This document shows, one piece after another, positions 1 through 36,101 of a DNA stretch of 36,101 nucleotides. The notes below the pieces were generated by a model, which searched no databases, was not told where the DNA came from, and was given only the letters and a program-made list of their open reading frames with translations. Location: positions 1 through 36,101 of the forward strand of contig JAQUOF010000005.1 in assembly GCA_028717225.1 (NCBI GenBank), written 5' to 3'. Positions within the stretch are counted from its first letter, which is position 1. Every line of letters begins with the position of its first letter. The DNA is from Patescibacteria group bacterium (GTDB lineage: Bacteria > Patescibacteriota > Patescibacteriia > UBA2591 > JAQUPP01). The position numbers and the translations under genes are program-made.

Positions 1-61
1 ATGTCTAACATATTGATTCAATTACTTAATTAACGGATTAACGAGTTAACGGATTAATGAA
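1..61. repeat. AT-rich spacer with two 16-bp direct repeats
   Basis: The non-coding sequence downstream of lysS contains TTAACGGATTAA twice, at 30-41 and 46-57, with a 16-base period; a degenerate third unit runs into the lysS stop codon. No hairpin followed by a T-run is visible here, so no lysS terminator can be called. Short degenerate tandem repeats of this kind look like simple-sequence expansion and no function can be assigned. Confidence 0.5.
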
Positions 62-1531
62 TTATAAGTTTCCTGACTTGGGTCTAAGAATCGGGAATAA
101 AATCACTTCCCGAATATTGCAAGTATTGGTTAAAATAAGAGCCAAACGATCAATGCCGATTCCTTCGCCGGCTGTAGGCGGCATGCCGTATTTTAAAGCT
201 TTAACAAAATCTTCATCAAGACCTTGTGCTTCTTGATCCCCTTTTTCGCGCAACTTGTCTTGCTCGTTAAATCTTGATTCCTGATCCAAAGGATCATTTA
301 ATTCGGAAAAAGCATTGCAAATTTCCATTCCGGCCACCAATAATTGAAATCTTTCCACATAATTGGGATTATCCGGACATTTTTTTGCCAATGGCGAAAG
401 CTCAATCGGATGATGAATTAAAAAAGTCGGATTAATAAGTTTCGGCCTGACGCGCTCTTTAAAAAGTTCGTCTAAAATTTTTCCTCTGTCCCATGATTTT
501 TCAACTGTTATGCCAAGCTTTTTCACTTGTTCAATCAATCCTTTTAAATCGCGGTATTCTTCAATATCAAGACCTGTTTCATTTTTAATCGCTTGCCTGA
601 ATTCCAATCGCGGATAAGGCGGCTTGAAATTCAAAGTGTTATTTTGATATTCAATGGTCAGTTTCTCTTCCAAATTAGATAATAAATATTCAAATAATTC
701 TTCGGTCAGTTTCATTAAAACATTATAATCGGCATAGGATTGATAAAATTCTATTTGGGTAAATTCGGGATTGTGAGAAGCATCAATGCCTTCGTTGCGG
801 AAACATTTGGCGATTTCATAAACTCTTTCAAATCCGCCGATAATCAATCTTTTTAAATAAAGTTCCGGCGCAATTCTTAAATATAAATCAATATCCAAAG
901 CGTGATTATGAGTGACAAACGGCCTGGCAATGGCTCCGCCGGCTATTCCCTGAAGAACAGGCGTGCTGACTTCCATATAATCCCGCTGATTAAAAAAATT
1001 TCTGATTAATTGTATCATTTTCGTCCTTTTGACAAAAATATCTCTCACTTCTTGATTGGCGATTAAATCCAAATATCTTTGACGATATCTTGTTTCCACA
1101 TCAGACAAGCCATGCCATTTTTCAGGAAGCGGTAAAAGAGCCTTGGATAAAAGTTTCCAACTTGTCGCTTTAATTGTTTTCTCGCCTCTTTTGGTAATAA
1201 AAAGATGACCCTTAATTTCTAAAAAATCGCCGACATCAACATTCTCATTAAAAAACTGATATTCTTTTTCTCCAACATTATCTTGAGCGAAAAAAATTTG
1301 AAAACGGCCGGTTCCATCTTCCAGATTGGCAAAACACGCCTTGCCGTGAAGCCGCAATAAAACCAAACGTCCAACCAAACTTACCAAAATTTCTTTTTCC
1401 GATAATTTATCAAAATCATCAATCGCTTGTTTTACAGTATGAGACCTCTCGGATAAAGCCGGATACGGATTAACTTGGCTTGATTTGATTTTTTCTAATT
1501 TTTCTATTCTTGATTGTTCTTCGTTAGTCAT
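62..1531 (-). CDS. lysS: lysyl-tRNA synthetase, class II
   Basis: This cytoplasmic enzyme charges tRNA-Lys with lysine using ATP. The 489-residue length is normal for bacterial class II LysRS. An N-terminal OB-fold anticodon-binding domain (about residues 45-140, with VGRLVLLRLHGKACFANLED) is followed by the class II catalytic core. Motif 2 (FERVYEIAKCFRNEG), the HNPEFTQIEFY segment and motif 3 (GIGIDRLALIL) are all present. One local oddity is the segment before motif 2, which reads ARPFVTHNHALD where most LysRS read THHNALD. The ATG at 1531 is the first start after a strong promoter at 1559-1587 and gives a leader of roughly 20 bases. The gene lies downstream of greA but appears to be separately transcribed. 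Assignment is secure from motif order and length. Confidence 0.97.
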   Translation of the reverse strand: MTNEEQSRIEKLEKIKSSQVNPYPALSERSHTVKQAIDDFDKLSEKEILVSLVGRLVLLRLHGKACFANLEDGTGRFQIFFAQDNVGEKEYQFFNENVDVGDFLEIKGHLFITKRGEKTIKATSWKLLSKALLPLPEKWHGLSDVETRYRQRYLDLIANQEVRDIFVKRTKMIQLIRNFFNQRDYMEVSTPVLQGIAGGAIARPFVTHNHALDIDLYLRIAPELYLKRLIIGGFERVYEIAKCFRNEGIDASHNPEFTQIEFYQSYADYNVLMKLTEELFEYLLSNLEEKLTIEYQNNTLNFKPPYPRLEFRQAIKNETGLDIEEYRDLKGLIEQVKKLGITVEKSWDRGKILDELFKERVRPKLINPTFLIHHPIELSPLAKKCPDNPNYVERFQLLVAGMEICNAFSELNDPLDQESRFNEQDKLREKGDQEAQGLDEDFVKALKYGMPPTAGEGIGIDRLALILTNTCNIREVILFPILRPKSGNL

Positions 1532-1558
1532 AAATTTATGGTTAAAATAGATGTAATT

Positions 1559-1587
1559 ATTATAACATTATTATAAAATATTATCAA
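1559..1587 (-). promoter_or_regulatory. sigma-70-type promoter of lysS
   Basis: On the minus strand TTGATA (1582-1587) and TATAAT (1559-1564) are separated by exactly 17 bases. The predicted transcription start is about 20 bases before the lysS ATG. The -35 box touches the outer end of the palindrome at 1586-1650. Confidence 0.7.
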
Positions 1588-1650
1588 CCCCGCACCTTTT
1601 GGCGATAATGTTCCGCATTTAAAAAATGCCATCGCCAAAAGGTGTGGGGT
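1586..1650. repeat. long imperfect palindrome between greA and lysS (REP/MITE-like)
   Basis: The arms at 1586-1606 and 1631-1650 are complementary over about 20 bp with one G-T pair (core CACCTTTTGGCGAT / ATCGCCAAAAGGTG). An inner GCATTT/AAATGC helix sits in the loop. It is more GC-rich than the surrounding intergenic DNA and lacks an adjacent T-run on either side, so it does not look like an ordinary intrinsic terminator. It could be a mobile palindromic repeat or an mRNA-stabilising structure. Its outer edge overlaps the lysS -35 box. Confidence 0.6.
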
Positions 1651-1659
1651 CAACAACTA

Positions 1660-1686
1660 AAAATGACCCTTTAAAGAGGTCATTTT
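1660..1686 (-). terminator. intrinsic terminator of greA
   Basis: A 9-bp stem (AAAATGACC / GGTCATTTT) encloses a self-complementary CTTTAAAG-like loop and is followed on the minus strand by a T-run. It starts about 20 bases after the greA stop codon. Confidence 0.75.
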
Positions 1687-1705
1687 CATTAATAAAATAA
1701 TTATT

Positions 1706-2164
1706 TTATTTAATTTCAACAATAGTAAAAGTTGTAGAACCTGTTGGAACTTGAAATTCCACTTTTTCATTAAGTCTTTTGTTTAAAAGGGCTTGTCCCA
1801 TGGGAGATTCATAAGAAATTCTGCCTTGCGCCGGATCTGATTCTTCACTGTCCACAATCATAAAAGTCTTAAAATCATCTTTAATTTTAAGTTTAACTGT
1901 TGATCCTATTCTGACCACATCTTTATTTTTTTGATGACTGTCAATAATTTCAACATTTCTCAATAAATTTTCCAATCTTATTATCTCGTTTTCAATCCAT
2001 CCCTGTTCTTCCTTGGCTGTCGTATATTCCGCGTTTTCGCTCAAATCACCCAGTTCTTTGGCAGCACGAATCCGGTCCGCAACTTGCGGCCTTCGTACGC
2101 TTCTTAATTCTTCCAATTCTTGTTCAATTTTTTTTCGCCCTTCAGGCGTTAAGAAAAATGTCAT
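1706..2164 (-). CDS. greA: transcription elongation factor GreA
   Basis: GreA enters the secondary channel of RNA polymerase and stimulates cleavage of backtracked RNA. The 152-residue protein has the two expected parts. The first is an N-terminal antiparallel coiled coil (residues 1-75) with the conserved tip segment GDLSENAEY, whose acidic residues coordinate the catalytic metal. The second is a C-terminal FKBP-like domain with SYESPMGQALL. Length is typical of the family (about 155-160 residues). It has its own strong promoter (2206-2233) just downstream of mrdA and its own terminator, so it is probably monocistronic. The ATG at 2164 starts the canonical MTFFLTPEG N-terminus. Confidence 0.97.
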   Translation of the reverse strand: MTFFLTPEGRKKIEQELEELRSVRRPQVADRIRAAKELGDLSENAEYTTAKEEQGWIENEIIRLENLLRNVEIIDSHQKNKDVVRIGSTVKLKIKDDFKTFMIVDSEESDPAQGRISYESPMGQALLNKRLNEKVEFQVPTGSTTFTIVEIK

Positions 2165-2205
2165 AAATTAAAAAAACACCGAGTTAATTGGTATTAATTA
2201 ATATC

Positions 2206-2233
2206 ATTGTATCAGATATCCGACAAAAGTCAA
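2206..2233 (-). promoter_or_regulatory. sigma-70-type promoter of greA
   Basis: On the minus strand TTGACT (2228-2233) and TACAAT (2206-2211) are 16 bases apart. A TG one base upstream of the -10 box makes it an extended -10. The predicted leader is about 35 bases. The promoter lies in the gap after the mrdA stop codon, so greA can be expressed independently of the upstream run. Confidence 0.75.
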
Positions 2234-2265
2234 ATACCCTTGTGGAAAACTTTTTACTCCAAATA

Positions 2266-4191
2266 TTATTTTTTCTTTTGTTCCGCCCACCAAGATAAAA
2301 TTTCTTTGGCTGCCGGCGCGGCAAAAGACGAACCTTCACCTCCATTTTCCACTAAAATAGTCAAAGCTATTTCCGGATTTTCATAAGGCGCGAAACAAGT
2401 AAACCAAGCATGATTGCCCTTGCCTTCTACTTGGGCTGTGCCGGTTTTACCGGCGACTTGAATCGGTAAAGTATTTAAACTGCGGGCGCTGCCCGTCGTG
2501 ATTGTTTGACGCATTCCTTCTCTGACTAATTCCAAATATTTTGCATCAATAAAATTTTCTCTGATAATTTGCGGCTGAATAATTATTTTTTGGCCGGTTT
2601 CCGGATTATCAATTTCTTTAACCAAGCGAGGTTGAAAAAGAGTTTTACCGTTAGCAATGGCCGCCGTATAATTCGCCACTTGAATCGGCGTGACTAAAAT
2701 ATTACTCTGGCCAATGGATAAATGATAAGTATCGCCGATATACCATGGCTGTTTTTGAACATTTTCTTTATAATCGGGAGTCAGTAAAAAACCGGTTGCC
2801 TCGCCTTTTAAATCAACACCTGTTTTGCTGTTCAAACCAAAAAGTTCGGCATATTGAATAATTTTTTCCGGCCCAAGGCCTTTAAAATTTCCAAATCCTC
2901 CGCCAATGTAATAGAAAAAAGTATTAACCGATTCAGCTAAAGCTTTTTTAAAATCAGTCACCCCGTGCCCGCCCGCTTTCCAATCGGCAAAAAACCACTG
3001 CCCGATTCTCACTCCTCCAGTAGAAAGAATTGTTGTTTTTTCGTTAATAATACCTTCGGCAAAAGCAGCGGCTATTTCAATCGGCTTAAAAATTGAACCG
3101 GACGGATATTGGCCGCTGATCGCCCTGAAAAATAAAGGTTTATAGGGATCTTCTATTAAATTTTTAAAATCACCGGCGCTTGCTTGAATAAAAATATTAT
3201 TATCAAAAGTCGGCCAGCTGACAATAGCCAAAATCTCGCCGTTTCGCGGATCTATTGCCACGGCTGATCCGGCGCGAGCGCCGGCAGTTTTAATATAATG
3301 GCTTAAAACGTCAGTAACTTTTTTTTGCAAGCCCGCATCAATGGTTAAAATCAAATCTTGTCCGGTTTGAGGTATTTTTTGGCTGGCGATTCTTTTTTCT
3401 CTTCCAAGCGAATCAACTTCAATATTTGTTTCTCCATTTTCTCCTTTCAAAATATTTTCATAATTTAATTCCAATCCTGTTTTGCCGAGAGAATCAGTCA
3501 TTGAATATTCTTTATTGTCAGCCAATTCTTCCGGAGTAATTTTACCCATATAACCGATAACGTGCGAAAAATATGTAGGGTCAGAATATTGCCTTTTCGG
3601 TTCTACGATTACGGAGACACCCGGCAATTCTTCTAATTTTAATTTTATTGCTTCTTTATAACTCAAATTATCTTTTAATACAACGGGGTACACTGATTGA
3701 TTGGGTTGATCAGCCGTAAGTTTAGATACCTCCTCTTTGGTGGAATTATCCAATGATTCTCCCAAGAAAGATAAAGTTTTTTTAACAATTTCTATTCTTG
3801 TTTCTTTATTTTTGGGTAAATCCAAAGGCGTTATTATTAAAGAAAAATTAGGCGTATTTTTAACTAATGGTGTCTGATAACGATCATAGATAAGTCCTCT
3901 GTCTGCCTTGATCGTTTCAACGCGGATTCTGTTGCCTTCGGCCATATTTCTGAATTCATGGCCGGAAAAAACTTGAAGCCAAAAAATTCGGCCGAATACA
4001 ATCGTCGAAACCGCAATCATTAAAAAAATAAAAATATTGAGAGATTTTTTCTCCATAGGCAAAACTATCGGCCCGGCCCAATTTTCTTCCGGCGGCCAAT
4101 AATTACCCGCATATCGGCGCTGATTAAATCCTTCCAAATTTCCGTCTCTGATATTTTTGTCTTCTTGTTTAATTTTAAACGGATCGTCCAT
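2266..4191 (-). CDS. mrdA: penicillin-binding protein 2, elongasome transpeptidase
   Basis: This class B PBP is a D,D-transpeptidase that cross-links peptidoglycan during side-wall growth with RodA, MreC and MreD. The 641-residue protein has a long cytoplasmic N-terminus of about 48 residues and one membrane anchor (NIFIFLMIAVSTIVFGRI). A PBP dimerisation/pedestal domain follows (about 75-270) with RGLIYDRYQTPL. The transpeptidase domain carries all three catalytic motifs: SIFK with nucleophile S366, SVN at 421-423 and KTG at 582-584. It closes the run that contains mreC and mreD; mreD ends 23 bases upstream. No rodA or mreB lies in the window. An FtsI-type PBP3 is less likely, because mreC and mreD are directly upstream. 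Confidence 0.95.
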   Translation of the reverse strand: MDDPFKIKQEDKNIRDGNLEGFNQRRYAGNYWPPEENWAGPIVLPMEKKSLNIFIFLMIAVSTIVFGRIFWLQVFSGHEFRNMAEGNRIRVETIKADRGLIYDRYQTPLVKNTPNFSLIITPLDLPKNKETRIEIVKKTLSFLGESLDNSTKEEVSKLTADQPNQSVYPVVLKDNLSYKEAIKLKLEELPGVSVIVEPKRQYSDPTYFSHVIGYMGKITPEELADNKEYSMTDSLGKTGLELNYENILKGENGETNIEVDSLGREKRIASQKIPQTGQDLILTIDAGLQKKVTDVLSHYIKTAGARAGSAVAIDPRNGEILAIVSWPTFDNNIFIQASAGDFKNLIEDPYKPLFFRAISGQYPSGSIFKPIEIAAAFAEGIINEKTTILSTGGVRIGQWFFADWKAGGHGVTDFKKALAESVNTFFYYIGGGFGNFKGLGPEKIIQYAELFGLNSKTGVDLKGEATGFLLTPDYKENVQKQPWYIGDTYHLSIGQSNILVTPIQVANYTAAIANGKTLFQPRLVKEIDNPETGQKIIIQPQIIRENFIDAKYLELVREGMRQTITTGSARSLNTLPIQVAGKTGTAQVEGKGNHAWFTCFAPYENPEIALTILVENGGEGSSFAAPAAKEILSWWAEQKKK

Positions 4192-4214
4192 AAAAAATAT
4201 TTCTTATCATTGTT

Positions 4215-4715
4215 TTATTTTTGACGCAAAGTTTTCATAATTGAATATCCCATGACTATCGCCAAGCTATTTGCCAAAACAGACCAACAAAAACTAAGCC
4301 AATAAAATTTGTCCATCACCACTATAAAATCCTGAAGATTTAAAAAATAAGCAAGCCAAACAATGATTAAAATAATGGCTTGATAAGCAAGATTGCATAA
4401 AATCGCCACAATTAAAACGCTGTTTGTCGACATTTGACTGAATTCTTTGATAATTTTATAAGAAATAACCAGGGTTAATAGAAAGGTCAGAAAAAAAACA
4501 CTTGGCTTAAAAATAGAATATAAATCCAACAAAATACTGCCTGTCAATACGGTCAAAAGGGCAAATTTAAATTTATTGAAAATAAGAAAAAAAATCATTA
4601 AAATCAAGGTAAGATTCAAATACTTCAAAATCGGATATTTAAATAAAAAAGAAATCTGTAAAATATTTAAACAGATTATTAACAAAACTAACAAGACAAA
4701 CTTAAATGTAGCCAT
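4215..4715 (-). CDS. mreD: rod shape-determining protein MreD (membrane)
   Basis: The protein has 166 residues and is almost entirely hydrophobic, with about five predicted transmembrane helices. Sequence is poorly conserved in this family, so the call rests on size, topology and position between mreC and mrdA, which is the usual order. MreD is an inner-membrane partner of MreC in the elongasome. The start codon lies 9 bases after the mreC stop, and no Shine-Dalgarno sequence is obvious, which suggests translational coupling. Confidence 0.88.
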   Translation of the reverse strand: MATFKFVLLVLLIICLNILQISFLFKYPILKYLNLTLILMIFFLIFNKFKFALLTVLTGSILLDLYSIFKPSVFFLTFLLTLVISYKIIKEFSQMSTNSVLIVAILCNLAYQAIILIIVWLAYFLNLQDFIVVMDKFYWLSFCWSVLANSLAIVMGYSIMKTLRQK

Positions 4716-4724
4716 AATAATATT

Positions 4725-5528
4725 TTATGGGCGAGATTTTAAAATTATTGACGCAATTCTCAAGTCCGAAAGAGACTTAGGTGACTTAATAACCGCTTCT
4801 TGAAAAACGGCATTTGGTTTTTTATTAATTTCAGCTATTTCGCCGATTATTAATCCCCTCCTGATATTTTCTTCCAAACCGGAAGTAATAATAATATCCC
4901 CTGTTTTTATCGCTTTATCAAGTGGAATATAATTCATTTTCATGGTTAAACCGTATTCCCCCTGCACTATTCCGGAAACTGAATCCGGGTTCTCGCCTTT
5001 TATGATAATATCAGCGGCAATCTGCGAATGGCTGTCAAAAATCGGCTGTAAAAATGAAAGATAGTCTTCAACTTTTATTATTGTGCCGACTAAAGTTCCA
5101 TTTTCATCAACAACCGCCAAACCGATATTTACGCCGTCTTTTTTGCCTTTATCAAGCAAAAACCAAGTATAACCGGTTTCTATTCTTTTACCGATAATAT
5201 TGGCCAGAACAAATGAGTCCTTGGAATTATTTAAAAAATTCAAATGATTTTTCAAGGTTTGATTTTCCGTTTGATATATTTGAAGCTTGGTATTTTCAGT
5301 TTTAAGATTATTTATTTCATTTTCCAACGCCGATTTATCATTTTGCCAATTTTGACATTCAATAAAATTTTTCGGGTGACCGGAAATTTTATAAGATAAT
5401 TTTTCAAACGGTGTTAATAAGAAAAAAAGAGTGCTTTTTCCTCCATTGGAAAAAGCAAAAAAAAGCAAAACTATTACTATAAAAAAAATAACCACTCTTT
5501 TTTTAATGATTAAATCATTCATTGCCAT
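4725..5528 (-). CDS. mreC: rod shape-determining protein MreC
   Basis: MreC links the cytoskeleton to PBP2 in the periplasm or extracytoplasmic space. The 267-residue protein has a short cytoplasmic tail, one membrane helix (VVIFFIVIVLLFFAF, about residues 12-27) and a coiled coil (about 60-100, ENEINNLKTENTKL). The MreC beta-barrel core follows, with GYTWFLLDKGKKDGVNIGLAVV, the central GTIIKV segment and ITSGLEENIRRGLIIGEI near the end. Length is normal. The ATG at 5528 begins 12 bases after the stop of the calcium-repeat membrane protein gene upstream, so the elongasome genes probably share its transcript. Confidence 0.95.
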   Translation of the reverse strand: MAMNDLIIKKRVVIFFIVIVLLFFAFSNGGKSTLFFLLTPFEKLSYKISGHPKNFIECQNWQNDKSALENEINNLKTENTKLQIYQTENQTLKNHLNFLNNSKDSFVLANIIGKRIETGYTWFLLDKGKKDGVNIGLAVVDENGTLVGTIIKVEDYLSFLQPIFDSHSQIAADIIIKGENPDSVSGIVQGEYGLTMKMNYIPLDKAIKTGDIIITSGLEENIRRGLIIGEIAEINKKPNAVFQEAVIKSPKSLSDLRIASIILKSRP

Positions 5529-5540
5529 ATTAATAAAAGA

Positions 5541-7133
5541 TTATTTTTTTGGTTCATTTTCATCAATAATAGGGCCATCCGAAAAAATTTCGGTTATTGG
5601 AATTTCTATGACATTCGCCCATTTATAACCTAATTTTCCAAAAATATCTCCGGATTTAAAAGCTCTTTTGCTGCCGCTTTCAATTAAATAAACCGCCGGA
5701 CTATTCGGATATTTTATTAAAGTGCCGTCCGGCCTTGAGGCAACAGGTGCAGACGGAACAATAAATTGAAAACTGTTAATCAGTAATTTAAAAGTAGCTT
5801 TAAAATTAGCTTCTTTTTCCGTGCCGACATTATAAGAAATCACATAAACATTTTCATCTTTGGAAATATAAATTGTCAAATGATCGGAACTCCAAAGAGC
5901 CGGTTGATTATTGACAGTAATTGTAGTTAATAAACCTTTTTCCGTTGTCGGAGATTGTTTAGAATACCAATCAATCAAAGACAATTGATCCGGATTTTTT
6001 TCCACGCTCACGCTGAAAAATTCTCCGGTATTGGTGATTACCAAAACTTCTTCATTGTTGGTTTCCGGAATTGCCCTTGTTATCCATGAAGACGGATAGA
6101 AAAAACTGTAGGAGAAAGTTGAGTTGGTGTAAATATTTACCAAACCGGCGGCTGAAAGTTTATTCTCTCCCGCTTGCAACGGATCGGTTAAATTAACTAT
6201 TTCCTGGCCGTCGCTGATGCCATCGCCGTCAGTATCAGGATTACTAACACCGGTGCGATAAATCGTTTCTTCCGTATCAGTTAAACCGTCTTGATCAGAA
6301 TCAATGGTGGAAGAAATTTGCGGCGCTATTTGAAATATTTCTGTTGTAGGAGTTACTTTATTTTTCGGAACGATTAAAGCAAAAGTATCGGACGGCAGAA
6401 GGTCCAGTTGAGCGGTAATTAAATTATTTTCCGCGTCTTGCACGCTTGATAAAGGAGTCCAAATATTATCTTTTAAATAACCCAAAACAATATCATTTTC
6501 CCAATTGCTTTCAACAATTTTATTATGGTAAAAAGCTCTTAGGGTTGCTGATTTTTGCAGAATGAGATTAGTGGATTGAATTTTATAAATTCCCCCAACA
6601 ACTTTATAATCATTAAAAACATCTGCATCGGTTACGGCCTGAGAAGTTAATTCAATTTTTAAATTCGGATCAACGGCTCCGGCAGGCAAATAAAATTCCA
6701 ACCAAGAAACAGTTTCACCTCCTTGATCTTTTATCTCTGCTTTTAAGGTCTGTTCAATTGAAGTATTCGCAGTTGGAATAGAAGGAGAATTATTATCTTC
6801 AGGTTGAGTAATTGCCGGAATTTGATTAATAACAGGAATATTTGGATGATAATTTGTTATCCAAAAATAAAATCCCAATCCTCCGCCGACAATAATAACC
6901 AAAAGGCATAAAATTAAAACAAGAGATTTATTTTTATCTTTTTTTGATAATTTGCGCTGGGCTTTGCGAAATTTTTCCGGCATAACATAAATCATTTCCC
7001 CCGTATTTCCATATTGAGTTACTTCTTCCATAATCTCCTTTTTAGCCGCAGCCGGAGGATTAGAAAAAATATCCTGCACTTCGGGAGTGTTTATTTTTTG
7101 AGGTTCCGGTTGTATAGGTGTTTCTTCTGGCAT
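5541..7133 (-). CDS. single-pass membrane protein with calcium repeats and shared C-terminal module
   Basis: The 530-residue protein has no secretion signal at its start. A cytoplasmic tail of about 70 residues, containing VQDIF near residue 20, leads to one helix (SLVLILCLLVIIVGGGLGFYF). The outer part has several segments: a ZU5-like beta domain (about 130-260), two thrombospondin-type-3-like calcium loops (DSDQDGLTDTEE and DTDGDGISDGQE), and a PsbP-like segment (SYSFFYPSSW onward). It ends in a module of about 55 residues (GTLIKYPNSPAVYLIESGSK) that recurs in the 2310-residue giant at 24943-31875. It sits 14 bases after the 202-residue TSP3 membrane protein and 12 bases before mreC. An envelope scaffolding or adhesion role is inference; the exact function is unknown. 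Confidence 0.85.
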   Translation of the reverse strand: MPEETPIQPEPQKINTPEVQDIFSNPPAAAKKEIMEEVTQYGNTGEMIYVMPEKFRKAQRKLSKKDKNKSLVLILCLLVIIVGGGLGFYFWITNYHPNIPVINQIPAITQPEDNNSPSIPTANTSIEQTLKAEIKDQGGETVSWLEFYLPAGAVDPNLKIELTSQAVTDADVFNDYKVVGGIYKIQSTNLILQKSATLRAFYHNKIVESNWENDIVLGYLKDNIWTPLSSVQDAENNLITAQLDLLPSDTFALIVPKNKVTPTTEIFQIAPQISSTIDSDQDGLTDTEETIYRTGVSNPDTDGDGISDGQEIVNLTDPLQAGENKLSAAGLVNIYTNSTFSYSFFYPSSWITRAIPETNNEEVLVITNTGEFFSVSVEKNPDQLSLIDWYSKQSPTTEKGLLTTITVNNQPALWSSDHLTIYISKDENVYVISYNVGTEKEANFKATFKLLINSFQFIVPSAPVASRPDGTLIKYPNSPAVYLIESGSKRAFKSGDIFGKLGYKWANVIEIPITEIFSDGPIIDENEPKK

Positions 7134-7147
7134 AATAGTAAAATTAT

Positions 7148-7756
7148 TTACTTCAATTTATCAATTTCTTTTTGTAAATTCAATAACTTGGCATTTGGAT
7201 TTGAATTATTCGGATCAGTGTTATCTTTAATTTCCTGACCGTCTTTGATACCGTCGCCGTCAGTATCAGGTTTTAAAGGATTGGTTAAATAGACCTTAAC
7301 TTCCTCTCGGTCGGAAAGACCATCACTATCAGTATCAGATTTATTTTTATCAGTACCCAAGACAGTTTCTTCTTCGTCGGTCAGGCCGTCTCCATCCGCG
7401 TCAGGAGCCATTTCAATCGGCTTAGTAATGATTATCGGCGCTGTCTTGCTATCTTCCGGATTTACCTGGGGCTGACCGGTTTGATTAAGTTTTTTTATTT
7501 TCGCCTGTTCCATTAAATTTTTTATTTTCGGCAAACCGTAATAATAAACTCCCGCTCCGACAATCGCAATAATTACAACAATTAAAATAACACGAATAAA
7601 ATTTTTATTAAGTTTCTTGCGGCTTGAGGATGAATTGCCTGACTTTTTATTGTCATCCAAATCAGGATTTTGGCGTTCAACGTCTTCAAAAATATCTTGC
7701 ACTCCTGCATCTTGATTGGCAAAATCTGCGTCTAAATTTTTTATTTCATCTGGCAT
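7148..7756 (-). CDS. small single-pass membrane protein with three calcium-binding TSP3-like repeats
   Basis: The 202-residue protein has an N-in topology. A polar tail of about 50 residues contains VQDIF (near residue 20), followed by one helix ([21 protein letters not shown]) and an exposed C-terminal part. That part contains three acidic loops typical of thrombospondin type 3 repeats: [24 protein letters not shown] and [12 protein letters not shown]. These should bind calcium. The start MPDE and the VQDIF motif resemble the next gene downstream (MPEE, VQDIF), which suggests the two derive from a common ancestor. It lies 32 bases downstream of the 2382-residue giant. Function unknown; a calcium-dependent envelope spacer or partner of the giant is inference. 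Confidence 0.85.
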
Positions 7757-7788
7757 AAATTATATTTTATCAATTTATAAAAATTATA

Positions 7789-10700
7789 TTATTTTAAAAC
7801 AACGCCGCCCATTTCGTTGGTCCATGGGTCCTTTTTTGTATTCTCAAGAATCGGCCCGTAGACAGAATTAAAACATTTATAAACATTTGAACTATAACCA
7901 AATACTTTTTGCTGACATTTGGTCGTCCAACCGCACAAATAATGGGCTTCGCAATCTTTTTGAATTCTATAATCATTGCAGCCCATTAACCAATTTTTTA
8001 AACCTGTTTCAAGATTTAAATACAAACGATAATCCGCGCCGCTGTCTGTAACCATATATTGATAAACTTGCGAATTGGCCGGACACTCATAAATACTCTT
8101 ACTTTGATTATAACAGGTTCCGCCCCATTGGCCAGCATCGCTCTCGGCGCAAGTACCAACAAATTGATTAGTCGGATCATCTGACATATTTGAAATAAAT
8201 TGCCCTTGGGGATTTTTCCAAGAAGGCCATTTGGAAACGGTCATTCCTTTTATAAAACTGCCTGATTCAAGTTTTGGATAATAACCATTGGTTAATTTAT
8301 AATCTGTCAATTTTTGACTCATTGTTCTGATATCCTGAATACGAACTAAATCTCTCTGAATTTTAGCTTTATCATCTTGAGAAATTAAATAGTTGCCTTG
8401 AGCGTCTTTATTGGCATTAAATTGCCAATACTTAACCAATTGATTATAGATATTAATTGTTTCCGGAGTATAATTATTAGTATGTGAAATAAGATAAATT
8501 AAACCTTTAATATTATCTTTATTATTATCAGTGTTGGTTGCGCCGACATAAACTGTTTGTTCGTCTTGCACCGCCTTATAACCGTCCACTGTTATATTAG
8601 ACAGCGAACCATTGGGATTGGGCGCCATATTATACCATTCGGAAGGAATCAAATAATCCTGATTTTTAAAAACTTGAAGACCAATTTTATCATTATCAAG
8701 GGTAAAGAAAAATTGTTTAACCAAATTGCCAGTAGTACCTAATGTTTCTTTTGTCAAAATAAGATTCGGCAAAGACGGGAAATTTTGATATTCAGTTGCT
8801 GATTTTCCTTTTTCCAGTTGAACATTAGTCATATAAATGACATCATTTTTTACAGAGCCGGACCACAATATACCTACCTTAATAGCCGTATCATTGGCTC
8901 CTGTAGTAAAAGTATTGGAAATTTTAGCCAAAGTGTCAACAGGAATGGCAGCTCCATACCAAACTAAATTAGTATAAGAAGAAGCATTTTTACCTTGAAC
9001 ATAAATATACGCTTGAGCTGATCCCGTCCTATATGCCGCCATAGATACGGTATATTGCGTATTTGGAAAGACCGTAATCCAATTTGCGGAAATTACTCCG
9101 GGCGTGCTTCCGGATTTATTATTTGTTGCTTTCAAAACATTATAATTTGATTTTTTAACAGTTGAAATACTTACTTGCTGATTAGCACTCCAACCATTTA
9201 CACCATCAGACATAGCGCCGTTTAAAACTAAATTTTTCCCTGAATTTCCTCGGCAATACTGCAATTTAAAATTAGTCGCTGAATCTTCAAACTTCCACGG
9301 AAATTCGCAAAGGAAAACTTTGGCTTGAGCCGTGGCTGAAAAACTTTTACCAATATCCGATTTGGAAGTATCTGTAATTTTGGCTGTAACTTTAATTTTT
9401 GAATCACCATTTTGATTTTGAGCCGTGGCTGTTTGCGATGAATTATTGCTGATCGGCACCAAAACCACATTTGGTTTTGAAGAATCCCAAGACCAAGTCC
9501 AATCATAATCAGAAACGCCGTGAATTTCGGCTCCCTTATTATCAAGGGCTTTTGCTGAAAATTTTACTGTTGAATCTTTTTTATAAAACTCCACTGATGT
9601 TGAAGAAATAATTGGTTTTCCCGGATCTGTATTCGCAGGATTTACCGTGTCACTTACCTCTTCCGCAGATATTTCAACTTTGCTTAATTTACAAATATCC
9701 GCGCCGGTGTTAAATGTCCAAGAATTATTATCCGCCATTTCAACGCCATATTGACTTTTTACGACATTTTGTTTACCGGCAATTCCTTCTTTACCGGAAA
9801 TTTCCACTTGATAAGTACAAACACCGCTTGCATCCAATAAACCGGAATTTATATAAACCGTAGTTTGTTTTGTGGTATTATTATCAACCGCGGAAATATC
9901 CGCTTTTAAATCATAAATAACTGTTTTCCCCGCCTCAACTTTTTTCAGAAAAATATTTTTTAAATTATTGAAAAATCTGACAAAAATATTATTTTTCTCC
10001 AAACTGGCCGCAACAGGACAATATTTATAAAGTTTAATTGTGTCTGGATTAAGCGTAGTTCTATCCATTAATTGGTCAAAAGTGGCGGAAATAACGGTAT
10101 TGCGGCAAACATCAATCGCTTTGTCTGTCGGTTTTGTATTATTAACAATCGGCTGGGTGGCGACGATTAAATGAGAGCTACTGGAGACCGGTTGATCTCC
10201 GGCAATTGTTGTACTCACAGTAATATCTGTTTCGCCCAATTTTTTTGAAGTAGCAATATTATTATAATCAGTACTTGCTTCAATTGCGGCTACAGTCTTA
10301 TCAGAGGACCCCCAAGAATACTGACCATTATAATCTTCGGGGTTTAAATAATTACAATTGGCAGTATAAATTTCCGTGTGATATGGCTGCGTAGCCGGAT
10401 GAGTTATTTGATTTACTCCCGCTGGATTAAGACAAATTTTTTTCAGAGAACAATTATCATTAGTTGCGATAAACATCCAAGTATAATCATCATTTGGCGT
10501 TCCATCTTGAACACCATTTTTGTTTTTGTCCAATTCCAATCCAAACTTATCTTTTATGCCATTCGGTCCGCTTTTTAAAGTTACGCGGTAAATTATATTT
10601 TTCTCCAACACAGCAGCTGGTTTAAAATAAAAACCGTCTTTTTCAATCGTAAAATCGCCTTTTATTTTATTGCTGTTATCGCTCGGACATTGAGAATTAT

Positions 10701-13700
10701 TAAAATCACCAGTGCCGCATTTTTGAATTATTATATTATCCGTGGCGCTGGTCGTATCCATCGCCACTTCCCGATTAAATTTAACCCTAATCTGCGCTTG
10801 AGTGCAGGCGTCTGTGGATTGATGGGCCGGTGAAGGAGATTGTCCGCCCAAACTGCAATTATCACAGTCAGTTCGTTCTTCAACTTGTAATAATTCTTTA
10901 GGCGAAAATTTTAACAAAGCGCAAGTATTTTTCGTCAGACAAGATATATCTTCAACCGCAGCTTTAATTAAAGTTTGTCCATATTTCCCTAAAGGAGTAG
11001 CAATAGTGGACAAACCGCTTGATGGCAAGACATTGGCAATACCGGCATCTTGAGAACTCCAATCAAATTTATCCACGCAAACCGGACGGCTGCCTGAATC
11101 CAAAGCAGAAGCAGTAAACTTTATTGTTTGATTTGATTCATTAAGCGCAGCCGGATTTGTCGGATCAACTTTGATTGTTGCGATATGACACATTCCATTT
11201 CCGGTTTTAAAAGTCCAATCAGTATCGCTTATTGAAACTCCCATTTTGCTTCTGGCACCGCTTCCATTAACTCCGCCTTTAATCCATATTTTATAAGTAG
11301 AATTTTGATTTAACAGACAATTAAAAGGATAAAAATAGACATTTGTTTCTTTTTTGACATTATCATCAACACTGACGATTTTTCCCTTAGCTTGATGAGG
11401 AGCTGAAATTGCTTCATCTGTTAAAGCTTTATTATAAATACGGACTTCGTCAATAATGCCTCTAAAATTAGAATAGTAATCACCATTAGAATCTGCCTCA
11501 GACTGCCGGCCAATTACCAAATTTCCAGCATTGACCAAATCTTTTGTTCCAAATGTTTTTGGTTGAATGCCGTCTAATTTTCCATTTACATAAATCTTAA
11601 GATTTTCTCCATCATAAGTTGCCGTAATTCTATAAAAAACATCTTCAGACAACCATGTTGAACCGCGTACATTGGTAAGATTAGGATGTGTTCCGGTACC
11701 AACTATAAAACCCGGCTGCCATTGACCGGTGTTTGGGCCATTTCTATATAAATCCAATACATAATTATTTTTTGCCGTAATACCCTCGTCCCCTTTGGCT
11801 AAAATAACCATTCTGTTTTTATCAGCAGTAGCGCCTTTCGAAATTTTTATCCAAACATCTAATGATAATTTTTGCAAATCCAAAGAAGAATTATCAGGAA
11901 CGGTTATATAATCACCGCCATTATCGCCTCTTGCGCCATCAAATTCTAATGCTTTTCCAAATTTTCCATCAACCCAAGTTGGTCCTGAAATTGTTCCGTT
12001 ATTTAATCCTTTTGTATCTTTGACAATTGATTCCGTTCCTTCATTAAAATGCCAAAGCGCCACCATTCCTTCTTCAATATCAGTCTCATAACCGGGATCA
12101 ACATCGGAAGACAATAATTTAATATTATTTTCATTTAAAGAATCGTGATCCATTAAATTATCAAAGGTCATTGAAATTGACGCATTCTTACAAACATTAA
12201 TTTCTCCGCCGGCAGGTGATTTGCTTGCATTTATTATAATTGGTTGGGGATGGCAACATTTATTCGGATCTAAAATACCGCAACCAACGCCGGTGCCGCA
12301 TTGAGCATCATTTTTGCATCCGCAGCATAAACCGCGGGGATTTTCATCCGAACCCTTACAATTGCCTTGATTAGCCAAACAAGTTAAACCGCCGGTGCCG
12401 CAAGAATTCTGTTGTTTGGGATTACAGCAACAACGGCAAGTGTCAGCACCGCTTTTACATTGATAGGGCGCCGAACAGCTGCCAAAATTATTTGGGCAAG
12501 ATACGTCTTGGCATTTATCTCCTGGTTTTGGCGTTCTGAATAAAACTTTAAAAGGCAAACCATTGCTTGTACCGTTGGAATTTTTTATTACCACATCACC
12601 GGTTTGAGTATCAACTGGAACCAATACGTCCCTAACTTGCGTATCAGACCAATTTGCTTCTGAAAAAGCAGCGGCTGATTGATTATAAAAAATTATTTTG
12701 CTGTCAATATTTTTTGCGCCGAATCTTAAACCGTTAAAACTGACTTTTGTTTCACTTGGATCGCCCTTAGGATAACCGCTGGAAGGATTTATGGATAAAA
12801 GACACGGACCGGTGGATTCGCTGTTATCATCAACCAAGAATCTGTCCCAACTCACGGTTTCTGATTTACTGGTATCGTCATAAGTAATCCCCACTCTAAC
12901 GCCCAATGAATCTGAAATATCAGTTGCCGGATCGCCAAAAACCGCAGGAATAGTTGTGGTGATAAAATCCGGACCGGATGATTCTACGGTTGCATTTATT
13001 GGTCCGTCTTCTCCATTTATTCTGGGTTGAGCGGGCAAAACAACCGGATATTTGTCATCAAATTGGAATGTAGTTATAGCCGCCTTACGACTGGCAGTGC
13101 CTTGAAAACAACGGCCAAAAACAGTCACGCAACTTTTTCGTGAACCGGAATCAGGCGTTACTCTGTAAATTACCGGCGAACAAGCGCATTTGGTTAAATC
13201 AGTGGTTGTGAAATCCCATTTTTTGCCAAGCGTATTTTGATCAACGTCCATTACCAAATCAGTGGTTACATTTATAGAATATGTAGCAGCAGTCAAATTA
13301 TTATTTAATTCAATTTCAAAAACTTTAAATTGAGTGGAGATATTGTCAACATCAGCATCCATAACTTTAATTTTACCAATTTGAGTGTTGCCATCCCTTG
13401 CCATAACCGCCGCTTCAAGTTCTTTTATTGGTTTAATAGAACTTTGAAAAACAATATTTCCCCCGATTTTACCTTGAATCGCAATTGTATTATTATACAT
13501 ACTGGTGGCGAAACTGACGCCAATCGGTTCATCCGGACAAACATTTTTATCTTTTGGCCAATAATCGCTGACTCCCGGAACAACATCATTTGTTTCAAAT
13601 TTCCAAGATTGCGGCACCGCCATTGAATTCCCGCACAAATCTTTAACATTGGCCACGGTAATTTTGTACCAAGTAAACGAATCAAGTAAATTAGGATTGA

Positions 13701-14937
13701 TTAAAGAAATAGAAAATCCTTGAAATTTATCTTTAACGATCAATATTTCCTCACCAACCGCCGTGCCTGATTCAGCATCTCGAGAAGCTAATTTTTCTAT
13801 TTTAAAACTGGTAGGAATAGGATGTCCATCTTTATCGGCTATTGTATCAAAATCTACGCTTTCGCTAAAATTCAAATCAATAATCGGCGCTCTGGAAACC
13901 CACTGATTCGGTTTTGCCGCATCATTGGTCGGATAAGTTTTATTCAAATAGGGTGCTTCGGTGTCTACAATATTATTGGTCGTAAAATCCCAAACAACAG
14001 TATCACCGTCCGAACAATGATATTTAGGTTTAAATCCGGTACTGCAACCACTTAAAGAACGACTGGGATTATAGGTATCCTTAATTGATTTTGGAATAAT
14101 AACATTATATTTAGTATCCGGATCCCAAATAGTTTGAGGAGTAAACAAAACCGAATTGCCGGAAATTTTCCAAACTCCCTGAATTGCTTGCTTTGTTGTA
14201 TCGGTATTTTTAACAACTTTTAAAGTTTGATCGGTTATTACCGCGCTTACTTCATTAGAATTTAAACTATAATTGAAAAATGGTTTTATTTTACTGCAGC
14301 GATAAACTTTTGCGTCTGGATTTGAAGTTATATTATCTGTGTCAAAAGAAGCTTCACCGCTCTTCATAAGCAGAGATGTGTAATCCGGAGAATAACGACA
14401 AGTACTTTCTGCAGGAATGGTACATTTGCAATTCGCATCAAATTTCATACCTATGCTGTTGTCGCAACAAGAATCAGGCGTGCAACAATTGCTTCCTACA
14501 CAATAAGTTGAAGGCCCCGTAACTTCCATAATTCTATTAATAATATAACTGCCGATGGCATAAGCCAAAACAATGATTAAAATGCCGATAATGCCGGCTA
14601 TCATTAATTTTTTGGCTTCGGAAATTTTCTTTTCATCTCCGCCCGAGGTCATCCATTTAATACCGCCTGCAATAATAATAACCGTTGCCGCCAATCCAAG
14701 TATGCCTAAAACAATTTTCATTATTCTGCCCATGGCCGTCGGAAGTTCTGTATTTGAATAACCTGACGCATTCTGGAAATTAGTCAGACCGTTATTCAAA
14801 TCTTGCGCTTTTGTCAAAACCGGATTTAAAACAAAAAATAAAAATCCGGATATCATTAATAAACACAAAAAACCTAAAAATATATTTTTTTTCAATTGTT
14901 TTTTGTTCACCCTTTGGCGAATTATTTCAATTTTCAT
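7789..14937 (-). CDS. giant surface protein: T4SS-pilin-like N-terminus, Ig/TIG/LamG domains, pseudopilin-like C-terminus
   Basis: This 2382-residue protein starts with a signal-type helix (residues 20-44, likely cleavage near TKAQ). Two hydrophobic helices at 70-135, joined by GGIKWMTSGGDEKKISEAKK, match the type IV secretion pilin family common in CPR bacteria. The exposed part contains several bacterial Ig-like (Big_5-type) domains between about 205 and 580, two IPT/TIG-like domains (about 587-795) and a cysteine cluster of 18 Cys in about 90 residues (806-895). Further on are a LamG/concanavalin-like domain (about 958-1175, IIDEVRIYNKAL), more Ig-like domains and a carbohydrate-binding-like beta domain (about 1900-2050). 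The last 250 residues resemble a GspG/type IV pilin head (LVRIQDIRTMSQKLTDYK, NGYYP, KDPW). It follows yqeY by 22 bases. Adhesion or cell contact is likely; the exact role is inference. Confidence 0.85.
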   Translation of the reverse strand: MKIEIIRQRVNKKQLKKNIFLGFLCLLMISGFLFFVLNPVLTKAQDLNNGLTNFQNASGYSNTELPTAMGRIMKIVLGILGLAATVIIIAGGIKWMTSGGDEKKISEAKKLMIAGIIGILIIVLAYAIGSYIINRIMEVTGPSTYCVGSNCCTPDSCCDNSIGMKFDANCKCTIPAESTCRYSPDYTSLLMKSGEASFDTDNITSNPDAKVYRCSKIKPFFNYSLNSNEVSAVITDQTLKVVKNTDTTKQAIQGVWKISGNSVLFTPQTIWDPDTKYNVIIPKSIKDTYNPSRSLSGCSTGFKPKYHCSDGDTVVWDFTTNNIVDTEAPYLNKTYPTNDAAKPNQWVSRAPIIDLNFSESVDFDTIADKDGHPIPTSFKIEKLASRDAESGTAVGEEILIVKDKFQGFSISLINPNLLDSFTWYKITVANVKDLCGNSMAVPQSWKFETNDVVPGVSDYWPKDKNVCPDEPIGVSFATSMYNNTIAIQGKIGGNIVFQSSIKPIKELEAAVMARDGNTQIGKIKVMDADVDNISTQFKVFEIELNNNLTAATYSINVTTDLVMDVDQNTLGKKWDFTTTDLTKCACSPVIYRVTPDSGSRKSCVTVFGRCFQGTASRKAAITTFQFDDKYPVVLPAQPRINGEDGPINATVESSGPDFITTTIPAVFGDPATDISDSLGVRVGITYDDTSKSETVSWDRFLVDDNSESTGPCLLSINPSSGYPKGDPSETKVSFNGLRFGAKNIDSKIIFYNQSAAAFSEANWSDTQVRDVLVPVDTQTGDVVIKNSNGTSNGLPFKVLFRTPKPGDKCQDVSCPNNFGSCSAPYQCKSGADTCRCCCNPKQQNSCGTGGLTCLANQGNCKGSDENPRGLCCGCKNDAQCGTGVGCGILDPNKCCHPQPIIINASKSPAGGEINVCKNASISMTFDNLMDHDSLNENNIKLLSSDVDPGYETDIEEGMVALWHFNEGTESIVKDTKGLNNGTISGPTWVDGKFGKALEFDGARGDNGGDYITVPDNSSLDLQKLSLDVWIKISKGATADKNRMVILAKGDEGITAKNNYVLDLYRNGPNTGQWQPGFIVGTGTHPNLTNVRGSTWLSEDVFYRITATYDGENLKIYVNGKLDGIQPKTFGTKDLVNAGNLVIGRQSEADSNGDYYSNFRGIIDEVRIYNKALTDEAISAPHQAKGKIVSVDDNVKKETNVYFYPFNCLLNQNSTYKIWIKGGVNGSGARSKMGVSISDTDWTFKTGNGMCHIATIKVDPTNPAALNESNQTIKFTASALDSGSRPVCVDKFDWSSQDAGIANVLPSSGLSTIATPLGKYGQTLIKAAVEDISCLTKNTCALLKFSPKELLQVEERTDCDNCSLGGQSPSPAHQSTDACTQAQIRVKFNREVAMDTTSATDNIIIQKCGTGDFNNSQCPSDNSNKIKGDFTIEKDGFYFKPAAVLEKNIIYRVTLKSGPNGIKDKFGLELDKNKNGVQDGTPNDDYTWMFIATNDNCSLKKICLNPAGVNQITHPATQPYHTEIYTANCNYLNPEDYNGQYSWGSSDKTVAAIEASTDYNNIATSKKLGETDITVSTTIAGDQPVSSSSHLIVATQPIVNNTKPTDKAIDVCRNTVISATFDQLMDRTTLNPDTIKLYKYCPVAASLEKNNIFVRFFNNLKNIFLKKVEAGKTVIYDLKADISAVDNNTTKQTTVYINSGLLDASGVCTYQVEISGKEGIAGKQNVVKSQYGVEMADNNSWTFNTGADICKLSKVEISAEEVSDTVNPANTDPGKPIISSTSVEFYKKDSTVKFSAKALDNKGAEIHGVSDYDWTWSWDSSKPNVVLVPISNNSSQTATAQNQNGDSKIKVTAKITDTSKSDIGKSFSATAQAKVFLCEFPWKFEDSATNFKLQYCRGNSGKNLVLNGAMSDGVNGWSANQQVSISTVKKSNYNVLKATNNKSGSTPGVISANWITVFPNTQYTVSMAAYRTGSAQAYIYVQGKNASSYTNLVWYGAAIPVDTLAKISNTFTTGANDTAIKVGILWSGSVKNDVIYMTNVQLEKGKSATEYQNFPSLPNLILTKETLGTTGNLVKQFFFTLDNDKIGLQVFKNQDYLIPSEWYNMAPNPNGSLSNITVDGYKAVQDEQTVYVGATNTDNNKDNIKGLIYLISHTNNYTPETINIYNQLVKYWQFNANKDAQGNYLISQDDKAKIQRDLVRIQDIRTMSQKLTDYKLTNGYYPKLESGSFIKGMTVSKWPSWKNPQGQFISNMSDDPTNQFVGTCAESDAGQWGGTCYNQSKSIYECPANSQVYQYMVTDSGADYRLYLNLETGLKNWLMGCNDYRIQKDCEAHYLCGWTTKCQQKVFGYSSNVYKCFNSVYGPILENTKKDPWTNEMGGVVLK

Positions 14938-14959
14938 AAAAAATTTTTAGGTTTAAATT

Positions 14960-15415
14960 TTAAATATTGTTTAATTGTTCTTTTACTATTTGGCTGACTT
15001 GATTGCCATCCGCCTTGCCCTTGGTTTGTTTAGTCACTAAGCCCATCACCTTGCCGAAGTCAGAAGGATTGCCGGCATTGACTTCTTTAATAACATTTAA
15101 AACTATTTCTTTTATTTGATCGCCTGATAATTGTTCAGGCATATATTTAAAAAGTATTTCCAATTCTTTCTTTTCTTTGGCGGCCAATTCCGGCCTATTC
15201 CCTCTTTCGTATAATTCTATCGCCTCTTTGCGTTTTTTAATTTCTCCGCCGACAATATCAACAGCCACTTCATCGGTTAGTTCTTGTTTTTTAGGTCTCA
15301 ATTCAATGGCTTTATATGCCAAGGCAGATTTTAACATACGCAAAACAGCCTTCGTGTCTTCCTGTCCTTCACGTAGGGCTTGTTTAAAATCTTTTTCAAT
15401 TCTTTCTAACAGCAT
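14960..15415 (-). CDS. yqeY: GatB/YqeY domain protein
   Basis: The 151-residue protein matches the YqeY family in length and motifs: an N-terminal helical part (MLLERIEKDFKQALREG, VLRMLKSAL), EIKKRKEAIELYERG in the middle, and a tail domain with PSDFGKVMGLVTKQTKGKADG. The tail domain is related to the GatB C-terminal tRNA-interacting domain. Biochemical function is uncertain, with an association to tRNA amidation or translation suspected. It lies 54 bases downstream of rpsU; an rpsU-yqeY pair is a widespread bacterial arrangement and supports both calls. No terminator is visible between yqeY and the giant gene downstream. Confidence 0.93.
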   Translation of the reverse strand: MLLERIEKDFKQALREGQEDTKAVLRMLKSALAYKAIELRPKKQELTDEVAVDIVGGEIKKRKEAIELYERGNRPELAAKEKKELEILFKYMPEQLSGDQIKEIVLNVIKEVNAGNPSDFGKVMGLVTKQTKGKADGNQVSQIVKEQLNNI

Positions 15416-15469
15416 ACTAAAAAAATTAATAAATTAAATTTAGAAACCGAGAAAGTTTTGACAAAATTT

Positions 15470-15688
15470 CTACTTGATTTTACCAAGTTTTCTTAAATAT
15501 TCCATTTTCTCGCGAGACGATTTTCTGCACAAAGCGCTTGCTCTGCGAAGAAGTTTGCTTTGCGGCTTAACATAAAATTGACCCTTTTTGGCAAGGTCAA
15601 GTACACCGCTTCTTTTAATGCGCTCGCTGAATCTTCTTAAAAAAATATTTAAGGATTCATTTGGTTTTCTTTTAAGTTCAATACTCAT
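15470..15688 (-). CDS. rpsU: 30S ribosomal protein bS21
   Basis: The 72-residue basic protein fits bS21, which helps the 30S subunit engage mRNA near the anti-Shine-Dalgarno end of 16S rRNA. Diagnostic features are the start MSIELKRKPNESLNIFLRRF, the internal RIKRSGVL, and the basic C-terminal helix with LLRRASALCRKSSREK. The promoter at 15696-15724 puts its -10 box only 7 bases before the ATG, so the mRNA would be leaderless or nearly so. An AAGG three bases before the ATG is too close to be a good ribosome-binding site. It probably heads the transcript containing yqeY and the giant gene. Confidence 0.95.
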   Translation of the reverse strand: MSIELKRKPNESLNIFLRRFSERIKRSGVLDLAKKGQFYVKPQSKLLRRASALCRKSSREKMEYLRKLGKIK

Positions 15689-15695
15689 ACCTTAT

Positions 15696-15724
15696 ATTAT
15701 AATATATAATAATTAAAAAAGCAA
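15696..15724 (-). promoter_or_regulatory. sigma-70-type promoter of rpsU
   Basis: On the minus strand TTGCTT (15719-15724) and TATAAT (15696-15701) are 17 bases apart. Only 7 bases separate the -10 box from the rpsU ATG (15688), so the transcript should begin at or next to the start codon. Overlapping TATATT and TATAAT strings leave some doubt over which -10 register is used. Confidence 0.6.
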
Positions 15725-15769
15725 TACCATTCTTGGAGTATTTCTCCACATTTTTCTAAACAAAAAATA

Positions 15770-17377
15770 CTAAAAATTGATATTTTTTTCCTGATAATAT
15801 TTCGCCATATTGGCGCAATGAGTGGCGACTCCTCCAAGATTAACCAAGATATCGTTAAAAATCGGGCCATCCGCGGCATTACATTCCCTCTGATAAAATC
15901 TCTCCAAATGCTTTTCTTTTGCTATAATTATCATTTCTCTTATTTTTTCATTATGTCTTAAAATTTTTTCCGACAATTCTTGATTGGGCACTTCAATCAA
16001 AATAATCAAATCTTTAATAATTTTATCCAAAACTATTTTTATATCTTCTATCTCTTGTTTGGCTGCCTTAGAAAATTTTACCTTGCATTGAACGCGATAT
16101 TTGGCCAATTCAACCAAATTTATAATATGATCGCCAATTCTTTCTATATCATCAACCATACTTGAACACTGAATCAATTGAGCGGCATTTTTTGAAGTTA
16201 ATTTATTTTTTGGTATTTTATCTATAAAACCCATCACTTCTTTTTGAAGATTATCAATGACCAATTCCAAATAATTTAAACTTCTGTATCCCCTGTTGCT
16301 AAAAGTAGAAATTATTTCAAAAGCTTTTTTAAACATTTCTTGAGTTAACTGCGCTCCTCTTTTTAATTCTTTCTGAACCGCTTCTAGTGCCTGAGACGGT
16401 TCTTTCAAACATTGTTCATCTAAAAATTCCGACCAAAGCGGCAATATTTTTTCTTGGCCGGGAATTATTTTTTCCAATAATTTGGCAAAAGGTTTTATTA
16501 AAAATATAAACAAACAGGCTACTAAAATACTGAAAAAGAAATGACTATTCACGATTTGCTGGGCAGTATTATCGGTCAAATGTTTTATAAAATTGACGTA
16601 ATAACTGAGAAACGGAAAAAGAATAACAACTGTGATAACTTTAAAAAATACATTGGATATACCGGCTCTTCTGGCGCTAACTCCTCCGCCCAAACTGAAT
16701 AAAAATGGAATTATTGTCGCCCCGATATTTGCGCCCAAAATTAGAGGCAGGCCAATTTCAAGAGTTATTAAAGATTGTTGCCCCAAAAGAACGAGAATAC
16801 TGGTAATAATTGAACTGGACTGAACAAGAACTGTTGCCGCAAATCCGATTAATATGCCTAAAATCGGATTTTTTATTCCTTGAAAAAAATTTAAAAAATC
16901 TTGATTTCCTTTTAAAGGAATGATAACGCTGTTAATCAAATTCAAACCAAAAAAAATAAGACCGAAATAAAATATTACCTTGCCGATGTTTTTTAATTTT
17001 TCCGCAGATGCAGCAAGCCAAAGTATCATGCCGATAATTAAAAAAATCGGCGCAATATTCATAATTTTAAAAGCGACCAATTGAGCGGTAAGAACTGTGC
17101 CGATATTAGCGCCTAAAATTATACCTAATGAATTTTCAACACTGATAACTCCTGCACTGACTAGGCCGATGGTGATAAAAATAATCGTCGCGCTGCATTG
17201 GAAAACCGCCGTAGAAATCGCGCCGAGCCCCACTCCATAAATCGGTTTTTGAGATAAATATTTAATGTATTGGCGAATTCTGGAATTAAAAACCATTTGC
17301 ATCCGATAACTTAATCTGATCATGCCGAATAACACAAACATCAAGCCCGTTAAAAATAAAATGATTTCTTGAGCCAT
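15770..17377 (-). CDS. Na+/phosphate cotransporter fused to PhoU-like domain
   Basis: The 535-residue protein is of the NptA/YjbB type. The N-terminal half (about 1-310) has two inverted Na/Pi cotransporter repeats with QCSATIIF and GANIGTVLTA in the first and VQSSSIITSI and GANIGATI in the second. The first repeat has QCSA where QSSS is usual. The C-terminal part (about 340-530) is a helical PhoU-like domain with SSMVDDIERIGDHIINL. The family imports or exports phosphate with sodium, and the PhoU part is thought to modulate it. It starts 8 bases after the response-regulator stop, so kinase, regulator and transporter form an operon; phosphate-linked signalling is inferred from that. A weak hairpin at 15722-15741 followed by a T-run could end the transcript. 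Confidence 0.92.
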   Translation of the reverse strand: MAQEIILFLTGLMFVLFGMIRLSYRMQMVFNSRIRQYIKYLSQKPIYGVGLGAISTAVFQCSATIIFITIGLVSAGVISVENSLGIILGANIGTVLTAQLVAFKIMNIAPIFLIIGMILWLAASAEKLKNIGKVIFYFGLIFFGLNLINSVIIPLKGNQDFLNFFQGIKNPILGILIGFAATVLVQSSSIITSILVLLGQQSLITLEIGLPLILGANIGATIIPFLFSLGGGVSARRAGISNVFFKVITVVILFPFLSYYVNFIKHLTDNTAQQIVNSHFFFSILVACLFIFLIKPFAKLLEKIIPGQEKILPLWSEFLDEQCLKEPSQALEAVQKELKRGAQLTQEMFKKAFEIISTFSNRGYRSLNYLELVIDNLQKEVMGFIDKIPKNKLTSKNAAQLIQCSSMVDDIERIGDHIINLVELAKYRVQCKVKFSKAAKQEIEDIKIVLDKIIKDLIILIEVPNQELSEKILRHNEKIREMIIIAKEKHLERFYQRECNAADGPIFNDILVNLGGVATHCANMAKYYQEKNINF

Positions 17378-17385
17378 AATAAAAT

Positions 17386-17769
17386 TTATTTTGCAACAAT
17401 ATATTTGCTGATTTTATCCAAAATATCGGTCAAATGAACATTGGATTTAATCAAATAATCCACTGCGCCAAGTAATTTACCCTTGGCCACTTCTTTATCC
17501 TGACCGAGATTTGAAAGAATAACCACCGGAATCATACTGCCGACCGGGTCATATTTCAATTTTTCCAGAACTTCAAAACCGTTCAATTTCGGCATTGAAA
17601 GATCAAGTAAAATTAAATCCGGTTTTTCTTTAATAGCCAAATTAAGCGCTCGCTCGCCGTCTTCGGCCTGAACAACATTGTAACCGGCACTTTCAATCAT
17701 GCTAGCTAAAATGCCTCGCATATCCGGTTCGTCCTCGGCAATTAAAATTTTTTTAATTGTTTCTGTCAT
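17386..17769 (-). CDS. single-domain response regulator (CheY-like)
   Basis: The 127-residue protein is a receiver domain alone, with no DNA-binding or enzymatic output. The acidic pocket is E12/D13 (ILIAEDEPD), the phosphoacceptor is D56 (LILLDLSMP), the switch residue is S86 (VVILSN) and the conserved lysine is K108 (DYLIKSN). It sits between the histidine kinase and the Na/Pi-PhoU gene, so it is probably phosphorylated by that kinase. With no output domain it must act through protein contact; the PhoU-like part of the next protein is a possible partner but this is speculation. The start at 17769 is the first ATG and the start positions the receiver core normally. Confidence 0.93.
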   Translation of the reverse strand: MTETIKKILIAEDEPDMRGILASMIESAGYNVVQAEDGERALNLAIKEKPDLILLDLSMPKLNGFEVLEKLKYDPVGSMIPVVILSNLGQDKEVAKGKLLGAVDYLIKSNVHLTDILDKISKYIVAK

Positions 17770-17803
17770 AATTTTAAAATTAATTAATTAATATATTTCA
17801 TTT

Positions 17804-17886
17804 ACCCCGTTAGAAGTTCCAACGGTTATTGATGTTGTCAAAATAATTTTATTCAAAATTTATATTTAAAAAACTTCTAACGGGGT
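17804..17886. repeat. 15-bp perfect inverted repeat flanking the kinase-regulator gap
   Basis: ACCCCGTTAGAAGTT (17804-17818) is exactly complementary to 17872-17886. The right arm contains the histidine kinase stop codon and its last two sense codons. The 53 bases between are very AT-rich. A competing small hairpin, CCGTT/AACGG, can form within 17807-17825. It lies inside an operon, so a partial terminator, mRNA processing site or stabilising stem-loop that tunes the kinase:regulator ratio is possible. No T-run directly follows the left arm. Confidence 0.6.
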
Positions 17887-20342
17887 GAACTAATCGGCAA
17901 GGTAAAATAAAAAGTTGTGCCTTTGTTTTCTTCGCTTTCAAACCAAATTTTTCCACCGCTTACTTCCACTAACCCTTTGGCCAGATAAAGCCCGAGACCG
18001 GTTCCCGGTTTCTGGCTGACATTATCAGCTCTGAAAAATCTGGAGAAAATTTTCTCTTGCTGTAATTTCGGTATGCCTACGCCTTGATCGGAAGTTTGAT
18101 AAAGTATTTCTTCTCCTTTTTGTTCGATCTTTATTTTTATTTCCGAATTATCCGGAGAATATTTAATGGCATTATCCAATAAAATAATAATCACTTGGCG
18201 AATTTTTTCGGAATCAATATTAACTTTCGGCAAAAGAATTGGCGGTTTTTCCACCTTTAATTTAATATTTTTCTTTTCCAAATATAATTTATATTCATCA
18301 AAAATAGGATCTAATAATTCTTCCAGTTGTTTTTTTTCTGTTTTAAAAACCAAACGACCTGTATCAAGCCGCGAAACATTAAGCAAATCATTGACCAGTT
18401 CCACCATTCTCTCGCTTCCGCGACAAATCCTCTGAACTTCTTCTTTTTCTTTATCGTCTAATTTTTCGCCTAATTTTTGAAGTAAAATTTCCGCCCCCCA
18501 TTTAATAATAGTCGCCGGTGTTCTAAGCTGATGAGAAGCCAAAGAAATAAATTGAGATTTAAGTTTATCAATTTCTCTCTCTCGGGTGATATCGCGCAAA
18601 ATAACCACTCCGCCGATAATTTGACCATTTTCATCTTTCAAAGGAGCCGCTGAACTGGCAATGGGGATCTCCCTTCCGTCGCTGGCAAATAAGACAGACG
18701 GATCAATTAAGCTGGTTAATTTTCCCCCTACTAAAGCTTGACTGATAAAATTTTTATTTTCAGTTTTATCTTCTTCTTTAAAAATTTTGAGCACCTGATC
18801 ATAAGGTTTACCCAAACAATCTTTTTCCAAAAATCCGGTAATCCGCGTAATAGCCGGATTAATCAGAGCTAATCTTTTTTCCGAATCAATCACAAAAACG
18901 CCGTCCCCAATACTTATTAAAATTGTTTCCAATCTGTTTTTTTCTTGTTCAATTTCCGCTTTGGCTATTCTTAATTCTTCGGTTCTTTCTTTCACTTTTT
19001 GCTCCAAAGTTTCGTAATAAGCTTTTAATTTCAAAGTCATCTGATTGAAACTGTCAGCCAATTGTTCAATTTCGTCATGAGTATTTATTTTTATTTGATA
19101 AAATAAATTACCTTTGCTTATTTCTTCCGCGCCTTTGGTTAATTTTTTAATCGGCGCGCTAACCATCTTGGAACTCAAAAAGGCCAAAATAATTAAAATG
19201 ACGGCTAAAACCAATAAAACGATAAAAATAAAATTTTTGGTGTTCTGAGCGCTGGCAATTACCTCGTTCACCGGAACCACTATTCCTAAACTCCAACCTG
19301 TATCCTTAATTGGATAATAAGCGATATATTTTTCTGATTGGTTAAATTTAATTGTTTCAATGCCGTTCTTGCCTTTAATCATAGACATCACCGCGTATTT
19401 TAAATCAGGATTGGAAGTTTCCAATAAACTTGATTTTCTGATTTCAGAAATTCCCAATTGTTCTTCTTTAATTCCCAAATCAGCTTGGGCTCGCACCGGC
19501 AAACTGATCAATCTGGCTTCTTTGTCAATCATAAAAGCATAACCGGTTTTCCATAATTTAATATCCAAAATGCGATTGGTAATATCTTCCAAGGTCAAAT
19601 CAACACCGGTTAACATTTTCATTTTATCATTTTGATAAACCGGGGCTAAAGCTGAAATCATTAAACCATGTCCTGTCACATCAACATATGGCGGCGTCCA
19701 TTTAACAAGTTTATTTGGATTATTAGTTTCAATTAAATCATCCCAGAACGGAGCGGCTACGCCATCTTTATTGGCATCAGCCGATAAAACATCCATGGCA
19801 AAACCGCCTTGATTATCAGGCTTGGGATCGGAATTCGGATAAAGACGATACCAGCAGTATTTATTGCCGATAATATAAATATTGTCAGTATTCGGATTTT
19901 CATTTTTTATTGTCGGAAAAATAAAATCCAAAGCAGATGATAAATTTAAATCATTTTTTACTTGGTCATCAAGCGGACACCAATTAAAAACAATGACTGA
20001 TGAAACTTCGTCGGCCGAATTTCCGTATTGCCCTTCCGGTCCTCTGAATAAACTGTCTGCTGACCAATAGTCCGGATGATAAAAAAGATCCGGGTTATTG
20101 AAAACATTAGTGGCAAAATCAGCCAAATTTTTGCTGGCCGAACTTACTTTTGACAATGACAAATTGATTTTATCAGCCTCGCTTTGAGAAAGACTTTTTA
20201 AACGATTGGTGGCTTCATTTTCCAACTCTGTTGTTGTCTTGGAAATGGAAATAAAACCGATCAAAGTAATCGGCAATAAAGCAAAAAGGGTAAATATTAA
20301 AATCAATTTAATATTAAGCCCGAATTTAAACTTCTTTTTCAT
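17877..20342 (-). CDS. membrane sensor histidine kinase (dCache-HAMP-PAS-HisKA-HATPase)
   Basis: The 821-residue hybrid-free kinase has one helix near residues 12-32, a large extracytoplasmic region (about 35-370) resembling a double-Cache sensor (WTPPYVDVTGHGLMISALAP, and VGIVVP-like ends), and a second helix near 373-395. A HAMP domain (about 395-447), a coiled coil and a PAS domain (about 475-590, SIGDGVFVIDSEKRL) follow. The HisKA domain has H604 in LASHQLRTPA, and the HATPase has an N box (LLDNAIKYSP), G1 (DQGVGIP) and G2 (GTGLGLYLAKGL). It should sense an extracellular ligand and phosphorylate the regulator downstream. A TATAAT lies only 6 bases before the ATG, predicting a leaderless mRNA. 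The terminator of the PLP enzyme gene lies just upstream, so this gene starts the operon. Confidence 0.95.
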   Translation of the reverse strand: MKKKFKFGLNIKLILIFTLFALLPITLIGFISISKTTTELENEATNRLKSLSQSEADKINLSLSKVSSASKNLADFATNVFNNPDLFYHPDYWSADSLFRGPEGQYGNSADEVSSVIVFNWCPLDDQVKNDLNLSSALDFIFPTIKNENPNTDNIYIIGNKYCWYRLYPNSDPKPDNQGGFAMDVLSADANKDGVAAPFWDDLIETNNPNKLVKWTPPYVDVTGHGLMISALAPVYQNDKMKMLTGVDLTLEDITNRILDIKLWKTGYAFMIDKEARLISLPVRAQADLGIKEEQLGISEIRKSSLLETSNPDLKYAVMSMIKGKNGIETIKFNQSEKYIAYYPIKDTGWSLGIVVPVNEVIASAQNTKNFIFIVLLVLAVILIILAFLSSKMVSAPIKKLTKGAEEISKGNLFYQIKINTHDEIEQLADSFNQMTLKLKAYYETLEQKVKERTEELRIAKAEIEQEKNRLETILISIGDGVFVIDSEKRLALINPAITRITGFLEKDCLGKPYDQVLKIFKEEDKTENKNFISQALVGGKLTSLIDPSVLFASDGREIPIASSAAPLKDENGQIIGGVVILRDITREREIDKLKSQFISLASHQLRTPATIIKWGAEILLQKLGEKLDDKEKEEVQRICRGSERMVELVNDLLNVSRLDTGRLVFKTEKKQLEELLDPIFDEYKLYLEKKNIKLKVEKPPILLPKVNIDSEKIRQVIIILLDNAIKYSPDNSEIKIKIEQKGEEILYQTSDQGVGIPKLQQEKIFSRFFRADNVSQKPGTGLGLYLAKGLVEVSGGKIWFESEENKGTTFYFTLPISSPR

Positions 20343-20348
20343 GCTTTA

Positions 20349-20354
20349 ATTATA
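20349..20354 (-). promoter_or_regulatory. -10 box of the histidine kinase operon
   Basis: A perfect minus-strand TATAAT lies 6 bases before the ATG at 20342. The matching -35 region falls in the T-rich tail of the preceding terminator and is weak. If used, transcription starts at the A of the ATG. Confidence 0.5.
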
Positions 20355-20377
20355 CAATAATTCGGATAAAATAAAAG

Positions 20378-20406
20378 GCCTGCTTTGATAACTTCTCAAA
20401 GCAGGC
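20378..20406 (-). terminator. intrinsic terminator of the PLP-enzyme gene
   Basis: A perfect 11-bp stem (GCCTGCTTTGA / TCAAAGCAGGC) with a 7-base loop is followed on the minus strand by CTTTTATTTTAT. It starts about 19 bases after the stop codon at 20425. Confidence 0.9.
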
Positions 20407-20424
20407 TCTAAAAATGTAAATTCC

Positions 20425-21723
20425 TTATTTCACCGTCTCAATCACATCCAAAATCTTTTCCAATTCTTCTGGAGATTCATTGCCTCCGGCAATACGAATC
20501 ATATCGCCAAAAACACCAACTCGGGTTTTTTCAAAAGCGAAACTGCCGCCGTATTCAACTAATCCTTTTAAACCGCCTTTTTCCAGCTTGTCCGCTGTTT
20601 CCCAAGCATTTTCACATTGGATGTAAAAAACAGCTGTCGCTCCATCGGGTAAATTCTTTTCCGTGTATTCATAATTGGGATGAGTCGGCAGATTGGGATG
20701 AGAAACGGCTGTAATTCCCATTCTTCCGATTGCTTTGGAGAAGCCCTGAGCTAAAATTTTGGTATTACTAAGGATTTGCTTATTGCGGATATTAAATTCT
20801 TTTTTGGTCGTTTCCGGCAAACGCGCTTCTGAACTTTTTGGCGGATATGTACCTTCTCTCATTCTCTCAATTTCAAGCTCAAGTAATTTGTTAGGATCAT
20901 TGCTATATGCCACACCTATTGTCGTCTTGTCTTTGGCAAAAAATTTAGTTCCCGAATCAACGACTAAAACCGACGCTTTAGTTTTTTTAATTTCTTGAGG
21001 CAAATTAAGATTTGTTTCAGTTGGCAAAGTATTATCCAAAATTAGAGTCATCGGCATTTCCCTTTTAGCCAGCCAAACCGTATCAAATAAAGACTTTAAT
21101 TCCAAAAGTGCACCTCGACGATCCTCGCTAATCATAATTGCCTCTTCTTCTAAATCCCGCAGTAAATCCTTTAGCGGCATATAACTTTGTTCTTTATTAA
21201 TTTTTCGAGCAGTTCCCTCAAATTCTTTGACTAAATTTTCTAATTTGGCTTTTTGCTCAGGGCTATATTTTTCGCCTCGTCCAGCTCCTTCCCAATCGCC
21301 GGCTGTCAGCCAGTCACGAATCCAATCTTTATGAAACAATTGTTTCTCAATCAAGGTTGGCAGATTTAAATCTTTTTGATATTTTTCATTCATCTCTTCT
21401 GTTTTTTCAAAAAGATTTTTCAAATCAACCACCGGCATATCCTGAGCATTACCGACTGTTTCGGTAAAAATCGCTTTCGGACGATACTGGTCAATCAATT
21501 TGTTCAGTTCGTCTTTTTCTCCGCTTTTAATCGGAATACATTTGACGCCGCGAATCATCAAATCTTTTTCAATAAAATTTTTTGATTCGCCATAAATTGA
21601 AGGACTGTAAAGTAAAACATCACCTTTGGTCAAATGCAAACTTTCTATGGCGCCATTAACTGCCGCCATACCGTCATTATAAAGTAAAACCTTGTCTGCA
21701 CCAATTTCTTGGGCAACCTTCAT
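20425..21723 (-). CDS. Cys/Met metabolism PLP-dependent enzyme, 5' end lost to frameshift
   Basis: The 432-residue reading frame belongs to the cystathionine gamma-synthase-like fold-type I family of trans-sulfuration enzymes. Recognisable parts are the cofactor-phosphate loop (LYNDGMAAVNGAI), the TETVGNAQDMPVVDL segment, the PLP-ring aspartate (LILDNTLP), the Schiff-base lysine in VVDSGTKFFAKDK, and the C-terminal VEYGGSFAF and IRIAGGNESPEELEKIL. About 90 extra, charged, mostly helical residues (about 110-200, IRDWLTAGDWEGAGRGEKY) interrupt the usual core. The apparent start (MKVAQEIGADKV) lies inside the conserved N-terminal part. Homologous coding continues upstream without a start codon (EIYARYDYPALRERQ) and switches frame near 21768-21792. 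Substrate cannot be told from sequence. Confidence 0.8.
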   Translation of the reverse strand: MKVAQEIGADKVLLYNDGMAAVNGAIESLHLTKGDVLLYSPSIYGESKNFIEKDLMIRGVKCIPIKSGEKDELNKLIDQYRPKAIFTETVGNAQDMPVVDLKNLFEKTEEMNEKYQKDLNLPTLIEKQLFHKDWIRDWLTAGDWEGAGRGEKYSPEQKAKLENLVKEFEGTARKINKEQSYMPLKDLLRDLEEEAIMISEDRRGALLELKSLFDTVWLAKREMPMTLILDNTLPTETNLNLPQEIKKTKASVLVVDSGTKFFAKDKTTIGVAYSNDPNKLLELEIERMREGTYPPKSSEARLPETTKKEFNIRNKQILSNTKILAQGFSKAIGRMGITAVSHPNLPTHPNYEYTEKNLPDGATAVFYIQCENAWETADKLEKGGLKGLVEYGGSFAFEKTRVGVFGDMIRIAGGNESPEELEKILDVIETVK

Positions 21724-21767
21724 CTGGCGTTCTCTTAAAGCGGGATAATCATAACGGGCATAAATCT

Positions 21768-21878
21768 CTACCGGTTCACCTTTTCCATATTTTCAAAAGC
21801 ATCCTTCCACTCACCAAGGGTTTCATAAGTACCGGTAACGTCTAAATTTTTTTCACCAAATCTATTTTCTCTTTCCAT
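21768..21878 (-). pseudogene. 5' fragment of the PLP enzyme gene, frameshifted
   Basis: A 36-codon frame starts at ATG 21878, 8 bases after a good GAGG ribosome-binding site. It encodes RFGEKNLDVTGTYETLGEW, which fits the normal N-terminus of the trans-sulfuration enzyme family, then stops at TAG 21768-21770. The downstream frame is open from 21792. Restoring one A in the GGAAAAGG run (complement at 21779-21786) would join both parts as FENMEKGEPVEIYARYDYP. So the intact gene was 20425-21878 and the sequence now lacks one base: a real inactivating mutation, a phase-variable homopolymer, or a sequencing error. No convincing programmed -1 slippery heptamer is in the right phase. Confidence 0.75.
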
Positions 21879-21991
21879 AATTTTTTCCTCATTTTTTTTC
21901 CCATAATATATTATATATAATGGGCTAACCTTTATAATTAAATAATAGCAAAAATTTTGATTTTTGTCAACCTTAAATTTTTGTAATAAAA

Positions 21992-22025
21992 AACAGCTAT
22001 TAATTTTACAAACTTAATAGCTGTT
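21992..22025 (-). terminator. intrinsic terminator of the sigma-factor gene
   Basis: A 12-bp perfect stem (AACAGCTATTAA / TTAATAGCTGTT) with a 10-base loop is followed on the minus strand by TTTTTATT. It lies 16 bases after the stop codon at 22041. Confidence 0.85.
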
Positions 22026-22040
22026 GATTTTGATAAAATT

Positions 22041-23336
22041 CTACTCGAGAGCTGCCCTAATCTCAGCCCTCCGATATGAAAATTTCTTTAGAATCTTTCG
22101 CTCTATTTGGCGGATTCTCTCTCTTGAGAGATTAAAAATCTCGCCAACTGCGTCAAGAGTCATGGGTTGCTTGTCTCCAACCGGATATCTGAGAGTAAAA
22201 ATTCCATAGTCTCTCTCTGTAATTTCCCCATCTTTTTTCCATTTATTAAGTATTCTCATCGCCCTTTCTGCCCCCCATATATGATGACGGCGAATCTTAT
22301 TCTCTCCTTCAGATTCGCATGGAATCAAATCACTTATTGTTGATTTTCCATCATCGTTAGTCGGAGCATCCAGAGAAACAATCATGTCCGGTTGAATCGC
22401 AATTATCTTATTCAGTTTCTTGGAAGAAAATCCTGTTCTTCTTTTTATCTCCTCAAAATCTTTATTCTGCTCATCTATCTCTCTGCCCTCCTCTTTCCTT
22501 ATTTCTTTCTCTATATGATTTAAATTTCTCCGATCAGCCTGCAGCATAAACGGCAAACGGAGACTAGTCCCTTGTTCACTAATTTCTCTTGACATCGCGT
22601 GTTGAATCCAATACACAGCAATAGAGATAAATCTATTTCCTCTTCTATAATCAAAATTATCTATTGCTTTAATTAATCCGTGATTTCCCTCTGAAGTCAA
22701 ATCCTTAAGTTCAATTCCTCTTCCTTCAAGTCGCTTGGCAATCAAAATCGGCAATTTGAGATTTCGTTTTACCATTATTATTTTCTCGCTATCAATAATC
22801 TGTCTAAAATTATCGATTTCTTTAAGGATTCCGATAAAAATTTCTCTGCTCATCTTGGTTCTCTTGATGATATTCTCGTCTTTCTTTATTTTCAATATCT
22901 TTCTGAATTTATCTTCAATTTCATCAAGATAACAATATCGCAGATCAAACCTTACTATTTGTTGAGCAAGAGCTTCTCTTTCTTGTGATTTTAGCTCTCC
23001 TTTATTATAGTTATTGATCTGTTTTATGAGCCGCAATAATTCTTTCTTTTTTTGATTAAGAACATTTTGAGTAATGGGAATACCGATTCTGACAAATCTT
23101 TCAATCTGAATCGTTCTTAATCTCTTAAAAAGTTTTTTAAATTCTTTAAGACCAAAATTATTGGAAAAAAGAATCAAAGCCATCGCAAAATAGGCAGCTT
23201 CAATCTTCTTGGCAATCTCTATCTCTTCCTTTCGAGAAAGTATGGACTTCTCTTTATCTATATCTTGTTGATATAAATAAAGCGGATCTGTTGGACACTT
23301 TTTGTCGATTTCTTCTTCCGGAATAATAATTTTCAT
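22041..23336 (-). CDS. RNA polymerase sigma factor, sigma-70 family (RpoD/RpoS-like)
   Basis: With the start at 23336 the protein has 431 residues. Region 1.2 (DPLYLYQQDI) is followed by region 2, with DLTSEGNHGLIKAIDNFDY (core-binding and -10 recognition) and AVYWIQHAMSREI (promoter melting). Region 3 comes next, then region 4 with the -35-binding helix-turn-helix (LDAVGEIFNLSRERIRQIERK). There is no long acidic region 1.1, and the segment between 1.2 and 2.2 is charged and divergent. A longer frame runs up to 23477, but ATG 23336 is preceded by AAGGGGGAATC, an excellent ribosome-binding site, and by a consensus promoter lying inside the longer frame, so the upstream extension is rejected. 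Whether it is the housekeeping or an alternative sigma cannot be settled from this window. An 11-bp inverted repeat overlaps its promoter. Confidence 0.93.
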   Translation of the reverse strand: MKIIIPEEEIDKKCPTDPLYLYQQDIDKEKSILSRKEEIEIAKKIEAAYFAMALILFSNNFGLKEFKKLFKRLRTIQIERFVRIGIPITQNVLNQKKKELLRLIKQINNYNKGELKSQEREALAQQIVRFDLRYCYLDEIEDKFRKILKIKKDENIIKRTKMSREIFIGILKEIDNFRQIIDSEKIIMVKRNLKLPILIAKRLEGRGIELKDLTSEGNHGLIKAIDNFDYRRGNRFISIAVYWIQHAMSREISEQGTSLRLPFMLQADRRNLNHIEKEIRKEEGREIDEQNKDFEEIKRRTGFSSKKLNKIIAIQPDMIVSLDAPTNDDGKSTISDLIPCESEGENKIRRHHIWGAERAMRILNKWKKDGEITERDYGIFTLRYPVGDKQPMTLDAVGEIFNLSRERIRQIERKILKKFSYRRAEIRAALE

Positions 23337-23364
23337 GATTCCCCCTTTTTTATTGTAAATGAAC

Positions 23365-23395
23365 TTTGTTATATTGTTTAGTAAAATATAACAAA
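23365..23395. promoter_or_regulatory. candidate operator on the sigma-factor promoter
   Basis: TTTGTTATATT (23365-23375) and its exact reverse complement AATATAACAAA (23385-23395) are separated by 9 bases. The right half-site covers the -10 box and the left half-site covers the start of the transcript, so a dimeric repressor bound here would block RNA polymerase. The same sequence could fold as a hairpin at the mRNA 5' end. Confidence 0.5.
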
Positions 23396-23413
23396 ATTTT
23401 GAGAAAATGTCAA
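23385..23413 (-). promoter_or_regulatory. consensus promoter of the sigma-factor gene
   Basis: On the minus strand a perfect TTGACA (23408-23413) and TATATT (23385-23390) are exactly 17 bases apart. It gives a leader of about 42 bases that carries a strong purine-rich ribosome-binding site, unlike most genes in this window. Confidence 0.85.
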
Positions 23414-23492
23414 GATTGAAAATATCAAGATAAAAAAAACCAAATGTTTCTTTACTGATAAACGCCCGGCTTGGCAAAGGTTAATTTAATAT

Positions 23493-23520
23493 AAAAGGGC
23501 GAGAAAATTCTCACCCTTTT
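23493..23520 (-). terminator. intrinsic terminator of the Gln/Met-rich protein gene
   Basis: The stem AAAAGGG / CCCTTTT continues past one mismatch into GAGAA / TTCTC, and is followed by T-rich sequence on the minus strand. It starts about 23 bases after the stop codon at 23544. Confidence 0.8.
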
Positions 23521-23543
23521 ACCTGTCTGAAACTTCTAATAAT

Positions 23544-24770
23544 CTATTGAGTTTTTTCTTCGTCTGTAGTTGAATCCGTATTTTGAGTACCGAATTTCTT
23601 GTCTATTAATTGATTAAGTTTGTCTATCTTTGATTGAATATTAGGGTCTATGTTTGTTCTGTTTTTAGTGGCGTAACTCATCACCTTGTTTAATTCATTA
23701 CGAACATCATTGATGCTTTGGCAGGCGTCTCGATAATCCTGGCTTTCAATTGATTCTTTAATCGGATCAATAATTTCTTGAATGGATTGTTTTATTTCCG
23801 GATCTTTTACTTTTGTAAATTGCTTATTGATATCTTTAAAAGAAGTTACCACGCAATAAATATCACCCGGATGCATGCCTTCGCGCATTGGCGTTAAAGC
23901 ATCTATTGCATCTTCTATTTCACCGGCTTGATATTTAGTATTAGCATCAGTCAAAGCAGTTCTTACTTCAACAACATCGGCTTTAATTTTTACCATATCC
24001 AAACCGATTGACTGATAATTTTTATTGGCAACCAACTTTTCTGTTTTTTTGAGCTGAGTTTCTATTTGTTTGGTTTCTTTCGGAAATTCAATTTTCATTC
24101 TTATTTCATTAAGAGTTTCCCAAAGTTGGGCATCATAAAATTCTTGCATTACTTCGCGCTGAGTCATATCTGTTGGCGGAGTTTTAATATTTTGAGTAAA
24201 GGTATCCAACTGGCTGTTAATTTCCTGTAACTTAGCTCCTTCTTCGGATAAATTCGGTAATTTTTTCAAAGCAGTGGTTAAGGTTTTAATCTGCTTCTTC
24301 ATGTCTTTTATCTGCTTGGTTATTCCTTTAATTTCTTGAGGGTCAACATATTCACTTTGATCAGTTCCTTCTTCGTCTTGATTCTGATCCATCTGACCCT
24401 GTTTGGGTTGAGCTTGATTTGGTTTAATTTGATTTGGTGGAGTGCCATTCATCGACTGGGGCATTTGCTGGTTTTGCATCGATTGTCCGGGTTGAAAAGT
24501 TTGCTGACCTTCGCCTCCTGATGTTGATTGCGGCTGCATTTGCTGACCTTCGTTATTTAAAATCAATTGGCCGGATTGAGTGCCATTCATCGGCTGATTT
24601 TGGATAGGTTGATTAATAATCATTTGCTGCTCCTGATTTATTGGAGGCAAGGGTGATAAAATTTCAGAATTTTGAGCAATAGTCCGGCTGATTAAAGCTG
24701 CTCCGGCAGCTATAGAAGCCAAACCGATTATTAAAGGAATCTGGATAAAAGCTTTTTTGTTGATTTTCAT
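23544..24770 (-). CDS. membrane-anchored or secreted Gln/Met/Pro-rich coiled-coil protein
   Basis: No family is recognised. The 408-residue protein begins with a signal peptide or anchor (AFIQIPLIIGLASIAAGAAL, about 7-28). A low-complexity segment rich in Gln, Asn, Met, Pro and Gly follows (about 40-135, with QQMPQSMNG-type runs), then a charged helical region (about 140-390) with heptad-like Leu/Ile/Lys patterns (KGITKQIKDMKKQIKTLTTAL). The helical half contains two cysteines (DIYCVV, RDACQSI) about 60 residues apart that could form a disulfide outside the cell. It has its own promoter (24812-24839) and terminator. It lies between the sigma factor and the 2310-residue giant. An envelope location is likely; function is unknown. 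Confidence 0.8.
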   Translation of the reverse strand: MKINKKAFIQIPLIIGLASIAAGAALISRTIAQNSEILSPLPPINQEQQMIINQPIQNQPMNGTQSGQLILNNEGQQMQPQSTSGGEGQQTFQPGQSMQNQQMPQSMNGTPPNQIKPNQAQPKQGQMDQNQDEEGTDQSEYVDPQEIKGITKQIKDMKKQIKTLTTALKKLPNLSEEGAKLQEINSQLDTFTQNIKTPPTDMTQREVMQEFYDAQLWETLNEIRMKIEFPKETKQIETQLKKTEKLVANKNYQSIGLDMVKIKADVVEVRTALTDANTKYQAGEIEDAIDALTPMREGMHPGDIYCVVTSFKDINKQFTKVKDPEIKQSIQEIIDPIKESIESQDYRDACQSINDVRNELNKVMSYATKNRTNIDPNIQSKIDKLNQLIDKKFGTQNTDSTTDEEKTQ

Positions 24771-24811
24771 AAATTTATTATTATTTAAATTATTTATAAA
24801 CCTTATCTATA

Positions 24812-24839
24812 ATTATATAATAAATATAACTTTTAGCAA
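24812..24839 (-). promoter_or_regulatory. promoter of the Gln/Met-rich protein gene
   Basis: On the minus strand TTGCTA (24834-24839) and TATAAT (24812-24817) are 16 bases apart. The predicted leader is about 35 bases and has no obvious Shine-Dalgarno sequence. Confidence 0.6.
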
Positions 24840-24883
24840 GTGGATAAGGGTAGGCCAATTTTTAAGTTTTCATTGCATAAAAC

Positions 24884-24918
24884 TAAAGCCCTGGCTTTTT
24901 AATTAAGCCAGGGCTTTA
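24884..24918 (-). terminator. intrinsic terminator of the 2310-residue giant gene
   Basis: A perfect 14-bp stem (TAAAGCCCTGGCTT / AAGCCAGGGCTTTA) with a 7-base loop starts about 24 bases after the stop codon and is followed by GTTTTAT on the minus strand. It separates the giant from the gene downstream. Confidence 0.9.
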
Positions 24919-24942
24919 AAATTAATATCCTATTCTAATCTT

Positions 24943-27900
24943 CTATCTCGCAGCTAAAAATTTCGGCGTGACTAAATTTTCGGCAAAATCAGAAATTGTT
25001 CCGCCATCAGAATAAGTTTCGGCTTTGGAAATAATCATTACCGGCGCTTTGCTGTAACCATTATTGGTTAAAGCCTTGGCGGATAATTTATATTTCTTGC
25101 CGCCTTGAATCAGATAAATTTGAGAAGTTCCCGTATATTTAACCAATGTTCCGTTCGGATGTTTGGTTGTGGAGTCAATCGTATCACCCAAAGGATAATT
25201 GAATTTGGATAATAAATCATCCGGCACCCAAGTCACCAATTTCCATTTTGGATCATTGAAAAGTTTCTGATAAACAGCCGAGGATTTAACCGGTCTTAAT
25301 TTACCATCGGAAACCATGAATACCGCCGTAGCGTTCAAACCGTGAAGCGACGTAGTCTTGCCTCGGAATAATGAACCGTCGCGGAATATCATTGCCAAGC
25401 CTTCCGGATATTTTGCCAATTCTTCAGGAGTAACCTTCTTGACTGTTGAAAAATCAGACGGGAAACCCCAAGAATGATAAACATTATAATGCGGGAAGAC
25501 ATGGCTCTCGCCGTCTAAAATCATATAAACCGCGGTTTTCCGAGTAGTACAAGTCGGACAAATTACCAAATCTCTATTTTTAAGATTATAAGTAATAATG
25601 TCAGCCTCTTCTGATTCAGAAATAATTATTGAAGAAATTATTGAGGAGAGATTGAAATTATTATCTCTAAACCGAGCATAGACTGCTTTTTCTCCCTTGC
25701 CGATTGGCAATAACCAAGAACGAGTAGCTTGATATGGTTCCCAATTAATATTCGCGAAATCAGACGTATTGCTAATCATCATTTCCGTAGCGCCGGTAGC
25801 ATTAATCGTCAAGACGATATTTCTTAAAGTGGTTTTTGCTGCGCCGTTATTTATCTTTAAAGATAAATTTGTCGGGCCGACTATGCCGGCATTGCCGCTG
25901 CCACCCGTGCTTCCGCCTGTTGGCGTATCACCACCATCATCATCATCCTCTTCGCCGGCCGTAACAAATTTGCCTCCGGTAATACCGCCCGGCGTAAAGT
26001 GATTCGTGGTGACAATTATTACATTATTAGTCGCATCGCGAACAACTGATTTATAATTTTCCCATGTGTTTGTGGTATCATCAAAATACTTTGGCGTAAT
26101 ATCTTCCTCTGTATATCCGTTATCAGTAATTAAATCCGGATCATAAGGGAAAGTAATTTTTACATCGCTGTCAAACTGAGTAATTTCTTGACCATTGGAA
26201 TCTTTGGCCACAAAATCATAGTTAACGCCAAGCGGTTTATCTTTAGCATCCGGTTTAACCGACACCGTAGTTTGATTTTCCTCGCCAACAGTTGGTGTAA
26301 TGGTTACGGTAACCGTGCCGCTGCTGGCCAAAGCGCCTGCCGGAATTTCAAGTTTTAAACCATTTGTAAGTTCAATAGTTTTACTATCAGTAGCGCTAAA
26401 AGTTGTGGTCTTTGATTCAGGAACAGCAACGCCTGTCGTAACAAGAGTTAAATTTTGGGTTTGAGCGCCAACCACAGTTACAACTTCAGTCGCAGCGCTT
26501 TCATAAAGAATTCCATCAATTTTGGCCGTGGCTTTAACATTCCATGTTTCTCCGGATTTAACTTTTAAAGTATAAGTTCCGTCCGAAGCCATTGTGCCGG
26601 TTCCTTTATCATCAGACCAAGCTTGTATCATAGCCTGTTCTTTGGTCCCGTCCAAGGTAACTTCACCTGTAATAGTGGCATCTGATAAACTGAATTGAAG
26701 ATCCTTGCCGGTTACATTGGTATCACCAACCGTCACGCTAAGCAAAGGCGGGTTAATTAAATCTCTTGCATCCCAAGGCGGAATACCGGCGCCAATTTTG
26801 AAAGTGCCGCTGGTAGTATTTAAAGTATAAGTGCCATCATTGCTCGTAAAAGTACCAACACCCAAACCGCCCGGACCCTTAAAATCATCCTTGGTTGTTT
26901 CATCACCAAAATCAGCATAGACCCAAACACCAGCCATACCAACATCATCCGGATCGGTAATTGTACCGCTGATTGTTTTATCAAGTTTTTTAAGTTGGAA
27001 ATTGCGAGTAATTGTTTCTTCGGCAGCAACCACTGATTTTACATCTTCGGCTACTATTTTATATTTATCGTTATCATCTCCGAAATTCATCATCGGATCA
27101 ATGAAGGCGTCAATATACCAATTGCCTGCTGAAACTTTTAATGAATATTTATCCGTAACGCTGTTTGGAGCAAATTCTGTTTGCGACCAGCCGCCATTTT
27201 CTTTATCACCATTGATAAAAGCGCGAACTCCGGTCACAACCGTATCTGTTCCAGCAGTATAAGAACCGTCATCATTGGTATCAAGATAAAATTTACCTTC
27301 AATCGTGGCATTATTCGGCGCCACCACCAAATCAATTTCTTTGCATCCGGTTGTTGCGTCAGTGCAAGTATCATCTTCGCCGACAACAACAGTCTCAGTC
27401 GCAACTAAAGTATATTTGGAACCCGGAGGCGTATTTAAACCTAATTCATAACTGCCAAGCGGAACTTTAATTTCAGTATAGCCATTGGCTAATCCTCCGC
27501 CGGCAAAACCGCCCTTATCCATACCGGCTCCCATTGCTCCGCCGCCGCTGCCTGCCGTACCACCGGTTCCCGCGTCGCCGCTTCCGCCTTGCATCATCGC
27601 CGGATTACCGAAATCAATAAAATCATTAACTGTCGGATCAGTATCTTTAACCCAAACTCCGCCCCAAATATCAGAAATACGATCGCCATCAGCATCAACT
27701 ATATTTACTTTTAATAACCCGTCGGCTAATTTTAATAAGAAATCATTATTATCCGAAGTTTGATTGGCGGTTATTGTTACTTGTTGCGGACCGCCTTGAT
27801 AAATATATTGAGTTGACATTGGCATAATCATTACGCCCCAATTTCCTTCACTGACTATTAAATCAAATCTGCCGGTATTGGAATCGGTTTGTGTATTAGC

Positions 27901-30900
27901 CCAACCCGGTCCGTTCATTTGCCAAGCATTAACCATTACATTGCCAACCGCATTACCGGCTGAATCCGTAACAGTTCCTTTAATATGTGAATTTTTCGCT
28001 GTCAAAATAAGCGTACCTGCATCAGTGGTTTGAGTAGAAATGGCTTTAATTTTAACCGGAGCAGAACCGCCATAACTCTGGCCTTGTTCACCCCAATTTG
28101 GATTAGCCACTAAATCATAGGTACCGGCCGGAACTTTAAAAGTAAAACGTCCATCAGAATCAGTATTGGCACCATTGCCTCCACCCATCATACCGCCGCT
28201 ATTGGCCATTACCCAAGAATTGGCAATTGCCGTAGCTCCGGTTGGATCTTTAACCAAACCGGTAATAATAGCATCAGCCACTTTAACTTCAAAATCTAAT
28301 CCAACATCAAGAATAGTTGCGCCTCCCGGACATGTTCCTACTGTACCGCGGCATTCCGTGCTACTATCTTCAGTAAAAGTAATTTTCTTTTGCGGTTCAT
28401 TGTAAACCCAATCCGGCTGACCCATATTCCAGTCAGGATTCACTCCCAACCACCAGCCGCCACCGGCAAGTTTTAAAGTATATGTACCATTTGCATCAGT
28501 TAATGTTTCAAAAAATCCACCACCCATATCGCGATTAGCTTGAACGCGAGCATTGGCTACTACCGCACCGCTGCCCTTTTTAGTTACCGTGCCGGTTAAA
28601 GTTTTTGTTGGAGTGGTTAAATTAATTAAATTATTCGCCTGAGTCACATTTGCTAATTTAACCGTGCCTACGTCATTAACAATATCAACAGTCAAACCAC
28701 TTGGTTGAATCCAAGCTTTATCGCCGCCCGAAGGCAAATTAATTTCCATAGATAATCCGGTTGCATTAGTCAAGCCGCCGATTCGGAAATAACCCTGATC
28801 ATCAGTTGAAGCGCCGCCCTGATTTTGCCACATTTGATCATGAATCATAATCCAAGACCATTGAACCGGTTGATCATCTGCGGTTCCGGCAACACCGTCC
28901 ACACCCGGATTCATTACTCTTCCTGTAACTTGCGGCGTGCCAAGAATAAGTTTTCCATCAGTTCCATAAGTCGTGCCTAAATCTAAACTTGCCGTTCCGG
29001 CTGCCACAGCGGAAGAAATTGTAATATTAGAATATTTTTTTGTTGAATAATTGCGATAAACAGCCTGTTCTTCGGCCGAGCCCCAACGCGGAGCTTCAAT
29101 TTCTAAAGCATAAGTTCCGGCAGCTACACCGCCAAAAGAGAATTGGCCGTTTTGATTAGTATTTGTACCATACCAACCACCCGTAGTACCACCCTGCATT
29201 GGTCCTTCAATATGAAAATTAATCCAAGCATTGGCCACGGTTGTGCTGGTATTTGGAATAACAACCGTACCGGTAATATTCGGAGTGCTTAAAATTATGT
29301 TTTTTCTTCTGCTTGATTGAGAACTGGTAACAGTAACATTTTGAACAAGTTTTCTCCCGCAAGTAATATTTCCGCAACCATTCCAAGGATTTGCTTCTAT
29401 TTCATAAGTGCCAACTGCCACACCGCCAATAGCATAATTGCCGCTGGCATCTGTTTGCGACCATTGAGAACCGGACATTGAACCTTGTGATCGCATATTA
29501 ATGCCAACATTAGTTGCGCCAATATCAGGATAATTTATTGAATCATCGCATTCAGCTTGAGTCACATCTGAATTATCATCATGTTTTGGTTTGCAAACAC
29601 GACCGGTTAAACCATTAACTGACGGATCGCTTAATAAAACAAGTAAGCTATTATTAGCAATTGTTAAAGCAGTACCCGGATCTGTTGTTTCAGTAACAGT
29701 AGTGCCGGCAACATTTATTACCATGCCTTGCGGCGCGGCATAAAGACTGCCGTATTGAATATTAATATTTAAATCCCAGTTGCCTGTAGGAACATTTAAA
29801 CTGAATGTTCCGTCGCTTTGAGTGTTCGCGCCATAACACATACCCGGTATTTGATGAGGACAAAAATTAATCCAGGCTCCGCTTTGTCCAGTTGTCCCGG
29901 TTGGATCCTTAACCACACCGGTCACATTGGGCGCTGATAAAGTAAACGCATCATCATCAACACCATCAAGAGTATCAGCTTGATCTTTTAAATCATTAGA
30001 TGTAGTTGAAGTAATGGAAACGGAAAAATTTCCGCTGGCGCAAGCACTACCGCTTGCCGGTTGAATTTGAAGATTATAAGTACCAAGCGCCACGCCGCCA
30101 AGAGAGAAATTACCACTATCATCAGTATTTACGCCATACCAAGAACCATCTTTATTCATATTTATCCAAGCGCTTGTTGCTACGCCCCCGCATTTTACTT
30201 TTCCAAAAACATTTGGCAAAGCAAAAGTTTTGACTCCCAAATCAGTGATTTGCCCATCCGTAACATCAATGGCAAATTCCGCAGTTCTTGTTCTCGGATA
30301 ACTCCTGAAATCGCCGCTATATGGCGGCTCAAGTTCTAAAATATAATGGGTGCTATCTGTTGCTCCGCCAAAATAAGCCACGCCGTCAGCGTCAGCTTGA
30401 GCCCATTGTTGATAAGACCAATCCATAGTATGAAGACCGACACTGGCATAAGGCACCGGCAAACCCGGCTGAGGATTGCTTGCTGTAGGAGTATCACCTA
30501 AAGTACCAGGAGCCTTAATCGTTACCTTAACATTTTGAGCAGATAAATTAATATTAATGCCGGTCGCAGTTTGACCAGAAGTTAAACATTGAGTAGTTCT
30601 AACACTTTTGTATTGTAAAACCCTGTCTTGATAATCTTTGGGTCTGGCTTCAATTTCATAACATTGACTGCTGGTATCATTCGGGACATAAAGTTTCCAT
30701 GTTCCATTTGGACCGGTTGTTGTTCTTTGTTCATAATCCCATGTAAAAGGGCGCGCCACCACTTCTACGCCTTCCAGTAATGTTTCGCCACTTGGAGATT
30801 TAACTGTGCCCGAAAGAGTTGCTGTTCTAAAAGCTTGAGTGGTTAACTGCGTCACCGAACCAACCACAGCCGCTTGACTGCTTAATTTGGATGGCGCCAC

Positions 30901-31875
30901 ATAAGTCGCGCCGGCCGGTGTGCCGAATTGTATATTATAACTTCCCGTCGTATTTAAAACTAAAGCATATTTTCCATTAGAATGAGTTTCGCCCGGTACG
31001 ACATTTCCCATTTGTCCTGGTACGAAAGCTTCAACTTGAACCCTATCTATATCACTGGCTGTATCTGAAGTAAGATTGCCAATCAATACGGCTTGTGTAT
31101 TATTCCAAATCATAAACGGCCTGGAATTTGCTGAGAAACGGCGCGTATTTAAATCGCTAATCACCATGTCTACTTTGCCATTTAACCCTGTTGGAATTGT
31201 AGTGGTAAGCTCAGTAGTTGAAGCGGTTGCAGGAGTGGATGTTACACTTCCTCCATTAAAATTCCAAAAAATTTCTGTCGCATCAGTGGAGGTGGCAAAA
31301 TTAGAACCGATAATCGTTACTTCATCCCCGACATTGCCGCAAGGATAATTATAACAAGAATCGGAATCAATACTGTTGATTATATAATTAATAGTCGGAT
31401 CAATAGAAGGACCGACAACATCATTGGTCGTGAAATCTTCTATGGTTTGAGTTCCGGCTAAATTTTTAATATCTCCGGCTGTCATCTGCCAAGCTTGTCC
31501 TTCGGTTAATTTTAAATTTTTTAAACCATAAATTCTTAAACGATAGTCATTTTCACCCGCCTGAAAATTTTGAGTTGACATCTCGTAAGGACTGAATCTG
31601 CTTAATGTTCTGTCTGTTAGTCCCGCTCCTGTTTCAAAAATAAAATTACGCAAATCTGTCGCGTAATTGGTTGCACTTCCTAATTCGGTTGTTGAAGATG
31701 GATTTTGTTCTATGGAAAATTCTCTATTAAATGTAATTTCCGCAGAAGTTGTTGAAACCGTAATACCAGTCACGGCTATTGGTGCTAATGCACCCGCTAA
31801 TGTGGGCAGTCCCATTGACCACATAATAGTGGTAACTGTTACGAAAATTGAAAAAAACTTTTTTGTGTTGTTCAT
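24943..31875 (-). CDS. giant secreted surface protein with carboxypeptidase-regulatory-like repeats
   Basis: The 2310-residue protein has a signal peptide (1-30, ending near LAGALA). An Ig-like domain (about 32-150) and an IPT/TIG-like domain (about 165-260) follow. About a dozen carboxypeptidase-regulatory-like beta repeats fill 265-1815, each with a pattern like TDxxGxFxxGGVxxGTYxLE. Many repeats also carry an [AS]W[IV] strand (SAWINM, GAWINF, NAWINF, SWIMIH, NSWVMAN). A Gly/Met-rich loop lies near 1425-1460. A ZU5-like domain (about 1818-1965, LKLEIPAGAL) is followed by an acidic linker (GEEDDDDGGD). The last 205 residues hold three copies of a module (GTLVKYTGTSQIYLIQGGKK) also found once in the protein at 5541-7133. 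It probably forms a long extracellular fibre; attachment through the C-terminal modules is inference. Confidence 0.85.
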   Translation of the reverse strand: MNNTKKFFSIFVTVTTIMWSMGLPTLAGALAPIAVTGITVSTTSAEITFNREFSIEQNPSSTTELGSATNYATDLRNFIFETGAGLTDRTLSRFSPYEMSTQNFQAGENDYRLRIYGLKNLKLTEGQAWQMTAGDIKNLAGTQTIEDFTTNDVVGPSIDPTINYIINSIDSDSCYNYPCGNVGDEVTIIGSNFATSTDATEIFWNFNGGSVTSTPATASTTELTTTIPTGLNGKVDMVISDLNTRRFSANSRPFMIWNNTQAVLIGNLTSDTASDIDRVQVEAFVPGQMGNVVPGETHSNGKYALVLNTTGSYNIQFGTPAGATYVAPSKLSSQAAVVGSVTQLTTQAFRTATLSGTVKSPSGETLLEGVEVVARPFTWDYEQRTTTGPNGTWKLYVPNDTSSQCYEIEARPKDYQDRVLQYKSVRTTQCLTSGQTATGININLSAQNVKVTIKAPGTLGDTPTASNPQPGLPVPYASVGLHTMDWSYQQWAQADADGVAYFGGATDSTHYILELEPPYSGDFRSYPRTRTAEFAIDVTDGQITDLGVKTFALPNVFGKVKCGGVATSAWINMNKDGSWYGVNTDDSGNFSLGGVALGTYNLQIQPASGSACASGNFSVSITSTTSNDLKDQADTLDGVDDDAFTLSAPNVTGVVKDPTGTTGQSGAWINFCPHQIPGMCYGANTQSDGTFSLNVPTGNWDLNINIQYGSLYAAPQGMVINVAGTTVTETTDPGTALTIANNSLLVLLSDPSVNGLTGRVCKPKHDDNSDVTQAECDDSINYPDIGATNVGINMRSQGSMSGSQWSQTDASGNYAIGGVAVGTYEIEANPWNGCGNITCGRKLVQNVTVTSSQSSRRKNIILSTPNITGTVVIPNTSTTVANAWINFHIEGPMQGGTTGGWYGTNTNQNGQFSFGGVAAGTYALEIEAPRWGSAEEQAVYRNYSTKKYSNITISSAVAAGTASLDLGTTYGTDGKLILGTPQVTGRVMNPGVDGVAGTADDQPVQWSWIMIHDQMWQNQGGASTDDQGYFRIGGLTNATGLSMEINLPSGGDKAWIQPSGLTVDIVNDVGTVKLANVTQANNLINLTTPTKTLTGTVTKKGSGAVVANARVQANRDMGGGFFETLTDANGTYTLKLAGGGWWLGVNPDWNMGQPDWVYNEPQKKITFTEDSSTECRGTVGTCPGGATILDVGLDFEVKVADAIITGLVKDPTGATAIANSWVMANSGGMMGGGNGANTDSDGRFTFKVPAGTYDLVANPNWGEQGQSYGGSAPVKIKAISTQTTDAGTLILTAKNSHIKGTVTDSAGNAVGNVMVNAWQMNGPGWANTQTDSNTGRFDLIVSEGNWGVMIMPMSTQYIYQGGPQQVTITANQTSDNNDFLLKLADGLLKVNIVDADGDRISDIWGGVWVKDTDPTVNDFIDFGNPAMMQGGSGDAGTGGTAGSGGGAMGAGMDKGGFAGGGLANGYTEIKVPLGSYELGLNTPPGSKYTLVATETVVVGEDDTCTDATTGCKEIDLVVAPNNATIEGKFYLDTNDDGSYTAGTDTVVTGVRAFINGDKENGGWSQTEFAPNSVTDKYSLKVSAGNWYIDAFIDPMMNFGDDNDKYKIVAEDVKSVVAAEETITRNFQLKKLDKTISGTITDPDDVGMAGVWVYADFGDETTKDDFKGPGGLGVGTFTSNDGTYTLNTTSGTFKIGAGIPPWDARDLINPPLLSVTVGDTNVTGKDLQFSLSDATITGEVTLDGTKEQAMIQAWSDDKGTGTMASDGTYTLKVKSGETWNVKATAKIDGILYESAATEVVTVVGAQTQNLTLVTTGVAVPESKTTTFSATDSKTIELTNGLKLEIPAGALASSGTVTVTITPTVGEENQTTVSVKPDAKDKPLGVNYDFVAKDSNGQEITQFDSDVKITFPYDPDLITDNGYTEEDITPKYFDDTTNTWENYKSVVRDATNNVIIVTTNHFTPGGITGGKFVTAGEEDDDDGGDTPTGGSTGGSGNAGIVGPTNLSLKINNGAAKTTLRNIVLTINATGATEMMISNTSDFANINWEPYQATRSWLLPIGKGEKAVYARFRDNNFNLSSIISSIIISESEEADIITYNLKNRDLVICPTCTTRKTAVYMILDGESHVFPHYNVYHSWGFPSDFSTVKKVTPEELAKYPEGLAMIFRDGSLFRGKTTSLHGLNATAVFMVSDGKLRPVKSSAVYQKLFNDPKWKLVTWVPDDLLSKFNYPLGDTIDSTTKHPNGTLVKYTGTSQIYLIQGGKKYKLSAKALTNNGYSKAPVMIISKAETYSDGGTISDFAENLVTPKFLAAR

Positions 31876-32085
31876 AGTTTTTCTAAAAAATAAATTTAAT
31901 AAAAATATATTTAAAATTTCTAATTAGTAAAAACTCCCCCCTGTCTAAATGGTCTTATTTTAATTTGCGAGTAAACGGAAGAAAAAGCAAACTAATTTTG
32001 CTTTTCTAAAAAAATATAAGATTTAATGTTCTTTTATTATAACACTTTAAAAAATGAAAGGGTGGGGATGGTTGTGGATAACTTC

Positions 32086-32141
32086 CAAGGTTATCAAAAA
32101 TTGCGAGTTTAAAAAACAAAGCAATTTTTGCTATAACCTTG
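32086..32141. repeat. large imperfect hairpin in the divergent intergenic region
   Basis: CAAGGTTAT-CAAAAATTGC (32086-32104) pairs with 32121-32141 over 19 bp, interrupted only by a 2-base bulge, around a 16-base A-rich loop. Neither neighbouring gene ends here, so it is not a terminator for a known transcript. It could be a palindromic element or a structured leader of an unannotated RNA. Confidence 0.6.
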
Positions 32142-32158
32142 AGAACCTCGTCCTAAAA

Positions 32159-32189
32159 ATTTCTAATTTCTAAGTCCTAATTTCTAAAC
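32159..32189. repeat. degenerate TTTCTAA simple repeat
   Basis: ATTTCTAA-type units occur three times in 30 bases and continue in decayed form to about 32234. This looks like simple-sequence expansion in non-coding DNA. Confidence 0.45.
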
Positions 32190-32241
32190 AAATCCAAAAT
32201 TAAAAATTCAAATGTTCTAAATTTCAGATTCTAATTGAGCC

Positions 32242-32269
32242 TTGACAGAAATTTTGAATATGCTATTGT
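32242..32269 (+). promoter_or_regulatory. promoter of the Lrp/AsnC-like gene
   Basis: A perfect TTGACA (32242-32247) is followed after 16 bases by TATTGT (32264-32269), preceded by TGC as an extended -10. The predicted leader is about 42 bases and ends in the strong AAGGAGGAG ribosome-binding site. Confidence 0.65.
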
Positions 32270-32317
32270 TATAAACAATTATTATTGGACTAAAAAAAAT
32301 AATAAAAAGGAGGAGAA

Positions 32318-32560
32318 ATGAAAGTGGGAGCCTATGTATTAATCAAGGTACAACGCCAAGATGCGTCTGATGTAGCACTGGAAATATTGTTTACATTACG
32401 CGTGTATAAGAAAGTAGTTAAAGCACATGTAGTAACAGGTATGTATGATGTCATTGCAAATATCGAAGGTGATGATATAAAAGATTTGGGGGATACGGTA
32501 GTTCAAATTCACGATTTGAAAGGTGTGCGTTCAACTGTTACGTGTATCGTAGCAGCATAG
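32318..32560 (+). CDS. stand-alone Lrp/AsnC effector-binding (RAM) domain protein
   Basis: The 80-residue protein is the ligand-binding half of an Lrp/AsnC regulator without the DNA-binding helix-turn-helix. The alpha-beta ferredoxin-like pattern is clear: a first strand (GAYVLIKVQ), a helix, KVVKAHVVTGMYDVIANIEG, and a last strand (GVRSTVTCIVA). Such small proteins usually bind an amino acid and form ring-like oligomers, and may modulate full-length Lrp proteins; none is in this window. AAGGAGGAG lies 5 bases before the ATG. It is the only gene on the plus strand, with its own promoter and a shared terminator. Its valine codons are strikingly GTA-rich, which may point to a different expression level or origin. 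Confidence 0.9.
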   Translation: MKVGAYVLIKVQRQDASDVALEILFTLRVYKKVVKAHVVTGMYDVIANIEGDDIKDLGDTVVQIHDLKGVRSTVTCIVAA

Positions 32561-32581
32561 ATAGATAGAATTATATAAAAA

Positions 32582-32607
32582 AGCCCTACGATTTTATTCG
32601 TAGGGCT
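32582..32607. terminator. bidirectional terminator between convergent genes
   Basis: A perfect 10-bp stem (AGCCCTACGA / TCGTAGGGCT) with a 6-base loop has T-rich sequence on both sides: CTTTATTTTTA on the plus strand and TTTTTTATAT on the minus strand. It can end both the Lrp-like gene and the methyltransferase-like operon. Confidence 0.9.
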
Positions 32608-32629
32608 CTTTATTTTTATCCTTCACTTT

Positions 32630-33484
32630 TTACTTTTTTCTTAATTGATAAATTGTGTAGAATTTAGAAAAAGCTGGGTGTTTAACCGGCTCTTTTATTT
32701 TTTTAACAATTATAAAATATTTTTTAACCAGCCGGTCAAACATTTTTTCCGGCAGCATAGTAACGCGATGCGGCTGATTGTAAAAATCAAAAGTCATTAA
32801 ATCATATTCTTTTTGGGTGATTTCTTTATTTTTTAATTTTTCGCCCAAAAACAGATTAAATTTATTCATCTCGGTCGTGCATTCTTTCTTGTTGTAAAAT
32901 CGCGGATCTGAATAAGCGCAGCTTTCCCAAATATAAATTTTATTATTCAATGATTTGAAATAACCCGGCCGGTGCTTGCATTTTTCAATCACGCTTTCCG
33001 CGGTCTGCAGTATCGGACTCGCATTAGTAACAGTGATAATCAATTCTCCGCCCGATTTCAGAATAGTTTTCATTGCCTTAAAAAATTGTTCGTATAACTC
33101 AAGATTAACCAAATTATTGGTTACGGCATGGCCGATAACACAATCAAATGTTTTGGGAAGAAAATATTTTGTCGCTTCTGTCCAAAGACCGTTGATTATT
33201 TTTTCTTTGCTTTCTATTTTTCTTAAACCATTCATTGTTTCAACCATATTTTGGCTGAATTCTAAAAGTGTTACCTTGAATTTAATTTTTGCCAGGCAAT
33301 CCCGAATGGCCGGCGTACAGCCCAAAACTAAGGCCTTATTGCCTGATTTCTTTTTAATACTTTTTAAAATTTTAACGCAAGCGGCAATATGCTTTTTTGA
33401 CGGCACGAAAGGAGGCGGAATTTTAGCATAAGTTTGCGTATACCCTTCTTGCCACACTTTTTTATTTACTGCTTCTTTTTCCAT
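32630..33484 (-). CDS. class I SAM-dependent methyltransferase-like protein (second of a tandem pair)
   Basis: With the start at 33484 the protein has 284 residues. It has a Rossmann-type methyltransferase layout: strand 1 and motif I (ALVLGCTPAIRD), an acidic end of strand 2 (VTLLEFSQNM), motif IV area (FDCVIGHAVTNNL) and post-motif LKSGGELIITV. Motif I differs from the usual E/DxGxGxG because CTP replaces the glycine-rich end. It aligns along its whole length with the upstream neighbour (33490-34323), including the PPxxPSK segment before motif I and a KKYF ending, so the two are tandem paralogues. A longer start at 33517 would overlap the upstream gene by 28 bases; the ATG at 33484, 5 bases after the upstream stop, is preferred. 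Substrate unknown. Confidence 0.75.
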   Translation of the reverse strand: MEKEAVNKKVWQEGYTQTYAKIPPPFVPSKKHIAACVKILKSIKKKSGNKALVLGCTPAIRDCLAKIKFKVTLLEFSQNMVETMNGLRKIESKEKIINGLWTEATKYFLPKTFDCVIGHAVTNNLVNLELYEQFFKAMKTILKSGGELIITVTNASPILQTAESVIEKCKHRPGYFKSLNNKIYIWESCAYSDPRFYNKKECTTEMNKFNLFLGEKLKNKEITQKEYDLMTFDFYNQPHRVTMLPEKMFDRLVKKYFIIVKKIKEPVKHPAFSKFYTIYQLRKK

Positions 33485-33489
33485 ATTAA

Positions 33490-34323
33490 TTATTTTTTTA
33501 AAAAATAAATTGGACATTGATCAACAAATGGATGGTCCGTACCATATTCAATATCAAAAATCTTGAAATATTTTTTAAACATTCTCTCCCCTTTTTCTTT
33601 TGGTAAAGTCCACCAGGTTTTTCCCAATGGCCATTGTTGATGAAAAATTTTTATCAATTTAGTTATCTGTTTTTTTCTAGTCGTATTTTTTTCTGTTTGC
33701 CAGGCTTTTTTAAGCGCCAAGCTGATACCATCTGTACTCATACTGCCGTCTTTCATTTTATAAACAACAAATAATCCGCCAAAAGCAAATTCGCTGATAC
33801 TTGTTTGATTAAATCTTTTTTGAATCACCAAATTAATAAATTCTTGAATTGATTTTTTGGGAAAAATGGAAACGGGATGACGAGTTATAAAATAACCGCC
33901 CGGCTTTAAAACCTCTCTGATTTTTTCCAAAAATTTCGGTTGTAATTTAATGGGGATATTATTAATCACCAAATCGCCCAAAACAAAATCATAATAATTC
34001 TGAGCCACTGGCATGGTCAGCCAACCAGCCCTCATCCATATTTCTTGATTCGCCTCTTTTCCGCGTTTCATTAATTTGGTCATAGCCATTAACATATCCA
34101 AACTGACATCAACGCAAGTTACTTCTGCTTTTTGAATATGCGCCAAATCGCGAAACTCCGGCGTTCCGCCCAAAATCAAAATCCTGGCCGGTCTCTTATG
34201 CCGAGCAATAAATTTTTCTATAATCTGACATTCACTCTTTGATGGCTTATTAGGCGGAGTATAAACTTGCCATTGATTAGCCATTTTTTGAGCGTGATAT
34301 AAAGCTCCTTTTGGTTCTGCCAT
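33490..34323 (-). CDS. class I SAM-dependent methyltransferase-like protein (first of a tandem pair)
   Basis: The 277-residue protein has the same layout as its downstream paralogue: YTPPNKPSKSEC, motif I ILILGGTPEFRD, the second strand VTCVDVSLDM with the acidic residue that normally binds the SAM ribose, DFVLGDLVINNI, and LKPGGYFITRHPV. The glycine-rich loop is again GGTPE in place of GxGxG. It ends with a conserved KKYFKIFDIEYG-type tail. It lies 47 bases after the Gmad2-GerMN gene and probably belongs to the same transcript. Retention of VDVS and LKPGG supports SAM binding, but activity on a specific substrate cannot be inferred. Confidence 0.8.
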   Translation of the reverse strand: MAEPKGALYHAQKMANQWQVYTPPNKPSKSECQIIEKFIARHKRPARILILGGTPEFRDLAHIQKAEVTCVDVSLDMLMAMTKLMKRGKEANQEIWMRAGWLTMPVAQNYYDFVLGDLVINNIPIKLQPKFLEKIREVLKPGGYFITRHPVSIFPKKSIQEFINLVIQKRFNQTSISEFAFGGLFVVYKMKDGSMSTDGISLALKKAWQTEKNTTRKKQITKLIKIFHQQWPLGKTWWTLPKEKGERMFKKYFKIFDIEYGTDHPFVDQCPIYFLKK

Positions 34324-34370
34324 AAAAAAATATTTATTTTAATAAATTAAGCTGCTGATATTTATAATTT

Positions 34371-35285
34371 TTACGGCTGCAAAATATTTTCTGTCCGACC
34401 GTCAATGGAAATAATTACATTTTTAACAGTCGGAAATTGTTTTAGTGTTTCAATAATTTGAGCTCTGATGGCTGATACTTTACAAGAACCGCCGACTTGA
34501 AATTCCAATTGCTTGTCAAAATCAACTTTTGCCGTTCCGTTGTTAATGGTCAATTTTTGAATTTTTACGCCCGAATTGATACTGGAAAAAAATCCTTGCG
34601 CTTTTTCCGCTTCAGTCGCCCCTTTTAATAATTCTTCCAAAGCAGCGCGTCCGATTGCTTCTGTTTTAATAATCTTTCTTTCAACCGGAAAAACTTTATT
34701 ACAGGAAATTTCCGGATCTAATTTATTATTATTGAAATAAACTTTAACTGTTGTCGTTTCAGTCGGAGTGATAACAACCGGCACTCGCAATTCATCTGCA
34801 TTTTGCGGCAATCCCGAAGGATTGTCTTTTTCTAAAATTAAAGTTCCTTTAGTTTCAGTCAATACATTAAATTGCAAAGTAGCTGTAAAAGGCACAAAAT
34901 TTTCCGTCATCCAATCACTTTGAGCTTGGGCGATTCCATGAGCAATTTCCACACCCGAAGAATCTAAAAGTTTAATCGGAAAACTTGCTTCAAAAAACCA
35001 AGTTCCTCTCGCCTCGCCTCCTATTTCCAAAGGACTAAAAACAGTTTCATTTGGCTGAGGTTTTGTCACTTTAATGTCAGCGGTTTTATCTTCTGTCTGT
35101 TGATTATTTTTTACAGCGTTGCCGCACGATTGAGTCGGCATTGACGCACTGGGATTTCCGTGTTTTACCCACCTGCCGTTTGAACAAATCCAATTATCTT
35201 CCGGTCCGCCAATCAAAAATCTTAAAACTAAAATAATAATCACTAAAATCAGCGGGCTTAATATTATTAATCTTTTTTTTATCAT
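34371..35285 (-). CDS. membrane-anchored Gmad2-GerMN domain protein
   Basis: The 304-residue protein has one N-terminal helix (LIILSPLILVIIILVLRFL), then a short cysteine pair motif (NWICSNGRWVKHGNP and a second Cys about 20 residues on). An Ig-like Gmad2 domain follows (about 75-175, PFTATLQF and GTLILEKDNPSG), then a GerMN domain (about 180-300, VKVYFNN, LEELLKGATEAE, VKNVIISIDG). In spore formers these domains occur in germination and sporulation lipoproteins, but here the protein is probably an extracytoplasmic peptidoglycan- or envelope-associated factor. No lipobox is seen. It starts 3 bases after the DUF5661-like gene stop, so the two are co-transcribed. Confidence 0.88.
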   Translation of the reverse strand: MIKKRLIILSPLILVIIILVLRFLIGGPEDNWICSNGRWVKHGNPSASMPTQSCGNAVKNNQQTEDKTADIKVTKPQPNETVFSPLEIGGEARGTWFFEASFPIKLLDSSGVEIAHGIAQAQSDWMTENFVPFTATLQFNVLTETKGTLILEKDNPSGLPQNADELRVPVVITPTETTTVKVYFNNNKLDPEISCNKVFPVERKIIKTEAIGRAALEELLKGATEAEKAQGFFSSINSGVKIQKLTINNGTAKVDFDKQLEFQVGGSCKVSAIRAQIIETLKQFPTVKNVIISIDGRTENILQP

Positions 35286-35288
35286 AAT

Positions 35289-35558
35289 TTATTTATCCCA
35301 AAAATCATCAGCTTCTTTTTCCATTTTTTCCAATCTGGTGTAATAATCAGGAAATTCGTTTAAATGCGCCAAAGCGATTTTACCGGTGGTTGTCAAATCA
35401 TCATTGGTTACATTGGTGTGAGCATCCTGCAAACCGTGTTCCAATTCCACGTCCATTCCCATTCTAAATTGTTCAATATCAAATTTTGTCCAATCAATTC
35501 CTAATGACTCGCCTATTTGTTTGGCTTTTTCTGTTGAGATGTGTTTTTTTGATTCCAT
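35289..35558 (-). CDS. DUF5661-like small protein
   Basis: The 89-residue acidic protein has the signature of the DUF5661 family: FDIEQFRMGMDVELEHG, a VTNDD segment and TGKIALAHLNEFPDYY. The family is small and cytoplasmic, with no known function; the conserved His and Asp/Glu residues could bind metal but this is untested. A promoter (35565-35592) places its -10 box 6 bases before the ATG, predicting a leaderless mRNA. It is the first gene of the run that includes the Gmad2-GerMN and methyltransferase-like genes. Confidence 0.85.
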   Translation of the reverse strand: MESKKHISTEKAKQIGESLGIDWTKFDIEQFRMGMDVELEHGLQDAHTNVTNDDLTTTGKIALAHLNEFPDYYTRLEKMEKEADDFWDK

Positions 35559-35564
35559 ATTTTT

Positions 35565-35592
35565 ATTTTACACGAAAAATGCGGTCAGTCAA
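35565..35592 (-). promoter_or_regulatory. promoter of the DUF5661-like gene
   Basis: On the minus strand TTGACT (35587-35592) and TAAAAT (35565-35570) are 16 bases apart. Only 6 bases separate the -10 box from the ATG, so the transcript is expected to begin at or beside the start codon. Confidence 0.65.
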
Positions 35593-35604
35593 CCTCCCAA
35601 AATA

Positions 35605-35634
35605 CAAAGAGCGAGTCAATTGACTCGCTCTTTG
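35605..35634 (-). terminator. intrinsic terminator of the RRM protein gene
   Basis: The 30-base perfect palindrome CAAAGAGCGAGTCAA/TTGACTCGCTCTTTG lies 25 bases after the RRM gene stop and is followed by TATTTT on the minus strand. It also lies just upstream of the DUF5661 promoter. Confidence 0.85.
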
Positions 35635-35658
35635 CTAAACGAATTTACGTTCTGTGGA

Positions 35659-36009
35659 CTAATTGTCCCGTCCGTATCCGCCTCTGCTGCTTCCACCGCC
35701 GTATCCACCGCGGCTTCCACCACCACCAAATCCTCTTCCACCACCAGTTCTTGGTCTTTCTTCTCTTGGTCTAGCTTCGCTGACCTTGAGATTGCGGCCG
35801 TCCATTGGTTGGTTGTTGAACATTTCAATGGCTTTTGCGGCTTCGTCTTCTGTGGACATTTCCACAAAACCGAATCCTTTGCTTCTACCGGAATACTTAT
35901 CGGTAATAATACTCGCTGAGACAACTGTTCCGGCCTGGCCGAAAGTTTCTTTCAATTGATCGTCAGTGAGATTGTATGATAAATTTCCGATGTAAAGTTT
36001 CTTTTCCAT
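35659..36009 (-). CDS. RRM-type RNA-binding protein with Gly/Arg-rich tail
   Basis: The 116-residue protein has one RNA recognition motif (residues 1-80) with RNP2 (KLYIGNL) and RNP1 (KGFGFVEM); the aromatic residues of both are present. A flexible tail follows (about 82-116) made of Arg/Gly/Ser/Tyr repeats (GGGSRGGYGG). The layout matches bacterial Rbp proteins, which bind RNA and are often cold-induced, and it resembles eukaryotic glycine-rich RNA-binding proteins. It has its own terminator. A TAAAAT at 36021-36026 is a plausible -10, with a leader of about 6-10 bases, but the -35 is poor and an imperfect inverted repeat lies over the promoter region. RNA target unknown. Confidence 0.95.
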   Translation of the reverse strand: MEKKLYIGNLSYNLTDDQLKETFGQAGTVVSASIITDKYSGRSKGFGFVEMSTEDEAAKAIEMFNNQPMDGRNLKVSEARPREERPRTGGGRGFGGGGSRGGYGGGSSRGGYGRDN

Positions 36010-36026
36010 ATAACTCTAACATTTTA

Positions 36027-36058
36027 TGCGCGGGTAAGTTTTAACACTTATGAGCGCA
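36027..36058. promoter_or_regulatory. imperfect inverted repeat upstream of the RRM gene
   Basis: TGCGC-GGG-TAAGT (36027-36039) mirrors ACTTA-TGA-GCGCA (36046-36058): ten matching pairs with three central mismatches in each arm. It lies directly upstream of the TAAAAT box, where a repressor or activator could bind. Nothing else is recognisable between 36059 and the window end. Confidence 0.4.
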
Positions 36059-36101
36059 ACTCTTTTAAATTAATTTTCCCTGAACTCGACCGCGCATCAT
36101 A

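Follow-up and report, generated by a model that had tools for sequence, protein, structure and literature searches.

The giant protein encoded at 7789-14937 carries an N-terminal VirB2-like T4SS pilin domain fused to a long arm of adhesin-type domains, and this fused pilin has a specific matched counterpart among the stand-alone pilins of its own genome, a relation that is new here. Taking the sequence comparisons together, the giant is best read, with modest confidence, as a secreted and membrane-inserted adhesin whose N-terminus would serve as a working VirB2-like pilin, most likely co-assembled with the third pilin of a four-gene array (pilin #3). The source organism belongs to the Patescibacteria, a very large group of tiny bacteria, and is probably host-dependent. 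The window, the whole stretch of DNA that was analysed, is 36,101 nucleotides long and is contig 5 of a 0.86 Mb draft genome.

Gene and domain layout

The open reading frame of the giant (7789-14937, minus strand) begins with ATG and encodes 2382 amino acids. Its features are as follows.

14806..14937, minus strand: signal peptide or first hydrophobic helix, residues 1-44 (hydrophobic peak 15-45; cleavage placed by eye between TKA and QD)
14746..14805, minus strand: mature N-terminal segment, residues 45-64, matched to the stand-alone pilin #3 of the same genome (33/34 identity over residues 45-78)
14524..14805, minus strand: VirB2-like T4SS pilin domain, residues 45-138, in which a loop rich in lysine and presumably cytosolic separates two TM helices (PF18895 E=1.7e-9; genome search match G000:C5:14542-14754 over cut-off)
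9298..14508, minus strand: ectodomain arm, residues 144-1880, with Big_5 and TIG repeats, a Cys-rich region (about 801-915), LamG and Ig-like linkers (Pfam; domain recurrence in orthologues)
12547..12807, minus strand: IPT/TIG domain, residues 711-797 (PF01833 E=2.2e-4, over cut-off)
11404..11925, minus strand: LamG/concanavalin-like domain, residues 1005-1178 (PF13385, Laminin_G_3, E=6.9e-23)
8803..9255, minus strand: weak carbohydrate-binding-like region, about residues 1895-2045 (only a sub-threshold CBM_4_9 match, E=0.0032, in orthologue L029)
8410..8805, minus strand: PsbP/Mog1-like domain, residues 2045-2176 (AF2 pLDDT 75; VIA Z 8.7 to LpqN 6e5d)
7987..8409, minus strand: GspG/type IV pilin head, residues 2177-2317 (T2SSG E=4.2e-4, hhalign 97.4%, AF2 pLDDT 85.9, Foldseek and VIA pilin matches)
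7789..7986, minus strand: Cys-rich C-terminal tail, residues 2318-2382, and stop (sequence; low confidence in the first structure model)

Hydrophobic peaks at residues 15-45, 65-99 and 104-140 fit a signal peptide and a two-helix pilin hairpin, and the sequence follows the pattern of a signal peptide, then two TM helices with a short charged loop, GGDEKKISEAKK. Pfam searches with the whole giant found six Big_5 stretches, a TIG domain and Laminin_G_3 in the arm, in agreement with the initial annotation, which had described a pilin part fused to a long arm with Ig, TIG and LamG domains. The carbohydrate-binding-like domain that was also proposed there is weak, as its entry in the list indicates. 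The arm is adhesin-like by its domain content and would lie outside the cell by its predicted topology, so that a pilin anchoring a long adhesive arm is the favoured arrangement. Inspection of the sequence found no LPxTG anchor in the giant, and searches of Pfam and NCBIfam gave no match to the PrgB family.

A second giant of 2310 amino acids is encoded at 24943-31875 of the window (minus strand). It has a signal peptide, a weak TIG match, many carboxypeptidase-regulatory/prealbumin-like repeats (PF13620 E=2.7e-43) and no pilin domain. The repeat at its end, by eye, also ends a 530-aa protein at 5541-7133. Next to the 2382-aa giant lie two small anchored proteins, and mreC/mreD/PBP2-like genes follow.

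The N-terminal pilin domain and the pilin genes of the genome

The first ~140 residues of the giant had been taken as VirB2/T4SS pilin-like, and the profile search bears this out. PF18895 (T4SS_pilin) matches residues 63-132 with E=1.7e-9 and 38.1 bits against a cut-off of 26.6, and matches below cut-off were obtained with TrbC/VirB2 (E=4e-5) and the NCBIfam Mbov_0395 pilin-like family (E=2e-6). An open frame of 137 aa in the same genome shares 66% identity with residues 19-138. The giant is not itself a stand-alone subunit, as ~2240 residues follow the pilin part. Sequence searches of solved structures with the pilin profile and the head profile returned nothing useful, and no solved pilin was matched.

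A profile search of the genome gave seven PF18895 matches over cut-off, comprising the giant, a four-gene T4SS-pilin array at C1:109-111 kb and two pilin-domain genes in a T4SS core locus at C1:21-30 kb, which also encodes PrgI, a TraG-type P-loop ATPase and a weak TraC/VirB4-N match. T4SS genes are present in the genome (G000:C1), with the array and the core on the same contig about 80 kb apart and the giant on another contig. The third gene of the array (L049:11388-11783, which is G000:C1:110387-110782) is pilin #3. The genome also encodes a PilB-type (type IV pilus) ATPase and three prepilins, and the prepilins with a GFxxxE motif are located away from the giant. One of the pilin-domain proteins at the core locus (L064:5299-6534) joins its T4SS-pilin domain to a VanY-like D,D-carboxypeptidase and is perhaps an enzyme that opens the wall while borne on a pilin. 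The hairpin is also fused to a Cys-rich protein.

Conservation of the fusion

Matches to the giant were found in 25 of the 26 genomes of the order; some of these are pilins only, and most order genomes encode a T4SS-pilin giant with a Big_5 arm. A chance fusion or an assembly artefact was rejected, since most order genomes share the layout. The class has many fused forms, with giants carrying the fusion across it, and the survey of CPR genomes places the fusion as a conserved feature of order and class rather than a one-off. Orthologues share several of the arm domains, arranged in a similar order, and the middle of the arm varies; for example, in the congeneric orthologue L029 LamG was not found and extra TIG domains are present. 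The orthologue in the congener G008 has 2978 amino acids. A scan of the collection with a smaller profile gave four loci, including ones in UBA4787, Kerfeldbacteria and a Parcubacteria group bacterium.

Other arrangements of the domain were observed in these genomes. A pilin-fused protein of ~650-930 aa stands beside a pilin-fused giant as a tandem pair in many genomes (L034, L038, L047, L086, L087, L088, L091), and by eye several class genomes have a histidyl-tRNA-synthetase-like gene beside the giant (L085, L086, L087). In another class genome, a T4SS-pilin domain lies inside an open frame of 14,266 aa (G110:C1:501430-501624, L129). Outside the class, pilin domains are found in long frames of 1243 and 1588 aa (G047:C1:505966 and G031:C86:11220, respectively), and long-frame pilin fusions may not be confined to the class.

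Matching of the fused pilin to one stand-alone pilin

Within the genome, residues 45-78 of the giant agree with pilin #3 in 33 of 34 amino acids, while 15 of the codons carry silent changes, and the two signal peptides differ at 16 of 22 aligned residues. The same kind of matching is seen in 14 genomes of the order, where the mature N-terminus of the fused pilin is 55% identical to the stand-alone pilin of its own genome, compared with 29% for shuffled pairs and 21% for fused pilins of different genomes (p<=5e-5). For the first TM helix, the values are 72% for own pairs and 56% for shuffled ones. A repeat with 19 other genomes of the class gave 57% against 47% over the whole pilin domain (p<=5e-5), and the own match ranked top in 12 of the 19 with the whole domain and in 4 of the 19 with the N-terminal segment alone.

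The two congeners G000 and G008 show how the two genes change together. Ten of 36 N-terminal positions differ between the genomes in the fused pilin and in its partner alike, and seven of these ten are the same residue pair in both genes, small counts from one pair of genomes; the co-variation case rests mainly on the many-genome tests. Array pilin #4 has no N-terminal difference between the same two genomes.

Matching of both the exposed N-terminus and the first helix points to a fused pilin that packs with pilin #3 or is recognised like it, and co-variation with one stand-alone pilin argues for a working pilin. The proposal of a pilin-type anchor that bears a long adhesive arm is favoured by domain content and topology, with the qualification that the anchor is probably not a passive one. 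An ordinary two-helix anchor, in which the hairpin was captured once to serve a surface adhesin and is unconnected with the T4SS, would be in keeping with the reuse of the hairpin in the VanY-like and Cys-rich fusions of the same genome and with the abundance of pilin-fused forms in the class. It gives no reason, however, for matching to one pilin of the own genome that peaks in the mature N-terminus, a part outside the helices, and it leaves the seven paired replacements in the congeners unaccounted for; this explanation is considered unlikely. Somewhat more doubtful is shared recognition without co-polymerisation, in which a third protein (an insertase, a protease or the assembly platform) or an outside threat (a phage or a host receptor) acts on a common N-terminal signature. 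The matching is concentrated in the exposed mature N-terminus, a segment with strong differences between genomes, as would fit a recognition tag, but it also reaches into the first TM helix, which is more natural for the packing of subunits.

The matching could also be a by-product of DNA events, either repeated gene conversion or the overwriting, separately in each lineage, of the giant's pilin end with a local pilin copy. In a tree of 96 pilin domains, the fused pilins do not form one clade (AU p=2.5e-5, 240 log-units), and one origin followed by descent alone was rejected for the fused pilin domain. Several fused pilins pair on this tree with the array pilin of their own genome, as repeated replacement would predict (G018 100/98, G017 99/87, G024 100/80, G009 98/86). 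Silent sites speak against such events, as 40-65% of conserved residues are silently changed in 14 of 14 genome pairs, where saturation, estimated for this genome, is ~50%; recent gene conversion is disfavoured by this near-saturation. In the congeners, 34 of 67 N-terminal sites are silently changed between fused and stand-alone pilin, compared with 23 of 96 in the orthologues outside the N-terminus (p=8e-4). Fused-partner silent differences in the congeners amount to 47-55%, against a random level of ~50% and 24% in the orthologues outside the N-terminus. Because silent divergence is at the random level and exceeds that of the orthologues, recent gene conversion is unlikely and matched selection is favoured. 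Any conversion or replacement would be old and subsequently held by selection, and DNA events as the source of the matching are improbable.

The C-terminal module

The last ~250 residues had been likened to GspG, and this is upheld for a pilin-type head at about 2177-2317 by T2SSG, hhalign and fold, whereas residues 2045-2176 form a separate PsbP-like domain. The 'KDPW' named as a head motif was misplaced, since it lies near residue 2370, outside the head; the DP motif of the head is DDPTNQF, near 2253. In the whole giant, T2SSG (PF08334) matches residues 2185-2255 weakly (E=0.044), and with the isolated tail the match reaches E=4.2e-4 and 20.8 bits, just under the cut-off of 21. Profile-profile comparison of the head with CPR prepilins (hhalign) gave 97.4% and E=1.1e-11 over 102 columns.

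Matches by VIA for the whole C-terminal module spanned the PsbP-like part only, and the head was hence modelled alone. Its AlphaFold2 model (pLDDT 85.9) is built from a helix of 31 residues, a long loop and a beta hairpin, a fold that matches pilins and pseudopilins and not an unrelated fold. The first four Foldseek matches are GspG and type IV pilins with weak E-values (best 3.3), and among the matches listed by VIA-align 2, nine of nine are pilins or pseudopilins (GspG), with Z 2.6-4.4. The head was assigned because every listed VIA match is a pilin, together with the sequence evidence. The PsbP-like domain has its best VIA match in LpqN 6e5d (Z 8.7, 3.0 A over 109 residues), and Foldseek gave no significant match for the model of the whole module. 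Sequence inspection found neither a GFxxxE class III signal nor a polymerising N-terminal half-helix before the head, which makes it a pilin-type head and not a pilin.

The module was found in 20 of 22 sampled class genomes, mostly in frames of 2400-4700 aa, and in 3 of ~265 genomes outside the class, all three being true GFTLIEL prepilins that match the head only; the module is nearly class-restricted. In G016, G015, G019, G021 and G012 it is encoded separately, by a gene just downstream that has a leader of its own, and in G010 and G011 the gene is split exactly between the PsbP-like domain and the head. Split-gene head modules carry a Sec-type leader and not a class III signal. The occurrence of the module in fused and in neighbouring-gene versions points to two parts that work together.

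Proposed arrangement of the giant

In the favoured model of a working pilin, the signal peptide would be cleaved and the hairpin would span the cytoplasmic membrane, the loop facing the cytosol and both termini the exterior, a topology predicted from sequence, thereby exposing the arm of ~2240 residues. The T4SS pilin machinery would recognise the hairpin in the same way as array pilin #3, with which the fused pilin most likely co-assembles, and the arm would be displayed on or at the end of a T4SS pilus or on a pilin platform. The Ig, TIG and LamG domains could then grip another cell, with the PsbP-like and pilin-head module as a putative soluble recognition or docking module, alternatively supplied by the secreted protein of the next gene. 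The bulk of 2240 additional residues may keep such a pilin from polymerising anywhere but at an end, which counts against this model, as do the ~80 kb between pilin array and T4SS core, the place of the giant on another contig, the weaker result for the N-terminal segment alone in the class-wide repeat, and the lack of a sequence match to a solved pilin.

A further possibility is that the giant couples two machines, with its N-terminus in a T4SS pilin assembly and its GspG-like module docked on a type IV pilus, which on retracting would draw the T4SS onto the partner cell. This idea draws on the PilB-type ATPase and prepilins of the genome and on the retention of the head module across the class, and it is very improbable.

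Comparison with known systems

Cultured Patescibacteria grow on other cells, and for one of them a T4SS with VirB2-like pilins is an essential part of this life (PMC10633639, PMC12857230). Excerpts of two studies describe Patescibacteria T4SS with VirB2-like pilin arrays of 2-11 genes (PMC12102498; PMC10633639), one such array being essential for epibiotic growth of a cultured Saccharibacterium (PMC10633639). These pilins have the same domain as the giant (PF18895) and are treated in the excerpts as small stand-alone subunits; neither a giant-adhesin fusion nor matching of fused and stand-alone pilins is described there (PMC12102498; PMC10633639). In the open-access literature, PF18895 or T4SS_pilin was found only in PMC12102498, and the excerpted text does not describe a pilin-adhesin fusion. 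The pilin and adhesin domains are known, and their conserved combination is apparently undescribed. The matching indicates the likely partner among the array pilins, on which no earlier work was found able to say.

Other giants of CPR bacteria, such as those of Vampirococcus lugosii, are likewise very large membrane proteins with adhesion-type domains that are thought to attach to the host; according to the excerpted account they have WD40, PKD and fibronectin-type domains, and a pilin N-terminus is unmentioned there (PMC8080830). The head of the giant (residues 2177-2317) shares fold and sequence with GspG and type IV pilin heads (PF08334, T2SSG). It differs from GspG in being without the class III signal and the polymerising half-helix, and in its place, which is the end of a giant or close to it, the interior of a giant, or a distinct protein with Sec-type secretion.

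PrgB-type cell-wall adhesins of Gram-positive conjugation are proposed to join donor and partner cell for the monoderm T4SS (PMC12857230), and no PrgB-type adhesin was found in Patescibacteria according to the excerpted report (PMC12102498). The proposed role of the giant is the same, whereas PrgB has an LPxTG/sortase anchor and other domains (PMC12857230). Judged from its sequence, the giant is a candidate for the kind of adhesin that was reported as absent in Patescibacteria (PMC12102498), and for the grip of a T4SS on its partner cell, a conserved, pilin-built giant adhesin is a concrete and testable candidate. If the giant caps a pilus, it would be the equivalent, likened by role alone, of the pilus-tip protein VirB5 as a tip-adhesin part; VirB5 is a separate protein, whereas the arm of the giant is fused to its pilin (PMC12857230).

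Follow-up and report, generated by a model that had tools for sequence, protein, structure and literature searches.

A tandem terminal module of exported Patescibacteria proteins with a predicted EccB-repeat fold and a probable role in envelope binding

Two proteins encoded far apart in the DNA of a Patescibacteria group bacterium end in what look like copies of the same unit, which raises the question of whether these copies form one family and, if so, what such a family does. The window, that is, the whole stretch of 36,101 nucleotides that was analysed, covers positions 1-36101 of a contig in an assembly of 863,584 bases. A sequence-only reading had recognized three copies at the end of a giant secreted protein and one at the end of a membrane protein, and had interpreted them as a cell-surface binding module, analogous in role to SLH or LysM repeats and unlike them in sequence. 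Both genes and all four copies were confirmed, at coordinates agreeing with that reading.

The giant protein (2310 aa; 24943..31875, minus strand) begins with a hydrophobic leader, contains transthyretin-like repeats in its middle part (Pfam CarboxypepD_reg, 8 stretches, E 2.7e-43) and ends with a triad of units (24961..25587, minus strand). This triad was matched as one block by a triad profile with an E-value of 3.4e-102, which defines its extent and does not count as independent proof, since the window triad is itself part of that profile. On the minus strand, unit 1 spans residues 2113-2167 (25375..25539), unit 2 residues 2175-2236 (25168..25353) and unit 3 residues 2239-2295 (24991..25161). 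The 530-aa membrane protein (5541..7133, minus strand) consists of a basic N-terminus, a single transmembrane helix at approximately residues 70-90, TSP3 repeats, a PsbP-like region and one C-terminal unit (residues 467-525; 5559..5735, minus strand). The repeat units of both proteins were not covered by any Pfam or NCBIfam model. Together with a 451-aa protein bearing four units and a 495-aa protein bearing three, the giant and the membrane protein make up the four carriers of this genome. A second giant (2382 aa, window positions 7789-14937) is encoded upstream of a TSP3-repeat protein gene, and zero units of the module were found in it by the genome search. Elsewhere in the window, a response regulator adjoins a membrane-bound histidine-kinase-like protein (17386-20342), and a 304-aa protein contains Germane and Gmad2 domains, whose names come from spore germination (34371-35285).

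The gene of the 530-aa protein is directly followed by mreC (4725..5528, minus strand; Pfam MreC, E 1.5e-28), by an unassigned gene at the position where mreD normally lies and, in the same gene run, by the gene of a PBP2-type transpeptidase (2266..4191, minus strand; Pfam Transpeptidase 1.4e-59, PBP_dimer 2.7e-43). A relative of mreC adjoined in six of the ten genomes with an orthologue or a unit at this place (the window, G001, G024, G014, G021 and G019); in G019 and G024 the match was to the unit alone, the whole membrane protein being unmatched. No mreC was seen within the available flank of G018, G008 and G012, and the sequence of G025 stops at the contig end.

The relationship between the copies was assessed with a held-out profile, in which 125 of 138 units were kept after removal of same-genus sequences, E-values being given for a nominal database of 1,000. 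All four window copies were detected: unit 1 with 41.6 bits (E 4.7e-12), unit 2 with 40.2 bits (E 1.3e-11), unit 3 with 45.9 bits (E 2.2e-13) and the membrane-protein unit with 71.3 bits (E 2.5e-21). The significant alignment on which the proposed family depended was therefore obtained. Pairwise alignments against 1,000 shuffles gave z-scores of 14.6 for copy 3 and the membrane-protein copy, 7.6 for copy 2 and the membrane-protein copy, and 4.2 both for copies 1 and 2 and for copy 1 and the membrane-protein copy; two of the six pairs were unconvincing (copies 1 and 3, z 2.2; copies 2 and 3, z -0.1). Twenty column-permuted profiles produced 0 matches in 776 ORFs (840 before identical ends were merged), compared to 95 with the real profile. 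An iterated profile, run on the ORFs of the window and of 52 loci (53 sequences), detected 158 units distributed over 57 ORFs, the four window copies among them. The motif that had been written down for the unit describes copy 3 and the membrane-protein copy and does not hold for copies 1 and 2, which lack a clean GTLxK start and contain small insertions. Many positions of the unit are highly variable, the best-conserved columns being hydrophobic or glycine, and a basic pair is frequent at positions 23-24 (K or R in 84%, R in 71%).

The structure of the giant's triad was predicted by AlphaFold2 from an alignment with 17 relatives (pLDDT 90.3, pTM 0.83). The modelled units show the order strand-strand-strand-helix-strand-helix, with a strand replacing the last helix in the third unit, and the predicted triad has the features of the EccB-repeat fold, namely units of approximately 55 residues built from four strands and two helices. 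When this model was compared with the PDB by Foldseek, ranks 1-10 were all occupied by EccB, a component of type VII secretion (E 5.0e-5 to 3.8e-3), followed by unrelated folds from E 0.25 onwards. The global TM-scores were low (0.21-0.25 by query) because the EccB units are spread round a core domain, the match being one of unit by unit. With VIA-align 2, EccB1 (3x3m) was superimposed on 58 residues of unit 1 at 1.8 A (Z 7.0). Ranked after the EccB chains were a Streptococcus mutans domain (Z 4.4) and the endolysin domains of LysIME-EF1 (4.3), PlyC (3.3) and Lys170 (3.3), all within the range (Z <8) in which the program itself cautions that a match may reflect a mere common arrangement. Among viral models, the leading matches were proteins of Rhodococcus phage Weasels2 (115 aa; E 2.9e-5, TM 0.71 normalized to the target) and of Streptomyces phage LukeCage (102 aa; E 9.7e-4, TM 0.68). 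The fold prediction that the sequence-only reading had proposed as a check thus led first to EccB repeats and then to endolysin wall-binding domains, a result that, as far as a predicted model goes, would agree with a surface-binding role.

EccB was not reached by sequence profiles run against the PDB, and plasmids yielded no EccB protein. Across single-unit and profile searches of PDB sequences, the best match, BurrH (E 0.012), contained no significantly aligned stretch and was discarded. Of 74 units, 3 were matched by the Pfam EccB model (PF05108) at E<=1, with 0.012 as the lowest E-value; neither window protein was matched at that threshold, nor did the model find anything in the window genome at E<=10. 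Profile-profile comparison with EccB scored 16.9, barely above the maximum of 16.67 reached among 200 permuted controls, and 10.8 with a second unit alignment.

The architecture of the carriers was analysed in a census of the 95 complete module ORFs, with orthologues counted separately; the loci had been picked for holding a match, and the census left out ORFs running off the locus (including several genes of ~1,250 aa) and ORFs of less than 100 aa. According to a hydropathy rule rather than a trained predictor, a hydrophobic N-terminus was present in 86 of these carriers and absent in nine, versus 87 of the 193 unmatched ORFs of at least 250 aa that were used as background. The units were located at a terminus in 90 carriers and internally in four, and made up the whole protein in one; four units were present in 38 carriers and three in 33. 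The matches are thus not mainly cytoplasmic or internal, and the terminal location that had been proposed stands, although not as a strictly C-terminal one, with 69 carriers holding the units at the C-terminus and 21 at the N-terminus.

Most carriers are not wall enzymes. Among the 45 that were scanned for domains, the commonest were Peptidase_S8 (six subtilases) and fn3 (six), accompanied by Peptidase_S11 (two D-Ala-D-Ala carboxypeptidases), Amidase_2 (two amidases), YkuD (one L,D-transpeptidase), SpoIID (one SpoIID-like enzyme), LysM (one) and LGFP (one). Seven adjacent same-strand gene pairs were observed in which both genes encode the module (L098:1666-5396, L103:2205-6027, L105:1390-5125, L108:615-4487, L112:2378-6168, L113:1249-4411 and L115:1100-4653), with a subtilase as one member in six of them, the seventh pair (L113) having been scanned incompletely for this domain. 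A link to the type VII secretion system was considered because the six subtilases are nearest to mycosin, and it was rejected, since they scored 166-186 bits versus a mycosin cut-off of 278.75, proteins of B. subtilis and others also match the mycosin model, and no EccB was detected in the window genome.

Regarding its distribution, the membrane-protein unit found matches in 53 of 58 related genomes (E<=0.001), and the unit profile in 31 of 116 genomes sampled from the phylum (E<=1e-5). A scan of a genome collection with the triad returned 19 loci, titled Patescibacteria, Parcubacteria, Falkowbacteria, Komeilibacteria, Jacksonbacteria or plain 'bacterium'. Four-unit proteins of ~450-480 aa recur in many related genomes. 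In the 451-aa representative (L033:1275-2627, on contig C22 of the window genome), the four units accompany a conserved N-terminal domain with a QKEQSL motif, which we take to be reminiscent of lysozyme-like transglycosylases; this domain had no match in Pfam and none in a PDB profile search, and it is a transglycosylase candidate at best. Plasmids contained no match to the 451-aa protein or to its N-terminal domain, and a search of viral contigs with the single unit was negative.

In one alignment, the giant's triad shares 37-56% identity with 14 triads that open other proteins right behind the leader peptide; where the gene is complete, these proteins are mostly ~1,200-1,550 aa long. The triad profile matched 35 of the 58 relatives (E<=1e-20), and in 22 of the 58 the match lay inside an open frame of 1,217-1,472 aa, its N-terminal position having been read in the fetched members of these 22 genomes. 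In the window assembly the triad profile revealed no second triad of this kind; one is present in a congener (locus L036). In another member of the phylum (Patescibacteria UBA4787, L054:1860-14936), the genes of the giant's orthologue and of a 1,295-aa protein with an N-terminal triad share a strand and are separated by 2.4 kb. A model of one ~1,250-aa protein (pLDDT 77, pTM 0.43) showed a string of beta-sandwich domains after the triad, and its Foldseek matches were mixed long multi-domain proteins, mostly beta-sandwich. With a model of such modest confidence and matches so mixed, this Ig-like string protein may be considered no more than an S-layer candidate.

Outside the cellular Patescibacteria genomes, the consensus query matched 138 phage records (126 Streptomyces, 5 Rhodococcus and 7 Campylobacter) and 4 plasmid records. 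In the three phage proteins that were examined (Wofford, Trina and Moab) the module is stand-alone, in 117-148 aa with no leader peptide by eye. The unit profile found two units in Wofford, two in Trina and one in Moab. Each is encoded one small gene behind a large gene, which in two of these phages carries the annotation minor tail protein, and in Wofford a holin follows four genes further on. All three proteins, from phages of Streptomyces and Rhodococcus, are members of phrog_9616, a phage family of unknown function. This family matched the 451-aa protein of the window genome at 7.3e-19 and the 530-aa membrane protein at a borderline 0.0054, and did not match the giant at 0.01. In cellular genomes, CgeD of B. 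subtilis, a glycosyltransferase of family 2 encoded among the cge genes for spore maturation, has one clear, one weak and one doubtful unit behind its glycosyltransferase domain; a CDP-glycerol glycerophosphotransferase of Priestia, whose gene is located inside a sugar-nucleotide cluster, has one unit at its end; and a single unit occurs in a Methanomethylovorans protein that also contains LVIVD and LGFP repeats. Unit-profile E-values on these relatives refer to a nine-protein set, the best scores, of 24-54 bits, being the better guide. No paper naming CgeD was found in the literature searched.

A predicted fold resembling that of a wall-spanning machine and, more weakly, that of endolysin wall binders, the location at the ends of exported proteins, the presence on wall enzymes and the placement among tail and lysis genes of phages are most simply explained by envelope binding. 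We therefore infer that the unit is probably an envelope-binding module of ~60 residues with the EccB-repeat fold that serves as a triad, as SLH or CWB2 do, and the cell-surface binding role proposed initially is to this extent supported. Each unit would form a small beta-sheet accompanied by two helices, and three units would pack as one block on the giant. Such a block, at one end of a protein, would grip a cell-wall component, presumably peptidoglycan or a polymer attached to it, so that the remainder extends outwards. The window giant would be tethered to the surface through its C-terminal triad, and the 530-aa protein, held in the membrane by its transmembrane helix, would contact the wall through its single unit. 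In relatives, the module would take peptidoglycan enzymes to their substrate, and an N-terminal triad would hold the ~1,250-aa string.

The nature of the ligand is what separates this explanation from an overlapping one, in which the module is a general binder of glycans or anionic polymers (teichoic-acid-like or secondary polymers), whether intracellular or extracellular, with wall anchoring as one use among others. CgeD and the Priestia glycerophosphotransferase start without a signal peptide and look cytoplasmic, which suggests that the ligand may be a glycan or an anionic polymer rather than the finished wall. The common basic pair may point in the same direction, in view of the basic patch through which an endolysin relative binds. 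The cellular carriers examined outside Patescibacteria number just three, and we regard this broader specificity as a serious possibility with somewhat less than an even chance of being correct.

The main rival to envelope binding is protein-protein assembly, in which units would pair across proteins into surface complexes, as EccB repeats pack in the type VII complex. The nearest structural match is indeed a machine component whose repeats pack by hydrophobic faces, the seven adjacent gene pairs encode two module proteins each, and the LysIME-EF1 and PlyC domains are also ring-forming. Single units on membrane proteins and the occurrence of the module on stand-alone phage proteins and on peptidoglycan enzymes argue against it, and we consider assembly unlikely as the main function. 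A purely structural role at the ends of proteins, as a ligand-free cap or folding unit, which could account for the strong variation and for the hydrophobic or glycine character of the best-conserved columns, is very improbable for a module that stands alone in phages and is also found on unrelated catalytic and fibre proteins, at either end.

A wider and more speculative proposal can also be made, which at present we judge doubtful: that the module is the main surface anchor of a large part of Patescibacteria, replacing SLH, with the triad holding both the Ig-string S-layer protein and giant fibres, and that it shares one ancient wall-binding fold, by descent or by use, with the EccB repeats, the phrog_9616 proteins and the domains of the endolysins. 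SLH (PF00395) was absent from all 58 related genomes, and LysM (PF01476) was present elsewhere in 52 of them. To our knowledge, no surface-protein anchor has been described in the host's class of Patescibacteria, and the literature searched contained no named anchor or surface domain for Patescibacteria. S-layers are reported for some members of the phylum in PMC13293708, and the S-layer passage in PMC9530719 concerns an SLH protein of Gracilibacteria. A module so widespread among the relatives would allow many unannotated exported proteins to be read as wall-attached, would yield S-layer candidates, would offer a natural tag to label or capture uncultured cells, and would connect the unexplained EccB repeats with wall binding.

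The module itself is unnamed in Pfam and NCBIfam, and terminal tandem anchors are as a kind already known. The closest known system is EccB, whose R1-R4 repeats (3x3m, 4kk7, 5cyu and 7nps) are, like the module, tandem units of approximately 55 residues with four strands and two helices, with a colinear profile alignment across 45 columns. EccB differs in that its repeats are set in a fixed R1-R4 order, together with a central core domain, as part of a secretion machine, whereas the module is an end unit on many proteins. The EccB1 repeats are described in PMC4769845 as a four-stranded sheet plus two helices, packing together via hydrophobic faces and likened to PlyCB (Dali Z 5.0), and peptidoglycan binding is offered there as a suggestion only. 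No paper treating EccB together with Patescibacteria was found in the literature searched.

The endolysin domains of PlyC, LysIME-EF1 and Lys170 may have a similar small fold across 52-64 residues, with weak matches (Z 3.3-4.3, 4-11% identity); they form rings of separate chains, while the units of the module are arranged in tandem in one chain. The LysIME-EF1 domain is reported in PMC7098653 to bind cell walls via a basic patch, binding being nearly abolished by R190E. Regarding the classical anchors, no match to SLH or LysM was obtained in either window protein (E<=1), so that the unlikeness in sequence expected at the outset was borne out, and the same was true for the CWB2 and LGFP Pfam models. 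The folds of SLH and CWB2 are unlike the one predicted for the module, and their triplets share no sequence match with it; these triplets are nevertheless, like the module, tandem terminal units of surface proteins, and wall-polymer binding is attributed to SLH trimers and CWB2 motifs in PMC6081394 and PMC4973711.
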